Origin: Zhongshania aliphaticivorans
GTDB lineage: Bacteria; Pseudomonadota; Gammaproteobacteria; Pseudomonadales; Spongiibacteraceae
Assembly (NCBI RefSeq): GCF_001586255.1
Contig: NZ_CP014544.1
Span: forward strand, 1,705,501-1,769,500
Reading direction: 5' to 3'
DNA length: 64,000 nucleotides
Below, piece after piece: positions 1 through 64,000 of this stretch. Made by a program: the position numbers and the translations under genes. Each line of letters opens with the position of its first letter. Positions within the stretch are counted from its first letter, which is position 1. A model generated the notes under the pieces. The model searched no databases, was not told the origin of the DNA, and saw nothing but the letters and a program-made list of their open reading frames with translations.

Positions 1-674
1 GTACCAACCGAAAGCGCGGTTGTTAGAACGCTATCGTAGTCTCCAGCCGAGATTCCTAGGCTAATAGATAATGCATCGAGTAAGTCTAGTAGATTGACAT
101 TAGTATTCAGTAGGCCTTGCCAAGCGGCAATATTTAAATTGAGTGTTCCGCCAAGTATATCGCCCAGCACGGCATTCAGCAGGCTGCTTTGTTGACTGTT
201 TATGGAAATAAGGTTGCTGCGTATAGCAATTTGCGCGGTTGGTTCACAAGCCTTTGCTGTCGCCGTTGCGCTGAGGCTGATCTCATTATCTTCAGAGGGA
301 AGTAACTGAGCAAATAGTGAGGCGGGCACGGTATGTACAAGATTGACGGTAACGGCATTTCCGGTGCGACTGATTGCGATGCTGCTATTGGTATCGTTGC
401 CTTTAAAATCATTTCGGCTTGCCGACAATACGTACATATCTGCCATGCTCATGGCTTCTACGTCGAGGCTTTGATCTCGACAGTAGATTAATGCCGTCTC
501 CATCGCCGCTAAGTCGGCATTTTTTTGCAGGCTGCGCTTTTCTAAATAAAGTCGACCAGTATCAGCAACCACCGCGACAAAGGTAAATAAACTCAACATC
601 ATCAGCACAGCCAAAATTGTGATGACACCGGCCTGCTTAGTAGGGTGGTGATTAAATTTTTGCTGTGCTCGCAT
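1..674 (-). CDS. tadG: TadG-like pilus assembly protein (partial, C-terminus off window)
   Basis: The frame is open from an ATG at 674 to the left edge, so about 224 N-terminal residues are visible. Residues about 16-36 form one hydrophobic segment after a short basic start, followed by the alternating 'RLYLEKRSLQKNADLAAMET' region typical of Tad_N (DUF2134) proteins. The rest contains the 'LLDALSISLGISAGDYDSVL' type stretch found in TadG of gammaproteobacterial Flp loci. TadG is an envelope-anchored pseudopilin-like or surface component needed for Flp pilus function. It is the last visible gene of the tad operon, 5 bp after the DUF3613 gene. Family assignment is good; the C-terminal part (often a VWA-like domain) cannot be judged. 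Confidence 0.8.
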   Translation of the reverse strand, partial: MRAQQKFNHHPTKQAGVITILAVLMMLSLFTFVAVVADTGRLYLEKRSLQKNADLAAMETALIYCRDQSLDVEAMSMADMYVLSASRNDFKGNDTNSSIAISRTGNAVTVNLVHTVPASLFAQLLPSEDNEISLSATATAKACEPTAQIAIRSNLISINSQQSSLLNAVLGDILGGTLNLNIAAWQGLLNTNVNLLDLLDALSISLGISAGDYDSVLTTALSVG

Positions 675-679
675 GCTGA

Positions 680-946
680 TTACTCTGTTTTAAATGAGTC
701 TTTGCTGAAGCGCTCAGGAATAGGGTGCGAAAAACTTTTAATATAGCGCTCATACACCTCGGTGCTGACCTTGCCGCTTAGATGCTGCTCTTGCGTGCTG
801 GCATTTTGGCCAGAGCTTTGTTGTGCTAGTAAGCGACTGGTCACCGTTTCAAACTTTGCATTTGGGGTGTACACAATCTCCGGTTCAGCGAAGCTTGGAA
901 TAGCGGTGGCGGCGCTTAGTGCTAGGGCAAGTATTACGGGCTTCAT
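680..946 (-). CDS. DUF3613 family small periplasmic protein of the tad locus
   Basis: 88 residues with a clear signal peptide (cleavage probably after 'PSFA', about residue 20). The C-terminal segment 'YERYIKSFSHPIPERFSKDSF' resembles the conserved end of DUF3613 proteins, which are found almost only inside tad/Flp pilus operons of Pseudomonas-like bacteria. The start codon overlaps the tadD stop by 4 bp (ATGA), so the two are translationally coupled. The molecular role is unknown; location and secretion signal suggest an accessory periplasmic part of the pilus machine. The family call rests on recognised C-terminal residues and context, not on a search. Confidence 0.7.
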   Translation of the reverse strand: MKPVILALALSAATAIPSFAEPEIVYTPNAKFETVTSRLLAQQSSGQNASTQEQHLSGKVSTEVYERYIKSFSHPIPERFSKDSFKTE

Positions 947-1644
947 AGTGGTGCTCCATGATAGATATTGTTGCTGCCTGCCAGAGCAGGTTGTTTAAAC
1001 GCATTGGCTTGACTCAATAAAAATTTAAACTCAGATGAGTCGATGCCATTATTTTTTGCCATGCGCACCGCCGTGCGGCTGTCGCCATCTAATATGAGGC
1101 TTATGACCATATTCCTTATGGCAACAGGATGGCCTGGCTGCAACTGCAGGGCAGTCATAAATTCGCGCTGGGCTTCTTTGAAGTTTTTATGCGCGAGTAA
1201 TATAAAACCGTAATCGTTGCGGATGTCCGCATTGCTTGGCGCCAGTCGCCTGGCTTTCAGCATTTGCTGGTGGGCTTGTGGTAAATCACCGCGGGTGGCG
1301 AGGATTTTTGCCATACCGGCGTGGCCGTAGGCGGTTAGGCAGGTCAGGCTGAGATCACGGTAGCTGGCGTAGGCTTCACTGAGCATGCCGGTGTTGCGCT
1401 GCGCCTCGGCGCGAAGCCGCAATACTCTTGGGTTGGTATCTGAGGCGTTTTCTAAATACGCCAATGCCGAGTAGTACTGCTTTTCTAGCACTTGCTGTTC
1501 AATTAACGCCAAGCTAATGCTCTCTTCCTTGCTGGTTGGCACATCACAGTTGCTCGCGCTCGTTTGTCGATTAACAGATGTACTTGCACAGCCAGCCAGC
1601 AATGCAAACAGTACAACAGTTGTCGACAGGGTCAATTTTTTCAT
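943..1644 (-). CDS. tadD: TadD, tetratricopeptide-repeat lipoprotein of the Flp pilus system
   Basis: 233 residues. A lipoprotein signal peptide ends in the lipobox 'LLAGC' (Cys about 19), so the protein should be anchored in a membrane on the periplasmic side. The body is built of TPR units (about residues 45-200), for example 'LPQAHQQMLKARRLAPSNAD' and 'KEAQREFMTALQLQPGHPVA'. TadD is thought to act as a pilotin-like scaffold for secretin assembly. It lies between tadC and the DUF3613 gene in the normal tad order. The length is normal for the family. Confidence 0.85.
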   Translation of the reverse strand: MKKLTLSTTVVLFALLAGCASTSVNRQTSASNCDVPTSKEESISLALIEQQVLEKQYYSALAYLENASDTNPRVLRLRAEAQRNTGMLSEAYASYRDLSLTCLTAYGHAGMAKILATRGDLPQAHQQMLKARRLAPSNADIRNDYGFILLAHKNFKEAQREFMTALQLQPGHPVAIRNMVISLILDGDSRTAVRMAKNNGIDSSEFKFLLSQANAFKQPALAGSNNIYHGAPL

Positions 1645-1664
1645 GCTTTTACGCTCCTGCGTTA

Positions 1665-2531
1665 TTAGCCTAGATTACTCAGTGCATTTGAGATCGACAT
1701 AAGTGCTGGGCCGGCAACAACGATCAATAGGGCGGGAAATAAGAAAATCATCATGACTAAGGACATCTTTCCCGACATCTTGTTAACTTGCTCTTGTAAA
1801 TCCAATTTACGGCGGTTCTGTAATAGTCGATACAATTCGTCGAGTGCTTTGTCGATACTGCCACCGGTTATGGCCTGTTGGCGTACAACGATAAGGTATT
1901 CTTTAAAGCCTTCGGCATTGGTGCAGCCAATAAGCTCGTAGAGCGACTCTTCTTGGCTTTGTCCAGATTCAATTTTGTTTACGGCGAGCTGCAGCTCCTG
2001 GGAGCAGGTGGGCGCGAGATTGCGCAATTGATCGCAAATAATCGCCAGTGTTCTTGGTAGTGAAAGTCCCACTCGCCAAAGCATCCTTGTGGTTTGAACT
2101 AAAATCAGAGTTTCTTGATTTAATTTTTCTTGGCGTTGTTGGGCGATCTTCTTTAAAAAGAAATAGGCTAAATAAGCCAGCAACACAATGCCAAGTGTAA
2201 TGATGAACAGTATGGTTGTTGGTGGGGTTCCATTGAAATATGTATATATACCAAGGCATATAGCGGTAGCGATAATTGCAATTAGCGTAATCGAAATGGT
2301 GTTGACCTGCTGCTCAGTATTTAATAATCCGGCGCGGCGAAGCAGCTGAGATAGCGAGGCGATATGCGTGTTTTCCTCACGCAATTGCCGCCACATATCC
2401 TTTGAGCTAAATTCAAACTCCTTGCTTTTAGTTGGTTCTGCCGTTTCTAGGTGGGCAATAGCCAACAGTATGACCGGTGCGGTGCAGAGTATGATGGCGC
2501 CAATAATATAATAGAGGTGATGCACTTCCAT
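1665..2531 (-). CDS. tadC: TadC, inner-membrane GspF-like platform protein
   Basis: 288 residues with a T2SSF domain (about 120-275) and hydrophobic segments near residues 5-22, 80-125 and 255-285. TadC and TadB form the inner-membrane platform of the Flp pilus. I chose the ATG at 2531 ('MEVHHLYYII') because a GAGGA ribosome-binding site lies 7 bp upstream. The longer frame starting at 2552 would overlap tadB by 11 bp and has no such site. Motifs such as 'LSLPRTLAIICDQ' and 'GGSIDKALDELYRLLQNRR' fit TadC. Confidence 0.88.
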   Translation of the reverse strand: MEVHHLYYIIGAIILCTAPVILLAIAHLETAEPTKSKEFEFSSKDMWRQLREENTHIASLSQLLRRAGLLNTEQQVNTISITLIAIIATAICLGIYTYFNGTPPTTILFIITLGIVLLAYLAYFFLKKIAQQRQEKLNQETLILVQTTRMLWRVGLSLPRTLAIICDQLRNLAPTCSQELQLAVNKIESGQSQEESLYELIGCTNAEGFKEYLIVVRQQAITGGSIDKALDELYRLLQNRRKLDLQEQVNKMSGKMSLVMMIFLFPALLIVVAGPALMSISNALSNLG

Positions 2532-2541
2532 GACGTATTCC

Positions 2542-3402
2542 TCAGCTGCCAATCGATTTAATCATGCGCCACAGAACGATGACGCCGACTATTTGCATAG
2601 TGACCGCGACCATAAGCGTTTGCTGACCGCCTGGGTTTTGCCACATGTCGGTTAAAAATTTTGGGTTATTGTAAAAGGTATAAGCGGCGATGCCCGGTGG
2701 TAGTGCAGCTAGAATCGCCGCCGTAACTCTGGTTTCTCCTGTCATGGCGCTCAGTTCACGTTTCCCTGAATCCTGCATTCTGAGAATGTCGACAATATCT
2801 TCAAGAATCGAACGTATGCTGCCGCCATATTGTTCGTTTATACGCAATGCCGTTGCCAAGACGTCAAATTCGTTTAATTTGTTAACTCGGGCTTCTCGCT
2901 CAAAGGCTTGGTGCAGGTCGTAACCAAAGTGAACGCGGCGAACAATACGCCGCATTACCGTTCCAAGAGGTCGCTCTAAGGTTTCGACGGAGTCTGCAAA
3001 GGCGTTTTCAACAGATACGCCTGCAGATAAGCGTCGGGTCACTTGATTGATAAAAGAGGGTAGCTGGGCGAGCATTTTTGCACGGCGTTGCGCACCGATT
3101 ACTTTAACCAGTGAAAACGCAACGAGCAAAAATGTAACGGCAGAAATAATATTTATCTTAGCCGGTAAAATCAACAGACTTAAGGCGATTCCGGTCGCGG
3201 TAATGGCGATGCCCGCGTACACAATACTTGGCGGTAATTCGACGCCGTTACTGCCCAAATAGTTTTCTATAAATGCTGGAAGTCTCGGGCCGACTTCGGC
3301 GACGATTTCATCTTCCGGAATCGGGTCAGTTGATTCGCTGCTGATCATTAGCACGACAAAGGCCAGTCCAGCCAAGAGCAGAGCTAGTGCAATCCATAAC
3401 AT
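2542..3402 (-). CDS. tadB: TadB, inner-membrane GspF-like platform protein
   Basis: 286 residues. Hydrophobic segments lie at about residues 2-18, 60-95 and 230-280, with a T2SSF domain from about 110 to 235 ('LPSFINQVTRRLSAGVSVEN', 'YGGSIRSILEDIVDILRMQ'). It is the partner of TadC in the platform that couples ATP hydrolysis by TadA to pilin extrusion. The ATG at 3402 is preceded by GGAG at good spacing, and the gene follows tadA by 18 bp. Length and position match the standard tadA-tadB-tadC order. Confidence 0.88.
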   Translation of the reverse strand: MLWIALALLLAGLAFVVLMISSESTDPIPEDEIVAEVGPRLPAFIENYLGSNGVELPPSIVYAGIAITATGIALSLLILPAKINIISAVTFLLVAFSLVKVIGAQRRAKMLAQLPSFINQVTRRLSAGVSVENAFADSVETLERPLGTVMRRIVRRVHFGYDLHQAFEREARVNKLNEFDVLATALRINEQYGGSIRSILEDIVDILRMQDSGKRELSAMTGETRVTAAILAALPPGIAAYTFYNNPKFLTDMWQNPGGQQTLMVAVTMQIVGVIVLWRMIKSIGS

Positions 3403-3420
3403 AGCGTTTACTCCTTTGGC

Positions 3421-4674
3421 TTAGATGTGAGCTAGGTCTGGAGACCGTGCTGTATTATTAGCGCCATCAACGCGCAACACTTTTCGGGTGGCGTCGTCGT
3501 AGATGAAAATATCTTTTAAGCTTAGTTCATTATTAATCACGTGCAGCTCTGCTATTTGGAGTACACAGCGGCGGCCGTCTGCTTTACGGCCAATATGAAC
3601 AATTAAATCCAAGGCACTGCCAATCATTTTGAGGATCAAATCGCCGCTACCCTTGAAACCAGAAATGCCGACCATCATCTCTAAGCGGGTGATGGCGTCA
3701 CGGGCGGAATTAGCGTGAACGGTGCTCATAGAACCGTTGTGGCCGGTATTCATTGCCTGTAAAACATCGAGAATCTCACCGCCGCGGCTCTCACCGACAA
3801 TGATGCGGTCTGGCCGCATACGCAGTGCGTTCTTAACGAGTTCGCGGGCGGTGACTTCCCCGACACCTTCGTTGTTTTCTGGGCGCGTTTCTAGACGTAC
3901 TACGTGGCCGTTGCGTAGCTGCAATTCGGCGGCGTCTTCTATGGTGACAATGCGCTCAGTGGCTGGAATAAACTGACTCAAAATATTGAGTAATGTGGTT
4001 TTACCCGAGCCGGTTGCGCCGCTGATGAGAATGTTGGTTCTGTTCGCAACGGCATTTGTTAAGTATTCGAGTACGTCTTCGCTAATAGATCCGCTTGCCA
4101 ATAATTCCTGAGCGGTGAGAGGGTCTTTTCTGAATTTACGAATAGACAGGCATGGCCCGTCTAAGGCAAGTGGTGGCACGATAGCATTGATGCGGCTACC
4201 GTCCTCAAGACGTCCGTCCACAATAGGGCTGGATTCATCAATACGGCGTCCTAGCGGCGAGATCATGCGGCGTATAACACGCAATACATGGCGGTTGTCT
4301 AAAAAGCGCATATCGGCTTTTTCTAGCACGCCCGCACGCTCGATGTAGATATTGCGTGGCCCATTAATCAGTATGTCGTTGATGGTCGGATCATCGAGTA
4401 GGCCCTGCAGGGGCCCATAGCCGACGATTTCATTTAACATATGCTTTTCTAGCGCGACGAAGGTGTCTCGATCAATAACTGCTTCATAGATTCGGCAATA
4501 CTGGCGAATGTAGGCGGAAATGGCCTCTTCGAGTTTTTTTTGATTGTCGTCGTAGATGATCTTGTCATCTTCAATGCGATCAATCACAAATTTATGCAGC
4601 TCAGATTTCAGCTTTTCGTAGTCGTCACTGTGTTCCGCTTTGCTCGGTGATGTTCTGCGTTCAATTAATCTCAT
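3421..4674 (-). CDS. tadA: TadA/CpaF, secretion ATPase of the Flp pilus
   Basis: 417 residues, a type II/IV secretion ATPase of the CpaF family. Visible motifs are Walker A 'GATGSGKTT', the Asp box 'IVTIEDAAELQL', the Walker B region 'RMRPDRIIVGESRGGE' and the His box 'NTGHNGSMSTVHANSARDA'. It powers Flp pilin assembly at the inner-membrane platform. The gene directly follows cpaC with only 21 bp between them. In the usual locus tadZ (cpaE), the polar localisation ATPase, would sit here. The family call is very secure. Confidence 0.95.
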   Translation of the reverse strand: MRLIERRTSPSKAEHSDDYEKLKSELHKFVIDRIEDDKIIYDDNQKKLEEAISAYIRQYCRIYEAVIDRDTFVALEKHMLNEIVGYGPLQGLLDDPTINDILINGPRNIYIERAGVLEKADMRFLDNRHVLRVIRRMISPLGRRIDESSPIVDGRLEDGSRINAIVPPLALDGPCLSIRKFRKDPLTAQELLASGSISEDVLEYLTNAVANRTNILISGATGSGKTTLLNILSQFIPATERIVTIEDAAELQLRNGHVVRLETRPENNEGVGEVTARELVKNALRMRPDRIIVGESRGGEILDVLQAMNTGHNGSMSTVHANSARDAITRLEMMVGISGFKGSGDLILKMIGSALDLIVHIGRKADGRRCVLQIAELHVINNELSLKDIFIYDDATRKVLRVDGANNTARSPDLAHI

Positions 4675-4695
4675 GGCGATATACCTGCCTGGTCA

Positions 4696-6006
4696 TTAGT
4701 TAGCGAAGCCGACACCGGCGCTGGTAGGCCGAGTACTTGGTTTTTTAGTACCCTTTTGGGGGTCGCCGAATAGCATTGAGGTGAAAGTGGGGGTGTAATC
4801 TTGGTATGTTTCCCCAGGTAATTCTCTAAGTTCGGTGTTTTTTGCCATGGGTTTAACCAAGTGCGGTGTTACAACCATCACGAGTTCTTTGTCATCTTGC
4901 TCAAAGCGGGTTGAGCGGAAGAGGGCACCGAGAATGGGGATGTCGCCAAGACCGGGGATCTTGTCGGCGTTGTTGTAAGTGTTGCGGCTGACCAAACCAC
5001 TGATAATAAAACTTTCACCGGGAGCGAGCTGAATTGTGGTGTCTGTTCTGCGCACGCGCAGTGCTGGCACCGATACCCCACTGGTTTGTACGCCACTGCT
5101 GAAGTCTAAGTCACTCACTTCAGGCGCGACTTTCAACATAATACTATTTTCACTTAATATGGTTGGCGTCAGGCGAAGGCGCACACCGAATTCTTTAAAT
5201 TCAATTTGCACTTGTCCGTCTTGATTCGATACCGGGTAAGGAAATTCGCCCCCGGCTAAGAAACTTGCAGTTTGCCCAGACAGGCTCACCAAGGAGGGTT
5301 CCGCCAAGGTGTAAGCATAGCCATTTTGCTGAAGTGCATTGACCGCCGCGCTAAAGTTTTTACCGGCATGACCAATGAGAATAGATGAGCTGTTTCCTGA
5401 GGTCACCAGTCCACCCATCAACGATGCAATTTCACTCATGCCAGAGATTGTCGGTAGTAAGTTGGCGGCGCCCATCGCTAGGGCCGTATCGCCACCCGAG
5501 TAGGCCAACGCAGTACCTATTTGTTTTAGCTGTGAACGACTGTATTCAATAATGCGAATATCAGTTTGAACTTGTATTGCGCCTTGCTGAACAGTGTTAT
5601 CGACGACATTCTCACCCGCGGCGGCTAATAGCTGAGCGTGTTGGCTAAGGGAGTGAGTTTTGCCGTGAAGGACGGTTCTATCGCCAACAACATCGACGGC
5701 CACGCCGCTGGTGCTTGAACTGGCAATATCAGGGATTACGTCAATTTTGAAGGTGGTCGGTTCACCGCTACCCTGCCACAACAGCAACTGAGTAGAGCCT
5801 ATTTGCTTTGCAGTAATTAAAAACTGCTTAGAGTTAAGTACTCGCAAGCTCGCAATGCCAGGGTTGCCGATCGCGCTGCGCTTTACACTGTGCTGAGTTG
5901 TTAAAGCCTGTTGCTCGCCCAAGGTCATACGCAAGGTTTTGTACGGGTCTGCCTGCGCCACACTAATGAGCGTGAGAAGCAAGCCGAAAATAATTCCGTT
6001 TTTCAT
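4696..6006 (-). CDS. cpaC: CpaC/RcpA, outer-membrane secretin of the Flp pilus
   Basis: 436 residues. A signal peptide (cleavage after 'VAQA') is followed by the pilus-secretin N-domain ('RSAIGNPGIASLRVLNSKQ', about 45-100), a short linker with a BON-like stretch, and the secretin core (about 225-400) with 'VPALRVRRTDTTIQLAPGES' and 'GLGDIPILGALFRSTRF'. It forms the outer-membrane ring through which the pilus exits. The start is the ATG at 6006, preceded by AAAGGAG. A longer frame from 6045 would put 13 extra residues before the signal peptide. Confidence 0.92.
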   Translation of the reverse strand: MKNGIIFGLLLTLISVAQADPYKTLRMTLGEQQALTTQHSVKRSAIGNPGIASLRVLNSKQFLITAKQIGSTQLLLWQGSGEPTTFKIDVIPDIASSSTSGVAVDVVGDRTVLHGKTHSLSQHAQLLAAAGENVVDNTVQQGAIQVQTDIRIIEYSRSQLKQIGTALAYSGGDTALAMGAANLLPTISGMSEIASLMGGLVTSGNSSSILIGHAGKNFSAAVNALQQNGYAYTLAEPSLVSLSGQTASFLAGGEFPYPVSNQDGQVQIEFKEFGVRLRLTPTILSENSIMLKVAPEVSDLDFSSGVQTSGVSVPALRVRRTDTTIQLAPGESFIISGLVSRNTYNNADKIPGLGDIPILGALFRSTRFEQDDKELVMVVTPHLVKPMAKNTELRELPGETYQDYTPTFTSMLFGDPQKGTKKPSTRPTSAGVGFAN

Positions 6007-6044
6007 TATGGATACTCCTTTGCCTGAGATTTCGCTCGCGTTCA

Positions 6045-6974
6045 TTAGTTTCTTACCTTAATGGTTTCGACAGTGTCGCCGCTGTATACGTAGACTGACT
6101 TAGGGGCTGGTGGCGGCTTGAGGCCGGTAACATCGCGAATAAAAGCGGTTTTATCGGCATCACTAATGTGTTGTTTTGCTGCGACACTGGGGTCCATTGT
6201 GCTGGGCTCGGTATCGGCTGCCAGGCTCTCTTCGAGCATGTCGTTTTCACCGATCGCAACTAAGCGCAATTCACCGCTTTCCTCGGCCAGGGTGAGTACG
6301 GCGATATCGTCCAAGGCAATTTCAAGCACCGCTGAGCGGCTGCTTTTTCCGGATTCTTGATCTTCTTTTGATTGAGATGATTTTTTGCCGTTGGTGACGA
6401 CTACGGTTTTGTCATCTCGCTCAAGGTCAGTGCCAAAAGCAAGTAGACGGATATTCTGTAGTAAGCGGCGAGACATACTTTTGTTGTAGGTATCTTTCGA
6501 CGCTCTGGCAGTGAAGATAACGTCAACGCGGTCACCGGGTTGTAAAAAGCCGCCTGCGCTAGAGGTTTCATTCACCTTGATGGCGAGTGCGCGGTAGCCA
6601 GAGTTAATATGTGGGGAAAGTTTGCTTTGCTTGTCAAAGTGACTTTGGCGGATGACCGCCCCCACGGGAATTTTGGATTCGAGCTTTTTGTTGAGAATAT
6701 CTTCAGCCTTGCTAAAGCTATCTTCAATCAAAAGGGGGTAGGGGATGAGTTGAACGTCCTCTACGGTGATGGTTTCGCCCTTTGCCATACTGCGATTAAC
6801 AATAAGGAGCTTTTGCGCGTAGGTGAAGTCACTTGGTTCGGATGCCGGGCTCGTTTTCGTGAGTGCACGGCTTTTTGATGTGTCTTCTTGGCTTATTTTG
6901 TAGCCGATTACCCCCATAAACACCGCACTAATTATAAGCAGTGCTGCGATGATCTTTAAAGTCCTTGCTTGCAT
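6045..6974 (-). CDS. cpaB: CpaB/RcpC, Flp pilus assembly protein
   Basis: 309 residues. An N-terminal membrane anchor ('IIAALLIISAVFMGVIGYKI') is followed by a SAF/RcpC domain (about 45-180: 'LIVNRSMAKGETITVEDVQL', 'GYRALAIKVNETSSAGGFLQ'). CpaB sits in the periplasm next to the secretin; some members have beta-clip/SAF folds thought to bind peptidoglycan. I chose the ATG at 6974 since the anchor then starts near the N-terminus. An upstream frame from 7028 adds 18 polar residues. A gap of about 190 bp separates it from the tadE-like gene. Confidence 0.9.
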   Translation of the reverse strand: MQARTLKIIAALLIISAVFMGVIGYKISQEDTSKSRALTKTSPASEPSDFTYAQKLLIVNRSMAKGETITVEDVQLIPYPLLIEDSFSKAEDILNKKLESKIPVGAVIRQSHFDKQSKLSPHINSGYRALAIKVNETSSAGGFLQPGDRVDVIFTARASKDTYNKSMSRRLLQNIRLLAFGTDLERDDKTVVVTNGKKSSQSKEDQESGKSSRSAVLEIALDDIAVLTLAEESGELRLVAIGENDMLEESLAADTEPSTMDPSVAAKQHISDADKTAFIRDVTGLKPPPAPKSVYVYSGDTVETIKVRN

Positions 6975-7161
6975 AGTCGTGTCCCTGAAAGGTGTCGATA
7001 ACGGTTTTCTATTCGTTGTTGCTGGCATAATTTGATATTAAGCGCTGTGTCATAGTGATGCTATTGTGAGTGCTACGTATACGGCCTGTGGCGAGTACGT
7101 CGTATTGGCTTGTGCACATGAAACACCTGCTCTTAGTGGCAATTTGTTTGGCCAGATGACG

Positions 7162-7644
7162 TCAAAATAACAGGCTGGCTTTACCGCGCAGCAGGTTGGG
7201 CAAGTCAGGCAGTTTGCCGAAGCCGGGCATCGTAATTCCGTCTAGTAGTGGCGCGGAGCTCACCGTCAGCTCACATATAATGCCGTCCAGTGCAGGCTGG
7301 CCGGCGGCGGGTGCAGCGGCGTCGTGGCAGTCACTTGCCCAGCTTAAGGAGTCGGGTGAATAAATGAGTAGGCCGTCGGTGTCGTTTATTTTGAGACGAA
7401 CACTGGCGATATTGTTGATTTGTGTTTCCCATTCCTCAACGCTTGAACAGTCTTCGCAAGCAAGGGCGGCGCGCAGGACTTCTTCGCTCGCATAGGTAAA
7501 GTTTTGCACTAACATGAATGCGAGGCCGTAGACGATTATGGCGTAGCAAATAATGAAAAATACCGGAAAGATGAAAACAAATTCGATGGCGACAGCGCCT
7601 TTTTGCCGCTGCTGAATAGCGCGAGAAAAATTAGGTCTTACCAT
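7162..7644 (-). CDS. tadE: TadE-like pseudopilin
   Basis: 160 residues. A short basic leader ends in 'KGAVAIEFVFIFPVFFIICY', the TadE signature: prepilin-type cleavage at Gly-Ala, Glu at position +5 and then a hydrophobic stem. A single membrane segment covers about residues 17-45. The remainder is soluble with several Cys ('CEDCSS', 'SDCHD', 'ICELTV') that may pair in the periplasm. TadE-class minor pseudopilins are needed for Flp pilus assembly. The start at 7644 has GGAG 7 bp upstream; the frame also opens at 7668 without a better site. Confidence 0.82.
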   Translation of the reverse strand: MVRPNFSRAIQQRQKGAVAIEFVFIFPVFFIICYAIIVYGLAFMLVQNFTYASEEVLRAALACEDCSSVEEWETQINNIASVRLKINDTDGLLIYSPDSLSWASDCHDAAAPAAGQPALDGIICELTVSSAPLLDGITMPGFGKLPDLPNLLRGKASLLF

Positions 7645-7700
7645 TGCGGTGCTCCATGCTGTGCTCAATATTACAAAGGTACAACCGGGGTGGTGCTACC

Positions 7701-8162
7701 TTAAAAACTGCTTTGGAAATGTAAGATTACTGCTCCTAATGCGATTGCGGTGCCCAGCGGTAAGCCGCGCTGAAAAGGGCTTTGTTGAACTGCCATATTC
7801 GAGCAATACGCTTTTGTTAATGACATCCGCTGCGCAATATGGAGGAATGCCATTAACAACAGTAAACTGCCTATGCCAATAGAAAACACCAGTAACAATT
7901 GCAGCGGCGCATAGAGCGGCGTTATTGCCAGCATTAGTTTTACATCGCCTCCGCCTAGTAAACCCCTAATATAACCGGGAAGTGTGAGCGCCAAGGCAAT
8001 GACGATATTTATTAATACTGTTGTTAAACTGCTGCCTTCAATGATTAACATTGAATAAGTGCCGAGCCCCAGCAAAACAAGTAAATAACTATTGGGTATT
8101 CGACGGTGCTGCCAGTCGATATACCCAATTGCAATGAGAGGGGCTATAGCAATGAGAAGCAT
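7701..8162 (-). CDS. cpaA: Prepilin peptidase CpaA/TadV
   Basis: 153 residues, an A24-family aspartyl protease of the short type without the methyltransferase domain. The two conserved catalytic Asp motifs are visible: 'GYIDWQHRRIPN' (N-terminal) and 'LLGGGDVKLML' (about residue 80). There are four to five membrane segments. It should process the Flp pilin and the TadE/TadG pseudopilins encoded around it. It lies 13 bp after flp. Confidence 0.92.
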   Translation of the reverse strand: MLLIAIAPLIAIGYIDWQHRRIPNSYLLVLLGLGTYSMLIIEGSSLTTVLINIVIALALTLPGYIRGLLGGGDVKLMLAITPLYAPLQLLLVFSIGIGSLLLLMAFLHIAQRMSLTKAYCSNMAVQQSPFQRGLPLGTAIALGAVILHFQSSF

Positions 8163-8175
8163 TAAAAAATCATTA

Positions 8176-8367
8176 CTATTCTAGGGTTGTTTTGATGTCA
8201 TTAAAGGCTTTTCCCATACCTGTGGTGGTAGTGCCATCACCAAGTAAGCCAAGGCCGAACACAATGATGACAACGAGCAAGGCAGCCATAACGGCGTATT
8301 CAATTGCACTGGCGCCACTTTCGTCATTTTTCAGTGCAGCCAGCTTGCTAGTAATTTTGTTTAACAT
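8176..8367 (-). CDS. flp: Flp major pilin
   Basis: 63 residues, a complete Flp/Fap pilin. A basic leader is followed by the processing motif 'GASAIEYAV': cleavage between Gly18 and Ala19, with Glu23 and Tyr24 as the hallmark Glu-Tyr pair. A 20-residue hydrophobic stem and a short polar tail follow. The mature subunit would be 45 residues. It is the first gene of the tad operon, with GGAG 8-9 bp before the ATG at 8367. Confidence 0.95.
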   Translation of the reverse strand: MLNKITSKLAALKNDESGASAIEYAVMAALLVVIIVFGLGLLGDGTTTTGMGKAFNDIKTTLE

Positions 8368-8545
8368 GGGTCATTCTCCGTGAGTAAAAGGGTGGGTCGA
8401 ATAGCGCAGTTTTTTCCCTCTCGACCTTGGTACTTACTGTGGGCGTTACACAGAGTGAAAGAAATAAGTAGTTGCCGAAGTTGGCTTAGGGAATTTCGGC
8501 ACTTTATATAGCGGATTAGCGACGTTTTGAGGTGAAAAGGGTATT
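8368..8545. promoter_or_regulatory. Divergent control region between the tad operon and recX
   Basis: 178 bp separate flp (minus) from recX (plus). On the plus strand TTGGCT (8481-8486) and TTATAT (8504-8509), 17 bp apart, make a plausible sigma-70 promoter for recX. A short inverted repeat CTGTG-N7-CACAG lies at 8437-8453 and could be an operator for either gene. I see no sigma-54 consensus. The flp promoter itself could not be placed with confidence. Confidence 0.4.
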
Positions 8546-8986
8546 TTGAAGCAGGTTGATACCAAAACGGTGCGTTTAAAGGCAATGGATTATCTGGCAC
8601 GGCGTGAGCATTCTCGCCGCGAATTGGCGCTTAAACTTGCGCGTAAATTCCCTGATAGCGATGAGCTTGATCGGGTTTTGGATACGCTGGCGGCAGACGG
8701 TCTACAGTCAGACCGGCGATTCACGGGCTCCTTTATTCGCCTGCGGGTGCAGGGCGGTTATGGGCCCCAGCGGATTCGCGCCGAGCTTCGGCAACGTGGC
8801 ATCAGTGATGCGTTAATTGTTGAACAATTTAGTGAACAGGATGTCGATTGGTTCGCAGTTGCCGAGGCGGTATTCCTGAAAAAATACGCCAATGTTAATT
8901 TAGATGACCCCCGAGAGCGGGCTAAATGCATACGCTATTTGCAGTATAAAGGTTATGACATAGAGCATATTAACGCCTTGCTCTAA
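8546..8986 (+). CDS. recX: RecX, regulator of RecA
   Basis: 146 residues with the three-helix repeats of RecX ('ALDYLARREHSRRELALKL'-like N-terminus, 'GYGPQRIRAELRQRGI', and the C-terminal 'KCIRYLQYKGYDIEHI'). RecX binds RecA filaments and limits recombinase activity. The frame starts with TTG at 8546; an ATG at 8585 would remove the first helix, so TTG is preferred. In most gammaproteobacteria recX follows recA directly. Here it stands alone after the divergent tad operon, and recA is not in the window. Confidence 0.9.
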   Translation: MKQVDTKTVRLKAMDYLARREHSRRELALKLARKFPDSDELDRVLDTLAADGLQSDRRFTGSFIRLRVQGGYGPQRIRAELRQRGISDALIVEQFSEQDVDWFAVAEAVFLKKYANVNLDDPRERAKCIRYLQYKGYDIEHINALL

Positions 8987-9047
8987 GGCACCTTGCACGG
9001 CAGGTGGTGGTTTATTTATACGTTTATTGCTATTAGGACTTAATGAA

Positions 9048-9473
9048 ATGAAAAAATTGAACGCCTTGGTGTTAGCGCTTGCGCTAAGTAGCAGTGGAGC
9101 TCCGGTCATTGCGCAAGTTGGGGGCGTAGACGCGGCGCGATTTGATGAGCTAACGACAAAGTTAAATTTGTCTGACCCTCAGCAGCAAAAGGTAAAGGTT
9201 TTAATGGCACGTTTCGCTGAAGATGCGGCCAGCGTTCGGGAGGGATTAATTGCGGTACAGCAAAATATTCGCACTGCCAATTTGGCGCGGCTCGACAACG
9301 CGGCTATTCTGCGTATGAGCAGCGAAGCGGGGCGCTTATCTGCTGCTCATACCGAAAGTTTACTAAAAACACAGCGCGATTTTTACGCCTTGCTCAGTGC
9401 CAAGCAAAAGCGCGAATACAATAAAATGCGCTCTGAAGCTTTGGCTCAACAGGCGACGCTCCCAAACAAGTGA
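9048..9473 (+). CDS. Spy/CpxP-like periplasmic helical protein
   Basis: 141 residues. The signal peptide 'MKKLNALVLALALSSSGAPVIAQ' is followed by an all-helical region with 'LTTKLNLSDPQQQKVKVLM' and 'LLSAKQKREYNKMRSEAL', which resembles the LTxxQ repeats of Spy/CpxP/ZraP periplasmic chaperone or metal-sensor proteins. Such proteins respond to envelope stress. No metal-binding cluster is obvious. The ATG at 9048 with AGGA upstream is preferred over the in-frame codon at 9027. It converges with the downstream protease gene. Confidence 0.6.
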   Translation: MKKLNALVLALALSSSGAPVIAQVGGVDAARFDELTTKLNLSDPQQQKVKVLMARFAEDAASVREGLIAVQQNIRTANLARLDNAAILRMSSEAGRLSAAHTESLLKTQRDFYALLSAKQKREYNKMRSEALAQQATLPNK

Positions 9474-9476
9474 GCA

Positions 9477-12440
9477 TTACAGTTGTTCAATACTGAAGTG
9501 TTCCGCCACTAACCAGTCGCTGAGTTCTGCTGCCTTGGCGGCATTACTCAGCACGGCAACGCTGGCGCCGCCCTTGTTAAGATAGCAATCACAGACTCGT
9601 TGTAAATCTGTAGCAGTGACCGCGAGCACGCGCTGCCGAAAAAGTCTGCGTTGCGCTAAGGTGCGGCCAAAGACATTGCTGTGGTGATCTTGTTTGGCTT
9701 CACCCGCCGGAGAGCCGGGCTTATCAATACTGCTGACCACCCCTAAAACTGCCTCCTCAAGCCCCTGATCCGATACCGCGGTGTTGAGCATCCAGTCTAT
9801 GGATTTATCGAAATCAGCCAGTGTGTCCTTAAGGCGTGGGTCTCGGTAAGAGTAAAAGCGGAATGCGGCGATGTTTGAGTCTTGTGATGCACCGCCGCCG
9901 TAGGCGCCACCTTGCTCGCGAATAACCCGGTGTAAAAACCCGTTTTTCATATAGGTGGCAAGTACCGTTAATATCGGTGCGTCAGGATGATCGGAGGGCA
10001 CGGTCGGATAGGCTTTGGCACAGAAGTTCACCTGCGAGTTCGCCACCCAAAATGCTTTTTTAACTTCTCGCACTGCCGGGTAACTAAAATTGCTTTTGGC
10101 TTGCGCATTAAAATCGTGCCAGAGTGGCGCGATTTCATCACACGAAGCGGCGAGACGGTCGGCTTCGGCAATAATCAATAGCTGGCGTTCAGCCTTGAGC
10201 ATTTTGCTGTGAATGGCAGCAAGTTGACTCATGAGTTTGCTTAATTCCGCAGGAGCGTCAATGCGCTCGCTCAGGCTTTTAAGCTGGCGGATACCGCTTA
10301 AGCCGCCTAAAGCCTCACTGATTTTAGCGATGGGGCTCATGCCTGCGCTGGCGGCAGTCATGGCGAGGCTGTGGCCATTGCCGGTGATGCTGGACTCGCG
10401 GCGGGCTTTGAGCTGAGCAACTAAGTCTTGAACTCGATCAGACTCATCAAAGCGCAGGGTTTCTAAGGTGTCACGCATAAGCTGGGCTTGCGCGCTGGCG
10501 TTGCGCAGCAGGGCTTTAGATGACAATACCAAATAGGCTTTTAGTTGCTGTTCGTCATTAATATCGCCACGCATGCTGGTATAGGCGCTGATGCCACCAC
10601 AGACTTGCGCTTGGCGCGCTTGCACTTGGAGATAGTCTTGATCGCCGAGGCCCAGTTCAGTCAGCACTTGGGTGTATATGGAGAGCAGGGATAGCTCTTC
10701 GTCATCCAAATCTGGCAGGGCAATCAATAATTGCTGATATACCAACCCGTTGGTGCCGCGGCCGTACCGGGTATAGGGCAAGCTGCCGAATTGGGCCTGC
10801 TCGCTGTGGAGGGCCGGCATGTCTAAGGGCACGTCTGCCAAAGTCACTTTGGGCAGTATGCTGTCATCTTCTTCAAGGGCTTGGCGTTCAATTAAGGCGC
10901 TTGCCTGGTCGATAATGGCTTGTTTTTCTTCAGCACTTAAATTGGCCTTAATATCAGCTAAGCGCTGTTTCTCAGCCTGTTCAATGCGCTGCTGAATATT
11001 TTCGTCGGGGCTCATCACCAAGGTGACGCGATGGGGGTTGTCTATTAGCGATTGCGCCAATTGTTTAATGTAGTCAGGTTTTGCTGCTCGTTCGCGCAAA
11101 GCTTGTAATGCCGGGTCTAAATTCAGCAGTTCAATGGGCTTGCCACGGTGAGTAGCACTGCCCAGTGCCGTTAAAATAAGTTGCAGGCCATAGGGATAGC
11201 CGTCGCCGCCGATTTCCCGCTGCTGCAGTTCTAATTGATGCAAAACCGCATCAACATCCTCTTTGGCAATGCCGTTTTTAGCAACATCGCGCAGGGTGTC
11301 TAAAACCAAGGCTTCGACTTCTTCTACTTTGGCGGCGCTGCTGCCTTCGAGTCCACAGGCAAACACCATTTCTCGCATGGAGTCTTCTAGCCCGCACATG
11401 GGCGAGGGCGAACTCCCCAAGGTGCTGGTCTCTAGGGCGTGGAGCAAAGGGCTGGCGCTATTGTCGAGTAAAACCCCGGCAAGCAGTTGGGCTTCCAATA
11501 AGGTCTCTAATTGGGTGCTTTTGCCCAGCAGCCACGAGACCACGATATGGGTTTTGTCGCCTTTGTTTTCAGCGGCCGGCAGTGGGTAGCTCTCTTGCAC
11601 GCGAATCGGCGCGTGGTAGCGCTTCTCGTTACCGACGGCAATATGGCTGTCGATGGCCTCAAAGCGCGCCAAGGCCAGTTCTTCAAAGCGCGCCTGATGT
11701 TCGGCGGCGGGTATGTCGCCAAAGGTCATGAAAATGGCATTGCTAGGATGGTAGTGACTCTCATAAAAGGACTTGAGCTGGTCATAGCTGAGATCGGGGA
11801 TGTCTTCAGGTTCCCCGCCGCTGTTGTAGTGGTAGGTGGTGCTGGGGAATAAGTATTTGCAGAGCGTGTGCCAGAGCTGGCTGGAAATCGAGCTCATTGC
11901 ACCTTTCATTTCATTGAACACGACACCCTTATATTCCAACTCAGAATCAGGGTTGCCCGCCTCTTTGAATTCGAGGCGGTGGCCTTCTTGGGCGAAATCT
12001 AGGGGGTGGAGACGGGAGAAAAACACCGCGTCCATATAAACCTGTAGCAGGTTTTCAAAATCTTTGCGATTGCTGCTGGCAAAGGGGTAGGCCGTCCAGT
12101 CGGAGCTGGTAAAGGCGTTCATGAAGCTGTTCAGCGAGCGCCGGATCATCATGAAAAATGGGTCGCGAACAGGGTATTTTTCGCTGCCGCACAGCGCCGT
12201 GTGCTCCAATATATGAGCCACGCCACTGGAATCTTTGGGCACGGTGCGCAGCGCCACTAAAAAAACGTTCTCGGGGTTGTCGCTGGCAATGTGGTAGTGG
12301 CTAGCACCGGTTTTGATGTGTTGATACTCCGCGATACTCACGCCGAGAGCAGGTATTTCTTCGCTACTGATTAAGGTAAAACTGGGGAAGGCTGCGGGGC
12401 TTGTGGGATTTGCTGTTGCGACAGGCGCTGCTTGAGTCAT
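9477..12440 (-). CDS. PreP-type M16C zinc metalloprotease
   Basis: 987 residues, the size of presequence protease/Cym1 family members. The inverted zinc motif HxxEH is His76-Ile-Leu-Glu79-His80 ('HILEHTALCGSEKYPVRDPF'). The M16C-associated domain occupies roughly residues 480-730, and the C-terminal inactive M16 half contains 'VIREQGGAYGGGA'. No signal peptide is present, so the enzyme is probably cytoplasmic and degrades short unfolded peptides. It is transcribed alone, convergent with the Spy-like gene (gap of 3 bp). Confidence 0.9.
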   Translation of the reverse strand: MTQAAPVATANPTSPAAFPSFTLISSEEIPALGVSIAEYQHIKTGASHYHIASDNPENVFLVALRTVPKDSSGVAHILEHTALCGSEKYPVRDPFFMMIRRSLNSFMNAFTSSDWTAYPFASSNRKDFENLLQVYMDAVFFSRLHPLDFAQEGHRLEFKEAGNPDSELEYKGVVFNEMKGAMSSISSQLWHTLCKYLFPSTTYHYNSGGEPEDIPDLSYDQLKSFYESHYHPSNAIFMTFGDIPAAEHQARFEELALARFEAIDSHIAVGNEKRYHAPIRVQESYPLPAAENKGDKTHIVVSWLLGKSTQLETLLEAQLLAGVLLDNSASPLLHALETSTLGSSPSPMCGLEDSMREMVFACGLEGSSAAKVEEVEALVLDTLRDVAKNGIAKEDVDAVLHQLELQQREIGGDGYPYGLQLILTALGSATHRGKPIELLNLDPALQALRERAAKPDYIKQLAQSLIDNPHRVTLVMSPDENIQQRIEQAEKQRLADIKANLSAEEKQAIIDQASALIERQALEEDDSILPKVTLADVPLDMPALHSEQAQFGSLPYTRYGRGTNGLVYQQLLIALPDLDDEELSLLSIYTQVLTELGLGDQDYLQVQARQAQVCGGISAYTSMRGDINDEQQLKAYLVLSSKALLRNASAQAQLMRDTLETLRFDESDRVQDLVAQLKARRESSITGNGHSLAMTAASAGMSPIAKISEALGGLSGIRQLKSLSERIDAPAELSKLMSQLAAIHSKMLKAERQLLIIAEADRLAASCDEIAPLWHDFNAQAKSNFSYPAVREVKKAFWVANSQVNFCAKAYPTVPSDHPDAPILTVLATYMKNGFLHRVIREQGGAYGGGASQDSNIAAFRFYSYRDPRLKDTLADFDKSIDWMLNTAVSDQGLEEAVLGVVSSIDKPGSPAGEAKQDHHSNVFGRTLAQRRLFRQRVLAVTATDLQRVCDCYLNKGGASVAVLSNAAKAAELSDWLVAEHFSIEQL

Positions 12441-12522
12441 GCTTTATCCAAATGTCAGAGTGTTGGGCGGTGCTATTAATAAGTCTAGCATTCTAGCGGG
12501 TGAGAAAGGGCTTGCCTATGAC

Positions 12523-13383
12523 TTATCGCGCGGCCGCTCTTGGTGAGGCACTGAGTTTGTCTAGGTCAAATTTAATACGGTAAATCTTTGGCCAGAGTTT
12601 TCCGGTAACCAGCCAGCTGTCGTCGTCTGGGTCGTAGGCAACGCCATTTAATACCGCCTCGGGGTCGAGAGTGGTCGACTGCGCGGCGTCAAGGGCGAGG
12701 ACGCTGAGATCGACTTTGGCGAATACCTCGCCAGTGAAGGCGTGAATAATAAGTAGGTGCTGCTTATGCCATTGATTGGCAATAATGTAGTCGCCTCGGC
12801 ATTCTAGCTCGTTTAATTGATCCACCGGGGCGCCATTATCGCTAACGCTTAGCGTGTGACTGAGTGTGAGGGTGTTGGCATCGAACCACTGCAGTTGATC
12901 GCTACCGTTACTCATTACTAGATAATCACCACGCTCCTTATGAATACTGGCGCACAAGCCCCAGCCTTGGCCCTCATAGTTGAAAACACCCAGTAACGTA
13001 AAGTGATGGGGGTCCACTACTAAGCCTTTGCCTGCACGCCAAGTGAGAATATAAAGCTTGCCGCGGTATAGGCTTAGGCCTTCTGCGAAGAGGTTGCTTG
13101 GCAGCACCGTGCCGGTAATGCTGTCTTCAGGCTTGGGTGGGAAGGCGCGGGACACAATTTTTGAGTGGCCGTATAAGCCGCTGCTTTCGTAGAGCCTGCC
13201 CTGATAAAGCTCGAGGCCCTGCGTGAATAAAGCGGGTTGGTGGGGGTAGCTGCCGATCAGGGTGTAGTCGATACTTTTGGCCGCAAGGGCGTTAACCGAG
13301 CCAAATAGCGCGGCCAACAGGCAAAGTAGGTGTGTGGTGGATTGATAAAATAAGCGATTTGCTAGTCGAGTGGATTTGCGCAT
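12523..13383 (-). CDS. Glutaminyl-peptide cyclotransferase (plant/bacterial type)
   Basis: 286 residues. A signal peptide (to about residue 35) is followed by a five-bladed propeller domain of the Glu_cyclase_2 family: 'LIGSYPHQPALFTQGLELYQ', 'ESSGLYGHSKI', 'LFAEGLSLYRGKLYILTWR', 'ELECRGDYIIANQWHKQHLL', and a final 'VLNGVAYDPDDDSWLVTGK'. The enzyme converts N-terminal Gln to pyroglutamate on exported peptides or proteins. No partner gene is evident; it lies between the M16C protease and mnmC, both on the same strand. Confidence 0.88.
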   Translation of the reverse strand: MRKSTRLANRLFYQSTTHLLCLLAALFGSVNALAAKSIDYTLIGSYPHQPALFTQGLELYQGRLYESSGLYGHSKIVSRAFPPKPEDSITGTVLPSNLFAEGLSLYRGKLYILTWRAGKGLVVDPHHFTLLGVFNYEGQGWGLCASIHKERGDYLVMSNGSDQLQWFDANTLTLSHTLSVSDNGAPVDQLNELECRGDYIIANQWHKQHLLIIHAFTGEVFAKVDLSVLALDAAQSTTLDPEAVLNGVAYDPDDDSWLVTGKLWPKIYRIKFDLDKLSASPRAAAR

Positions 13384-13462
13384 GGCGACATCATCGTCAA
13401 GTTAGTGTGTCTATCATACAGACTGTGCGGGCATTCGCTAGCGCGTCTGCTCTTGTTGCGAT

Positions 13463-15490
13463 TTAAACTAGCTGGGAGCGAATCAGCTTGCGAATAATAA
13501 AACGTGCAGGAGAGAGCGCTTCGCACAGCTGTCTGGGCAGTGGGCGAACTTCATTGGCAATATAACTTGCCAGCAATTCGGCGCAGAGTGGTGTGGACGT
13601 TAGGCCACGGGAGCCATGGGCGACATTAATGTATAGATTGGGGTGGTTGGCCGCAGCAATAGGGATTTTGCGGCGGGCGTCCTTTGTTAAGCCCTTGTAG
13701 TTTGTTTTGAATTCTTCTATGCGGGGCACTGCGCCAACGATTGGCATATAGTCCGTGCTCGCGCAGCGCAGTGCCGCGCGGCCACCAACTGCCACTGCGT
13801 CGGGTTTGAGCAAACCGGCGGCGAGATGACTAAGTTGCTTGAGGTTCCAGTCGTGATCGACAGGCATTAGCGCACAGTCTTTATTGTGAAGATCAAAGCT
13901 CGCACCGATACAAAACTGTTCATTCATCGCTGGTGCTAAATACCCTTCATGGCAAATCACGCATGTTGGGGACTGGTTTAGTGCCTCGGCAGGCAAATAA
14001 CTCAGTTGCCCACGAATACTTTTCAGGGGCAGGGGGCTGGTTTGGGCAAAATGGCTAGCGTCATTGCTATTGGCAATAACGACAGTGTCAGCTTGCTGAA
14101 TACAGTGCTGCTGATCATCTAAAAGTTGCCATACGCCCTCGTGGTGAGTCAGCGCTAAGGCTGCAGTATTGTTAAGCAGTGTAATATTGGGGTGGTTGAG
14201 CATGGCATGGCAAACGCTCGGCGGCGACAACCAACCAGCGTCGGGGTAATAAAATGCCTGGCCGCTAAGGGAGACCCCAGACTTGGCGTAGAGCTCGTCG
14301 TCGCTGAGAAATTGCAGCCAATCTTGATTATTTAGCAGCACTTTGAGTTTGTTAAATTGCTTTATTTCGCGCTCAGATTTTACTAGCTGCAGAACGCCAC
14401 AGAGTTCACCGTCTATGCGCCCCTGGCTCAATAGGCTTCGGTAATGATTGAGGGCAAACAGAAAACTGCCGAGGTTAAATTGATTTAGGTCGCCAGGGGC
14501 GGCAGACAGCTTGGTATACAAAATACCTTGGGGGTTTCCCGAAGCGCCGCTGGCGGGCGTATGGCGTTCAATAACCGTGACCCGATAGCCGCGCTGTGCG
14601 AGCGCGTTGGCAGTGCTGCAACCGGCAAGGCCGGCGCCAATCACTACAATATGTTTAGCCTGCTGTTTAGGTCTAGGTAAATGCCAGGGCACATTAACCG
14701 GAGCGGGTTGCGGGGTGCTGCTGGCGATGTCATGAGGCAGGTGGCCCCATAGGATTTGCTGCGTGGCGTCATACGCCTTGATTTTTTCTAGACTAAAGCC
14801 CTGGGCGCGCAAGCCTGGTTCCCAAAAATCAGCTGCGGCGGCAAAACTACTGCCCGGCTTGCTTAAGGCGGCCATACTGGCAAACAGCGTCTCTTGCGGC
14901 TTGACTTCATTATTGGCGGGGGGCGCGTCATTTAAAAACCACGCATCGGCATACGCTACACTGTTAAGCTTATCGTTAGCGGCCGAACTCGGCGCGTCAA
15001 GCAAGGCGGGAAGGCAGTCGTGCGCATTGCCAAACAGCAAATCCAAGCAAACTTGTGCACTATTCAACAATCTACGGTGATGGCCCAGTAACAGCGGTGG
15101 ATAATTGTGCTGTAGTATAGCGGCCAGAGATGCGAGTTCTGGCCAGCTCGCGTGGACGCGGCGTAATTGCTCTGCGGAGTAGGGGCGCTCCTCTATTGAA
15201 ACGTAGTGAAGTTGCCAGTTTGGGGGCGCCGTTTGCTGCCATAATTGCCACGCCAGTAGAAAGTTCAGGCCGGTGCCGAAACCTGTTTCAATAATAGTGA
15301 ATCTTCCTGCAGTTTCTCTGTCCAGAGCAGACCAACGTTCGGCGAGTCTATTGTGGGACAAAAATACATGGCGGCATTTATCAAGCTCGCCTTCATGGGG
15401 GCCATGCATTTCGCTGGAGGCTGGGCCATTATCGCCCCAAACTGGTTTTGCGCTGGGTATCGAGTAAGGATTGTTTTGTTTGGTGGCCAT
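13463..15490 (-). CDS. mnmC: MnmC, bifunctional tRNA mnm5s2U34 methyltransferase / FAD oxidoreductase
   Basis: 675 residues, matching the full two-domain protein. The N-terminal part (about 1-250) is the SAM-dependent methyltransferase with 'FTIIETGFGTGLNFLLAWQLW' as SAM site. The C-terminal part (about 275-650) is the FAD-dependent demodification domain with 'IVVIGAGLAGCSTANALAQR' as dinucleotide fold. It finishes mnm5s2U at the wobble base of tRNAs for Lys, Glu and Gln. The ATG at 15490 is divergent from oppA with 74 bp between. Confidence 0.95.
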   Translation of the reverse strand: MATKQNNPYSIPSAKPVWGDNGPASSEMHGPHEGELDKCRHVFLSHNRLAERWSALDRETAGRFTIIETGFGTGLNFLLAWQLWQQTAPPNWQLHYVSIEERPYSAEQLRRVHASWPELASLAAILQHNYPPLLLGHHRRLLNSAQVCLDLLFGNAHDCLPALLDAPSSAANDKLNSVAYADAWFLNDAPPANNEVKPQETLFASMAALSKPGSSFAAAADFWEPGLRAQGFSLEKIKAYDATQQILWGHLPHDIASSTPQPAPVNVPWHLPRPKQQAKHIVVIGAGLAGCSTANALAQRGYRVTVIERHTPASGASGNPQGILYTKLSAAPGDLNQFNLGSFLFALNHYRSLLSQGRIDGELCGVLQLVKSEREIKQFNKLKVLLNNQDWLQFLSDDELYAKSGVSLSGQAFYYPDAGWLSPPSVCHAMLNHPNITLLNNTAALALTHHEGVWQLLDDQQHCIQQADTVVIANSNDASHFAQTSPLPLKSIRGQLSYLPAEALNQSPTCVICHEGYLAPAMNEQFCIGASFDLHNKDCALMPVDHDWNLKQLSHLAAGLLKPDAVAVGGRAALRCASTDYMPIVGAVPRIEEFKTNYKGLTKDARRKIPIAAANHPNLYINVAHGSRGLTSTPLCAELLASYIANEVRPLPRQLCEALSPARFIIRKLIRSQLV

Positions 15491-15564
15491 TATAAAGTGG
15501 ATGTCAGCACTAGCAGGGAAAGTATTGTAACAGTGAATATGAGCAAAACCTTGGTGTATAAATT

Positions 15565-17178
15565 TTGTTGATTTGGAAACGGTGGTGTAACAGCCTTGCG
15601 GTGTGTGTTTTGCTGCTTGTGGCCGGTCAGGGGTGGACCCAGGCCGTGGATGCAGACAAGGCTAAGGTCACTTTGGCGCTCGCCACTGAGCCGCCAACCC
15701 TCAATAGTGCGGTGGCTACCGACACAATTGCGAGTTTTATCCTGGCGCACTTAATGGAAGGCCTTCTCGTCTACGGCCCCGACGGTGAACTTGCGCCCGG
15801 TGTGGCGCTGCGCTGGCAATTAGATGCCGATGGCGCGCACTTCTGGTTGCGAGAGGACGCCCGCTGGAGCGACGGCAAGCCGGTGACCGCGCACGACTTT
15901 GTGTTTGCCTGGCGGCATGCTTTAAATCCGAAAACGGCGTCACAATACGCGTTTATTTTTTATCCAATTAAAAACGCTGAGGCGGTGAATGAGGGCAAAC
16001 TCGCCCCAAGTGAACTCGGTGTGCGTGCCATTTCAGATACTGAACTAAAAGTAGAATTTGGCAGCCCCTGTCCCTACTTCCTGAGCTTGACGGCGTTCAT
16101 GACGTTTTTACCGCTACGTGAGGATGTGTTGGCGCAGTGGGGTGGGCGCTATGCCGCCGACGCGGATAAACTTACGGTAAATGGGCCATACCTATTAACC
16201 AAGTGGGTACACGGCGCTCATTTGCAACTGCGTAAAAATCCCCAGTATTGGCATTCGGCGTCGGTGCGGATTAACGAAATTGATATGCCGTATATTACCG
16301 CCGACCCAAGCTCCCAGTTTAATCTATTTCGCGATCAGCAAATTGCCATGGCCCCGCTGGATACCGGGCTATTAAGCGAGGCGGTAAAACGGGGTTTTGA
16401 TATTGAGTATTTTCACACCGGTTCCCTTTATTTTTTGGAGTTTAATTTCCGTGAGGGTCGGATAACGGCCAATCGGGCCTTTCGTAAAGCGGTTCAACGT
16501 TTGATTGACCCCGCCGTGCTGGTAAATAAAATTATTGGCTTGCCGGGTATTCAGCCCGCGTATTCATTGTTTCCGGTTACGGTTAAGGGTTTAAAGCGCA
16601 GCTTTCGCGAAGAGTACCCAGTCTTGCGGGTTGATCCTGATATTGCCGCAGCCCGGGCCTATATTCGCAAAGCCAAAGCTGAATTGGGAATAAGTGAAAT
16701 ACCGCCGTTAATGTTGTTGGCAGGAGACAGTCCGCGCGCCTTGCAAGAGGCCGAGTACTATCAATATTTATTTAAAAATGGCTTGGGCATAGAGCTGCGT
16801 ATTGACCAGCAGGTTTTTAAACAGCGCCTAGAAAAAATGCGGCGCGGCGACTTCGATTTAGTGTCGGCGGCCTGGGGGCCAGACTATGACGACATTATGA
16901 CCTTTGCCGATTTGTTTGCCTCGTGGAATGACAATAACCGTGGCCGCTATAATAACGCGCTCTACGATCGCTGGATTCGTGTCGCCCAGAACAGTAACGA
17001 CCCCCGTACGCGTTTTAATGCCATGGCCCAGATCCAACGCATTGTGGTTGACGACGTGCCTATATTACCCACCTATGAAAACGGCGCACTGTATGTGCAA
17101 AACCCGCGATTGCGCGGCGTGCGCCGCAATATTTTTGGCGGCGATCCCTTGTTTCGCTATGCATGGATCGAGCGCTAA
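15565..17178 (+). CDS. oppA: Oligopeptide ABC importer, periplasmic binding protein (OppA-like)
   Basis: 537 residues, SBP_bac_5 family. The signal peptide 'LIWKRWCNSLAVCVLLLVAG' ends near 'TQA'; then 'LALATEPPTLNSAVATDTIA', 'DARWSDGKPVTAHDFVFAWR' and 'DFDLVSAAWGPDYDDIMTFA', which are typical of OppA/MppA. The frame begins with TTG (15565); no ATG fits a signal peptide in this frame and the ribosome-binding site is weak, so the exact start is uncertain. It is the first gene of a complete five-gene importer, 3 bp before oppB. Confidence 0.88.
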   Translation: MLIWKRWCNSLAVCVLLLVAGQGWTQAVDADKAKVTLALATEPPTLNSAVATDTIASFILAHLMEGLLVYGPDGELAPGVALRWQLDADGAHFWLREDARWSDGKPVTAHDFVFAWRHALNPKTASQYAFIFYPIKNAEAVNEGKLAPSELGVRAISDTELKVEFGSPCPYFLSLTAFMTFLPLREDVLAQWGGRYAADADKLTVNGPYLLTKWVHGAHLQLRKNPQYWHSASVRINEIDMPYITADPSSQFNLFRDQQIAMAPLDTGLLSEAVKRGFDIEYFHTGSLYFLEFNFREGRITANRAFRKAVQRLIDPAVLVNKIIGLPGIQPAYSLFPVTVKGLKRSFREEYPVLRVDPDIAAARAYIRKAKAELGISEIPPLMLLAGDSPRALQEAEYYQYLFKNGLGIELRIDQQVFKQRLEKMRRGDFDLVSAAWGPDYDDIMTFADLFASWNDNNRGRYNNALYDRWIRVAQNSNDPRTRFNAMAQIQRIVVDDVPILPTYENGALYVQNPRLRGVRRNIFGGDPLFRYAWIER

Positions 17179-17181
17179 ACC

Positions 17182-18129
17182 ATGCTGAAATTTATTGCTA
17201 AGCGACTTTTGTCCGGTGCGATAACCATTTGGTTTATCGCAACAGCAACCTTTTTTGCCATGCACGCGGTGCCGGGCGACCCTTTGACCCAAGAAAAGGC
17301 CATGTCACCTGCAGTGAGAGCGCAGTTAGAGGCGCGCTACGGTTTAGACAAACCCTTGATTGAGCAGTACCAGTTGTTTTTGGGCAATATGCTGCAGGGT
17401 GATTTTGGTATTTCCTTTACCCAAGAAAACCGCAAAGTTAACGACATTATTAGTAAGCATTTCCCCATTTCCGCAATTTTGGGCCTTGCCGCGGTGCTGA
17501 TTGCCCTGGTCGGCGGGGTGGCGGCGGGCACTGTGGCTGCCTATTACCGGAATCGTTGGCCAGATCGTTTGGTGATGATCGGGGTTATTGCCGCGATTTC
17601 CGTGCCGGGGTTTGTCATCGCTGGCTTGGCGCAGTTAATTATTGTGGCCATGAATAATGCCGCAGGCAAAACCTTGCTGCCCGTGGCTGGCTGGGGAAGT
17701 GTCAATCATATTTGGGTGCCGGCGCTGGTCTTGGGCTTGGGCACCATGGCGTATTTGAGCCGCATTATGCGAGCCTCGATGTTGGAGGTTTTGAGCGCAG
17801 ATTTTAATACCGCAGCCAAGGCCAAGGGTGTCCATGGTTTGCGCTTGTTTTGGCATCATCAATTGCGCAATGCGGTATTGCCGGTGGTCACTGAGTTGGG
17901 GCCGACGATTGCCGGGGTGACTACGGGCGGTTTTGTGGTGGAGTTAATTTTTGCGATTCCCGGTCTGGGCCGTTACTTTGTGCAAGCGGTTCAGCAATTG
18001 GACTACACCGTGATCATGGGCACGACAGTCTTTTACGGCGCGTTCTTAGTCTTGGTGGTGGTGTTGGTGGATATCAGTTATGGCCTAATTGACCCGCGTA
18101 TTCGGCTCCATGGCGGGGGTGGTCGCTAA
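17182..18129 (+). CDS. oppB: Oligopeptide ABC importer permease OppB
   Basis: 315 residues with six membrane segments and the binding-protein-dependent transport signature 'AAKAKGVHGLRLFWHHQLRN' (EAA loop that contacts the ATPases). The N-terminal 'AKRLLSGAITIWFIATATFF' and 'HAVPGDPL' are the standard OppB/DppB start. Its stop codon overlaps the oppC start (TAATG), so translation is coupled. Confidence 0.93.
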   Translation: MLKFIAKRLLSGAITIWFIATATFFAMHAVPGDPLTQEKAMSPAVRAQLEARYGLDKPLIEQYQLFLGNMLQGDFGISFTQENRKVNDIISKHFPISAILGLAAVLIALVGGVAAGTVAAYYRNRWPDRLVMIGVIAAISVPGFVIAGLAQLIIVAMNNAAGKTLLPVAGWGSVNHIWVPALVLGLGTMAYLSRIMRASMLEVLSADFNTAAKAKGVHGLRLFWHHQLRNAVLPVVTELGPTIAGVTTGGFVVELIFAIPGLGRYFVQAVQQLDYTVIMGTTVFYGAFLVLVVVLVDISYGLIDPRIRLHGGGGR

Positions 18130-19439
18130 TGGCGATGTCGGTATTCCGCTTTGCGCGGCGCACTTGGGCGAGTGAGGACCTTGAACACATCGCACCGGTC
18201 CCGCTGCCGAAGATGGCCACCCCCGCCGTCGTGTTATCTTCATTGGTAGTGATCGCCCTATTATTGTTTGTGAGCATTGGGCCACTGGTGTGGCGTCAAG
18301 ATCCCTCGCAGCAATGGCTCTCCCAAATATCGGCAGGCCCCAGCGCCCCGCATTCGGTGCGTTTAATCCGCGATAACGGCCCGTGGCAGCCGCCTGTGAG
18401 CGAACCGGTGAAGAGCTTGGTAGTGCATGATGCCAATACTGAGTTTGTCCGCCTGCAATGGCCGCAGATAGAGGGGGTTAAGCGTTACCGAGTGTACCGC
18501 GCCTCCGCCCACAAGGCGGGTTTGGGCTTGGCGATTGCGGAAACGGATAAGTCCTACTATCAGGATCAATTACAGCTGAGCTACCAAATTTACCGTTATA
18601 CCATTGCCGATGCGGATAGCGGCTTGCTACTGCTGGCGCGTGAGGTTCGCCCTGAAGCGGCAATATCGTTGTTTGAAGCGCAACTGCAAGGTTTGGTGCC
18701 GGTGGGCAAGTCGAGCCGTCATGCCAAATGGCTTGAAATGCCCGGACACCCTTTAGGCACTGACGCTTTGGGCCGCGATATTTTGGCCAGATTGATGGCG
18801 GGTGGTCGCACCTCGCTGTTTGTTGGCGTCGTGGCGCCGTTGTTGTACATCAGTTTTGGTTGCATATTTGGTGCAATTGCGGGCTTGGCTGGGGGCTGGG
18901 TCGATCAAGTTGCCATGCGCTTTGTCGATTTTGTCGTCGCGCTGCCATTTTTGCTGTTTATGATTTTATTTCGCGTTGCCTTTGGTATTGGTCCGGGTGA
19001 AAACGGCATTATGCCCTTGATTGTTGCCATGCTAATGCTGAGCTGGCCAGGAAGCGCCAGGCTCATTCGCGGTCAGGTGCTGGCTTTGCGTGGTCAAGCC
19101 TTTGTTGAGGCGGCAAAGCTAGCGGGGGTCAGCACCAGTCGAGTCATCCTTAGGCATATGCTACCCAATGTCCTGCCGATGATCTTGGTTGCGTTTAGCT
19201 TTGCTATTCCCCAGGCGATTTTTACCGAGGCCTTCTTATCGTTTATTGGTATGGGCGTGTCGCCGCCGACCACGTCCTGGGGCGCGCTGTGTAACGACGG
19301 CATAAAAACCTTATTGTCCCACCCTCGGCAATTGCTGCTGCCCGCATTGTTTATCAGTGTATCGGTGTTGGCCTTTAATTTACTCGGCGACGCCTTGCGA
19401 GATGCCACCGATCGACGGGCGGGGGTGGCAAAGGCATGA
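18129..19439 (+). CDS. oppC: Oligopeptide ABC importer permease OppC with a fibronectin-like periplasmic insert
   Basis: 436 residues, about 130 longer than a usual OppC. The first membrane helix is at about residues 33-55. About residues 60-200 then form an extra domain before the permease core starts again with 'HPLGTDALGRDILARLMAGG'. The insert has 'TEFVRLQWPQIEGVKRYRVY' followed by 'YYQDQLQLSYQIYRYTIADA', the strand pattern and conserved Trp/Tyr positions of a fibronectin type III domain. The EAA loop is '[19 protein letters not shown]'. The insert should face the periplasm, where the binding protein docks. FN3 identity is inferred by eye. Confidence 0.9.
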   Translation: MAMSVFRFARRTWASEDLEHIAPVPLPKMATPAVVLSSLVVIALLLFVSIGPLVWRQDPSQQWLSQISAGPSAPHSVRLIRDNGPWQPPVSEPVKSLVVHDANTEFVRLQWPQIEGVKRYRVYRASAHKAGLGLAIAETDKSYYQDQLQLSYQIYRYTIADADSGLLLLAREVRPEAAISLFEAQLQGLVPVGKSSRHAKWLEMPGHPLGTDALGRDILARLMAGGRTSLFVGVVAPLLYISFGCIFGAIAGLAGGWVDQVAMRFVDFVVALPFLLFMILFRVAFGIGPGENGIMPLIVAMLMLSWPGSARLIRGQVLALRGQAFVEAAKLAGVSTSRVILRHMLPNVLPMILVAFSFAIPQAIFTEAFLSFIGMGVSPPTTSWGALCNDGIKTLLSHPRQLLLPALFISVSVLAFNLLGDALRDATDRRAGVAKA

Positions 19440-20419
19440 AGTTACTTGAGCTGGACAATTTGCAGGTGAGTATCGGGCCGGTGCAAGCAGTGCGTGATGT
19501 ATCCCTGAGTTTGGCGCCGGGCGAGTGCCGAGCCTTGGTGGGGGAGTCGGGCTGCGGTAAATCCGTAACGGCTATGAGTTTATTGAATTTAATGCCGCCT
19601 GCAGCGCAGACCAATGCTGCGCGCTGGGACTTTGCCGGTCGCGACATGCGTCAGTTGAGCGAACGCGAATGGCGTCGAATAAGGGGAAATGAGATCGCGA
19701 TGATCTTTCAAAACCCCATGACCGCCCTCGACCCCACTCAGACCATAGGCAGTCAAATTGCCGAACCTCTGCGCATTCACAAGGGTTTGTCGAAGCGTGA
19801 GGCGCGTATGCGGGCCATTGCGCTCTTGGAACGTCTGGCCATTGCCAACCCCGCCCAGCGCGCTGCGCAATACCCGTTTGAGTTTTCTGGGGGCATGTTA
19901 CAGCGCGCCATGATCGCGATGGCCGTGGTCTGTGAGCCGCAGTTATTGATTGCCGACGAGCCAACAACCGCCCTCGATGTTACCGTCCAAGCGGAGGTGC
20001 TGAGTATTTTGCGGGAATTGCGAGAATCCAGCGGCACCGCGATGTTATTTATTACTCACGATCTAGGTGTGGTCGCTGAAATTGCCGACTCTGTGTCGGT
20101 GATGTACGCAGGTCAAACTGTCGAAACCGGCTCGTTGCAAGATGTGTTTAGCCGCCAGGCCCACCCCTACACCCAGGCCCTAAAGCGTGCGGTACCGAAT
20201 ATGGAAAACCCGCATCGCCTAGAGGCAATTGCCGGAACCCCGCCGGACTTACGCCACCCCCCTAAGGGCTGCGGTTTTGCGGCGCGCTGCTGTGAGCGCA
20301 TGGCGATTTGCGATCAGTTGCCGCCGAATTTTCCCTGCGAATCCACCGCGGCACATCAGGCTCGGTGTTGGTTGTGGCACCCAGAACACCCGGCACGCTG
20401 GCGGGAGAACGAGCAATGA
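19436..20419 (+). CDS. oppD: Oligopeptide ABC importer ATPase OppD
   Basis: 327 residues. Walker A 'GESGCGKSV', Q-loop 'MIFQNPMTALDPTQ', signature 'FSGGMLQRAMIAMA', Walker B 'LLIADEPTTALDVT', and the switch His in 'LFITHDLGVVAEI'. The C-terminal oligopeptide/dipeptide domain carries a Cys-rich end ('GCGFAARCCERMAICD') that in this subfamily can hold an iron-sulphur cluster. It overlaps both oppC (ATGA) and oppF (ATGA). Confidence 0.94.
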   Translation: MKLLELDNLQVSIGPVQAVRDVSLSLAPGECRALVGESGCGKSVTAMSLLNLMPPAAQTNAARWDFAGRDMRQLSEREWRRIRGNEIAMIFQNPMTALDPTQTIGSQIAEPLRIHKGLSKREARMRAIALLERLAIANPAQRAAQYPFEFSGGMLQRAMIAMAVVCEPQLLIADEPTTALDVTVQAEVLSILRELRESSGTAMLFITHDLGVVAEIADSVSVMYAGQTVETGSLQDVFSRQAHPYTQALKRAVPNMENPHRLEAIAGTPPDLRHPPKGCGFAARCCERMAICDQLPPNFPCESTAAHQARCWLWHPEHPARWRENEQ

Positions 20420-21399
20420 GTGGGGCAATTGTTCAGCTGCGGGAGTTGCGCTGTCACTTTGCTAGCGGTGAGGGCTTATTGGCGGCAGTCGACGGCGTTA
20501 ACCTCGACATTCAGGCCGGTGAGGTTTTGGGGGTAGTGGGGGAGAGCGGCTCCGGAAAATCGACCTTGGGGCGAATTATTGCCGGTTTACAACCGCGTTC
20601 GGCGGGGGACTTGATTATTGGCGGGCAAGCTATGCCACGTCATTATAGTCGTCGCCAATTTAAAGCGATGTCCACCCAGGTTCAAATGGTATTCCAAGAC
20701 AGCTACGCCAGCCTGAACCCGCGAATGACGATTCTCGCCAGCCTGCAGGAACCCCTGTGGAGCCAAGGGGTGACGGGGGCCGTGGCGCGTGACAAGGCTT
20801 GTTATTGGCTAGAGCGGGTTGGTTTACCCCAATCTGCCGGTGAGCGTTACCCCCATGAGCTCTCCGGGGGGCAGCGCCAGCGCATTGGCATAGCAAGGGC
20901 ATTTATTGCCGAGCCAAAACTGGTGATCTGCGACGAACCGGTCTCCGCATTGGACGTGTCGGTACAGGCGCAAATTATTAATTTATTGCAAGAGCTGCAA
21001 ACTGAGCACAATACCGCTATGTTATTTATAGCCCACGACTTGGCGGTGGTGCGATTTTTAGCAACGCGCACAGCGGTAATGTACCTAGGTGAGATTGTGG
21101 AACTGGGGCCAACCCCAGCCTTGTTTGAGGGGCCTAGACACCCCTATACCGCGCGACTATTGGCGGCGCATTTAGATGGCAATATTAAGGCGCGGAAGGT
21201 TATCGCTGCCAATACTGGCAAAGCGGCGGGCCACAAGGCACCATTGGCCACGGACAGTGGCTGCCGGTTTGCGCCGCGTTGCCCAATGGCCGAACCAGCA
21301 TGCGGTGCCAATCCGCCGTGGTTGCGAGCGACAAAAGTGGACACTGAAGCGGCCTGCCACCGCTTGGCAGATGTAGAGATCTTAAAGCTCAGAAAGTAA
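20416..21399 (+). CDS. oppF: Oligopeptide ABC importer ATPase OppF
   Basis: 327 residues. Walker A 'GESGSGKST', Q-loop 'MVFQDSYASLNPRM', signature 'LSGGQRQRIGIARA', Walker B 'LVICDEPVSALDVS', and the switch His in 'LFIAHDLAVVRFL'. A C-terminal Cys-containing segment ('GCRFAPRCPMAEPACG') matches OppD. The ATG at 20416 overlapping the oppD stop is the start; an in-frame upstream ATG at 20308 lies inside oppD and is not used. It completes the two-ATPase importer. Confidence 0.94.
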   Translation: MSGAIVQLRELRCHFASGEGLLAAVDGVNLDIQAGEVLGVVGESGSGKSTLGRIIAGLQPRSAGDLIIGGQAMPRHYSRRQFKAMSTQVQMVFQDSYASLNPRMTILASLQEPLWSQGVTGAVARDKACYWLERVGLPQSAGERYPHELSGGQRQRIGIARAFIAEPKLVICDEPVSALDVSVQAQIINLLQELQTEHNTAMLFIAHDLAVVRFLATRTAVMYLGEIVELGPTPALFEGPRHPYTARLLAAHLDGNIKARKVIAANTGKAAGHKAPLATDSGCRFAPRCPMAEPACGANPPWLRATKVDTEAACHRLADVEILKLRK

Positions 21400-21447
21400 G
21401 CTTGTGGTCTGAGCTCAACGAAATTTAACAATACGGACCGATAATTA

Positions 21448-21927
21448 ATGAAAGTAAAAATGGATGCACCGAGTGTGCTGGCTATAGCGGCAACGCTTTT
21501 TAAAACAGGCCTACTCGATGCGGGGCGTACCGAAGCCAAACGCTATTTCCGTGAGCTGGAGGCGGGGCGAGAATTAATTTTGTCCGATATGGCAATGCCC
21601 GATAAATCGACAATGCGCATAAAACTGCAATTATTGCCCCAAGAGTTCCGAGGTAATTTGAATTTCAGTGCGTTTAAAGAGCATCTGCTATTTTTAACTG
21701 CAGAGCTAGCTAAGGTTGTTAATTCAAAAACTGAGCCCTTGGTAATGAGCGATGACGAGGGTAGTCAACTACTCTTTAATATTCCTGCGCTGACCCATAT
21801 TGATGGGGTCTTGAATGCACTGGTACTGGGGGCGGATTTGCGGCGGCCGGGGGCATTGGTATTACAGTTGATGTTTATCGATCCTGACCAATATCGGGCC
21901 GCAGAGGTCAAAACAGCAAATAGCTAG
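21448..21927 (+). CDS. Conserved hypothetical protein, 159 aa
   Basis: I do not recognise a family. The protein has no signal peptide or membrane segment and looks alpha/beta ('MRIKLQLLPQEFRGNLNFSA', 'LVMSDDEGSQLLFNIPALTH', 'ALVLQLMFIDPDQYR'). The first 30 residues ('VLAIAATLFKTGLLDAGRTEAKRYFRELEAG') look helical. It lies 48 bp after oppF and 115 bp before fadD on the same strand; codon use and composition match the neighbours, which supports a real gene. It is probably a cytoplasmic protein of unknown role. Confidence 0.6.
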   Translation: MKVKMDAPSVLAIAATLFKTGLLDAGRTEAKRYFRELEAGRELILSDMAMPDKSTMRIKLQLLPQEFRGNLNFSAFKEHLLFLTAELAKVVNSKTEPLVMSDDEGSQLLFNIPALTHIDGVLNALVLGADLRRPGALVLQLMFIDPDQYRAAEVKTANS

Positions 21928-22042
21928 TGTTGACAGTGAATACAAATGTCGATAGCTTGCCTAGCTGAATATCAGTGGTCGGCTTGCCTGAATTTTTTGG
22001 GTGCGGCGCCAATAACAACAAGCACTATATTAGGGGGCGACT

Positions 22043-23749
22043 TTGTCAGCAGAAATGGAAAGTATTGCAGCAGTTATTAAAGCAGCACGCGCGAAAGTGG
22101 GCATGCCTGACGATGTGGATTTGACGCAGCATGCGAATTTGGGGGCGATGTTTAATTACTGCGTCAGCAAGTTTGGTGATTTGCCTGCCATGTCGTGTAT
22201 GGGTGAAACCATCACTTACAACGAACTTGATAAGCTCTCTGCGCAGTTTGCGACATATTTACAAAAAAACACCAATTTGCGTGTGGGCGACAGGATTGCC
22301 CTGCAAATGCCCAATATTTTGCAATACCCGGTAGCGCTCTTTGGCGCTATTCGCGCAGGCTTGATCGTGGTGAATACCAACCCACTTTATAGTCAGCGTG
22401 AGCTAAAGCACCAGCTAAATGATTCCGGCGCCAAAGCACTGGTCGTCCTTGCCAATGTTGCCGAAGCGGCGGCAGCGGTTGTCGACGAAACCCCAGTCGA
22501 GTTTGTGATTGTTACTGAAATAGGCGACTTGCACCCAACGGTAAAACGGCTACTCATCAATAATGTCGTTAAACACGTTAAAAAGATGGTGCCCAAGTTT
22601 AAATTTAAAAATGCGATTAAATATCGCAGTGTTTTAGCCAAGGGCAAGAGCGGGCAATTTACCCAAGCAAACCCTGGTGCTGAAGAAGTTGCATTGCTGC
22701 AGTACACCGGTGGTACAACGGGCGTGTCGAAAGGCGCCATGATTAGCCACCGCAATCTAATGGCTAATATTCTGCAGAGTAAGAATCTGTTTGAAAGTTT
22801 TGGCCTTAAAGAAGGCGAAGAAACCTTCCTGTCGCCACTGCCGCTATACCATATTTACTCCTTTATGCTGTCGTTCTGCGTCATGTTGCAGGGCAATCAC
22901 GGCGTGTTAATTGCTAATCCTCGTGATCTTAGCAGTGTCATTAAAGAAATGAAGCGCTATCGCTGGAGCGGGATGAGCGGGATTAACACCCTGTTTGTGC
23001 AGCTGTGCAATAACGACGAATTTCGGGCTTTAGACTTTTCCTCGGTGAAAGCCACCATGTCTGGTGGTATGGCGCTAACCGCAGGCGCAGCGAAAGAATG
23101 GATGGAAGTCACTGGCGCCGAGGTTTACGAAGGTTATGGTCTAACCGAAACCTCGCCGGTCGTATCTATTAATCCGGGTGGTAATAATCAAATCGGTACG
23201 ATAGGTGTGGCCCTGCCAGGCACCGATATCCGTATAGTTGTTGAAGGTGTCGATAAAGGCGTTGGTGAGCGCGGTGAATTGTGCGTGCGTGGCCCACAGG
23301 TAATGATGGGGTATTGGCAGCGTCCCGACGAGACCGAAAAGACCATCATCGATGGCTGGCTGCACACGGGTGACGTCGCTGTTGTGCAAGAAGATGGCTA
23401 TATGCGCATTGTCGATCGCATGAAAGACATGATTATCGTCTCTGGCTTTAATGTTTACCCCAATGAAATTGAAGACGTCTTAAGCGGACACCCGAATATT
23501 GCTGAATGTGCGGCAATTGGTGTGCCTGACGAGAAGTCTGGGGAAGCGGTTAAAATCTTTGTCGCGGCTAAAAAAGGCGATATTGATGTGACTGAGCTAA
23601 AAGCATTTTTGCGTGAACGCCTCACCGGCTATAAAATGCCTCGGTATATTGAAGTGCGTGACGAACTGCCTAAGACCAATGTGGGCAAGGTATTGCGTCG
23701 CTCACTTCGCGACGAGGAGCTTGCCAAGCTCGCCAAGGCTAACAAATAA
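22043..23749 (+). CDS. fadD: Long-chain fatty acid-CoA ligase FadD
   Basis: 568 residues, an AMP-binding acyl-CoA synthetase. Motifs are the P-loop 'YTGGTTGVSKGAM', the adenine motif 'YEGYGLTETSPVVSI', the hinge 'GWLHTGDVAVVQEDGYMRIV' and C-terminal 'KTNVGKVLRRSLRDEE' with the catalytic Lys. It activates exogenous long-chain fatty acids for beta-oxidation or phospholipid synthesis. The start is TTG at 22043, preceded by the strong AGGGGG site 5 bp upstream; an ATG lies four codons later (22055). A hairpin terminator follows. Confidence 0.93.
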   Translation: MSAEMESIAAVIKAARAKVGMPDDVDLTQHANLGAMFNYCVSKFGDLPAMSCMGETITYNELDKLSAQFATYLQKNTNLRVGDRIALQMPNILQYPVALFGAIRAGLIVVNTNPLYSQRELKHQLNDSGAKALVVLANVAEAAAAVVDETPVEFVIVTEIGDLHPTVKRLLINNVVKHVKKMVPKFKFKNAIKYRSVLAKGKSGQFTQANPGAEEVALLQYTGGTTGVSKGAMISHRNLMANILQSKNLFESFGLKEGEETFLSPLPLYHIYSFMLSFCVMLQGNHGVLIANPRDLSSVIKEMKRYRWSGMSGINTLFVQLCNNDEFRALDFSSVKATMSGGMALTAGAAKEWMEVTGAEVYEGYGLTETSPVVSINPGGNNQIGTIGVALPGTDIRIVVEGVDKGVGERGELCVRGPQVMMGYWQRPDETEKTIIDGWLHTGDVAVVQEDGYMRIVDRMKDMIIVSGFNVYPNEIEDVLSGHPNIAECAAIGVPDEKSGEAVKIFVAAKKGDIDVTELKAFLRERLTGYKMPRYIEVRDELPKTNVGKVLRRSLRDEELAKLAKANK

Positions 23750-23773
23750 TCGTTTAGCTGTTATGTAATCGTA

Positions 23774-23798
23774 AAAAGGCGCCAAATGGCGCCTTTTT
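23774..23798 (+). terminator. Rho-independent terminator of fadD
   Basis: The sequence AAAAGGCGCC-AAAT-GGCGCCTTTT forms a 10-bp stem followed by a T run. It starts 25 bp after the fadD stop and lies just before hrpA. The in-frame ATG at 23786 that would extend hrpA upstream lies inside this hairpin. Confidence 0.85.
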
Positions 23799-23815
23799 TG
23801 TTTTTATTGGAATGT

Positions 23816-26800
23816 ATGTCTGAAACTCGATCAGAAATAAGCTCAGCCGCTGTTGTCGCCGTGGACCCGCAGTCGTTAATGGGGCAGCTAGAGAGCTGTT
23901 TGCAAGCGGACCGCTTCGCGCTTGGTCGCGCCTGTCGCCAATTGCAGCAACAAGCGGCGGCGGGTACTGACATTAGTCAAAAGCTGGCAGCACTGGTTGA
24001 GCGGTTTACGGCCTCCCAAACGAGAGTTCTACAACGGCGTGCTAATTTGCCGACGGTGGCGTATCCGCCAGATTTGCCGGTTAGTCAGCGGGTCGACGAT
24101 ATTCGCGCGGCCATCGCCGCTCACCAGGTCGTGGTTGTGGCGGGGGAGACCGGCTCGGGTAAAACCACGCAAATCCCCAAAATTTGTTTGGCTATGGGCC
24201 GTGGGGTTGCCGGTTTAATCGCCCATACTCAGCCCCGGCGTTTGGCTGCGCGGGCCGTTGCCCAGCGTTTGGCCGAGGAGCTGGATACCACCCTGGGTGA
24301 GGGCGTGGCTTTTCAAATACGCTTTCAAGAAGTTAGCTCGCCCAATAGCTATATCAAATTAATGACTGACGGTATTTTGCTGGCGGCTATTCAGCGCGAC
24401 CGTTTTTTAAGTGAATACGACACCATCATTATCGACGAGGCCCATGAGCGCAGCCTAAACATCGATTTTTTGCTGGGTTATTTAAAAACCCTGCTGCCTA
24501 AACGCCCCGATTTAAAGCTGATCATCACCTCGGCCACCATTGATGTGGCACGCTTCTCTGAACACTTTAATAATGCGCCGGTTATTGAAGTGTCTGGTCG
24601 GAGCTTTCCCGTTGAATATCGCTATCGTCCCCAAGAAGAACTGAGTGCCGACAATGATATTGGCGAGGCGGTAGAAGCGGTATTGCGCGAATTAATCGCT
24701 GAGGGTGCCCAGCGCAGCGGCGACACCTTGGTGTTTCTCAGCGGCGAGCGGGATATTCGTGATGTGACCCGCCATTTGCGCAAGGCCGATTTGCCGGGCG
24801 CAGAGGTCCTGCCACTGTACTCACGCCTGAGTACCGCCGAGCAACAGCGGATTTTTGACTTGCGCGGGCGGCGGGGCTGGCGGGTGGTATTAGCGACCAA
24901 CGTCGCCGAAACCTCGCTGACGGTGCCGGGAATCCGCTATGTAATCGACGGCGGTACCGCGCGTATTAGTCGCTATAGCGTGCGGAGCAAGGTGCAGCGC
25001 TTGCCGATTGAAGCGATATCGCAAGCCAGCGCCAATCAGCGCGCCGGTCGCTGTGGACGGGTGGCTGCGGGTATTGCCTATCGTCTGTATAGCGAAGCAG
25101 ATTATTTAAGTCGGCCGGTGTATACCGAACCCGAGATTCAGCGCACCAATCTCGCCGCCGTTATACTGCAAATGCTTCAGCTCAAACTAGGGGATATCAG
25201 CGCCTTTCCCTTTGTAGACGCGCCGGACAACAAATTTGTGAACGACGGCTTTGCGCTGTTGGCCGAATTAGGCGCGGTGCGTGACGGTAAACTCAATAAA
25301 CTCGGTCAGCAACTGGGCCGCTTTCCAGTTGACCCACGGATTGGCCGTTTGCTACTGGCCGCCGCCGATGGCGGCTGTTTGCGGGAAATGCTGATTATTG
25401 CCAGCGCGTTAAGTATTCAAGATCCTCGCGACCGTCCAGCGGATAAGCAGCAAGCTGCCGATGAAAAACACCGTCGCTTTTGGCAGCCAGATTCCGATTT
25501 TATGGCTTTTGTCGGCCTGTGGGACTACGCCGAGGAGCAGCGCCAAGCATTGTCGGCCAGCCAGTGGCGCAAACTCTGTCAGCGGGAGTTTTTGTCGTGG
25601 ACGCGGATGCGGGAGTGGCGGGAAGTCCACCACCAAATCACCTTGATGTGTCGGCAACTAAAGCTACCGGTCAATCGCGAGCCCGCTGATTTTGACAGCA
25701 TTCACCGCGCCTTGTTGCCGGGCTTTTTGGGCCAGATAGCCTGCAAAGACGAAGAGCGGGAGTATCTCGGTGCGCGCAATCGTAAATTGCGGATATTCCC
25801 CGGCTCCTCGTTATTTAAGAAAGCGCCAAAATGGATTGTGGCTGCCGAACTAGCCGAAACCACCCAGCTCTATGCGCGCTGTGTGGCGAAAATTGATCCT
25901 GAGTGGGTGTTTGGCATTAACGACGAGCTGTTAAAACGCAGCTATTACGAACCCCATTGGCATAGTCGCAGTGGTCGGGTGATGGCCTTCGAACAGACCA
26001 TGCTTTACGGCTTGCTGATTCGCGATAAAAAGCGGGTGCACTATGGTCCGATCTCGCCGGTAGAAAGTCGCGAAATTCTTATTCGCCAAGCCTTGGTGGA
26101 GGGGCGCTATCTGGGTAAAGCGGAATTCTTTCGCCACAACCGCAAGCTGATTGCGGAGATTGGTGAGCTAGAAGACAAGGCTCGGCGGCGAGATATTCTC
26201 ATATCCGACGATGAGTTATTTCGTTACTACGACGAGCGTATTCCCGAGGGCACCATTACCGCCGCCCATCTGGAAAGTTGGTTAAAAAGCACCGCAGCGC
26301 CACGGACTTTATTTTTGAGCCGTGGCGAATTAATGCGTCATGCCGGCAGCGATGTCACCGAGGAGCAGTTCCCGGATACCCTGCACTGCGCAGGCATGAT
26401 ACTGGCGCTGAGCTATCATTTTGAGCCGAATCACCCCGCCGACGGGGTTAGTGTGTCTGTGCCGCTGGCGAATCTGCCAAAGCTACCTGAGGGGCGTTTG
26501 GAGTGGCTGGTACCTGGCTTGTTGCGAGACAAGTGCATTGCGCTGCTCAAAAATCTGCCAAAAGCCCAGCGTAAACAATTGGTACCGGTGCCGGACTTTG
26601 TCGACAAGGCCTTGCCAATGCTCGCGGTCAATGACGTGGGTCTATTGCCCAGCTTGGCGGACGCGCTGCGCAAAATCAGCGGTCTGCAAATCGACGTGGC
26701 CGAGTGGTCGCGCAATAACATCGATAATTTTTACCGTATGAATATTCGGGTGCTGGACAACGCCGGTAAATTACTGGCCCAAAGCCGCGATTTGCGGGCG

Positions 26801-27754
26801 CTGTGCGCCGAGCTCGCGGTGCAGGTGCAGCAGGGCATTGCCGAAGAGCGTGGTAGTGGCTTTGAAACCAAGGTTCTCACTAGTTGGGATTTCGATCGCT
26901 TAGAGTCTCGTTACGAATTTAAGCAGGGCGGAGCAACCTTGGTCGCCTATCCCTGTTTACGGGATCAGGGCGAGAGTGTTGAACTAAGTCTTGCCGAGAC
27001 CGAGACCGACGCTCGGCAGGCAAATTTGCGCGGCGTTCAGCGCCTACTCTTATTGCGCTTGGCTCAGCAGTGCAAGAGCTTGCGGGCGAGCTTGTTTCGC
27101 AGCAACACGGTTCAATTACAATTGTCTGCGGTGGGTGAGCAAAAAAAGCGTTGGTTGGAAGATTGTCTGCTCGCTGCAAGCCAAAATTGCTTTGCATTGA
27201 GCGAGGAGAACTTGCCCCACACCCAGACGGAATTTGAACAAGTTTGGGAGCAGGGGCGCGCGGGCTTTGTTGCCGATGCCGAGGCCTGCGCTGAGTTGTT
27301 AAATAAAATACTGGCCAATTACGCGGATATTCGTCGCAGCCTTAAAAAGCTGAATTCGCTTAGCTGGATCCATAGTATCAATGACATCAATCGTCAGTTA
27401 GACGCTTTGTTTTTTGATGGTTTTATCACCGACCTCAGTCGCGATGAACTGGCGCAATACCCGCGTTATTTACAAGCAATTTTGCAGCGGATTAGTAAAC
27501 TGGACGGCGCCTATCAACGAGATCGGCAGTCGACCTTGGTGCTTGAGCCGCTGCAGCAGCAATTTTCAGAATTTGTTAAGAAGCTGCCAGACAAACATCG
27601 TCGTCACCGGCTGGTAATGGATTATCGTTGGCAACTGGAGGAGCTGCGCATTTCGCTGTTTGCTCAGAATATGGGCACCCGAACGCCGGTTTCGGAAAAG
27701 CGTTTAAAGGTTCTCTGGAAAGCCTTAGTGCAAGATGTAACATTATTGAATTGA
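23816..27754 (+). CDS. hrpA: HrpA, DEAH-box ATP-dependent RNA helicase
   Basis: 1312 residues, full HrpA length. Helicase motifs are Walker A 'GETGSGKTTQ', DEAH in 'IIIDEAHERSLNIDFL', motif III 'SATID', and motif VI 'QRAGRCGR'. The HA2/OB region follows, then the long HrpA-specific DUF3418 C-terminus. HrpA resolves stalled or collided ribosomes in E. coli. I chose the ATG at 23816 ('MSETRSEIS') with GGA 5 bp upstream; an ATG ten codons earlier falls in the fadD terminator. Confidence 0.95.
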   Translation: MSETRSEISSAAVVAVDPQSLMGQLESCLQADRFALGRACRQLQQQAAAGTDISQKLAALVERFTASQTRVLQRRANLPTVAYPPDLPVSQRVDDIRAAIAAHQVVVVAGETGSGKTTQIPKICLAMGRGVAGLIAHTQPRRLAARAVAQRLAEELDTTLGEGVAFQIRFQEVSSPNSYIKLMTDGILLAAIQRDRFLSEYDTIIIDEAHERSLNIDFLLGYLKTLLPKRPDLKLIITSATIDVARFSEHFNNAPVIEVSGRSFPVEYRYRPQEELSADNDIGEAVEAVLRELIAEGAQRSGDTLVFLSGERDIRDVTRHLRKADLPGAEVLPLYSRLSTAEQQRIFDLRGRRGWRVVLATNVAETSLTVPGIRYVIDGGTARISRYSVRSKVQRLPIEAISQASANQRAGRCGRVAAGIAYRLYSEADYLSRPVYTEPEIQRTNLAAVILQMLQLKLGDISAFPFVDAPDNKFVNDGFALLAELGAVRDGKLNKLGQQLGRFPVDPRIGRLLLAAADGGCLREMLIIASALSIQDPRDRPADKQQAADEKHRRFWQPDSDFMAFVGLWDYAEEQRQALSASQWRKLCQREFLSWTRMREWREVHHQITLMCRQLKLPVNREPADFDSIHRALLPGFLGQIACKDEEREYLGARNRKLRIFPGSSLFKKAPKWIVAAELAETTQLYARCVAKIDPEWVFGINDELLKRSYYEPHWHSRSGRVMAFEQTMLYGLLIRDKKRVHYGPISPVESREILIRQALVEGRYLGKAEFFRHNRKLIAEIGELEDKARRRDILISDDELFRYYDERIPEGTITAAHLESWLKSTAAPRTLFLSRGELMRHAGSDVTEEQFPDTLHCAGMILALSYHFEPNHPADGVSVSVPLANLPKLPEGRLEWLVPGLLRDKCIALLKNLPKAQRKQLVPVPDFVDKALPMLAVNDVGLLPSLADALRKISGLQIDVAEWSRNNIDNFYRMNIRVLDNAGKLLAQSRDLRALCAELAVQVQQGIAEERGSGFETKVLTSWDFDRLESRYEFKQGGATLVAYPCLRDQGESVELSLAETETDARQANLRGVQRLLLLRLAQQCKSLRASLFRSNTVQLQLSAVGEQKKRWLEDCLLAASQNCFALSEENLPHTQTEFEQVWEQGRAGFVADAEACAELLNKILANYADIRRSLKKLNSLSWIHSINDINRQLDALFFDGFITDLSRDELAQYPRYLQAILQRISKLDGAYQRDRQSTLVLEPLQQQFSEFVKKLPDKHRRHRLVMDYRWQLEELRISLFAQNMGTRTPVSEKRLKVLWKALVQDVTLLN

Positions 27755-27879
27755 GCGCGTCTGTATTTTGCTAGATCGAATTCGACTAAAGCTGCGTATG
27801 AATGGTGTTGGCTAAAACTGCTATGCTCATGTCGTTGTAGACGTAATAATTACTTGCTGATCCGATATGGAGAATAACA

Positions 27880-28332
27880 ATGACCCAGAAAGCCTTTACT
27901 AAAAATCCAATGGCGGCTGCATTTGGCGCGGCGCTTTTGGTATCCGCAATGCATCCGGCGATGGCGGGTGAAAACCCCTTCGCGGCTAAAGCGATGGCGT
28001 CTGGCTATGAGTTGGCGATGGGCAATGCCGATAAGGCCGCCAAAGCAGAAGCTAAATGTGGCGCTGATAAGGCCGGTACTGAAGCGCAGTGTGGTGCCGA
28101 CAAAGCCAAAGCGGCACATGAAGGCAAATGCGGCGAAGCAAAATGTGGGGCAGATGCTGCCAAAGTAGGGCATGAAGGTAAATGCGGAGACGGTAAGTGT
28201 GGCGCTGAAAAAGCCAAAGCCGCGCATGAGGGCAAGTGTGGAGAAGCCAAATGCGGTGCCGATAAAAGCAAGGCAGCCACCGAGGGCAAATGCGGTGAAG
28301 GTAAGTGTGGCGCCGGACACATGGCTAATTAG
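27880..28332 (+). CDS. hvfA: HvfA-type Cys-rich RiPP precursor (copper-binding, oxazolone/thioamide class)
   Basis: 150 residues. The N-terminal signal peptide ends at 'HPAMA' (about residue 29); then comes a short '[15 protein letters not shown]' segment and a repeat region with ten Cys at 60, 71, 84, 89, 102, 107, 120, 125, 138 and 143. Every Cys sits in a pentapeptide [ED]-[GA]-[KQ]-C-G, five of them exactly EGKCG, with an 18-residue period from residue 80. HvfA-family precursors in Haemophilus have EGKCG Cys converted by MNIO and DUF2063 partners to oxazolone-thioamide groups that bind Cu(I). Both partner genes follow directly. GGAG precedes the ATG. Confidence 0.88.
28117..28329 (+). repeat. 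54-bp in-frame tandem repeats in the RiPP precursor gene
   Basis: Four units start at 28117, 28171, 28225 and 28279 and encode [HT]-EGKCG-[ED]-[GA]-KCGA... with an 18-residue period. The units are diverged at DNA level in third positions, which argues for selection on the peptide and against recent copying. The last unit is shorter and ends at the stop codon. Confidence 0.85.
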
Positions 28333-28376
28333 GGGCTTCATATCCAACAGGCGGTCAGTGCGAATGGGCGAGTCTC

Positions 28377-29231
28377 ATGAGTAAACAAACCAGTGCACTT
28401 GCGGGCTTGGGCTTGCGGCGCGGCTTAATGCCGGCGCTAAAATCTCTGGCGAGCAAGGAGCTGGATTTTCTTGAGGTCGCCCCTGAAAACTGGCTGCATA
28501 TTGGCGGCCGTTTCGGCCGCTCATTTCGGGAGTTAGCAGCGCGCTACCCAATTTACCTACATGGTTTGTCTTTAAATATTGGTGGCTTCGCGCCACTCGA
28601 TACCCGCTTATTAAGCGATATTAAACAATTTATGCGGGATTTTGACTGCCCTTTGTATTCAGAGCACCTGACCTATTGTGGTGATGAAGGTCAGCTCTAT
28701 GATTTATTGCCCATTCCCTTTACGGAAGAGGCGGTACACCACGTGGCGGCGCGGGTTCGGCAGGTTCAGGATGTGTTAGGGCAGCGAATTTTATTGGAAA
28801 ATGCCTCGTATTATGCGGCGCCAGGCCAGGCAATGTCTGAAAGCGAATTTATCAACGCGGTACTGGCAGAGGCCGACTGTGATTTGCTGCTCGATGTGAA
28901 TAATGTTTTTGTGAATAGCGTAAATCACAATTACGATCCTTACCAGTTTATGCGGTCCTTACCCCTGGCGAGAGCGCGTTATATTCATATTGCCGGGCAT
29001 TTTGATGAGGCTGAAGACTTGCGGGTGGACACCCACGGGGCTGATGTTATTGAGCCGGTGTGGGCCTTACTTGATGAGGCCTATCGACTCTGTGGGCCGC
29101 TGCCGACGTTATTAGAGCGGGATTTTAACTTTCCTGCGATGGCGGACCTACTGCAGGAAGTACAGCAAATTCGTCAAGCACAAGCGAAGGTGGATTTTGC
29201 CGGCGCCCTTAGCAGTGGGTGCGCGGAGTAA
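28377..29231 (+). CDS. hvfB: MNIO family (DUF692) multinuclear iron oxidative enzyme, HvfB-like
   Basis: 284 residues, a TIM-barrel protein of the DUF692 family, the class that contains MbnB, TglH and ChrH. Conserved metal-ligand stretches are visible: 'FLEVAPENW', 'HGLSLNIGG', 'YSEHLTYC', 'LLENASYY', '[15 protein letters not shown]', 'YIHIAGH', 'DTHG' and 'LERDFNFP'. In characterised clusters the MNIO enzyme with its partner oxidises Cys residues of the precursor. The gene starts 44 bp after hvfA and its stop overlaps the start of the DUF2063 gene. Confidence 0.92.
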
Positions 29232-29968
29232 TGATGGCCTTTCAGCAAATCCAAGCGAGTATGACGCGCTTTGTACGCGACCCTGATACTTGTTCAGGCC
29301 CAGAAGGTATAGAAGCTCGGCGGATGGCGATTTATCGAGATCTGTTCTTTAATAATATTGAGGGCTTTCTCAGCAACGGATTCCCGGTGTGCCGAAGTTT
29401 ATATTGCGACGATGCATGGTATAGCTTGGTCCGAGATTTTATGTGTCGTCACCGCTGCCAAAGTCCTTATTTTTTGCAGATTGCTGAGGAGTTTCTCGCT
29501 TATCTTGGTGAGGAGCGAGACTCACAAACTGATCCCGTGTTCTTGCGAGAGTTGGCCCATTACGAATGGGTGGAGCTGGCCTTAGACATTGCCGAACAAG
29601 AATTACCCCCAGCCGTGCCGGTGGGAGATGTACTTAAGCTTTGTTGGGCTGTATCGCCACTTGCCTGGTCCTTGGCTTACCAGTTTCCGGTTCAGCACAT
29701 TAGTGGTGATTTTCAGCCTACAGCGCCGAGCGCTGAACCGACATTTATCGTGGTGTACCGAAACCGCCAGGACGAGGTGCAGTTTCTTGAAATCAATCAG
29801 GTAACGGCGAGGTTGCTGAGCATTATCGTTGAGCGGCCAGAATTAAATGGTGCTGAAATTCTCGCTGAAATTGCGCGTGAGTTGCACGTTGAGTACGCCT
29901 CGGTGGTCGGTTTTGGTAGCGAGATTTTAGCCCAGATGCGGGAACTGGATATTTTGCTGGTGAATTAG
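29231..29968 (+). CDS. hvfC: DUF2063 family partner of the MNIO enzyme, HvfC-like
   Basis: 245 residues. The N-terminal part matches the DUF2063 (putative DNA-binding domain) pattern: 'MTRFVRDPDTCSGPEGIEAR', 'MAIYRDLFFNNIEGFLSNGF', and 'FMCRHRCQSPYFLQIAEEFL' followed by 'LRELAHYEWVELALDIAEQE'. The C-terminal part is the usual partner domain. In HvfB/HvfC-type systems this protein delivers the precursor to the MNIO enzyme. The likely start is the ATG at 29231 (TAATG overlap) or 29234; GGAG lies at 29225-29228. A GTG at 29219 in the same frame is less likely. No DoxX-like hvfD follows. Confidence 0.88.
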   Translation: MMAFQQIQASMTRFVRDPDTCSGPEGIEARRMAIYRDLFFNNIEGFLSNGFPVCRSLYCDDAWYSLVRDFMCRHRCQSPYFLQIAEEFLAYLGEERDSQTDPVFLRELAHYEWVELALDIAEQELPPAVPVGDVLKLCWAVSPLAWSLAYQFPVQHISGDFQPTAPSAEPTFIVVYRNRQDEVQFLEINQVTARLLSIIVERPELNGAEILAEIARELHVEYASVVGFGSEILAQMRELDILLVN

Positions 29969-29980
29969 TGGTAATAATCC

Positions 29981-30014
29981 AATTGGTGCCAATTTCTGAC
30001 CTATTAGGTATAGT
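29981..30014 (+). promoter_or_regulatory. Palindrome and -10 element upstream of mlaA
   Basis: A perfect inverted repeat AATTGG-TG-CCAATT (29981-29994) lies just upstream of TATAGT (30009-30014), a good -10 hexamer. The palindrome covers the place where the -35 should be, which would suit an operator. No clear -35 is visible. Distance to the mlaA start is about 38 bp. This is an inference from spacing only. Confidence 0.35.
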
Positions 30015-30051
30015 ATTGGCCGGTTTTAGACTTAAAGAGTGATTTGGGTAG

Positions 30052-30780
30052 ATGATGCCAATGCAACGAAAAGTCTGTGCTTTGCTGATGTTGTTCTCAG
30101 TACTAGGGGTGGCTGGGGTGAACGCAGAGAGTGACGGCGATCCCCGTGACCCTTGGGAAGGTTTCAATCGCGGGGTATTTGCTTTTAATAATACGGCCGA
30201 TGAATACTTGGTGCAGCCAGTTGCCCGAGGCTATCGCCAGGTTACGCCTGCAATTGTTGATCAGGGTATCGCCAATTTCTTTAATAATATTGGCGAAATC
30301 AAAAATATGGCCAATGATTTATTGCAGGGTAAAGCCAGTGACGCGCTTGTGGATGGTGGTCGTTTTATTATTAATACTACCGTTGGCGTCATCGGCTTTT
30401 TTGATGTAGCTAGCTATATTGGTTTAAAACGCGAATCTGAAGATTTTGGCCAAACAATGGCCGTGTGGGGCGTTGGGCCTGGGCCGTATTTGGTGTTGCC
30501 GTTTTTAGGGCCGAGCAACCTCCGCGATGGTGCCGGTCAAGGCGTTGATTCCTACGTGTCAGTGACGGGCGCAGTTGACCCCGAAGCGGCGCGCTACGGT
30601 ATGAGCTTATTGGATTTACTGCAAGTTAGGGCGAGTTTATTGGGCACCGAAGGCCTTGTGTCGGGTGATAAATACACTTTTTTCAAAGATGCCTATCTAC
30701 AGCGTAGAGAGTTCTTGATAAATGACGGTCAGCTCAAAGATGACTTTGGCGACGAAGATTTCGAGTCATTCGACTTCTAA
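30052..30780 (+). CDS. mlaA: MlaA/VacJ family phospholipid transport protein
   Basis: 242 residues. Conserved MlaA blocks are 'DPWEGFNRGVFAFNNTADEY', 'FFNNIGEIKNMANDLLQGK', 'GFFDVASYIGL', 'EDFGQTMAVWGVGPGPYLVL' and 'FLGPSNLRDGAG'. MlaA works with porins and the MlaC carrier to remove phospholipids from the outer leaflet of the outer membrane. The signal peptide ends at 'VNA' and I see no lipobox Cys, so this copy looks like a type I-secreted protein instead of the usual lipoprotein. Three Met codons at the start (30052, 30055, 30061) leave the exact start open. Confidence 0.92.
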   Translation: MMPMQRKVCALLMLFSVLGVAGVNAESDGDPRDPWEGFNRGVFAFNNTADEYLVQPVARGYRQVTPAIVDQGIANFFNNIGEIKNMANDLLQGKASDALVDGGRFIINTTVGVIGFFDVASYIGLKRESEDFGQTMAVWGVGPGPYLVLPFLGPSNLRDGAGQGVDSYVSVTGAVDPEAARYGMSLLDLLQVRASLLGTEGLVSGDKYTFFKDAYLQRREFLINDGQLKDDFGDEDFESFDF

Positions 30781-30861
30781 TAGAGTTTTCGTCCAGAAGG
30801 CTGTAATTCCTCCACACGATTGCTGCTTGTGTGTCTGTCCCGTTGCGGGTAAAAAGGCTGA

Positions 30862-32043
30862 ATGAATAACTCCTTACCCCATCGGATACTGCTGGTTCAG
30901 CAGACCGATGCAATTCAAGCTCAGCTCGTAGCCTCCCTAGAACAACTCGGTATGGACGTAGTGTCTATCGCGGACTGCGCTTTGGCGATGCCGAGTTTCC
31001 GTGAAGAAGATATCGATATCGTTATGATCGATATCGATTTTCCGGAGGATCGCGGTATAGATTTGCTGGGAAAAATGGCCGCAGACCCGCGCGAGCTACC
31101 TCTTATCGGCCTTTCTCGCCGCAAGAGTATGGCCGACGTCTTGGCGGCAGTGCGCCATGGTGCAAGCGACTACCTGATGCTACCGACTGAAAAACATGCT
31201 GTTATAAAGCATGTACTCGATCGGGCGTTGGAGCGGGGTGCCTTAAAGCGCGAAAATTTGGCGTACCGTAATAAATTAGAAAGTGCTAACCGAGAGTTAT
31301 TGGAGAGCTTGACCCTGTTACAGCAGGATCAGCAAGCCGGTAAGCACGTGCAGCAATTGCTTCTGCCAGATACCCCCAAGCAAATAGCGAACTATCAATT
31401 TTGTCACTATATATTGCCGTCGCTCTATCTGAGCGGTGATTTTGTCGACTATTTTGTGGTCGGGGAAGATCACGCCGTCTTTTTTGTTGCTGACGTGTCA
31501 GGGCATGGCGCGAGCTCAGCCTTTGTTACGGTGTTCTTGAAGAACCTCTTTGCGCGCAAGCGCAGTGATTTTTTGCATCGTGGGTCGACCGCCATACTGT
31601 CGCCAGCCAAAATGCTGGCGATTGCGAATCGCGAATTGCTTGAAATGGGCATTGGCAAGCATGTCACCCTTTGTGTGGGGGCATTCGATTTAAAATGTAA
31701 TCAATTGTCTTATTCGGTTGCCGGTCATTTGCCTGCTCCTGTGCTTGCGGTTAATGGCACGGCGACATTCTTACCGGAGCATGATATGCCGGTTGGCCTG
31801 TTTACTGATGCCCAATTCAGTGACCATATGATCAGTTTTCCGCCGGGGGCTGTGCTGAGTCTATTCTCTGATGGTATATTGGAGGTCTTGAACAGCGACA
31901 CCTTGGAAAATAAAGAACAGCTTCTGCTCGATTTATTAAAGCAGGGTCAAAACTCCTCAATCGAGCTCGCCGAGGTCTTTGGTTTATTCGATATAGATGA
32001 GGCTCCGGACGATATCGCAATTTTAGTAGTAAGTAGGTTATAG
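30862..32043 (+). CDS. Receiver / SpoIIE-type PP2C phosphatase (RssB-like)
   Basis: 393 residues. The N-terminal receiver-like domain (about 5-125) keeps the phosphorylatable Asp57 ('IVMIDIDF') but has Gln-Gln where the acidic pair normally is ('ILLVQQTD') and Leu in place of the conserved Lys ('DYLMLPTEK'). A coiled-coil linker (about 135-165) leads to a PP2C/SpoIIE domain (about 170-393) with 'LSGDFVDYF', 'FFVADVSGHGASSAF' and 'LFSDGILEV', whose Asp residues bind metal. Such proteins dephosphorylate a STAS antagonist, and one follows directly. The same neighbours occur in Pseudomonas (PA2798/PA2797). Confidence 0.9.
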   Translation: MNNSLPHRILLVQQTDAIQAQLVASLEQLGMDVVSIADCALAMPSFREEDIDIVMIDIDFPEDRGIDLLGKMAADPRELPLIGLSRRKSMADVLAAVRHGASDYLMLPTEKHAVIKHVLDRALERGALKRENLAYRNKLESANRELLESLTLLQQDQQAGKHVQQLLLPDTPKQIANYQFCHYILPSLYLSGDFVDYFVVGEDHAVFFVADVSGHGASSAFVTVFLKNLFARKRSDFLHRGSTAILSPAKMLAIANRELLEMGIGKHVTLCVGAFDLKCNQLSYSVAGHLPAPVLAVNGTATFLPEHDMPVGLFTDAQFSDHMISFPPGAVLSLFSDGILEVLNSDTLENKEQLLLDLLKQGQNSSIELAEVFGLFDIDEAPDDIAILVVSRL

Positions 32044-32047
32044 GCGA

Positions 32048-32536
32048 ATGCAGCCTGGTCGAATATTAGTAGCGGGACAGGACGGGGCCTTTGTTATAAA
32101 GCTGGTTGGCGATGTGCGGCTGACCCTTTGTACCACGTTGGACGAGTTCTTTGACGAGATGTTCTCGGTAGAGGGCTTTGCCAGTGTGGTCGTCGATTTG
32201 TCTGATGCCATCAACGTCGATAGCACGACCTTGGGGCTGCTAGCTAAATTAGCGATTAAAGCGAAGGAAAAATTCCAGTTCGTGCCTTTGATTTTATCTA
32301 CTAATCCCGATATTACCCGCGTGCTACAGAGCATGGGCTTTGATCGCGTGTTCCGTATTCGCCAAGAACCCCTGTTAAATGATGAAGATCTTGGCGAGTT
32401 GCCGGTGCTGGATGCCAGCGAAGAAGGTGTTCGGGAGCGGGTGCTTGAAGCCCATCGGACGTTGATGGGCTTAAGTGAGAGTAACCACGCTAAATTTAGA
32501 GAGTTAGTTTCCCTGCTGGAAGGCCAGTGCTTTTAG
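32048..32536 (+). CDS. STAS-domain anti-sigma factor antagonist
   Basis: 162 residues. A STAS domain (about 5-110) holds the phosphoacceptor Ser59 in 'INVDSTTLGLLAKLAIKAKE', the standard position in SpoIIAA/RsbV-type antagonists. It should be the substrate of the PP2C phosphatase encoded 4 bp upstream. A short helical tail (about 115-162) follows. No anti-sigma kinase gene is in the immediate neighbourhood. Confidence 0.9.
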   Translation: MQPGRILVAGQDGAFVIKLVGDVRLTLCTTLDEFFDEMFSVEGFASVVVDLSDAINVDSTTLGLLAKLAIKAKEKFQFVPLILSTNPDITRVLQSMGFDRVFRIRQEPLLNDEDLGELPVLDASEEGVRERVLEAHRTLMGLSESNHAKFRELVSLLEGQCF

Positions 32537-32982
32537 CTGGTTTCCTTGCCAATCACGCTTAATTTAGCCCTGATAAATTCACTGTGGGGCAAATAAATTA
32601 AATCGGCTATTTTACGGATCAGGTGATCTTCGTATTTGTCTATTCGACCATCTTCCAGTGCAACATCCCACAGTGCTAAGACAAGCTGGTATTTTTCAAT
32701 ATTATTGCAGTTGTCATTAATGTAGCGGGTAAAAGGGTAAAGCGAGGTGCTGTCCGCGCTGGTATTCCTAGCCTGATCGATAAACGCATTGATATCACCA
32801 AGACTCACCGAAAAGTGCTGCAGTAAAATAGTGCGAATTTTGTCAATTTCCGCAGGATCTTCCTGAAAATCAGCTTTGCTGACTTCAAGTAGCAGGGCGG
32901 CAGTGACCAGCTCTAGCGTCATTTTGTCATCGCCAGTGCTGTCGTCAGCAACCGTGAACAGCTGCATTAGTTTTTCGAACAT
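32533..32982 (-). CDS. TerB-like (tellurite resistance TerB family) protein
   Basis: 149 residues, all-helical, with the TerB pattern 'TLELVTAALLLEVSKADFQ', 'EIDKIRTILLQHF' and 'LVLALWDVALEDGRIDKYED'. The acidic residues in these helices could bind divalent metal, as known for TerB proteins. No other ter gene is present, so a role in tellurite resistance should not be assumed. It converges with the STAS gene (4 bp overlap at the stops) and precedes nothing on its own strand. Confidence 0.85.
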   Translation of the reverse strand: MFEKLMQLFTVADDSTGDDKMTLELVTAALLLEVSKADFQEDPAEIDKIRTILLQHFSVSLGDINAFIDQARNTSADSTSLYPFTRYINDNCNNIEKYQLVLALWDVALEDGRIDKYEDHLIRKIADLIYLPHSEFIRAKLSVIGKETS

Positions 32983-32983
32983 G

Positions 32984-33934
32984 CTACTTCCACTCCCGCA
33001 ATAAACTTTCTAATTTGACTTGGTCTGCCGCAAAGGCGCGAATACCTTCTGCCAATTTTTCAGTGGCCATGGCGTCTTCATTCATTGCCCAGCGGAAGTC
33101 GGTTTCGCTGGTGGCAAGTTTGGCGTGGGGAGTGAACGCCATATCGGGTGTAAGGCGGCGGGGGAGTGTGCCGGAATCGTCTTTTAGCTCACTCAGCAAG
33201 GCGGGGCTAATGGTAAGTCGGTCGCAGCCGGCCAGTGCTTCGATCTCGCCGCAGTTGCGAAAGCTAGCGCCCATGACAATGGTCTGATAACCGTGTTGCT
33301 TGTAATAGCTGTAAATCGCGCTAACCGATTGCACGCCGGGATCTTCATCGGCGTTGGCGGGTGTGGCGCCATGGGCTAGGTGCCAGTCGAGAATACGACC
33401 AACAAACGGTGAAATTAAGGTGGCACCGGCTTCGGCGCACGCTGCGGCCTGCATAAGGCTGAAAAGCAGGGTTAGATTACACTCAATGCCTTCCTGCTCA
33501 AGTACCTTCGCCGCTTCAATACCTTCCCAAGTTGAGGCTATCTTTATCAGTAGGCGACGTTTATCGATACCTTTTGCTTGATAAAGCTCAACGATGCGCC
33601 GACCTTCGTTAATCATGGCGGCTGTATTAAAGGACAGGCGAGCGTCTACTTCAGTAGATACTTTGCCTGGCACCAGTTTGGTGATTTCGGCGCCAATTTC
33701 TACCGCGAGTTGAGTGGCCGCGCGCTGTAGCAGTTCAGGGTTGCTGCGATCTTTAAGGCTGCTCGAGACGATGTCGCTAATTAGTTTGCTGTACTGGGGA
33801 AGCGCTGCAGCCTTTAGAATTAAAGAAGGGTTGGTTGTTGCATCCTGCGGCGTAAAGCGGGCGATGGCTTCTATATCACCGGTATCGGCAACCACATCGG
33901 TCATTGCCTTTAACTGCTCGAGTTTATTACTCAT
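32984..33934 (-). CDS. tal: Transaldolase
   Basis: 316 residues, class TalB. Family motifs are '[13 protein letters not shown]', '[19 protein letters not shown]', the Schiff-base Lys in '[20 protein letters not shown]', and '[20 protein letters not shown]'. It transfers dihydroxyacetone groups between sedoheptulose-7-P and glyceraldehyde-3-P in the non-oxidative pentose phosphate pathway. It lies between dusA and the TerB gene on the same strand, an order also seen in Pseudomonas. Confidence 0.95.
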
Positions 33935-33959
33935 TGTTGTTAATCCTTTATTTAGTTTG

Positions 33960-34943
33960 CTACCAGCTGCGCTCTACAAAGGCCAAGGCGTCGTGGAGGA
34001 CTTCGAGGCCAGCGCCTGGACGGTGCGCATGTTCACTGATATGGCGACGAAATAGCTTGCCGCCAGCTTGGCCATTAAAGAGGCCTAATATATGCCGAGT
34101 CATATGATTGAGCCGGGTGCCCTTGCTCAGCTCCGCTTCAATATAAGGCAAAAAGTCGTGAATAATGTCACGCCGAGTTTTGCCTGTCGCGGCTTGCTGG
34201 TAAAAGTGTTCATCTACCTCAGCCAATAAATACGGTGTTTGGTATGCACTGCGGCCCATCATAATGCCATCGACATATGACAATTGCGAACGGGCATCTT
34301 CAAGGGTTTGGATGCCGCCGTTTATGATAATTTCCAAGTCAGGGAAATCTTTTTTAAGTTGGTATACCAAATCGTAATTTAAGGGCGGTATTTCTCGATT
34401 TTCTTTTGGGCTTAGCCCTTGGAGCCAGGCTTTGCGAGCGTGAACGATAATGGCGTCAGTTCCGGCGTCGGCAATGGCGCCAACAAATTCTTGCAGCGGC
34501 CCGTAGCCCTCTTGTTCGTCAATCCCGATGCGGTGCTTTACGGTAATCGGGAGGTCGCCCGCGTCTTTCATTGCCTTAACGCAATCGGCTACTAAAGTGG
34601 GTCGGGCCATTAAGCATGCACCGAAAAAGCCGTTTTGAACTCGGTCGGAGGGGCAGCCGCAATTTAAGTTAACTTCATCGTAATGCCATTGCTCGGCCAT
34701 GCGCACTGATATTGCGAGGGCTTCGGGGTCGCTGCCGCCAAGCTGGAGCGCGACAGGGTGCTCAATATCGCTGTAATCTAAATGACGCTTGTGGTCGCCG
34801 TGAATCAATGCCCCGGTGGTGATCATTTCGGTATACAGTACTGCGTGATGGCTAAGTTGACGCCAGAAAACGCGGCAGTGGCGATCTGACCAATCCAGCA
34901 TCGGGGCGACGCAGAAGCGACGGTCGAGAATTTTTTTGCTCAT
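33960..34943 (-). CDS. dusA: tRNA-dihydrouridine synthase A
   Basis: 327 residues, a TIM-barrel flavoenzyme. '[20 protein letters not shown]' gives the FMN site at the start, and '[20 protein letters not shown]' contains the catalytic Cys. '[20 protein letters not shown]' and 'GIMMGRSAY' match the phosphate-binding loops. It reduces U20 and U20a in tRNA D-loops. The start is the ATG at 34943 ('MSKKILDRR'). The same frame extends to 35111 but the extra 56 residues do not resemble Dus proteins and run into the gltX start. Confidence 0.94.
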
Positions 34944-34970
34944 CTGCGCTGAAATACCTCTGCGGATGGA

Positions 34971-34999
34971 TGAATATTGGCCGTGTCGACACGTATAAT
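34971..34999 (+). promoter_or_regulatory. Candidate promoter of gltX
   Basis: A perfect TATAAT lies at 34994-34999, 78 bp before the gltX ATG. The best -35 at 17-bp spacing (34971-34976, TGAATA) is poor. A perfect 10-bp palindrome GTGTCGACAC (34983-34992) fills the spacer and might bind a regulator. Confidence 0.4.
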
Positions 35000-35076
35000 G
35001 ACCCCAGCATGAGCTTGCTGCCATTATTGGTGGCGGGCTGAAAACCCTATTGTATTCAAATGGTAATAAACTCTCC

Positions 35077-36573
35077 ATGACTGTTCGCACTCGTATTGCT
35101 CCATCGCCCACCGGTGACCCACATGTGGGTACTGCTTATATCGCTTTGTTCAATTATTGCTTTGCCAAAAGTCAGGGTGGGGAATTTTTGCTACGCATTG
35201 AAGATACCGATCAGCAGCGCTCGACAGCGGCGTCGGAACAGGCGATCTTTGATTCGCTGCGCTGGTTGGGTTTGGATTGGGATGAAGGTCCGGATGTGGG
35301 CGGTCCCCACGGGCCTTATCGGCAAAGTGAACGCAGCGAGATATATCGTGAGCACTGCGAGCAATTGATTGCCGCAGGCCATGCTTTTCGCTGTTACCGA
35401 ACGCCAGCAGAGCTAGATGCACTGCGTGAAGCTCGTCGCGAAGCGGGCGGTCACACGGCGCTTAAATACTCTGATTTAAAATTAGACGATGCTGAGAACG
35501 CGCGCCGAGCGGCCGCCGGTGAGCCTTACGTTATTCGTATGTTTGTGCCAGAAGATGACGGCCACTGCGAGATCGATGACATGCTGCGAGGCAAAATTGA
35601 ACTGGAGTGGGGGCAGGTCGACGCTCAAATACTGCTGAAGTCTGACGGTTTGCCAACCTACCACCTCGCCAATGTGGTTGACGATCATTTAATGGCGATC
35701 ACTCACGTGCTCCGTGGCGAAGAGTGGATAAACTCGGCGCCCAAGCACAAATTGCTGTATCAGTATTTTGGTTGGGAAATGCCAGTGCTGTGTCATTTGC
35801 CGCTGTTGCGCAACCCGGATAAAAGTAAGCTCAGTAAACGTAAGAACCCGACAAGCATCAATTATTATAAGCGTATGGGCTTTTTGCCCGAGGCAATGTT
35901 AAATTATTTAGGGCGTATGGGCTGGTCTATGCCCGATGAGAGCGAAAAGTTTAGTCTTGAGACCATGATTGCGCATTTTGATATCACCCGGGTGAGTTTG
36001 GGTGGGCCGATTTTCGATGTGGAGAAACTGCGCTGGCTCAATGGTCTGTGGCTGCGCGAAGACTGCAGTCCAGAGCAGCTCGCTGATCGCTTGCAAGCCT
36101 GGGCATTGAATCGCGATACCTTGATGAAAATGATTCCCCATGTGCAGTCTCGCATTGAGGTGTTTAGTGATTTGGCGCCCTTGGCTGGGTTTTTCTTGTC
36201 CGGTATGTTGCCACTGACGCCAGCGAGTTTTGCCGCCTCGAACTTAGAGGAAGAGGAGCTACTCACTTTGTTGCAGTGCGCAGCATGGCGCTTGGAGGCC
36301 CTGAACGATTGGCAGCGCGATGCTATTTTTGCTGAAATTAAGTCTCTTGCAGACGGTTTGGGTATAAAGTTAAAAGATTTTATGCCGCCGCTGTTTATCG
36401 CCATTGCAGGCACTACGTCGTCAATTTCGGTAGTTGACTCTATGGAGGTACTCGGTCCAGATATGAGTCGCGCGCGCTTGCGTCACGCGGTAGAGGTGTT
36501 GGGCGGTGTGGGCAAAAAGCGCCTTAAAAAACTCGAAAAACGTTATCAGCAGGCTTGCGAGGCTCGCGCATAA
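35077..36573 (+). CDS. gltX: Glutamyl-tRNA synthetase
   Basis: 498 residues, class I aminoacyl-tRNA synthetase. The HIGH-type motif is in '[16 protein letters not shown]'; the KMSKS-type motif is '[10 protein letters not shown]'. The length and C-terminal anticodon-binding part (about 345-498) fit a discriminating or standard GluRS. The ATG at 35077 is chosen by homology to the family start '[12 protein letters not shown]'; an in-frame codon at 35050 adds nine residues. No Zn-binding Cys cluster of the E. coli type is evident. Confidence 0.95.
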
Positions 36574-36638
36574 CAAGGTTTTTTCTTTGTGTGTGAGTGG
36601 GTGGCGCAAAGAATTTAACGAGATTTTTCATCCACTTG

Positions 36639-36667
36639 TTGACAAGGCTTAGGGTGATCATTAATAT
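36639..36667 (+). promoter_or_regulatory. Promoter of tRNA-Ala
   Basis: TTGACA (36639-36644) and TAATAT (36662-36667) are separated by exactly 17 bp. A GC-rich stretch follows, as in stringently controlled stable RNA promoters. Transcription would begin about 10 bp before the mature tRNA 5' end. Confidence 0.8.
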
Positions 36668-36683
36668 GCGCATCCTCTGCTTT

Positions 36684-36759
<76 letters not shown>

Positions 36760-36769
36760 AAGTTTTGAA

Positions 36770-36796
36770 AAACCGCTGAAAAGCGGTTTTTTTTTG
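36770..36796 (+). terminator. Rho-independent terminator of tRNA-Ala
   Basis: AAACCGCT (36770-36777), loop GAAA, AGCGGTTT (36782-36789), then an uninterrupted T run. Starts 11 bp after the tRNA CCA end. Confidence 0.9.
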
Positions 36797-36937
36797 CCTG
36801 AAGAAAAGTCTTTTATATACAGCTATGTGGAGTCCGTGGTTTAAGTGGCTTGTAGTTTATTGATTTCGCTATAAGCGACTGTGGCATACTAGCTATTGAT
36901 GTTAAGGGTAAACTCGTTAATAAGAGGTGTTTAATTC

Positions 36938-37216
36938 GTGTCGACTATTTCTCTTCGTCAAAGCCATAATAAAACGCCGGAAGAGCTGCGTGATTTGATT
37001 CGGCAACTTGCCATTAAACTGGACGATAAATATCAGCTTAAATCCAGCTGGGTTAATGACGATGAGCTTGTGGTGCAGCGCTCTGGTATAAAGGGGCGCA
37101 TTTCACTTGAGCCGGCCGAGGTTCGAGTGGAAATAAAGCTAGGGCTAATGATGGGCGCCTTTAAGTCGACAATACAGAGTGAAATTGCTCGGTCGATGGC
37201 GGAAAAGCTGGGCTAA
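36938..37216 (+). CDS. Polyhydroxyalkanoic acid system family small protein
   Basis: 92 residues. It resembles the small PHA_gran_rgn-type proteins (TIGR02610): 'MSTISLRQSHNKTPEELRDL' followed by 'LVVQRSGIKGRISLEPAEVR' and 'VEIKLGLMMGAFKSTIQSEI'. These are often encoded near PHA synthesis genes, but none is in view here. The start codon is GTG. The gene stands alone between tRNA-Ala and the Do protease. Confidence 0.75.
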   Translation: MSTISLRQSHNKTPEELRDLIRQLAIKLDDKYQLKSSWVNDDELVVQRSGIKGRISLEPAEVRVEIKLGLMMGAFKSTIQSEIARSMAEKLG

Positions 37217-37335
37217 ACCTATATTAATCATTGATTAAGCAAGAAATTCTGTTTGTGGGGAATTTTTGAGTGCTGGCCTGTTCTAAAGCTTGTTATGTGT
37301 GAGCATTCTGAGTGACTAAGGGGGTTTAGGGACTT

Positions 37336-38739
37336 ATGAAGAGTCTGGATCATCGCGCCGATCGGCGTAGCAAGGTGTTTGTTAAGGGCATTTTCTTGTG
37401 TTTTTTATTGGGCCTTAGCCAAGCTGGCGTTGCTTTATTTCCCCAGCAAGATGCCGAAGGGCGGACGCTGCCAAGTTTGGCGCCGATGCTGAAAACCGTA
37501 AACCCAGCCGTGGTCAATATCTCCACGTACACCACCCGAAATATTCAGCAAAACCCCTTATTAAACGATCCCTTTTTTCGCCGCTTTTTTAACGTTCCCG
37601 AACAGCAAATGCGTCCCCAGCAGCGCCGAACCCAGAGTGCGGGCTCGGGTGTGATTATTGATTCGAAGGCGGGCACCGTACTGACCAATCACCATGTTAT
37701 CAATGGTGCTGATGAGATAACCGTTTCCTTAGAAGATGGACGCAGCTTTACTGCCACGTTAATTGGCTCTGATCCAGATGTGGATATTGCCGTGTTAAAA
37801 ATTGATGCCAAAGACCTGCGCAGCGTCAAGCTTGCTAACTCCGAGAACTTGGAAGTTGGCGACTACGTGGTGGCGATTGGCAATCCCTTCGGCCTGGGTC
37901 AAACGGTTACCACCGGGATTGTGAGCGCGCTGGGGCGTACCGGCTTGGGTATTGAGGGTTACGAAAACTTTATTCAAACCGATGCGTCTATTAATCCGGG
38001 TAACTCTGGCGGTGCGCTTGTGAATTTGCACGGCGAGCTGGTGGGGGTGAATACCGCTATATTGGCGCCTGCCGGTGGCAATGTCGGGATTGGTTTTGCG
38101 ATTCCGATTAATATGGCCAAAGTGAGTATTGATCAAATTTTGGAACATGGTGAGGTTAAGCGCGGCCAGCTTGGCGTGGTTATTCAAGATCTTACCCCAG
38201 AGCTGGCCGAGGCTTTTAAACTTCCCAAGCATCAGCGCGGCGCAATCATTGCGGAAGTGCAGGACAAATCGGCAGCCGATGATGCTGGCATCAAGCCTGG
38301 CGACTTGGTGATCGCGATTGACGATAAAGACGTCTATAACTCTGCCCAATTACGCAATGCGGTAGGTTTGCGCCGGATTGGCGACAAAATCGCGGTTACT
38401 GTGTTACGCGACGGCAAAAGAAAAACGTTGCACGCGCGCTTAAAGCCGACACCTACTTTGAAGGCGGCGGCAAGTGCGCAGGGTAGCGATGTCAGCCATT
38501 TACTTAAGGGCGTTGTACTGCGAGATTCCCCTGATGGTCGCGGTGTGGCGGTGGCGGAGGTCGCCAGTGATGCTGAGGCGGCGAGCAAGTTGCTGCCTGG
38601 CGATTTGATTGTGTCGGTGAATCAGCGCAGGGTAAGAGATGTTAAAGAGTTCAGCGCTGTGCTTGCCGCCAGTAAGGGTGGTTTATTAATTAGAGTGTTG
38701 CGTGGGCAAATGGCCTTGTGGGTTGTTTTGCAGCCATAG
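37336..38739 (+). CDS. degQ: Do-type periplasmic serine protease (DegQ/MucD-like)
   Basis: 467 residues. The signal peptide is near residues 14-36. A trypsin-like domain carries the catalytic triad His120 ('LTNHHVING'), Asp150 ('DPDVDIAVLK') and Ser224 ('NPGNSGGAL'). Two PDZ domains follow at about residues 275-365 and 385-465 ('QRGAIIAEVQDKSAADDAGI', 'GRGVAVAEVASDAEAASKLL'). It degrades and refolds damaged envelope proteins. The extension 'RNIQQNPLLNDPFFRRFFNV' is the LA loop. Whether it is DegP, DegQ or MucD in role cannot be decided here. Confidence 0.92.
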   Translation: MKSLDHRADRRSKVFVKGIFLCFLLGLSQAGVALFPQQDAEGRTLPSLAPMLKTVNPAVVNISTYTTRNIQQNPLLNDPFFRRFFNVPEQQMRPQQRRTQSAGSGVIIDSKAGTVLTNHHVINGADEITVSLEDGRSFTATLIGSDPDVDIAVLKIDAKDLRSVKLANSENLEVGDYVVAIGNPFGLGQTVTTGIVSALGRTGLGIEGYENFIQTDASINPGNSGGALVNLHGELVGVNTAILAPAGGNVGIGFAIPINMAKVSIDQILEHGEVKRGQLGVVIQDLTPELAEAFKLPKHQRGAIIAEVQDKSAADDAGIKPGDLVIAIDDKDVYNSAQLRNAVGLRRIGDKIAVTVLRDGKRKTLHARLKPTPTLKAAASAQGSDVSHLLKGVVLRDSPDGRGVAVAEVASDAEAASKLLPGDLIVSVNQRRVRDVKEFSAVLAASKGGLLIRVLRGQMALWVVLQP

Positions 38740-38772
38740 CTATTGTTGAGTTTGTCGCTCGGAGTCGACGAA

Positions 38773-39390
38773 ATGATTAAGAAAGCGCTTGTTGTTGTAT
38801 TGGTTGCACTGGTATCGGCTTGTGCAGGTATCCCTGTTAGCTCGGATTACGCCGCAGACTATGACTTTGCCGGGGTGTCGACATTTGCCTGGCTACCGCG
38901 CACGGAGGCGGCCGACGGCGGTAATAATGCTGATTTAGACAATGATTTGGTTCGTCAGCGAGTGACGGATGCCGTTGATGCCCAGTTAGCGGCCAAGGGC
39001 TTGAGTCGAGCGCTCGACGGCGTGCCAGCTTCGGTGTTGGTGACGTACCACTTGGGTAAAGAGGAAAAAGTAAACTTTAATAGCTTTGGGTCGTGGTATA
39101 CCCATTTTTCCTACTATCCTTGTTATTACTGTGATTATCGGCCTGGCTATGGTCGTGGTTATTTTGGTCACGGCCACTTCTATGACGACGATGTTTGGGT
39201 GCGTAGCTACGAAGAGAGTAGCCTGATGATCGATATTATTGATGCCAAAAGCAAAAAGTTGGTGTGGCGGGGCACAAGTAAGCGGGTCATGCCAAATATG
39301 GATACCCCAGAAGAGCGTCGGCGCTATATTCAGGACACGGTGGCGGCGGTGTTGGCCAAATTTCCGCCGGGCGCTGAGCAGCACCCTTGA
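38773..39390 (+). CDS. DUF4136 family lipoprotein
   Basis: 205 residues. A lipoprotein signal peptide ends in 'LVSAC' (Cys about 18). The body fits DUF4136: 'DYAADYDFAGVSTFAWLP', 'QRVTDAVDAQLAAKGLSRAL', 'ASVLVTYHLGKEEKVNF', 'EESSLMIDIIDAKSKKLVWR'. A Tyr/Gly/His-rich stretch sits in the middle (about 115-145). The function is unknown; it is likely anchored in the outer membrane. The ATG at 38773 has GGAG upstream. It lies 33 bp after the Do protease and may share its transcript. Confidence 0.85.
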   Translation: MIKKALVVVLVALVSACAGIPVSSDYAADYDFAGVSTFAWLPRTEAADGGNNADLDNDLVRQRVTDAVDAQLAAKGLSRALDGVPASVLVTYHLGKEEKVNFNSFGSWYTHFSYYPCYYCDYRPGYGRGYFGHGHFYDDDVWVRSYEESSLMIDIIDAKSKKLVWRGTSKRVMPNMDTPEERRRYIQDTVAAVLAKFPPGAEQHP

Positions 39391-39511
39391 TTGATAGCGC
39401 ATTGATTAATCGAGAATATTTGGGAATATCTACGTGGGTCGCTTGCATGTCTACGGGCTTTCGTTGACAATAGCGCCCGCGTTAAGGCCATGCCTAAAAC
39501 GTGTTTTCTGC

Positions 39512-39621
39512 GGTAGTCCTTCCGGTCCCCCCGCAACGAGAGATAGCGAACTCCGCCAGGCCTGGAAGGGAGCAACGGTAGTTATCATATCGTGTGCCGG
39601 GGTGTGGCTGGTTGGACTGCC
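39512..39621 (+). ncRNA. ffs: 4.5S RNA, small signal recognition particle RNA
   Basis: About 110 nt. The ends GGTAGTCC (39512-39519) and GGACTGCC (39614-39621) pair. The conserved domain IV apical part is present: CCAGGCCTGGAAGGGAGCA (39555-39573), which carries the GGAA loop and asymmetric internal loop bound by Ffh, followed by GTGTGCCGGG. A TTGACA (39464-39469) lies upstream as a possible -35, with no good -10 seen. The order ffs-dnaX is also found in Pseudomonas. The 5' and 3' ends are approximate. Confidence 0.9.
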
Positions 39622-39728
39622 ACCAGAGCGTTAAACCTTCCTTCTGTATTCATTTCTGTTTGCTTTCATTGGTTTATGTCCTCGCAGGGCTGGTGTATCC
39701 TTGCCGCTTCCACGTCAGGAATTATTCA

Positions 39729-41639
39729 ATGAGCTATCAGGTGTTGGCGCGTAAGTGGCGCCCGAAAACCTTCCGTGAAATGGCTGGCCAAAATCATGTG
39801 CTTAAGGCGCTGGTTAATGCCCTCGATCACGACCGTCTGCATCATGCCTACTTGTTTACTGGCACCCGTGGGGTGGGTAAAACCACTATCGCTCGGATTC
39901 TTGCCAAGTGTTTAAACTGTGAGGTTGGGGTTAGCTCTGAGCCCTGTGGTCAATGTCACGCCTGTGTCGCCATCAATGAAGGCCGTTTTGTTGATTTGCT
40001 CGAGGTCGATGCGGCATCGCGGACTAAGGTTGAAGATACCCGCGAAATACTCGACAACGTGCAGTACACCCCCAGCCAAGGTCGCTACAAAGTCTACCTC
40101 ATTGACGAGGTGCACATGCTTAGCAGTAGCAGCTTTAACGCCTTGCTGAAGACCTTGGAGGAGCCGCCAGCGCACGTTAAATTTTTGCTCGCAACGACTG
40201 ACCCTCAAAAATTGCCCGCCACGATTTTGTCGCGTTGCTTGCAGTTCAATCTCAAAAATTTAACCGCTGAACGTATTGTAGAGTACCTTAAAACCATACT
40301 CGAAAAAGAGATGGTTCATTACGAAGAGCCCTCGCTGTGGCTGCTGGGCCGCGCAGCTGACGGCAGTATGCGCGACGCCTTGAGCTTGACCGACCAAGCG
40401 ATTGCCTTTGGCTCGGGCAAGTTGGCCGAAGTCGATGTGCGCCAAATGTTGGGCACAATAGATCACGGTTCGGTGTACCGCTTAATTGAGGCCTTTGCCG
40501 CCAGCGATGGTGCTGCGTTATTAGCGATTGTGGCTGATTTGGCGGAGATGGGCGCGGATTTTGCTGGTGTGGTTAGCGAGTTATTAGTGGTGCTGCATCG
40601 TTTGGCCGTGGCACAAACGGTCGCTGAAGGCTTGGATAATAGCCTGGGTGATCGCCAGCGGATTATAGACTTAGCCGCGACCGTCACTGCTGAGGATGTT
40701 CAGTTTTACTATCAAATGGCCTTGGCGGGGCGCCGGGACATGGGTTTAGCCCCTGACCCTAGAGCCGGTTTGGAAATGTTGTTACTCAGGATGCTGGCCT
40801 TTAAGCCTCAAGGTGTTATCGATGGCCCTCGGCAAAAATTAGCCCGCGCGCCGTCAGCGGCGGAGGCCGCTGCTCCTGTAAAAAAGCCTTTAGCGAATAA
40901 GCCAGAGCTAGCGGTAGCCAGTTCGCCGGCGCCCACGCCGCGCGCTGACGATGCAGCTATCGTGCCCGCTAGCGTTGAAGAGGCGCCAAGCCCAACGCAA
41001 CCGACGCAGGCCGAGCCCGTAGCAGATACTGGGCGAAGTGATTCGCTTCCACCCTGGGAGGAACAGCCCGCTGAACCGGAATTGCTGTCTGCAGCAGTGA
41101 CCCCAGCCAATCCTGCGCCGATGAATACACCTGCGGAAACGCCTGTTGCTGAACCGCAAATAAGCCAGCCCGCCGCGTCAGAAATCACTGCGCCTGCAGC
41201 GGCTGAAACACCGCCAATTGCAGCTGTAAGTGCAGAAAAAATCAGCTTGGCGGCGTTCTCCGAGCAAATTTGGCGAGAGCAATTCGAGAAGTTTGCTCTT
41301 CCCGGCATGCTCGGCAGTATTGCCAGTCATTGCCAGCTTCTTGAAAAAACCGATAGTAGTCTTACGTTTAATATTGATGCTGCAAATGCAGCACTGTTAA
41401 ATGATCGTCATATTGAGCGCTTAGGTGAAATGCTCAGTGAGTATTTTGCGGCGAAATTGCAGGTTTCAGTGCATATTGCGCCAACACCGACTGAAACTCC
41501 GGCGGCGTACCGTCAGCGCTGTTTGGATGAGCGTCTGGTGATTGCTAAGGACGCACTTATTGCCGACCCAATGGTGAATAAATTAATTGCCGAGTTTGAC
41601 GGTGTGTTGGATATCGAGTCGGTCCAGCTTGTAAGTTGA
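39729..41639 (+). CDS. dnaX: DNA polymerase III subunits tau and gamma
   Basis: 636 residues for the full-length tau product. The AAA+ clamp-loader domain has Walker A 'GTRGVGKTT', a zinc module ('CLNCEVGVSSEPCGQCHAC'), Walker B 'YLIDEVHML' and sensor I 'LLATTDPQKLP'. An Ala/Pro-rich linker (about 375-520) and a C-terminal domain that binds the polymerase and helicase follow. The start is the ATG at 39729 with CAGGA upstream. A programmed frameshift site at 40880 should also yield a short gamma product. It is followed by ybaB and recR. Confidence 0.95.
   Translation: MSYQVLARKWRPKTFREMAGQNHVLKALVNALDHDRLHHAYLFTGTRGVGKTTIARILAKCLNCEVGVSSEPCGQCHACVAINEGRFVDLLEVDAASRTKVEDTREILDNVQYTPSQGRYKVYLIDEVHMLSSSSFNALLKTLEEPPAHVKFLLATTDPQKLPATILSRCLQFNLKNLTAERIVEYLKTILEKEMVHYEEPSLWLLGRAADGSMRDALSLTDQAIAFGSGKLAEVDVRQMLGTIDHGSVYRLIEAFAASDGAALLAIVADLAEMGADFAGVVSELLVVLHRLAVAQTVAEGLDNSLGDRQRIIDLAATVTAEDVQFYYQMALAGRRDMGLAPDPRAGLEMLLLRMLAFKPQGVIDGPRQKLARAPSAAEAAAPVKKPLANKPELAVASSPAPTPRADDAAIVPASVEEAPSPTQPTQAEPVADTGRSDSLPPWEEQPAEPELLSAAVTPANPAPMNTPAETPVAEPQISQPAASEITAPAAAETPPIAAVSAEKISLAAFSEQIWREQFEKFALPGMLGSIASHCQLLEKTDSSLTFNIDAANAALLNDRHIERLGEMLSEYFAAKLQVSVHIAPTPTETPAAYRQRCLDERLVIAKDALIADPMVNKLIAEFDGVLDIESVQLVS
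40862..40900 (+). promoter_or_regulatory. Programmed -1 frameshift signal in dnaX (gamma/tau)
   Basis: The heptamer A AAA AAG (40880-40886) lies in the correct phase (codons GTA AAA AAG, residues 384-386). Slippage by -1 leads to GCC TTT AGC GAA and then the stop TAA at 40898-40900, giving a gamma product of about 390 residues. GGAGG (40862-40866) lies 13 nt upstream, close to the distance of the stimulatory Shine-Dalgarno-like element of E. coli dnaX. No stimulatory hairpin was recognised by eye. Confidence 0.8.
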
Positions 41640-41667
41640 ATTGTGTGAGTAACATAGAGATAGGCAG

Positions 41668-41991
41668 ATGAAACCAGATTTAAATGAGTTAATGAAAAAA
41701 GCGGCTGAAATGCAGGAAAAAATGCAAAAAGCCCAAGAGGAATTAGCCAATGCAGAAGTGCAGGGCGAGTCCGGCGCAGGCCTAGTTAAGGTGATCATGA
41801 CAGGGCGCCATGATGTTCGCCGCGTGAATATTGATCCGAGCTTAATGAGCGAAGATAAGGAAATACTTGAAGACTTAATTGCTGCGGCAATGAACGACGC
41901 AGTGCGGAAGATCGAGGCAAGTAACAAAGATCAAATGGGCGGTATGTTGTCGGGAATGGGTATGCCCCCCGGCTTTAAGGTGCCGTTTTAA
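41668..41991 (+). CDS. ybaB: YbaB/EbfC nucleoid-associated protein
   Basis: 107 residues. Typical start '[20 protein letters not shown]', then '[18 protein letters not shown]' and '[20 protein letters not shown]'. YbaB binds DNA as a dimer and organises the nucleoid. The gene sits between dnaX and recR, as in most bacteria, and its stop is 2 bp before recR. Confidence 0.95.
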
Positions 41992-41993
41992 CG

Positions 41994-42593
41994 ATGAGCT
42001 ACAGTCCCTTAATTGATGAATTAATTGACGCCCTGCGCTGTCTGCCTGGGGTTGGCGCCAAGTCGGCGCAGCGTATGAGTTTTCAATTATTAGAGCGCAA
42101 CCGGCCTGGTGCCGCGAGATTATCGGCAGCCTTAGCCAAGGCCGTGGAGAAGGTGGGGCACTGTAAAAGCTGTCGCACATTAACTGAGAATGAGCAGTGC
42201 TTTATCTGCGCCGATAGCCGCCGAGATAGCCAAACCATCTGTGTGGTTGAGTCTCCAGCAGATGTTGTCGCCTTTGAGCAGAGTGGCGACTACAAGGGGC
42301 TTTACTTTGTGTTAATGGGGCATTTATCGCCCATTGACGGTATTGGCCCAGAGGAGATTGGAATCGATCATCTTCTGGCGCGAGCTACTGAATTGGCGGT
42401 GAGTGAAGTGATTTTGGCCACCAATCCTACAGTTGAGGGTGAAGCCACCGCTTATTACATTACCGAACAAATGCGCAGCCGGGGGATCGCGGTAAGCCGG
42501 ATTGCCCATGGCGTACCACTGGGTGGCGAGTTGGAATACGTCGACAGCGGCACCCTTGCTCACGCACTTAAAGGACGACGACGCATTGACTGA
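41994..42593 (+). CDS. recR: RecR, recombination mediator
   Basis: 199 residues. Helix-hairpin-helix '[20 protein letters not shown]', C4 zinc finger '[16 protein letters not shown]', Toprim domain with '[17 protein letters not shown]' and '[13 protein letters not shown]', and the C-terminal Walker B-like part '[13 protein letters not shown]'. With RecO and RecF it loads RecA on SSB-coated gaps. It is in an operon with dnaX and ybaB. Confidence 0.96.
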
Positions 42594-43701
42594 CCCTCTG
42601 GAATCTTGTCTCTATATTGATAGCGATAGCGTTTTAAATGAAAATTGCGCAATTTGGGCGCAGGCCGAGTTTCTGGCTATTGATACCGAATTTATTCGCA
42701 CAGATACGTTTTACCCCATTGCCGGGTTGTTGCAAGTTGGGGCCGCTGGTCGTTTGTATTTGATTGACCCCCTTAAGATTAGTGATTGGTCGGCATTCAC
42801 TGAATTACTGCGGCGCCAGGATATTCCCAAGGTCATCCACTCTTGCAGTGAAGATTTAGAGGTCTTTCAGGTGCTGTTCCAATGTGTGCCGCAGCCCTTG
42901 TTGGATACGCAAATTGGCGCGGCCTTGGCAGGCTTGGGTTTTGGTCTTAGCTATCAAAAACTGATTATGGAATGCCTCGGGATTCACGTGGAGAAGGGCG
43001 AAACCCGCTCAGACTGGTTGCGCCGTCCCTTAAGTGAAAGTCAGTGTACCTATGCGGCGCTGGATGTTTTGTATTTGCAAAAGGTTTATCCCCTACTCAA
43101 ACAGCGTTTAGAAGCCAAAGGCGCCTTAAGTTGGTGGTTGGAAGACTGTGCGACAATCACGACGCAAGCGGAAAGCCCAGCATTGCCCCAAGACTATTAT
43201 CAGCGTATCAAATCGCTGTGGAAGCTTAGCCAGCGTCAGCAGTATGCTCTGCAGCAACTTTGCGCCTGGCGTGAGATTGAAGCCAAAGAGCGCAATATTC
43301 CGCGGGGCCGAGTAATAAAAGATGCAGTGTGCTTTGAGGTAGCCAGACAAATGCCTAATGACTTGGGGCAGTTAGGGCGTGTCAAAGACCTGTCGCCGGG
43401 CAGTATTCGCCGTTACGGTGATCTTATATTGGAGTTGATCAGTAAGGCGCGCTCGGCCGCCGACACCGATTTGCCAGCGGCGGCGCCAAAACCGCTGACG
43501 CCAGCGCAAACCCAGCTATTAAAGCAAATGAAGGCGCTGGGTGAGGCGGCGGCAGAAGCCGCCGATGTGGCGCCGGAAGTGCTACTTAAAAAGCGTGATT
43601 TAGAAGAGTTGATCCGCGCCGGTGTTTTGCCGCCAGCGCTGAGCGGCTGGCGTAAACCTTTGGTTGGTGATGGGCTTTTACGCCTAAGCGGGAAAAATTA
43701 A
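42586..43701 (+). CDS. rnd: Ribonuclease D
   Basis: 371 residues from a TTG at 42586, close to the E. coli enzyme. DEDD exonuclease motifs are '[11 protein letters not shown]', '[11 protein letters not shown]' and '[16 protein letters not shown]'; one or two HRDC domains follow (about 210-370: '[20 protein letters not shown]'). It trims the 3' ends of tRNA and other stable RNA precursors. The TTG has AAGGA upstream and overlaps the recR stop. A longer frame to 42502 would lie entirely inside recR, so it is not used. Confidence 0.9.
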
Positions 43702-43979
43702 TGAAGCGTATTTGCGCGGTATACCGCAGCTCTCGTACCGAGGGAATGTATTTATATGTCGATCATCAGGAAGATTTAAGCAAGGTGCCCGAGGCGTTAT
43801 TGCTGCGTTTCGGTAAACCAGTGCGGGCAATGACCCTGGTGTTAACTGCCGAGCGCAAATTATCCCGCGCCGACGTCGGCAAGGTGATGCAAGAGATTGC
43901 CGACAATGGCTTTTACCTGCAACTACCGCCGCAACCGGAGCGTTTAAATCCCATGGTGGGGACCGAACGCGATGGCTGA
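43701..43979 (+). CDS. ycgL: YcgL domain protein
   Basis: 92 residues. The YcgL fold is recognised by 'CAVYRSSRTEGMYLYVDHQE', 'VPEALLLRFGKPVRAMTLVL' and 'EIADNGFYLQLPPQPERLNP'. The function is unknown. It overlaps the rnd stop (TAATG) and its end overlaps ycgN, matching the rnd-ycgL-ycgN order found in Pseudomonas-like genomes. Confidence 0.92.
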   Translation: MKRICAVYRSSRTEGMYLYVDHQEDLSKVPEALLLRFGKPVRAMTLVLTAERKLSRADVGKVMQEIADNGFYLQLPPQPERLNPMVGTERDG

Positions 43980-44424
43980 TGTCGTGCGACCACCGTTCTG
44001 GGAGGTTAAATCTCTGGCCGAAATGTCGGCTCAAGAGTGGGAGTTGCTCTGCGACGGTTGTGGTAAGTGCTGTTTACAGAAACTTGAGGACGAGGACAGC
44101 GGCGATATTTTCTATACCGATGTTGCTTGTCGTTTACTGGACACCACGAGTTGTCGTTGTAGCGATTATTCCCACCGCCGGGAGCGCGTACCCGATTGCA
44201 TACAACTTAAACTTGATGATATCAGCGAGTTTCACTGGCTGCCCGAAACCTGCGCTTATCGGGTGCTAAGTGAAGGTGGGCGGTTAGCGCCGTGGCACCC
44301 ATTGCTGTCCGACAGCGATGAAAGTGTACACCGCGCTAAAATATCGGTACGGGGGCGCTGCGTCAGTGAGCTGGCAGTGGCTGAAGAATCGCTGGAAGAC
44401 CACATTATTCACTGGGTAAACTAA
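43972..44424 (+). CDS. ycgN: YcgN family cysteine cluster protein
   Basis: 150 residues. The signature Cys cluster is 'LLCDGCGKCCLQKL', with further Cys at 'DVACRLLDTTSCRCSDYS', 'PDCIQ', 'ETCAY' and 'GRCVSE'. The pattern fits UPF0260/YkgJ-type proteins with an uncharacterised metal cluster. It follows ycgL with an 8-bp overlap. Confidence 0.92.
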   Translation: MADVVRPPFWEVKSLAEMSAQEWELLCDGCGKCCLQKLEDEDSGDIFYTDVACRLLDTTSCRCSDYSHRRERVPDCIQLKLDDISEFHWLPETCAYRVLSEGGRLAPWHPLLSDSDESVHRAKISVRGRCVSELAVAEESLEDHIIHWVN

Positions 44425-44432
44425 GGTGTCAC

Positions 44433-44843
44433 ATGATTAATTTAGACGATTACCGCTTGGCGTGGCAGGTTTACATGGGCGTGGGTGCGCTGGCCATTGC
44501 AGTGTGGTTCTTGCTTTTACGGCGAATTTCGTCGGTGTTTGTCCGCTATTGGCTGCTTTTCGCGGCGGTGGCATTCCTATTTATTCCGGGGCGCCACCCT
44601 GCATCGCCGGAGTTGTGGGTGCCGGGCAGTGCCGCGGCGGTACTGACTGTATTGACCGAGGGCATTGAAGACGCGATGTCTATCCTTCTGGTTTTGGCGG
44701 CCGGGCAAATATTGGCATTGATTTTGGCTGCAGCGGCCATGACCTGGGTTCCGTCAGGGCAGACACCGGCTAAATCTCGTCCGGCAGTGAAAAAAAGTGC
44801 GAAATTAGCTCCCAATAATGAGCGAAAGGAGCCGTCACTGTAA
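44433..44843 (+). CDS. Small membrane protein of unknown function, 136 aa
   Basis: Three predicted membrane segments (about residues 10-30, 36-54 and 80-107), then a charged C-terminal tail ('GQTPAKSRPAVKKSAKLAPN') that should be cytoplasmic. No family recognised. It starts 8 bp after ycgN and likely belongs to the same transcript. Confidence 0.65.
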   Translation: MINLDDYRLAWQVYMGVGALAIAVWFLLLRRISSVFVRYWLLFAAVAFLFIPGRHPASPELWVPGSAAAVLTVLTEGIEDAMSILLVLAAGQILALILAAAAMTWVPSGQTPAKSRPAVKKSAKLAPNNERKEPSL

Positions 44844-45002
44844 GGATGGCTGTTATTTTGTTTGGGTTCGGCTGAGAGCGGATTCCATCTTGATATTTAT
44901 TCGCTATACTTTGGCTTGGACCCCAAGCCATTGCTTGGTCAAAATGAACAATTAGATTGCGCTGATCTCAAGCCAATTGAAGGCAGTTCAGTAGGTAAGC
45001 GA

Positions 45003-45815
45003 ATGGATTTGAAACTCGTCAGCTTGGATGGCAACGAAGCCTATGCTATTGCAAGCGGGTCGGTGGTTATTGGCCGTGATAACGACTGCGATATTACTAT
45101 TGCCAAAGGCTTGTTATCTCGCCATCACGCTAAGTTAAGCTATATCTCTGGGGAATGGATACTCGAAGATCTTGCCTCGACTAACGGCACCTGTGTTAAC
45201 AACCGACTACTAAACAAGCCCGCCGCGGTTAAAAGTGGTGATGTTATTCGATTTGGCGAAGCGGCATATTACCTAAAAAGTACTGCCGAAGAAGAGCGCA
45301 CTATCGTCGCTGCGCGGCTTCCTCAGAAAGATAATTTTGGCGGTGGCTCTGTTGTAATAGAAGATGAGCCCGATAGCGAATTAACGTCATTTCAGCAGTC
45401 CTACCAACTTCCCCCAGGATGGACCGATACAGCGATTCGTAGCACAAAATATTCTAAGGAAGTGATAGATCAGCGAATTCAACGAGCGATTAGCGCAAAG
45501 CAAACCAGCACCGAAGTAGCGCTGGTGTTTTTCTTTGCCGATGGCCGTAGTTTAGTGTTCGGGGTGTCGGCTAAAAATGCCGATACATTTTGGACTATTG
45601 GGCGTCAGGAAAATCTAAAAATAAGAATTGATGACCCAAGTGTGTCGATGTTACATGCGAAATTAATTCATAAAAGTGGCAGTTGGTGGCTGGAAGATAT
45701 CGGCTCTACCAATGGTATTAGAATTAATGGTGAAGCCAGTAGCAAAGTCGCGTTGCACGACGGCCAATTACTTAGCTTGGGACGTATTGATATGGTGTTT
45801 CGTCAATTGCACTGA
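45003..45815 (+). CDS. Double FHA-domain protein
   Basis: 270 residues with two forkhead-associated domains. The first (about 20-95) has 'VVIGRDNDCDITI', 'LLSRHHAKL' and 'LASTNGTCVNN'; the second (about 190-265) has 'WTIGRQENLKIRI', 'VSMLHAKLI' and 'IGSTNGIRING'. Both keep the Arg, Ser and Asn that hold phosphothreonine. No membrane segment, so it should be cytoplasmic. The start is the ATG at 45003 with AGGT upstream; the longer frame from 44862 gives a 47-residue tail not like an FHA protein. It opens a same-strand group that ends in a Ser/Thr kinase. Confidence 0.88.
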   Translation: MDLKLVSLDGNEAYAIASGSVVIGRDNDCDITIAKGLLSRHHAKLSYISGEWILEDLASTNGTCVNNRLLNKPAAVKSGDVIRFGEAAYYLKSTAEEERTIVAARLPQKDNFGGGSVVIEDEPDSELTSFQQSYQLPPGWTDTAIRSTKYSKEVIDQRIQRAISAKQTSTEVALVFFFADGRSLVFGVSAKNADTFWTIGRQENLKIRIDDPSVSMLHAKLIHKSGSWWLEDIGSTNGIRINGEASSKVALHDGQLLSLGRIDMVFRQLH

Positions 45816-45886
45816 GTTTGTTTAGACGAAGTGGTCGCCAATAGACGCTCCGGCTCATCAGGGATTAGATGACAGAGGCAGATCGT

Positions 45887-47530
45887 ATGAAAATAATATA
45901 TGGGCTCGTAAGAGTCAGCGTTGCAATCAGTTTGGCGATACTGGTGTCCTGCGCAGCGAACCAAGATGACCGCAGTGCGCAGTCGCCAAGTGTCAACACG
46001 GAAGTGATTATAGCGGGCTTGCAAATTGTTGACTGCCTGTTACCGGGGCAAATGCGCAAGCTTGGCAATATGACGTATCTGTCGCCGCGACGGCCAATAA
46101 AAACGACTGCAGCAGACTGTAATATTCGTGGCGGGGAGTATGTTGCCTATGATCGCGCCAACTATAAAACAGCATTAAAAATTTGGCTGCCCGCCGCTGA
46201 GCAGGGCGACGCAGAGGCGCAGTTGGCGGTCGGCGAGATTTTTGAGAAGGGCCTAGGCACCGAGCCAAATTACAAGGCCGCAGTGCTTTGGTACCAAAAA
46301 GCGGCGGCGCAGGGAAATAAAAGCGCGCAATTTAATTTGGGAACAATGTACGAGCAGGGCCTCGGTGTTGAGAAGGATAAACTACAAGCCCTTAATTTAT
46401 ATCGCGATGCCTGGGGCCTACCTGACGATAGCGTGATATTTCAAGATGCTGCACGCGCTGAACAAATGGCCTTACGCAGTGAGCTGGAAAAGCAGTTGGC
46501 GAGTAAAAGCAATCAACTCGCATTAATGGAACGTCAGCTTAACGCACTTAAAAAACAATTAGCCGATAATGATAAATCACAGAAGCTTGCTGATGGCGGC
46601 GCAGAGAAATTAGTCACCTTGGCGCAATTAGTTCAGTCACTCCAAGATGATCGCGCTAGCGTAGAGCGTCAACTGTCAACTATTCCCCGTTTGCGTACGC
46701 CCGCAACAACGCTCAAATCCAGTCCCGCGTCGAACACGCTCGGCAGTGAAATTAAGTTGGCGGACATGGATTTTGGGCGTTATTACGCCTTAGTCATTGG
46801 CAACCGAAATTATGCCCAATTAGAGAATTTACAAACACCCCTAAATGACGCCCGAGAAGTGGGCGAAATACTCGAAAAGCAATACGGTTTTCACGTTCAA
46901 CTATTATTGGATAGCGACCGCTTAACCGTTATGAAAGCGATAAATGAGCTTCACAGCGTGCTGACCGAAAATGACAATTTACTTATTTATTACGCAGGCC
47001 ACGGTTCAATGATTAATATTGGCGAGCGCGATACTGGCTATTGGCTGCCGATTAATGCGGATCCGCCACCGAATGACGCTTCTTGGGTTTCGAATGAGTT
47101 TATTAGTAATCATTTAGGCCGTATTCAGGCGAAGCGGGTTTTGGTCATTGCTGATTCTTGTTATGGCGGCTTACTTTCTTCTGCACCGGGGCACTTGTTT
47201 TTTGGGCAAAACGCCAATTCAACAAGCAGTGAATATATAAAATATAAATTACCACGCCGCTCGCGCCTATTATTGTCCTCGGGTGGCGATAAGCCGGTTA
47301 TTGACGAAGGCGGCGGCGATCATTCCGTGTTTGCTCAAGAACTAATCGATGTGCTGCGCAAAAATAAAGACGTGCTTTCTGCGCCGGATTTATATGCCAG
47401 CATACGCGGCCCAGTAAAAGTACGCGCGGCGGCGAATCAGTTTGTTCAAGAGCCGGTTTATAAAAGTATAAAAGGTGCTGGGCACGAAGTTGGTGATTTT
47501 TTCTTTGTACCTAGTAGCCTCGTGCAATAA
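45887..47530 (+). CDS. Lipoprotein with Sel1 repeats and a caspase-like (C14) domain
   Basis: 547 residues. The lipoprotein signal ends in 'LAILVSC' (Cys22). Two Sel1-type repeats cover about 88-165 ('AEAQLAVGEIFEKGLGTEPN', 'KSAQFNLGTMYEQGLGVEKD'). A coiled coil is at about 190-265 ('QLALMERQLNALKKQLADN'). A peptidase C14 domain fills about 295-545, with catalytic His372 in 'LIYYAGHGS' and Cys425 in 'IADSCYGG'. Unlike cytoplasmic prokaryotic caspases it is exported. GAGG precedes the ATG at 45887; a start at 45869 is possible. Confidence 0.88.
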   Translation: MKIIYGLVRVSVAISLAILVSCAANQDDRSAQSPSVNTEVIIAGLQIVDCLLPGQMRKLGNMTYLSPRRPIKTTAADCNIRGGEYVAYDRANYKTALKIWLPAAEQGDAEAQLAVGEIFEKGLGTEPNYKAAVLWYQKAAAQGNKSAQFNLGTMYEQGLGVEKDKLQALNLYRDAWGLPDDSVIFQDAARAEQMALRSELEKQLASKSNQLALMERQLNALKKQLADNDKSQKLADGGAEKLVTLAQLVQSLQDDRASVERQLSTIPRLRTPATTLKSSPASNTLGSEIKLADMDFGRYYALVIGNRNYAQLENLQTPLNDAREVGEILEKQYGFHVQLLLDSDRLTVMKAINELHSVLTENDNLLIYYAGHGSMINIGERDTGYWLPINADPPPNDASWVSNEFISNHLGRIQAKRVLVIADSCYGGLLSSAPGHLFFGQNANSTSSEYIKYKLPRRSRLLLSSGGDKPVIDEGGGDHSVFAQELIDVLRKNKDVLSAPDLYASIRGPVKVRAAANQFVQEPVYKSIKGAGHEVGDFFFVPSSLVQ

Positions 47531-47610
47531 GCCCCCAGTGCTTGTCGACATGCCGGAGGCTGTTGCAACAATAAAAATGGGTGAGTGCTTTTTAGATAGG
47601 GAGATTGGCA

Positions 47611-48876
47611 GTGAAAAATTTAACGCTAAACATGAGCTTTTTGCTGGGGCTGTTCGCGGCTACAACACTGGTCTTGCCAGCGAGTGCAGCCGAAAATTGC
47701 CAAGCTCGCAAGCAAACTGATTCAAATTCCGAGAATCCGCCGCCACCAACGGGGGGCGTTGGCACGGGTGGTGAGTACGTGAGCTTTGAATCACCTACAG
47801 CAGTAAGAGTCGCCGAAAGCGAGAGCCCAGAGCCGACGCAGACGGAATTAAATGATAGCTGTGGCGCTACGGTGACTGAGGGCAGCGCTAGTCAAGCGAA
47901 AGAGTTAGCAATGACCGTTCTCAATAAAATTAATAATTTGCGATCTAGGTCAGGCAATACCAATCAGACAGCTGGTTTGAATTTTTCACCTCTTGGTGGC
48001 GCAGCTAGCGCTGATAATGCGCTACTTGATGACAGTCGCCTGTCTCTGTTCAGTTTTACGGAATACACCAAGCGGGACCGCGAGGCAACGGCCAGCAGTG
48101 GTGGTTATGATCAAGAGAGCAATGCGATAACCATAGGCTTCGATTACCGTGTTGATGAGGCAAGCTTTGCAGGTATGTCGATCAGTGTCAGTGATGGTGA
48201 CAGTGATCTAGACAGTCGTTTGGGTGGTAGTGAGGTGTCGTCGCTAATGCTGGGAAGCCACGGTGCTAAATATTGGGACAGCCATTATATATCGGCGTTT
48301 CTAGCTTATGGGGCAATCGATATTGATGTGGATCGCAGCACCACAAGCGATGCATTTTCGGCGTCAACCGAGGGTGATTATTGGTATGCTGATTTTACCG
48401 TAGGCGCTGATTATGACTACGGCCCGCTGAGATTAAACCCGAGTGTGCGGGCCTTATTTATGCGAGGTGAGGTGGACAGCTACACCGAGCGGTCTGCCTC
48501 CGGTAGTGGGGCGGTGCGCAGTGTCAATGCCCAAGATATCGACTCTACTGTTTTGAGTTTGGCTGTGCAGGCAGACTATTCTTTATTGCAGTCCTGGGGC
48601 GTGCTGTCACCATCGGTGCGGGCGGAATTTAATTTTGATCAGGGTGATGCCTATAAGACGAATGGCCAGACCTTGAATGATGCTGATAAAAGCTTCCTCG
48701 CGAGTATTTCTGATCAGTCTGACGAGCCGGATTCGAGTACCTTAGCGCTTTCCTTCGGCGTGGCTGCGCAATTTAAGCGCGGCTTGGCGGCCTATGCGGC
48801 TTATGAGCGTTTGTTAATGCATGACTATATGAATAAATATACCGCGACCATAGGCTTACGCATTGAATTACCTTAA
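47611..48876 (+). CDS. Outer-membrane protein with an autotransporter-type beta-barrel
   Basis: 421 residues from a GTG with GGGAG 8 bp upstream. The signal peptide ends near 'ASAAEN'. Residues 30-120 are polar and low-complexity, rich in Pro, Ser and Glu. About 150-421 form an autotransporter-like barrel: alternating strands such as 'YWYADFTVGADYDYGPLRLN', 'SVRALFMRGEVDSYTERSAS' and 'VLSPSVRAEFNFDQGDAY'. There is no passenger domain. The C-terminus ends in Pro instead of the usual aromatic residue, which could affect BAM recognition. It follows the caspase-like lipoprotein by 80 bp. Confidence 0.75.
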   Translation: MKNLTLNMSFLLGLFAATTLVLPASAAENCQARKQTDSNSENPPPPTGGVGTGGEYVSFESPTAVRVAESESPEPTQTELNDSCGATVTEGSASQAKELAMTVLNKINNLRSRSGNTNQTAGLNFSPLGGAASADNALLDDSRLSLFSFTEYTKRDREATASSGGYDQESNAITIGFDYRVDEASFAGMSISVSDGDSDLDSRLGGSEVSSLMLGSHGAKYWDSHYISAFLAYGAIDIDVDRSTTSDAFSASTEGDYWYADFTVGADYDYGPLRLNPSVRALFMRGEVDSYTERSASGSGAVRSVNAQDIDSTVLSLAVQADYSLLQSWGVLSPSVRAEFNFDQGDAYKTNGQTLNDADKSFLASISDQSDEPDSSTLALSFGVAAQFKRGLAAYAAYERLLMHDYMNKYTATIGLRIELP

Positions 48877-48902
48877 TGGGCTGAGCAATTAGTGCTTTAT
48901 CA

Positions 48903-49697
48903 GTGAATGCGCCTCGGTATGGGTATGTTTTCACTATTGTATGGATGTTAATGCTCGCTGCCTGTGCCACGCCGACTCAACGTATTGACGTCACCGCAGA
49001 GCGTTTGGGTATGACTAAGGGGCTTGTTGAGGGGCTTAACTTCCGTCATGTTACTTACGCCAAGCCTCACTCAACGACAAAAACACTGCATATTTATCTC
49101 GACGGTGATGGTAGTCCTTGGCGACACGGTCGATATATTGCCAATGACCCGACGCCCAGAAATCCCTTAGTCTTAGGCTTGGCCAGTCTTGATACAGAGG
49201 CCGATGTCGTCTATCTGGGGCGACCCTGCTATTTGGGTTTGCATGATGAGCCAATGTGCAACAAGAATCTGTGGACGTCGGCACGTTATGGTGACGCGGT
49301 GGTACGGAGTATGGCAGCTGCCGCGCAGGCGTTGATACAAGAGCGGGGGGCAAACAGCGTCAGCCTGATTGGTTTCAGTGGCGGCGGTAGCTTAGCAATG
49401 TTAATGCTCGCCTATATGGTGTCTGTAGACGAAGTGGTTACTGTGGCTGCGAATTTAGATACAGACGGCTGGGCGAAACATCATGGGTATTTGCCCTTGC
49501 ATGAGTCGCTGAATCCCATGCTGTTGCGTTATCCCACACATGTCAGGTATCGGCATTTTTCTGGTGAACATGACGATAATGTTCCCACCCAACTGACGCG
49601 GGCATTTATTGCCCGGCACGGTGGCGAATTAGTCCTAGTCCCGAACTTTAGCCATCATTGCTGCTGGCGCGAGCAGTGGCCAGACTTAATCAAATAG
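48903..49697 (+). CDS. Lipoprotein serine hydrolase (alpha/beta fold)
   Basis: 264 residues from a GTG start. The signal peptide ends in the lipobox 'LAAC' (Cys about 21). The nucleophile elbow is 'SLIGFSGGGSLAML' (Ser in GFSGG). 'HIYLDGDGSPW' looks like the oxyanion strand, and a C-terminal His occurs in 'PNFSHHCCWREQW'; an Asp in 'SGEHDDNVP' could complete the triad. It should act in the periplasm or at the outer membrane. Substrate unknown. Confidence 0.72.
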   Translation: MNAPRYGYVFTIVWMLMLAACATPTQRIDVTAERLGMTKGLVEGLNFRHVTYAKPHSTTKTLHIYLDGDGSPWRHGRYIANDPTPRNPLVLGLASLDTEADVVYLGRPCYLGLHDEPMCNKNLWTSARYGDAVVRSMAAAAQALIQERGANSVSLIGFSGGGSLAMLMLAYMVSVDEVVTVAANLDTDGWAKHHGYLPLHESLNPMLLRYPTHVRYRHFSGEHDDNVPTQLTRAFIARHGGELVLVPNFSHHCCWREQWPDLIK

Positions 49698-49755
49698 TAG
49701 TGGGCTGTTTAAGCCGTTCTAATAGCAATTGGCGTGTTGGTGCTGAGGATTGAAG

Positions 49756-49905
49756 ATGAGTGAACAGGACAAAACCCGTATCAGTACCCTCGTTCCCTCC
49801 GCGCGCGATGACGATGCAACACAAGTATCTTTTGATGCAGACGGTACTGATTTGTTATCGCCGCGCGGTCAGGGGGGGCGCGGACATCGAGGCGAACAAC
49901 GATAA
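49756..49905 (+). pseudogene. Probable true N-terminus of the Ser/Thr kinase, out of frame with its body
   Basis: An ATG at 49756 with GAGG at good spacing opens a 49-codon frame beginning '[20 protein letters not shown]'. It ends at TAA 49903-49905 because it passes a run of seven G (49872-49878). If one G is removed, the frame continues into the kinase frame as '...[20 protein letters not shown]'. Both halves carry the same [D]-[KA]-T-x-[LIV] motifs (DKTRI, DATQV, DKTAL, DATLL), which supports that they belong together. Confidence 0.65.
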
Positions 49906-51259
49906 AACAGCGTTAGTAAACGATGACGCGACCCTGCTAAGTGATGTCACTGAGCTGGCTAGTGTGCCGGAAGAGAATACCGCTTTTTTTATTGATGACG
50001 GGGGCTCCGATGGCCCGCGCCAGCCCCTGGGCTTTAATGTTGGCAGTGTGCTTAAAGATCGATTTCGCCTGGAGAAAAAGCTTGGAGAGGGCGGTATGGG
50101 AGCCGTGTTTCTCGCTGTCGATGAACGCAAATTAGAGGCCAAGCACAAGGACCCCTATGTGGCGATCAAACTGATCGCCGGTGACTTTTCGCAAGACCCG
50201 CTGGCCTATATTGCGCTGCAGCGCGAAACCGATAAGTCACAAAAGCTCGCTCACCCCAATATTATTACGGTCTACGATTTTGATCGTGACGGTGATGTGT
50301 TCTTCATGACGATGGAGGCCTTAAAGGGCCGCACGCTTGATGAAATCATTAATGATAGGGCGCATTGCCAGCGTCATGCACGGAGCTATATTGAGGCTCT
50401 CGCGCAAGGGATTGCCTATGCCCACAAACGCAATATTGTGCACTCGGATCTTAAACCCGCGAATATTTTTGTAACCGACGAAGGTGTTATAAAGGTATTG
50501 GATTTTGGCATCGCGCGGGCCTTATATGGGGGCGGAGATGATATTGGTGAAGTTGTCGGCCTGACCCCAGGCTACGCAAGCTGTGAAATGTTTGCCGCGG
50601 CGCCACCGCACACCTCAGACGATGTCTATGCGATAGGGATCATTGCCTATCAGTTGTATACCGGCGAGCACCCGTTTGCCAAGAAAAAGGCCACCCTCGC
50701 GCGTGATCAGGGCTTAAAACCAAAGCGAATCAAAGGCATTCCACTTTATCAGTGGCAGGCCATAAACAATGCCTTGGCTTTTGATCGAGACGCGCGCTGT
50801 GCTGATGCGGGGCAATTTTATCGGCAATTTAGCGGCGCCGGACGGCGAGTAAAGCAGCTTAGCGTTGCGCTGTTAGTCGTCGTGCTGTCGGCAATTGCTT
50901 TCTTTGCCGTGTATGAGCCGGAAATCGGGCCTGACATCCCGTTTAGCGAGTTACCGGTCGCGGTGCAGCAACAGTTGACATCACATTTAGCTGAAGCCGA
51001 TTTAGCATTGAAGTTTGGCGATATTAACGGTGCGCTGCACTACCTAGATCGGGCCTATGTGCTGCATCCGCACAACCGCGAAGTAATGAAAAAGCTAGAC
51101 CGTTTAGTTGTGGCGATGAGCGAAGCGATTATCGCTGCGTCAGCAGAGCCAAGGCAGCGAGTTCAGCAAATAGATGAGCTTTTGAAGTACGAGTCTTTGG
51201 CCCAGAACCCGGAGTTACTAGGCCTGAAGAAATCCTTACTTAGCCATCAATCTCAGTAA
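49760..51259 (+). CDS. Transmembrane Ser/Thr protein kinase (PknB/PpkA type)
   Basis: 499 residues in the open frame that starts at GTG 49760. The kinase domain covers about 100-345, with '[10 protein letters not shown]' (P-loop), Lys137 ('VAIKLI'), Asp230 in the catalytic loop '[10 protein letters not shown]' (Ser where RD kinases have Arg) and 'DFGIA' (Asp248). A membrane helix is at about 369-391, and the C-terminal part (about 395-499) has a TPR-like pattern and lies outside the cytoplasm. The first 40 residues of this frame look unnatural; see the separate entry on the G7 tract. The gene's end overlaps cysK by 20 bp on the opposite strand. Confidence 0.88.
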
Positions 51260-52202
51260 AGGCACCGGCAAATAAGGCTGAGCTTAAGTAGCGTTCCGCC
51301 GAATCCGGAAGGATTGCCACAATCGTTTTACCGGCGTTTTCAGGTCGACTGGCGACGCGCTCAGCGACCGCCATCGCCGCACCGCTAGAAATACCGGCTA
51401 AAATACCTTCCTCTTTCATTAAACGATGTGCCCATTGCATGGCTTCGTCGTCGTCGATGGCTTCCACTGCATCAACCATGTTCAAATCAAGATTGTCGGG
51501 CAGAAAACCGGCGCCGATACCTTGAATTTTGTGGGGTGCATGCTGGACTTCGCCGCCATTGAGAGCACTGCGAATGAGGTTGGTAGAGCTGGGTTCTACG
51601 GCAATGGTGGTGATTGCCTTGCCACACTGGTTTTTAATATACCGCGATATACCCGATAGCGTGCCACCGGTGCCTACCCCTGCGACCAAAATATCAATTT
51701 CGCCCTTGGTGTCCTCCCATATCTCGGGGCCGGTGGTACGTTCGTGAATAGCTGGGTTCGCGGGATTGCTAAATTGCTGAGGCATAAAATAGCGTTCAGG
51801 GTCGCTGGCCACGATGGCTTCAGCGGCCGCAATGGCGGCTTTCATGCCCTTGCTGCCGTCGCTCAGAACCAGTTTGGCGCCGAGGGCGAGTAAGACCTTG
51901 CGCCGCTCCATGCTCATGGTACTGGGCATGGTGAGGGTGATTGGGTAGCCCCGCGCGGCGGCGACAAAAGCCAAAGCAATACCCGTGTTCCCGCTGGTGG
52001 GCTCAACAATCTCCATGCCTGCTTTGAGACTGCCATCTTGCTCTGCCTGCCAGATCATATTGGCGCCGATACGGCACTTGACGCTATTGGCAGGGTTGCG
52101 GCTTTCCATTTTCACCAGAATATTGTGCTGGCTGATACGTTTCACTTTAATGAGGGGGGTGTTGCCAATGGTGAGGCTGAGGTCATCGTAAGGGGCGGTC
52201 AT
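51240..52202 (-). CDS. cysK: O-acetylserine sulfhydrylase (cysteine synthase A)
   Basis: 320 residues, PLP enzyme. '[12 protein letters not shown]', the PLP Lys in '[20 protein letters not shown]', '[20 protein letters not shown]', '[16 protein letters not shown]' and '[13 protein letters not shown]' match CysK more closely than CysM ([12 protein letters not shown] instead of SVKDRAA). It makes cysteine from O-acetylserine and sulphide. The ATG at 52202 has GGAG 6 bp upstream; the frame also opens four codons earlier at 52214. It is convergent with the kinase gene and overlaps its end. Confidence 0.92.
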
Positions 52203-52399
52203 GGTCGTCTCCAATAGCCTGAAATGTCATTTATTAGGTACTTCTGGCTTTATTTCGCCAAACTGGCACCGAAAGTGGATTGTATAGCTGGCCTGATTTG
52301 TAATTGCCTTATAATGCCAGCTTGGGTAGTCTTCTGCGCAGTCATTTTAATCATCGCCTGAGCAGTTTAGAACAGTGCGACAAGTTTTAGGGAATACGA

Positions 52400-53248
52400 A
52401 TGAAATTTACCGGTACGGATTCATATGTTTCAACTGACGACCTGAGTATGGCTGTCAACGCGGCGGTGACTTTACAGCGTCCGCTGTTAATCAAGGGTGA
52501 GCCGGGTACCGGTAAAACCCTATTGGCTGAACAAGTCGCTGAATCAATGGGCAAAACCCTAATTCAATGGCACATTAAATCGACGACCAAGGCTCAGCAG
52601 GGCTTGTATGAGTACGATGCGGTTTCACGTTTGCGCGATTCCCAGCTGGGTAATGAGAAAGTAAAAGATATCAGCAACTATATCCGTCGCGGCAAGCTTT
52701 GGGAGGCTTTTGCAGCCGATGAGCAAGTGGTGTTATTGATTGATGAAATTGATAAGGCCGATATTGAATTTCCCAATGATTTGCTTGTTGAGCTTGATCG
52801 CATGGAATTCTTTGTTTATGAGACGGGCGAAACCGTTAAAGCTAAGCACCGACCAATTATTATCATTACCAGTAATAATGAAAAAGAATTGCCAGACGCC
52901 TTTTTGCGCCGCTGCTTTTTCCACTTTATAACCTTCCCAAGCCGGGAAACCATGCAGAAGATTGTTGCGGTGCATTATCCAAATATCGCTAAAGAGCTGG
53001 TGGCCGAGGCGATGGAAGTTTTCTTTGAAATTCGTAAAATTCCTGGTTTAAAGAAAAAGCCCTCAACTTCAGAGTTAATAGACTGGCTGAAGTTGCTACT
53101 GGCGGATGAGATTCCAGGTGAAATTCTTAAAAACCGTGATGCCAGCAAGGCGATACCGCCGCTGTACGGCGCGCTGTTGAAAAATGAACAGGATGTCCAT
53201 TTGCTTGAGCGTTTGGCCTTTATGCATCGCCGCGATGGCCGCAATTAA
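52400..53248 (+). CDS. MoxR-type AAA+ ATPase
   Basis: 282 residues. Walker A 'GEPGTGKTLL', Walker B 'LLIDEIDKADIEFPNDLL', sensor I 'IIITSNNEKELPD' and arginine finger 'LRRCFFHFI'. MoxR-type ATPases act as chaperones together with a VWA partner, here encoded 3 bp downstream. A TATAAT occurs at 52310-52315 upstream without a clear -35. Confidence 0.92.
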   Translation: MKFTGTDSYVSTDDLSMAVNAAVTLQRPLLIKGEPGTGKTLLAEQVAESMGKTLIQWHIKSTTKAQQGLYEYDAVSRLRDSQLGNEKVKDISNYIRRGKLWEAFAADEQVVLLIDEIDKADIEFPNDLLVELDRMEFFVYETGETVKAKHRPIIIITSNNEKELPDAFLRRCFFHFITFPSRETMQKIVAVHYPNIAKELVAEAMEVFFEIRKIPGLKKKPSTSELIDWLKLLLADEIPGEILKNRDASKAIPPLYGALLKNEQDVHLLERLAFMHRRDGRN

Positions 53249-53251
53249 ATT

Positions 53252-54427
53252 ATGCTAGTTCAATTTTTTCTCAGTTTACGCAATGCCGGTGTGCCGGTAA
53301 CCATTCGCGAACTGCTCGATTTATTGGCAGGGCTGCAAGCACGCCTAGCGTTTGTCGATGTCGACGAGTTTTATCAGTTGGCACGACTGTGCATGGTCAA
53401 GGATGAGAAGTATTACGACCGCTTCGATAAAGCCTTTGGTCGCTACTTTAGCGATCTCAGCAGCCTCGACGATATTATTGAGGCGATGATTCCTGACGAT
53501 TGGCTACGTAAGGAGTTTCTTAAGCAACTTAGCGAAGAAGAAAAAGCCAAGATTGAGTCTTTGGGCGGCCTAGATAAGCTGATCGAAGAGTTTAAAAAGC
53601 GTCTTGAAGAGCAAAAAGGTCGGCACGCTGGCGGTAACAAATGGATCGGCACCGGCGGCACCTCGCCCTATGGTCATAGTGGTTACAATCCAGAAGGCAT
53701 TCGCATTGGCGGCGAAAGTCAGAATAAAAAAGCGATTAAAGTGTGGGAGCGTCGTGACTTCAAAAATCTCGACGACAACGTTGAACTAGGAACGCGCAAT
53801 ATCAAGGTTGCCTTGCGCCGCCTGCGTAAATTTGCGCGCACTGGCGCTGCCGACGAATTAGATATCAACGATACTATTTCCTCCACAGCCAAGAATGGCG
53901 GCATGCTGGATTTAAAGATGGTGCCAGAGCGCCACAACGCGGTGAAAGTGCTGTTGTTCTTTGATGTGGGTGGCTCTATGGATCCCCATATTAAAGTCTG
54001 TGAGGAGCTGTTCTCGGCTGCGCGCAGTGAATTTAAGCACATGGAGTATTATTACTTCCATAACTACATCTATGAGTCGGTCTGGGATAATAATATGCGC
54101 CGTCACGCCAAGCGCATTCAAATGCTGGATATCCTGCATAAATACAGCTCGGATTATAAAGTGATTTTTGTGGGTGACGCGTCGATGTCGCCCTATGAAA
54201 TTGTTCAGCCTGGTGGCAGTGTTGAGCATTGGAATGAGGAGGCGGGGGAGGCGTGGATGCGACGCCTGCGCGAGACCTACGATAAAGTGGCTTGGTTAAA
54301 CCCAGTGCCGCCATCTGACTGGGGTTGGACCCAATCTATTAAAATGGTTGAACAGCAGCTTGAAGGGCATATGTACCCGATGACTTTGGGCGGGCTTGAG
54401 CAGGCCATGACCTATTTAGCTAAATAA
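53252..54427 (+). CDS. VWA domain protein (CoxE-like), MoxR partner
   Basis: 391 residues. The N-terminal part (about 1-150) is the CoxE-type helical region; the von Willebrand A domain (about 225-380) keeps a MIDAS-like motif 'FFDVGGSMDPHI' (DxGxS) and 'VIFVGDASMSPYE'. No signal peptide or membrane segment. With the MoxR ATPase it forms a standard pair in many gammaproteobacteria, of unknown client. Confidence 0.92.
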   Translation: MLVQFFLSLRNAGVPVTIRELLDLLAGLQARLAFVDVDEFYQLARLCMVKDEKYYDRFDKAFGRYFSDLSSLDDIIEAMIPDDWLRKEFLKQLSEEEKAKIESLGGLDKLIEEFKKRLEEQKGRHAGGNKWIGTGGTSPYGHSGYNPEGIRIGGESQNKKAIKVWERRDFKNLDDNVELGTRNIKVALRRLRKFARTGAADELDINDTISSTAKNGGMLDLKMVPERHNAVKVLLFFDVGGSMDPHIKVCEELFSAARSEFKHMEYYYFHNYIYESVWDNNMRRHAKRIQMLDILHKYSSDYKVIFVGDASMSPYEIVQPGGSVEHWNEEAGEAWMRRLRETYDKVAWLNPVPPSDWGWTQSIKMVEQQLEGHMYPMTLGGLEQAMTYLAK

Positions 54428-54433
54428 ATCTAA

Positions 54434-54462
54434 GCGCAAACGCTAGCCTCTATCGTTTGCGC
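54434..54462. terminator. Bidirectional hairpin between the VWA and SpoU genes
   Basis: GCGCAAACG (54434-54442), 11-nt loop, CGTTTGCGC (54454-54462). It lies 7 bp after the VWA stop and 20 bp from the converging SpoU stop. The flanks are only moderately T-rich, so termination is likely but not certain. Confidence 0.7.
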
Positions 54463-54482
54463 CCTTCTCTTATCTCGCTCGA

Positions 54483-55250
54483 TCAAACCCCGCTAAAGGC
54501 AATTAATGCAGCTGTCACCGCGACATTCAGCGACTCGACGCCGTTGTGCATAGGGATTTTTAAGCGGGTATTGCAGCGCTTTTCTAAGTTGCGACTCACG
54601 CCCTCAGTTTCATTGCCAAGAATATAAACCATGCTGCCCTGTGCTTTGTAATCAAAAAGCGAGTGTTCCGCGTGGGACGATAAGCAGCACAGGGTGGCAC
54701 CGTCGTCTTTCATTCGCAGTAACTCGGCATCCAAATCTTCACAGTGATATATCGGCGCTTTAAAGAGGGTGCCAGCGCTGGCTTTGATGACTAAGGCGGT
54801 AAGTGGCGCACCACCTCGACGCGGTAAGATCAGGCCGTCAATACCGCTGGCTGCCACCGACCGAATAATCATACCCAGATTCTGCGGGTTGGTAATGCGG
54901 TCTAGGGCAATATAACGGCGCGGCGCGGCCTGTAAATGATCGGCGCTAATGGCGTTGCAGGGCTGGTAGGCGCTGAGCTGCAGATCGGCGGCAACTCCTT
55001 GATCTTGTTTGCCGTTTTTAGAAATGCGCGACAGGGCTTTACGCTCGTGCATTTCAATCGCAATGCCGCGTTGTTCGGCAAGTTGGCGTAACTCGCGAAT
55101 AATGCCGTCTTCTTTGTTGCTGTGGGCGAGATGAAGCTTGTAAACCTGCATGCCAGGATCTTGCAGGGCTTCCAGTACCGGCTTGCGACCATAGATTGTT
55201 AGTAGCTGGTCGAAAAAGGTCTTACGTTGCTGATAGTTCTCGCTGCTCAT
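54483..55250 (-). CDS. SpoU/TrmH family RNA 2'-O-ribose methyltransferase
   Basis: 255 residues. SPOUT motifs are 'DRITNPQNLGMIIRSVAASG' (motif 1), 'VYILGNETEGVSRNLEKRCN' (motif 2) and 'VESLNVAVTAALIAF' (motif 3); the N-terminal substrate-binding domain is about 15-95. It probably methylates rRNA or tRNA. It resembles RlmB but the target cannot be told from the sequence alone. Confidence 0.9.
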   Translation of the reverse strand: MSSENYQQRKTFFDQLLTIYGRKPVLEALQDPGMQVYKLHLAHSNKEDGIIRELRQLAEQRGIAIEMHERKALSRISKNGKQDQGVAADLQLSAYQPCNAISADHLQAAPRRYIALDRITNPQNLGMIIRSVAASGIDGLILPRRGGAPLTALVIKASAGTLFKAPIYHCEDLDAELLRMKDDGATLCCLSSHAEHSLFDYKAQGSMVYILGNETEGVSRNLEKRCNTRLKIPMHNGVESLNVAVTAALIAFSGV

Positions 55251-55707
55251 AGAGTTCGCTTATATTGCTGGCGGCTAGGCTAAAGAGGCCTTTTACCGGT
55301 ATTAAGGGGGCTTAGGCGGCACGCTAGGCGTGCGAGAGAATATTAATTGAAAATGCCAAGGCTTACCTTGTTTTACGCTATTTAAATTGCGGGAATGATT
55401 GTCTTCTCGGGGTGGCTGCTGTTTTATGGTGCTTGCGCACTAAGTTTGGGCATAGATATTGCTTGTTGTTTGTGCGTTGCTGAAGCTTCAGCCCATAAAT
55501 CTTATGTCGTATTGATTTAAGTTGCTGTATTCGGAATGGACTCTAGGGATTAAAGTTTTTTATAAACAGTGGCTTAAGTTATTTTTTATTGGATTTTGCG
55601 ATGGTGCCTGACTATCTCGGGCAGGTCATTTTCGCCCCAATATCGAGCGATTAAATAATTAACGACCTAAATTGGTGCGTTTAATTTAGCACTTGGAGAT
55701 ATTGTTG
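55251..55707. other. Long intergenic region upstream of amt
   Basis: 457 bp without a supported gene. It holds GCACGC-TAG-GCGTGC (55319-55333), a small hairpin near the SpoU side, a possible sigma-54 promoter (55446-55464) and three TGGTGC half-sites (55427, 55602 and near 55674). The last half-site pairs at a distance with GCAC just before amt. Codon-like composition is absent in all frames I checked by eye. Confidence 0.5.
55446..55464 (+). promoter_or_regulatory. Candidate sigma-54 promoter of amt
   Basis: The sequence GGGCATAGATATTGCTT has GG (55449-55450) and GC (55461-55462) exactly 10 bp apart, with TTGCT at the -12 side and GGCA at -24. The -24 box is TGGCAC in the consensus and GGGCAT here. 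Amt genes are often under NtrC/sigma-54 control, so the site is plausible, but about 235 bp of leader would be left. Confidence 0.4.
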
Positions 55708-57012
55708 ATGAAAAACAAGGGAAATTGGCGCCCTCTGCGTATTGCAGGTTTGCTCGCTACTATTTTTGCACCACAGTGGGGATTCGCCCAGAGTCTGGAT
55801 ACCGGTAATACCGCGTGGATGTTAACCTCAACAGCCCTTGTTCTGTTTATGACATTGCCCGGTTTAGCCTTGTTCTACGGCGGTTTAGTACGGAGCAAAA
55901 ACGTACTAAGTGTATTGATGCAGTGTTTCAGTATTACCTGCCTGGCCTCGCTGTTGTGGGTGGTTGCTGGGTATAGCCTGGCTTTCAGCGAGGGCAGCGC
56001 CTTTGTCGGAGGCTTGAGTAAAGCCTTTCTGGCGGGCGTAGGCGAAGACAGCGTCAGTGGTGATATTCCGGAAACTGTTTTTATTATGTTCCAGATGACC
56101 TTTGCCATTATCACCCCGGCTTTGATTATTGGTGGCTTTGCAGAACGAATTAAATTCTCAGCGGTAATGTTATTTTCTGCGCTGTGGTTGTTGTTGGTCT
56201 ATGCGCCCGTAACCCATTGGGTGTGGGGCGGTGGTTGGTTGGCGGAAATGGGCTTGCTCGACTTCGCCGGTGGTACCGTGGTGCATATAACCGCTGGTGT
56301 TGCCGCGTTGGTGGCCGCGCTAGTACTCGGTAAGCGTCAGGGTTTCGGTCAAATGGCCTTGCCGCCACACAATTTGACCATGACATTTATCGGTGCGGGA
56401 ATGCTGTGGGTGGGCTGGTTTGGCTTTAACGCTGGCAGCGCTCTGGGTGCTAATGGCGATGCCGGTATGGCAATGCTGGTGACGCATCTCTCTGCGGCAA
56501 CGGGCTGTTTAACTTGGTCGGCAATTGAGTGGAAGCGCTATGGCAAGCCAAGTGCTTTAGGTGCGGTAACCGGTATGGTGGCGGGCTTGGGTACTATTAC
56601 GCCAGCTTCTGGTTATGTGGGCCCAGCGGGCGCTATGGTGATTGGCTTAAGTGCGGGTATTGTGTGTTTTTACATTACTTTAGCAATGAAGCAGGTATGG
56701 AAAATTGACGACTCCCTTGATGTATTTCCCGTACACGGTGTTGGCGGCATTTTAGGGACATTCTTGGCGGGTATTTTTGCCAGCAGTGAGCTGGGCGTAT
56801 TCAGTGGTCAGGGGCTCGCCGAAGGTATGACGATAGCGTCGCAGCTCAAAGTACAATTGATTGGTATTGGTGCAACCTTCGCCTATACCGCTATTATTAG
56901 TTACGGCTTATTCGTGCTAATCGATAAATTGATTGGCTTGCGTGTTAGCGCAGACGAAGAGGGGCAGGGTTTGGATATTACTTGTCACAACGAAGTGGGT
57001 TACGATTTATAA
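55708..57012 (+). CDS. amt: Ammonium transporter Amt
   Basis: 434 residues with eleven membrane segments. A signal-peptide-like start ('APQWGFAQ') is followed by 'TALVLFMTLPGLALFYGGLV', the first pore His in 'APVTHWVWGGGWL' and the second in 'VFPVHGVGGILGTFLAGIF'. It carries ammonium across the inner membrane and should be gated by GlnK, but no glnK gene is adjacent. The ATG at 55708 has GGAG upstream. A strong terminator follows. Confidence 0.94.
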   Translation: MKNKGNWRPLRIAGLLATIFAPQWGFAQSLDTGNTAWMLTSTALVLFMTLPGLALFYGGLVRSKNVLSVLMQCFSITCLASLLWVVAGYSLAFSEGSAFVGGLSKAFLAGVGEDSVSGDIPETVFIMFQMTFAIITPALIIGGFAERIKFSAVMLFSALWLLLVYAPVTHWVWGGGWLAEMGLLDFAGGTVVHITAGVAALVAALVLGKRQGFGQMALPPHNLTMTFIGAGMLWVGWFGFNAGSALGANGDAGMAMLVTHLSAATGCLTWSAIEWKRYGKPSALGAVTGMVAGLGTITPASGYVGPAGAMVIGLSAGIVCFYITLAMKQVWKIDDSLDVFPVHGVGGILGTFLAGIFASSELGVFSGQGLAEGMTIASQLKVQLIGIGATFAYTAIISYGLFVLIDKLIGLRVSADEEGQGLDITCHNEVGYDL

Positions 57013-57035
57013 TAAGACCTTGTCGATCTTTGTTA

Positions 57036-57066
57036 AAAACAGCCCGGCAATGCCGGGCTGTTTTGC
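57036..57066 (+). terminator. Rho-independent terminator of amt
   Basis: AAAACAGCCCGGCA (57036-57049) pairs with TGCCGGGCTGTTTT (57051-57064), GC-rich with a T-rich end. 24 bp after the amt stop. Confidence 0.88.
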
Positions 57067-57096
57067 TTTGGCTTATATCAATTGAGGAGTATTAGC

Positions 57097-57369
57097 ATGG
57101 ACGCGCAGGCGTCGGTGACGCCTTTTGTACTGTATGGCACCTCTGCGTGCCATCTGTGTGAATTGGCTGAAGCCGTTTTAAGTGAGCTTTTGGCGCAGGG
57201 TTACGATTGGCAGATTGAAGTTGTTGATATCGCTGACGATGATAAATTGCTTGAGCGCTATGCACTGTCTATTCCGGTGTTGACGCGCGCAGGCAGTGGC
57301 GTTGAGTTGCGCTGGCCGTTTGACGGAGCGGCGGTCTTGGCATTTGCCAGTGAGGAGGTGGCGGGATGA
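57097..57369 (+). CDS. Glutaredoxin/DUF836-like thiol protein
   Basis: 90 residues, thioredoxin fold. The redox site is 'YGTSACHLCELAEAVL' (CHLC). The cis-Pro is in 'YALSIPVLTRAGSG'. It probably acts as a cytoplasmic dithiol oxidoreductase. The ATG at 57097 has GGAG upstream; the stop overlaps the MOSC gene start (ATGA). Confidence 0.88.
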   Translation: MDAQASVTPFVLYGTSACHLCELAEAVLSELLAQGYDWQIEVVDIADDDKLLERYALSIPVLTRAGSGVELRWPFDGAAVLAFASEEVAG

Positions 57370-58172
57370 GTATTGTAGTTTCTGCGCTTTATTCCTATCC
57401 CGTTAAGTCGCTGCGCGGACACGATCAAGAGAGTACCCGTATAACGAGTTGGGGGCCAGACCGTGATCGGCGCTGGATGGTGGTGGACGACAATGGTCGG
57501 TTTATGACTCAGCGCCAGCTTCCGCAGATGTGTCGAATTGGCGCGAGCTATCGAGGTAATGATATCTGTCTGTGGCATTTGGACGCCCCTGCTGAGGCGA
57601 TTGAGGTTTGCCTCGCGGGTAGCGAAAAGGAGCGACAAGTCGGCGTTTGGGAAGATTACTGCACTGCGCTAGACGCCGGTGATGCGGCGGCAGCGTGGCT
57701 AAGTGACCAGCTTGGTGTTTCATTGCGGCTTTGTTATATGCCAGATTATAGCTACCGCCAGGTAGATCTGCGGTTTGCCGAACGTGGTGACAGACTCGGT
57801 TTTGCCGATGGCTTTCCCTTTTTACTTTGTAATGAAGCGTCTTTGCAGCAACTCAGTTCTGGGCTTGGCCGTAACTTGGATATGCAGCGTTTTCGTCCCA
57901 ATATTGTTATTTCAGGCGCGGCGCCGTTCGCGGAGGACGATTGGCGGCGGATTCGAGTGGGTGGTATTGAGTTTGATGTGGTGAAACCTTGCGCGCGATG
58001 TGCAATTCCGACGGTGAATCTGGATGATGCCTCGCGAGAGCCGGATGTGTTCCGATTGTTAAAAACCCACCGCCAGCGCGGAGATGATGTTTATTTTGGG
58101 CAAAATATGATCCACCGCGGCGAGGGTGAGATTAAGCTCGGCGACGCGGTGGAAGTGCTAGCATTAAACTAG
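57366..58172 (+). CDS. MOSC domain protein (YcbX-like, without ferredoxin domain)
   Basis: 268 residues. N-terminal MOSC_N (about 1-120: 'LYSYPVKSLRGHDQESTRIT', 'DRRWMVVDDNGRFMTQRQLP') and C-terminal MOSC (about 125-265: 'RFRPNIVISG', 'VVKPCARCAIPTVNLDDASR', with the molybdenum-ligand Cys in 'KPCARC'). Such proteins bind molybdenum cofactor and reduce N-hydroxylated compounds. No 2Fe-2S domain is present. Overlaps the glutaredoxin-like gene. Confidence 0.9.
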   Translation: MSIVVSALYSYPVKSLRGHDQESTRITSWGPDRDRRWMVVDDNGRFMTQRQLPQMCRIGASYRGNDICLWHLDAPAEAIEVCLAGSEKERQVGVWEDYCTALDAGDAAAAWLSDQLGVSLRLCYMPDYSYRQVDLRFAERGDRLGFADGFPFLLCNEASLQQLSSGLGRNLDMQRFRPNIVISGAAPFAEDDWRRIRVGGIEFDVVKPCARCAIPTVNLDDASREPDVFRLLKTHRQRGDDVYFGQNMIHRGEGEIKLGDAVEVLALN

Positions 58173-60106
58173 TTTTTCAGTGCGGTAGCGCTGTTTTTTG
58201 GCCCGATCTGGCGCTCTTCTCGAGCTAGTAGTGGTCGCTCTAAATCAAGTTTGGCGGCGTAGATCACACTGAAGGCCAATACGTTTTTAATGTACTCACG
58301 GGTTTCGCCGTAAGGTAGGTTCTCTATCCATATGTCGGCGGGCATATCTTTGGTTTGGCGTAATAAGACACGTTCAATACGACCGGGGCCGGCGTTGTAG
58401 GCCGCGGTTGCCAATATGCGATTGCCGCCGAACTGCTCCAGTAATTGGCCGAGGTAAAAGCCGCCCATCGCGATGTTCTTTTCTGGAGTGAGTAGATCTT
58501 CAGTTTTCGGGCTGGGCAGTCCCATTTGTTTGGCGACGAGTTTGGCTGTGCCGGGCATTAATTGCATGAGTCCGCGAGCGCCAACCGGTGAGTTGGCGGC
58601 GGGCGCGAAGGCACTTTCTTGACGGGCGATAGCGTAAATCCATTTAAGCTGGATTTTTTCGCGCTTGGCAACCTTGCGAAAATTGTCTTGGTGGGGCGTT
58701 GGGAAGCGGAGCTCTAAATCATCCCACGCGTCGGCCTTCAAAGCCGTCATGATTGACTGGTAATGCCAGCCCCAGTTCAGTGCCAGTTGCGCCGCTGCGA
58801 CTTGCTCTGCCTTATTTAAGCTTCGCATCGCATAAGCCCACTCAAGGTTTGAGGTGCCGGTGTCACCGAGCAGGTAGAGCTCACGCGCCCGGGCAATGGC
58901 GCTGTGTTGTTCAACCTCGCTAATTAATGCGGGGTCTAAAGTGCGGCTAGCGCTTAGCTGATAATCTTCGTTAAGAATATCCGCTGCTAAAAAACTATAG
59001 TAGCCACGTTCTGCCGCGAGTTTTTGCAGGGCTAATTGGGTGCTAACGGTGAGTTCGCCGCGCAGCTCAATATCCGCTCTGGCAGCCCAGTAGCGCCAGT
59101 CTGCCTTCTGCTTTTTATCTTCAGGTAGAAATTGCGCAATATGTTGAACGGCGGCCCAGTCACCATCTTTTAGGGCGAGTCTAATCCGCCACTCGGTAAG
59201 GTAGGGGTCTTCATAGTTGGGGTCGGTGGCCATAACCCAGTCGCGGGTGTAGTCCGCGTCGCTGGCAATAATCTGACGCGCCATGCTGTCGCGCAGGGCA
59301 TAATTCTGGCTTGGCGTGAATTTTAGCTGGCGGTCTAATTGCTGCCACAAGGTGTTAGTGCGTTCAAAGTCACCTTTAGCGAGGCGTTTTAAGGTATGCA
59401 CGGCGATGTCGCGGCTGCGATCATTGGGGCTTAATGTAAGTCCTTTACTAAAGAGTAAATTGGGGTTGCGCAAAATTTCGACATAGGTATCGCTGCCTTT
59501 CACCTTGCTGAGCAGATAAAAGGCCATATCCGTTTGCCCGCTGCTAAGGGCCAAATTGGCGCGGTGCCAATACTGCTGTTCAGTTTGGGCGGGGCTGAGG
59601 GTGCTCAGCCACTCTTTGATCGGGGTATCGCATTCTTTGGGGAGCGAGTAGGGTGTGCTCCAAAGTTCGCTCACTGCGACGTTGGCCTCGCTCTGTTTGC
59701 CAATTTGACGTAGTGCATGGGCGTAGTGGCAGCGGTTTTGGATTGATGAACTTTTTTGGTAGTACTGGGTGTAAAGCGTCCAGTTGCGATTACGCAGTAA
59801 TTTATTAAGCCATGTTAGCCTGATGCGCTGCCCGGTAATGGTGTCACCATACTGCTGTAGATAAACGTCAATTGTTTGTTGTGAGACCTGGTTTATCTGA
59901 GCTTTGAGTAATTCCAGCTCTAAATAGGGGTATAAAGCGTAATTGCTGAGCTGTGGGGTCAGCTTTTCGGCATTGGCTATGCGGCCACGGCTGATTTCAG
60001 TGAGTGCTTCGCGGTATAATCTCCTGCTGTTATCCGTCGCGGGATCGGCAATAACGGTTGTCGCCTGGATTGCCAGTACGACCAAGAGTGTAAAAAAGCG
60101 GTTCAT
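58169..60106 (-). CDS. slt: Soluble lytic murein transglycosylase
   Basis: 645 residues. A signal peptide ends at 'TTVIA'; then the alpha-superhelical U domain (about 25-440), a linker, and the catalytic domain (about 470-630) with 'ARQESAFAPAANSPVGARGL' (catalytic Glu), 'MQLMPGTAKLVAKQMGL' and 'AAYNAGPGRIERVL'. It cleaves peptidoglycan glycan strands with 1,6-anhydro end formation. I prefer the ATG at 60106 with GGGAT upstream over the one at 60124. Confidence 0.94.
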   Translation of the reverse strand: MNRFFTLLVVLAIQATTVIADPATDNSRRLYREALTEISRGRIANAEKLTPQLSNYALYPYLELELLKAQINQVSQQTIDVYLQQYGDTITGQRIRLTWLNKLLRNRNWTLYTQYYQKSSSIQNRCHYAHALRQIGKQSEANVAVSELWSTPYSLPKECDTPIKEWLSTLSPAQTEQQYWHRANLALSSGQTDMAFYLLSKVKGSDTYVEILRNPNLLFSKGLTLSPNDRSRDIAVHTLKRLAKGDFERTNTLWQQLDRQLKFTPSQNYALRDSMARQIIASDADYTRDWVMATDPNYEDPYLTEWRIRLALKDGDWAAVQHIAQFLPEDKKQKADWRYWAARADIELRGELTVSTQLALQKLAAERGYYSFLAADILNEDYQLSASRTLDPALISEVEQHSAIARARELYLLGDTGTSNLEWAYAMRSLNKAEQVAAAQLALNWGWHYQSIMTALKADAWDDLELRFPTPHQDNFRKVAKREKIQLKWIYAIARQESAFAPAANSPVGARGLMQLMPGTAKLVAKQMGLPSPKTEDLLTPEKNIAMGGFYLGQLLEQFGGNRILATAAYNAGPGRIERVLLRQTKDMPADIWIENLPYGETREYIKNVLAFSVIYAAKLDLERPLLAREERQIGPKNSATALKN

Positions 60107-60202
60107 ATCCCTGCAGCCTTGCATGACGTGTGAATTTTCGATGAGTTAAAAGACTTTGCTGAGGCCTTACAGCCTTTGCCGACCCTATATTGGATCAAAT
60201 AT

Positions 60203-62098
60203 ATGCCTTTGTTACGTGCTACACAATTACAGCATAGTATTGGACAACAGATTGTACTGGATAACGCCGAATTACAACTCGAAGCCGGTGATAGAGTTTG
60301 CTTGCTCGGACGAAACGGTTGCGGAAAATCGACTTTGCTGCGAATTGTGGAAGGCAGTGCCGCTGTTGATGCTGGTGAAGTTTGGCGCCAGCCTGGCGTT
60401 AAAATTGCGCGTATGGAACAAACCCTGGATTTTGCCTCCCCAGATGAAACTATTTACGACGTAGTCGCCGATGGTCTTGCGGGTTTGGGTAAGGTGTTAC
60501 GCCGTTATCATGAGCTTATTATCGGTGATATGGGCGACGCCGAGCTAAAAGAGCTCGAGCATTTGCAGCGGGAAATCGAGACCAATGATGGCTGGTCGTT
60601 CCAGCAGCGAATCGACAATATTTTAACGCGCCTTGAATTAGACGCCGACGCCAAGGTGTGCAGCATGTCTGGGGGCTGGCGGCGCCGTGTGGCCTTGGCT
60701 CGCGCTCTAGTTTGCGATCCCGACATTTTACTGCTGGACGAACCGACCAACCACTTGGACCTGGATGGTATATTGTGGCTGGAGCAGTGTGTAATGTCCT
60801 TTCAGGGCTGCGTGTTGTTTGTTACGCACGACAGGGCCTTAATTGAAAAGCTCGCTACTCGTATCGTTGAACTCGATCGCGGCATACTGACAAATTACGA
60901 CACCAATTACACTCGCTACTTAGAACTTCGTGAACATGCACTCGAAATTGAGGCTGAGCATAACGCCCTGTTTGATAAGCGCTTAGCGCAAGAGGAAGTG
61001 TGGATTCGCCAAGGTATTAAGGCGCGCCGCACGCGGAATGAGGGGCGTGTTAGAGCCCTGGAACGTATGCGCTCTGAGCGGTCGCGGCGCCGCGTTCAGT
61101 CTGGGTCAGCCAATCTCAGCGTCAATCAGGCAGATCGTACCGGTAAGGTTGTTGCTGAACTCACCGATGTATCCTTTTCGGTGCCGGGTAAACTGCTCGT
61201 GGATAATTTATCCCTGCTGGTTTGTCGCGGCGATAAGTTGGCACTTATCGGTCCGAATGGCGCCGGTAAAACCACTTTGCTGCGCTTGATTTTAGGGGAG
61301 CTAGAGGCGCAATCCGGTACCGTGAAGGCCGGTACCAATCTGCAGGTGGCCTATTTTGATCAGCTTCGTGATCGTTTAGATGAAAGTCAGCGAGTCGTTG
61401 ATATTGTTGGGCAGGGCCGTGATGCGGTCACCATCAACGGTAAAGACCGTCATATCATGAGTTACCTTGGTGATTTCTTGTTTAGCCCGGAGCGGGCGCG
61501 CAGCCACTTTGGGGTCTTATCTGGCGGTGAGCGCGCCCGCGTTCAGCTAGCCTGCTTGTTTAGTCAACCAGCAAATGTGCTGGTAATGGATGAACCAACC
61601 AACGATCTGGACATGGAAACCCTCGAGCTGCTCGAAAGCCTCTTGGTTGATTTTAGCGGTACGGTGCTGCTGGTAAGTCACGATCGCTCGTTTGTCGATA
61701 GTGTGGCGAGTAGCTGCTTGTTATTTGAAGGCCAGGGCGTCATCAGCGAGCATATTGGTGGCTATAGCGAGGTGTCTTCTTATATGTCGCGCAGGCTCGC
61801 ACAGCAAAAGGCGGCACCGGCTAATCCGTCACCGTCGTCGTCGGCTCAAGCTGTGGCGACGCCAAAGGCTAGCCCCAAAGCCCGCAAGCTTAGCTACAAA
61901 GACCAGCGCGAATTAGATGGACTGCCAAGTAAAATTGAAAACTTAGAGCTAAGTCTTGAAAAACTCGCTGAGAAGTCGGGTAGTGCGGGATTTTATCAGC
62001 AAGATCCCAGCGTTATTGCCGAAGTCTTGGATAAAATCACAGCGACGCAAGCGGAGTTAGATCACTGTATGGAGCGCTGGCTCGAACTGGCGGAGTAG
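60203..62098 (+). CDS. uup: ABC-F ATPase Uup
   Basis: 631 residues with two ABC domains. First: 'GRNGCGKST', 'MSGGWRRRVALARAL', 'LLLDEPTNHLD'. Second: 'GPNGAGKTT', 'LSGGERARVQLACL', 'LVMDEPTNDLD'. A short linker ('EIEAEHNALFDKRLAQEEVW') and a C-terminal coiled-coil domain (about 540-631) make it Uup. ABC-F proteins act at the ribosome; Uup also affects transposon excision and branch migration. The ATG at 60203 matches the family start 'MPLLRATQLQ'. Confidence 0.94.
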   Translation: MPLLRATQLQHSIGQQIVLDNAELQLEAGDRVCLLGRNGCGKSTLLRIVEGSAAVDAGEVWRQPGVKIARMEQTLDFASPDETIYDVVADGLAGLGKVLRRYHELIIGDMGDAELKELEHLQREIETNDGWSFQQRIDNILTRLELDADAKVCSMSGGWRRRVALARALVCDPDILLLDEPTNHLDLDGILWLEQCVMSFQGCVLFVTHDRALIEKLATRIVELDRGILTNYDTNYTRYLELREHALEIEAEHNALFDKRLAQEEVWIRQGIKARRTRNEGRVRALERMRSERSRRRVQSGSANLSVNQADRTGKVVAELTDVSFSVPGKLLVDNLSLLVCRGDKLALIGPNGAGKTTLLRLILGELEAQSGTVKAGTNLQVAYFDQLRDRLDESQRVVDIVGQGRDAVTINGKDRHIMSYLGDFLFSPERARSHFGVLSGGERARVQLACLFSQPANVLVMDEPTNDLDMETLELLESLLVDFSGTVLLVSHDRSFVDSVASSCLLFEGQGVISEHIGGYSEVSSYMSRRLAQQKAAPANPSPSSSAQAVATPKASPKARKLSYKDQRELDGLPSKIENLELSLEKLAEKSGSAGFYQQDPSVIAEVLDKITATQAELDHCMERWLELAE

Positions 62099-62120
62099 TG
62101 AGCGCCTTAGGGCTCGTTAT

Positions 62121-62561
62121 TTAGTCTTGGCGCCCAACGCGCACGGCGAGCACGTCGCACTCGGCGCCATGTAATACGCCGTTCGCGGTGGACCCCAAGA
62201 GCAGTGCCAAGCCTTTGCGGCCATGGCTGCCGACGATAATCAGGTCGGCGCCTAGGCTTTCGCATAAGTCATGAATCTGTGCGTCGGGTCTGCCCGTGAG
62301 TAAATGGCATTGTTTTTTGGCAATATTTAAACGCTGCGCGAACTTGTCTAAGGCAGCCTCAGCCTGTTGCTGCAGTTGCTGCTGGACTTCAGAGAAATCC
62401 ATGGGAATGTCGCCGCCGTAGGCGAGACTGAGCGGCTCTACCACGTGTAATAAATGTAGCTCCGCGCCGTGTTGACTCGCCATGCCTGCGGCCCGCTCTA
62501 GTACAGCGTCGGCTTCATCTGAGAGATCTATCGCGGCTAGGATGCGCCGGTAGTTTGGCAT
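62121..62561 (-). CDS. Universal stress protein (UspA family)
   Basis: 146 residues, a Usp fold: 'MPNYRRILAAIDLSDEADAV' start, 'ADLIIVGSHGRKGLALLLGS' followed by 'TANGVLHGAECDVLAVRV', the G-2X-G-9X-G-[ST] ATP-binding pattern. The ATG at 62561 has GGAG 7 bp upstream; a codon four residues earlier (62573) is less likely. Converges with uup. Confidence 0.92.
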   Translation of the reverse strand: MPNYRRILAAIDLSDEADAVLERAAGMASQHGAELHLLHVVEPLSLAYGGDIPMDFSEVQQQLQQQAEAALDKFAQRLNIAKKQCHLLTGRPDAQIHDLCESLGADLIIVGSHGRKGLALLLGSTANGVLHGAECDVLAVRVGRQD

Positions 62562-62645
62562 TTTGGGCTCCAACTATATTCGCAATTGACTCGCTTATTA
62601 AGGTATAAAGCCTGCCAACTGTCCAGTATTTACCAAAGGAAATTT

Positions 62646-63131
62646 ATGGCCTGGTTAATCGGCTTTGCAGTAATTGGCTTTATGTTGGCGCCAATCATGT
62701 GGATTTTGCCTTCACGGCGGCAATCCCAGCAGGCCGCAGTGAGGGCTGCTGCTCGTGCGCATGGCTTGTCGGTAAAAGTTGTTGCCATGCCAAAGTCTCG
62801 CCGCGAGCGGGTTCGGCGCGAGGACGATGTTTTTGGTGTTTGTTATACCCGCCCAGTGCACAACAAAAAGCCGCTACCGGCGTGGAAGTGCTGGCTGCTG
62901 GATATTCCTGAGGGGGAAGATGATCTGCAGCCCTGCAGCCCAGAAATCTTGACGCTCATTAATGAATGTCGCGATTTACTACCAAATGATGCAACGATGC
63001 TTGAATTCACGCCAATTGGTCTCCATGTTTACTGGCGGGAACGTCAGGCAGATGAAAAGGTTGTGGCGGATATCGCCCTGTGTCTCAACACGATTATTGA
63101 AAAAGGAAAGCTGGAAATTGCCACAAGATAA
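62646..63131 (+). CDS. Membrane-anchored conserved hypothetical protein, 161 aa
   Basis: A single N-terminal membrane helix (about residues 2-21, 'AWLIGFAVIGFMLAPIMWIL') is followed by an Arg-rich stretch ('SRRERVRRE') and a soluble alpha/beta region ('VHNKKPLPAWKCWLLDIPEG', 'MLEFTPIGLHVYWRERQADE'). Function unknown. The ATG at 62646 has AAAGGA upstream. The same two-gene arrangement before topA exists in Pseudomonas. Confidence 0.7.
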   Translation: MAWLIGFAVIGFMLAPIMWILPSRRQSQQAAVRAAARAHGLSVKVVAMPKSRRERVRREDDVFGVCYTRPVHNKKPLPAWKCWLLDIPEGEDDLQPCSPEILTLINECRDLLPNDATMLEFTPIGLHVYWRERQADEKVVADIALCLNTIIEKGKLEIATR

Positions 63132-63375
63132 AAGTTTGACGCCTGCGGATATTCCGAAGGGCTTGTATCGCCACTATAAAGGGGGTGAATACCAAGTATA
63201 CGAAGTGGCAACCCACAGCGAGACAGAAGAATTGCTGGTTGTTTATCGGCCGCTTTACGGCGCTGCTGCACTTTGGGTTAGACCCCTGGCGATGTTTACG
63301 GAACTTGTTGAATATAAAGGAAAAACATTGCCTCGCTTTGAGCTGGTCAAACCCGCTAATGATGCCTTGGTGTGA
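63118..63375 (+). CDS. DUF1653 family protein
   Basis: 85 residues, matching DUF1653: 'PKGLYRHYKGGEYQVYEVAT', 'HSETEELLVVYRPLYG' and 'LWVRPLAMFTELVEYKGKTL'. The best start is TTG at 63118, 14 bp inside the preceding gene and preceded by AAGGAAAG. The function is unknown; similar proteins stand near topA in Pseudomonas. Confidence 0.82.
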   Translation: MPQDKSLTPADIPKGLYRHYKGGEYQVYEVATHSETEELLVVYRPLYGAAALWVRPLAMFTELVEYKGKTLPRFELVKPANDALV

Positions 63376-63408
63376 ACCCCTTGACATAAAAAAGCCATGG
63401 CTATCCCC

Positions 63409-63437
63409 TTGACCCTGACGAAATGAACACTTATATA
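63409..63437 (+). promoter_or_regulatory. Promoter of topA
   Basis: TTGACC (63409-63414) and TATATA (63432-63437) are separated by 17 bp. The leader to the topA ATG is about 50 nt. A nearby palindrome AGCCATGGCT (63392-63401) has no obvious role. Confidence 0.7.
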
Positions 63438-63492
63438 TGTCGCCTCTCGCCGCTAAGGCGTCATGCACTTACCTTAATCGCAGAAGGATAAT

Positions 63493-64000
63493 ATGGGCAA
63501 ATCTTTGGTTATTGTGGAATCGCCAGCTAAGGCGAAGACCATTAACAAGTATTTGGGCTCCGAGTTCATCGTCAAGTCCAGTATTGGCCATATTCGTGAC
63601 CTGCCAACCAGTGGTAGTGCAAAAGCCAGCACGGTTGACCCTAAAGAGCGTGCTAAAGCCGCCGCGCTGACACGTAAAATGGCGCCTGAAGAAAAAGAAA
63701 TCCATAAAAAGGCGAAGTCGCGTCAGCAACTTATTGCGCGCATGGGTATTGATCCAGAAAAGGATTGGGCTGCGCACTACGAAATTTTGCCGGGCAAGGA
63801 AAAGGTTGTCAGCGAGCTGAAAAAATTGGCCGAAAATGCCGACACCATCTACCTCGCAACGGATTTGGACCGCGAGGGAGAGGCTATAGCTTGGCATCTA
63901 CGCGAGGCTATTGGCGGTGACGCCAGCCGTTACAAGCGTGTGGTGTTTAATGAAATTACCAAAAAGGCCATTCAGGCCGCATTTGAAAAGCCAACCGAGC
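63493..64000 (+). CDS. topA: DNA topoisomerase I (partial, runs off window)
   Basis: About 169 N-terminal residues are visible. The Toprim domain starts with '[20 protein letters not shown]' (Glu of the metal site) and holds '[19 protein letters not shown]' (DxDxE), followed by '[20 protein letters not shown]'. It relaxes negatively supercoiled DNA. The ATG at 63493 has AAGGA upstream. Confidence 0.96.

What the first reader, a model, noticed from the sequence alone, without database searches (positions are those of the whole stretch)
27880..29968. HvfABC-type copper-RiPP operon with ten regular Cys pentapeptides and no hvfD
A secreted precursor with ten [ED]-[GA]-[KQ]-C-G units (five of them EGKCG) is followed directly by an MNIO (DUF692) enzyme and a DUF2063 partner, all co-directional and nearly overlapping. 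In H. influenzae, HvfA with EGKCG motifs is modified by HvfBC to oxazolone-thioamides that bind Cu(I). Here the repeat has a strict 18-residue period and half of the motifs vary ([15 protein letters not shown]), so it can test which motif variants are modified. The usual DoxX-like hvfD is missing.
Basis: partly seen in the sequence, partly recalled or inferred. Interest (0 to 1): 0.8.

Follow-up and report, generated by a model that had tools for sequence, protein, structure and literature searches.

The report
Split copper-peptide system, second precursor elsewhere
A marine bacterium carries an ordinary three-gene set for making a copper-binding modified peptide, but the partner gene that looked missing sits elsewhere in its chromosome beside a second copy of the peptide gene and a stress-response switch that may control both places.

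Summary
In detail: 27880-29968 encodes an HvfA-family precursor with ten Cys pentapeptides, an HvfB-family MNIO and HvfC, all family-confirmed. Corrections: the 18-residue period covers only the last eight motifs, and the modification is now assigned as 5-thiooxazole (PMC13097082, PMC13419390). EAKCG and DGKCG are already known to be modified by a related enzyme. By itself this is a captophorin/oxazolin operon, here in Zhongshania.

The DoxX-like gene is not missing from the genome. One MNIO and one HvfC were found, but 1.87 Mb away lies a second HvfA (eight Lys-Cys motifs), divergent from an hvfX (DoxX) gene followed by an ECF sigma factor and an anti-sigma gene with ZAS residues. TGTAAC-N16-CGTCT occurs exactly twice in 4.2 Mb: before hvfABC and before hvfX; variants stand there across the genus. 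Four relatives lack the precursor beside hvfBC and have one at the hvfX locus, so HvfBC most likely works in trans. Best reading: a two-locus, two-precursor captophorin regulon under one ECF sigma factor. New variant of a known kind; no expression or chemistry data, and the inducer is uncertain.

The parts
27736..27761 (+). Putative ECF-sigma promoter TGTAAC-N16-CGTC(T) for hvfA1BC, overlapping the last codons and the stop of hrpA
   Evidence: one of only two exact TGTAAC-N16-CGTCT sites in the genome. TGTAAC-N16-N[GA]TC upstream of hvfA1BC or hvfBC in 17 of 17 Zhongshania genomes whose hvfBC follows hrpA (18 searched; in G018 the site lies 53 bases past the hrpA stop)
27880..28332 (+). hvfA1: precursor with a probable signal peptide, 150 aa, ten Cys pentapeptides
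   Evidence: (NF050137 87.7 bits, cut-off 19.5)
27880..27966 (+). Probable Sec signal peptide, cleavage after AMA before GENPF (read by eye, no predictor run)
   Evidence: Sequence
27967..28011 (+). Segment with the NPF...GY block shared by both precursors (probable enzyme-recognition segment, inferred)
   Evidence: NPF and GY in all 28 genus precursors (14 A1, 14 A2); the script picked frames by NPF, but the frames listed, picked by Cys motifs, show it too
28048..28311 (+). Core: ten [ED][GA][KQ]CG motifs; last eight in four pairs with an 18-residue period
28377..29231 (+). hvfB: MNIO (PF05114) with R14 R15, D249 and F250, as in Lys-Cys MNIOs
29231..29968 (+). hvfC: DUF2063 / PME1 partner; ATG overlaps the hvfB stop
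23786..27754 (+). Flanking gene, HrpA-type helicase (called by eye from its sequence; syntenic marker only)
30052..30780 (+). Flanking gene, MlaA lipoprotein (syntenic marker only)

Best explanation
hvfA1BC makes a captophorin (oxazolin-like peptide). HvfC holds the precursor and HvfB oxidises its KCG (and perhaps QCG) cysteines to 5-thiooxazoles; the peptide is exported by Sec and binds Cu(I) in the periplasm. In Zhongshania the system is spread over two loci. The second locus carries another precursor, hvfA2, divergent from hvfX (DoxX), an ECF sigma factor gene and an anti-sigma gene with ZAS residues. One HvfBC pair serves both precursors in trans. One sigma factor, encoded at the second locus, reads TGTAAC-N16-CGTCT-type promoters before hvfA1BC and hvfX-ecf-zas, and perhaps a variant before hvfA2. 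By analogy with H. influenzae RpoE2/HrsE the likeliest inducer is an oxidant such as HOCl, though the meningococcal counterpart did not respond to the oxidants tried. Shown here: gene content, family membership, promoter-like sites and their conservation, and relatives lacking the local precursor. Inferred: the chemistry, copper binding, trans modification, sigma specificity and inducer.
For: Families. MNIO residues reported for Lys-Cys enzymes (Arg15-Arg16, Asp249-Phe250 in FonB) are present as R14 R15, D249, F250 (matched by motif, not by alignment with FonB). One MNIO match and one HvfC match in the genome, but two precursors. HvfX family match; ECF sigma regions 2 and 4; anti-sigma NF052368 57.4 over 50. 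Its Cys4, His30, Cys34, Cys37 (read from the sequence) fall at the very positions given for meningococcal MseR. ECF and ZAS genes lie behind hvfX in 16 of 16 Zhongshania genomes with the hvfX orthologue, of 18 searched. hvfA2 is divergent from hvfX in 14 of those 16. TGTAAC-N16-CGTCT: 2 sites in 4.2 Mb, both at hvf genes; in 18 genus genomes 23 of 51 sites lie at hvf promoters (my tally of its coordinates). The three sister-genus genomes have TGTAAC-N16-CATCTAA upstream of hvfB, within 570 bases of its conserved start. Four of 18 genomes have hrpA-hvfB-hvfC with no precursor between hrpA and hvfB, and a precursor at the hvfX locus. In H. influenzae a DoxX, COG3220 and DUF2063 gene cluster (by its content the hvf operon) depends on RpoE2 after HOCl (PMC7907618).
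Against: No expression, binding or mass data for this organism. The pattern is not enriched over the genus as a whole (51 sites against 50 for the backward-read control in the same 18 genomes; 0 against 13 in the 3 sister genomes); only its placement is unusual. The -35 before hvfA1 overlaps hrpA codons (D-V-T), so coding constraint may explain part of its conservation. The hvfA2 side has a different -10 (TCTC, CATC and the like). Inducer: meningococcal rpoE and msrAB did not respond to hydrogen peroxide, diamide, singlet oxygen or SDS-EDTA. By the stricter rule the motif stood upstream of the precursor in only 8 of 73 named relatives with a precursor found, in none of six Microbulbifer loci, and no ECF/ZAS match lay within 1.5 kb of HvfX in the five Microbulbifer genomes with an HvfX match. 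So this control is lineage-specific. In the published Microbulbifer work the operon was not detected as expressed with or without copper, and the authors hesitate to assign a copper-protective role (PMC12538549).
Confidence: 0.68

Rival explanations
1. A plain copper-inducible hvfABC operon; the distant hvfA2-hvfX-ecf-zas locus is a separate system with its own duty, and the shared sites are coincidence.
For: ABC clusters without DoxX yield modified peptide in E. coli (fon, mmr). The pattern as a whole occurs at chance frequency in the genus. The hvfA1 -35 overlaps hrpA coding sequence.
Against: No second MNIO or HvfC was found for the distant precursor; four relatives have a precursor only at the hvfX locus and a bare hvfBC; both exact sites in 4.2 Mb are at hvf genes; one relative (G020) carries ecf-zas-hvfA-hvfB-hvfC-hvfX as one run of genes.
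Confidence: 0.15
2. HvfA2 is never modified: an unmodified Cys-rich periplasmic metal or thiol buffer that shares only regulation with hvfBC.
For: Antoine et al. note that precursors not associated with MNIO genes might be modified by enzymes from another locus or not modified (PMC12452194, passage).
Against: HvfA2 keeps the NPF...GY segment of HvfA1 and 110 of 110 Lys before Cys in 14 genomes; where the local precursor is absent, hvfBC is kept (4 of 18 genomes).
Confidence: 0.08
3. Another regulator (not the linked ECF sigma factor) reads TGTAACA.
For: TGTTACA and TGTAAC form an inverted pair between hvfA2 and hvfX, which could also be an operator. Neisserial sigma-E sites have another -35 (GTMAGBWTT) and a 12-13 base spacer.
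Against: Fixed 16-base spacing to a CGTC-type second element before hvfA1BC and hvfX; the CGTCTAA -10 reported for Neisseria and the N16 layout of Caulobacter sigma-F; the gap between the two half sites varies among genomes, which argues against a dimer site.
Confidence: 0.15

Closest known systems
H. influenzae hvfABC with hvfX (oxazolin), and RpoE2/HrsE
   Same: HvfA, HvfB, HvfC and HvfX families; repeated EGKCG; ECF sigma with a small anti-sigma that has ZAS residues; a DMT-family transporter gene lies near the control genes in both (here)
   Different: There one precursor in a four-gene operon and rpoE2-hrsE near msrAB; here two precursors, hvfX-ecf-zas standing with the second one, and a QCG motif
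Neisseria NMB2140-2145 with rpoE and MseR (taken here as the meningococcal counterpart of the gonophorin genes, my inference)
   Same: DoxX gene, three hypothetical genes, ECF sigma and anti-sigma in one autoregulated unit; -10 CGTCTAAH; anti-sigma residues at the same positions 4, 30, 34, 37
   Different: One operon, a different -35 and a 12-13 base spacer; here the parts stand at two places and the spacer is 16. MsrAB is a target there; I did not look for msr genes here
Fontiphorin fonABC (Fontimonas thermophila)
   Same: Minimal ABC cluster, [10 protein letters not shown] repeats, Lys-Cys-type MNIO residues
   Different: No second precursor or sigma link is described in the parts I read
Microbulbifer mmrABC (bulbicupramide)
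   Same: ABC without DoxX; paired-Cys cassettes; MNIO 62-65% identical in seven named Microbulbifer loci
   Different: Six Microbulbifer loci lack the TGTAAC-N15..17-[CT][GA]TC site, and no ECF/ZAS was found beside HvfX
Bufferin 1 cluster with SigF/NrsF (Caulobacter)
   Same: MNIO-DUF2063-DoxX under an ECF sigma factor; GTAACC-N16-CGAA
   Different: DUF2282 precursor and NrsF-type anti-sigma; no PF06532 (NrsF) match in this genome

Membership tests
Captophorin / HvfABC (Lys-Cys group) | Precursor with repeated EGKCG-type motifs of the HvfA family | tested here: met
   NF050137 87.7 bits, cut-off 19.5; ten motifs. The narrower NF050188 equivalog scores 56.3, under its cut-off 95
Captophorin / HvfABC (Lys-Cys group) | Sec signal peptide on the precursor | tested here: inconclusive
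   Seen by eye (hydrophobic stretch and AMA before GENPF); no predictor was run
Captophorin / HvfABC (Lys-Cys group) | MNIO of the HvfB family with Arg-Arg and Asp-Phe | tested here: met
   PRK05409 425 over 360; R14 R15, D249 F250
Captophorin / HvfABC (Lys-Cys group) | PME1 / HvfC partner with DUF2063 | tested here: met
   NF050145 307.9 over 142; PF09836 and PF22106
Captophorin / HvfABC (Lys-Cys group) | 5-thiooxazole on each Cys and Cu(I) binding | not testable with these tools
   Needs mass spectrometry and NMR
hvf system with HvfX | DoxX-like HvfX in the same operon | tested here: not met
   Absent from this operon; present at C1:3606526-3607143
ECF/ZAS-controlled hvf regulon (as RpoE2/HrsE) | ECF sigma with a small ZAS anti-sigma, shared promoters | tested here: inconclusive
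   Both genes present and linked to hvfX; ZAS residues read by eye; shared promoter-like sites; ECF group not assigned, regulation not measured
Bufferin (DUF2282) or SigF/NrsF type | BufB equivalog; NrsF in the genome | tested here: not met
   NF050167 265.3 under its cut-off 310; PF06532 no match

The most novel reading that the evidence does not exclude
Zhongshania runs its captophorin system as a dispersed single-purpose regulon: the ECF/ZAS pair encoded with hvfX switches on two precursors at two loci that share one enzyme pair. The two precursors have diverged in role: HvfA2 is strictly Lys-Cys, while HvfA1 carries spaced, partly non-Lys motifs. Which precursor is kept can be exchanged between species.
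Probability: 0.45. Interest if true: 0.62.

Novelty: new variant of a known kind. Interest (0 to 1): 0.5.

Why it matters
What these widespread copper peptides are for, and what turns them on, is unsettled: the Microbulbifer operon was not seen expressed even with copper, while the H. influenzae one follows hypochlorite through an ECF sigma factor, and the meningococcal sigma factor answered none of the oxidants tried. A genus in which precursor, maturation enzymes, HvfX and regulator are separated, and in which species lack one precursor or the other, separates these parts genetically. It offers a clean test of whether one HvfBC pair serves unlinked precursors, and ties HvfX to the regulator more closely than to the enzymes.

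Tried and rejected
Absence of hvfD: rejected for the genome. NrsF-type control: no PF06532 match. A general promoter rule for hvf loci: rejected. Of 80 named loci (themselves the best 80 of 108), 73 gave a precursor by my rule, a few with under 150 bases of upstream sequence held. The site TGTAAC-N15..17-[CT][GA]TC stood within 450 bases upstream in 8: three of the seven loci titled Zhongshania (the other four have GGTC or AGTC instead) and five titled Alcanivorax, one of these only 18 bases before the start. Microbulbifer as a second case of the split: rejected, since HvfX matched in 5 of 6 Microbulbifer genomes but with no precursor and no ECF/ZAS match within 1.5 kb (one precursor-like frame in L225 overlaps the hvfX gene in another frame and was dropped). 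A sigma-70 promoter before hvfA1: none found. The tree of HvfB+HvfC puts the four genomes lacking the local precursor in two clades; the three sister-genus genomes have it, so loss is likelier than never having had it. The separation of the clades is only moderately supported (91/91), and G020 is a very long branch, so whether its single run of genes is ancestral or acquired is open. I made no structure model: family matches were decisive and a fold would not test the new claims. Organism: genus Zhongshania rests (97% MNIO identity to Z. antarctica); the species is not established.

Full report
OBSERVATION. The window region 27880-29968 holds three co-directional genes as stated. The precursor (150 aa) has ten [ED][GA][KQ]CG pentapeptides: five EGKCG, three EAKCG, one DGKCG, one EAQCG. 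Shuffling the mature part 10,000 times gave at most two such motifs. The Cys spacings are 11,13,5,13,5,13,5,13,5, so the 18-residue period belongs to the last four pairs; the first two motifs are single. The hvfC ATG at 29231 overlaps the hvfB stop codon.

WHAT IT IS. The precursor matches the NCBIfam HvfA domain model (87.7 bits, cut-off 19.5) and falls short of the narrow HvfA equivalog (56.3, cut-off 95). The enzyme matches the HvfB family (425, cut-off 360) and not the bufferin BufB equivalog (265, cut-off 310). The partner matches HvfC (308, cut-off 142). The nearest solved structures by sequence are 3BWW for HvfB and 3DEE for HvfC. HvfB has the arginine pair and the Asp249-Phe250 pair that Gadgil et al. 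tie to Lys-Cys substrates (PMC13097082: abstract, three of four parts of the results, and passages read). That paper, and Manley et al. (PMC13419390, abstract and introduction read), reassign the modification to 5-thiooxazole. Gadgil et al. report modification of EAKCG in FonA and of a DGKCG variant; before the Cys, Ala, Arg and Thr were tolerated and Phe and Glu severely impaired processing. I saw no Gln variant there, and EAQCG is not in the main text. So the motif-variant question is partly answered already; EAQCG (and EASCG/EGQCG in relatives) is open.

THE MISSING PARTNER. The genome (one contig of 4,204,359 bases) has one MNIO match and one HvfC match. It has two precursors: the HvfA domain model also hits C1:3606004-3606183 on the minus strand. 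That gene, hvfA2 (L005:1447-1773, minus; 108 aa), has eight Cys in four [10 protein letters not shown] pairs with a 16-residue period. It is divergent from a gene that matches the HvfX family (224 bits, cut-off 80), L005:1975-2592. Behind hvfX lie an ECF sigma factor gene (L218:3749-4363, GTG start; PF04542 and PF08281) and, overlapping it, an 86-aa anti-sigma gene (L218:4357-4617; NF052368 57.4, cut-off 50). Its sequence has Cys4, His30, Cys34 and Cys37, the positions given for meningococcal MseR. An EamA/DMT transporter gene lies on the other side of hvfA2 in the same direction as hvfA2. A second DoxX gene (C1:3350046-3350294) was not followed further.

COMPARISON ACROSS THE GENUS. Loci named Zhongshania lead the MNIO hits (97% to Z. 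antarctica). The family search examined 21 genomes: this one, 17 more of the genus, and 3 of a sister genus. hvfB and hvfC occur in 21 of 21. Of the 18 genus genomes, 14 have a precursor directly before hvfB and 4 (G010, G011, G015, G018) have none: the hrpA frame ends 106 to 209 bases before the matched start of hvfB (G011 was judged only). All four have a precursor beside hvfX. The domain model did not find the G018 precursor at E 0.001; it was found by reading the locus. Sixteen of 18 have the hvfX orthologue, each with ECF and ZAS genes behind it; 14 of these 16 have hvfA2 divergent from hvfX. G013 has a transporter gene (EamA-like by eye) there instead, and G019 has hvfX beside a helicase-like gene (by eye). 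In G014 no hvfX and no second precursor were found. G020 carries ecf-zas-hvfA-hvfB-hvfC-hvfX in one run. Thus one precursor or the other can be absent while hvfBC stays, which is the best available evidence for trans service. G011 also has a second MNIO beside a precursor-like gene of another type, so its case is weaker than the other three.

PROMOTERS. The hvfA2-hvfX gap, aligned in 14 genomes, holds TGTTACA and TGTAAC in all 14. Read toward hvfX this is TGTAAC-N16-CGTC, found in 16 of 16 hvfX loci. Toward hvfA2 it is TGTAAC-N16 followed by TCTC, CATC or similar, in 13 of 14 by the search rule (G007 has ACTC). Before hvfA1BC the same layout overlaps the end of hrpA: window 27736-27761. TGTAAC-N16-N[GA]TC stands there in 13 of 13 precursor-bearing genomes aligned (G020 not included). 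The four genomes without a local precursor have it upstream of hvfB: CGTC in G010, G011 and G018 (in G018 53 bases past the hrpA stop) and AGTC in G015 (read from the printed sequence). The three sister-genus genomes have TGTAAC-N16-CATCTAA upstream of hvfB. In this genome TGTAAC-N16-CGTCT occurs twice, both at hvf genes; the backward-read control occurs three times. In the 18 genus genomes it occurs 51 times against 50 for the control, and 23 of the 51 are at hvf promoters by my tally of the coordinates. The other 28 show no excess. The hvfA1 copy lies partly in coding sequence, which weakens that one line.

HOW IT MOST LIKELY WORKS. Shown: the genes, their families, the sites and their conservation. 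Inferred: a stress frees the ECF factor from its anti-sigma; the factor transcribes hvfA1BC, hvfX-ecf-zas and perhaps hvfA2; HvfBC modifies both precursors before export; the peptides bind Cu(I) in the periplasm. The closest precedent: in H. influenzae a DoxX-cluster operon, which by its COG3220 and DUF2063 genes I take for hvf, depends on RpoE2 after HOCl; RpoE2 is held by the 67-aa anti-sigma HrsE with ZAS residues, and it also controls a DMT transporter (PMC7907618: abstract, passages, sections 24 and 29 read). In Neisseria the DoxX gene, three hypothetical genes, rpoE and its anti-sigma form one operon with a CGTCTAAH -10 (PMC2893595, passages read). Against the oxidant idea, the same paper saw no response of meningococcal rpoE or msrAB to hydrogen peroxide, diamide, singlet oxygen or SDS-EDTA, and reports from other work that gonococcal genes of the group do respond to peroxide. 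Caulobacter sigma-F uses GTAACC-N16-CGAA and controls DUF2282-type clusters (PMC3511200, passages read). In Cupriavidus gig is divergent from rpoQ, without proof of control, and is induced by copper (PMC10304878, passages read). So the inducer here stays open between oxidant, copper and something else.

A DIFFERENCE BETWEEN THE TWO PRECURSORS. Over 14 hvfA1 genes, 116 of 139 Cys follow Lys and 10 of 14 genomes have at least one Gln, Ser, Arg or Ile there; over 14 hvfA2 genes, 110 of 110 follow Lys. Both share an NPF...GY segment after the signal peptide in all 28. These rows include close relatives, so they are not independent. This suggests, without proving, separate roles.

WHAT IS KNOWN AND WHAT IS NEW. 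The peptide type, enzymes, variable repeat number, DoxX-less clusters, precursors encoded away from an MNIO (PMC12452194: abstract, sections 14 and 15, passages read; PMC12538549: abstract, section 9 part 1 of 2, section 10 read), and ECF control of such operons are known. I found no paper describing the two-locus, two-precursor arrangement, the shared TGTAAC-N16-CGTCT sites, or a captophorin of Zhongshania, in the listings of searches of the open library (one search listed 25 of 359 papers, 15 of 26, 20 of 7,598). Supplements were not read, and most subscription papers are not held. Hence a new variant of a known kind.

Noticed in passing
window 44862-51259: Co-directional group: double FHA protein, Sel1 plus caspase-domain (Peptidase C14) protein, autotransporter beta-domain protein, a protein without a Pfam match that looks like a serine hydrolase by eye, and a Ser/Thr kinase. 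A possible kinase-FHA-caspase signalling module.
   Followed up: partly
window 943-8162, minus strand: Tad/Flp-type pilus secretion gene cluster (T2SSF and T2SSE domains confirmed for two genes; the rest judged by eye).
   Followed up: partly
window 30862-32536: Response regulator with a SpoIIE phosphatase domain followed by a STAS-domain protein: a partner-switch-like pair just past mlaA.
   Followed up: partly
L114 (G011:C11): A relative carries a second MNIO cluster with a different Cys-containing precursor-like protein of 92 aa, a partner-like protein and a DoxX-like gene, looking like a bufferin-1 cluster (by eye).
   Followed up: no
L231 (genome of L164, Alcanivorax): HvfX with ECF (42%) and ZAS (44%) genes before it, with no HvfB or HvfC match within the stretch; at the hvfABC locus of that genome (L164) the precursor is preceded by TGTAAC-N16-CATC. 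A possible parallel split. The hvfX match there comes in two pieces.
   Followed up: partly
G000:C1:3349740-3350363: A second DoxX gene (49-55% identical to HvfX) elsewhere in the genome, with similar second matches in most Zhongshania genomes.
   Followed up: no
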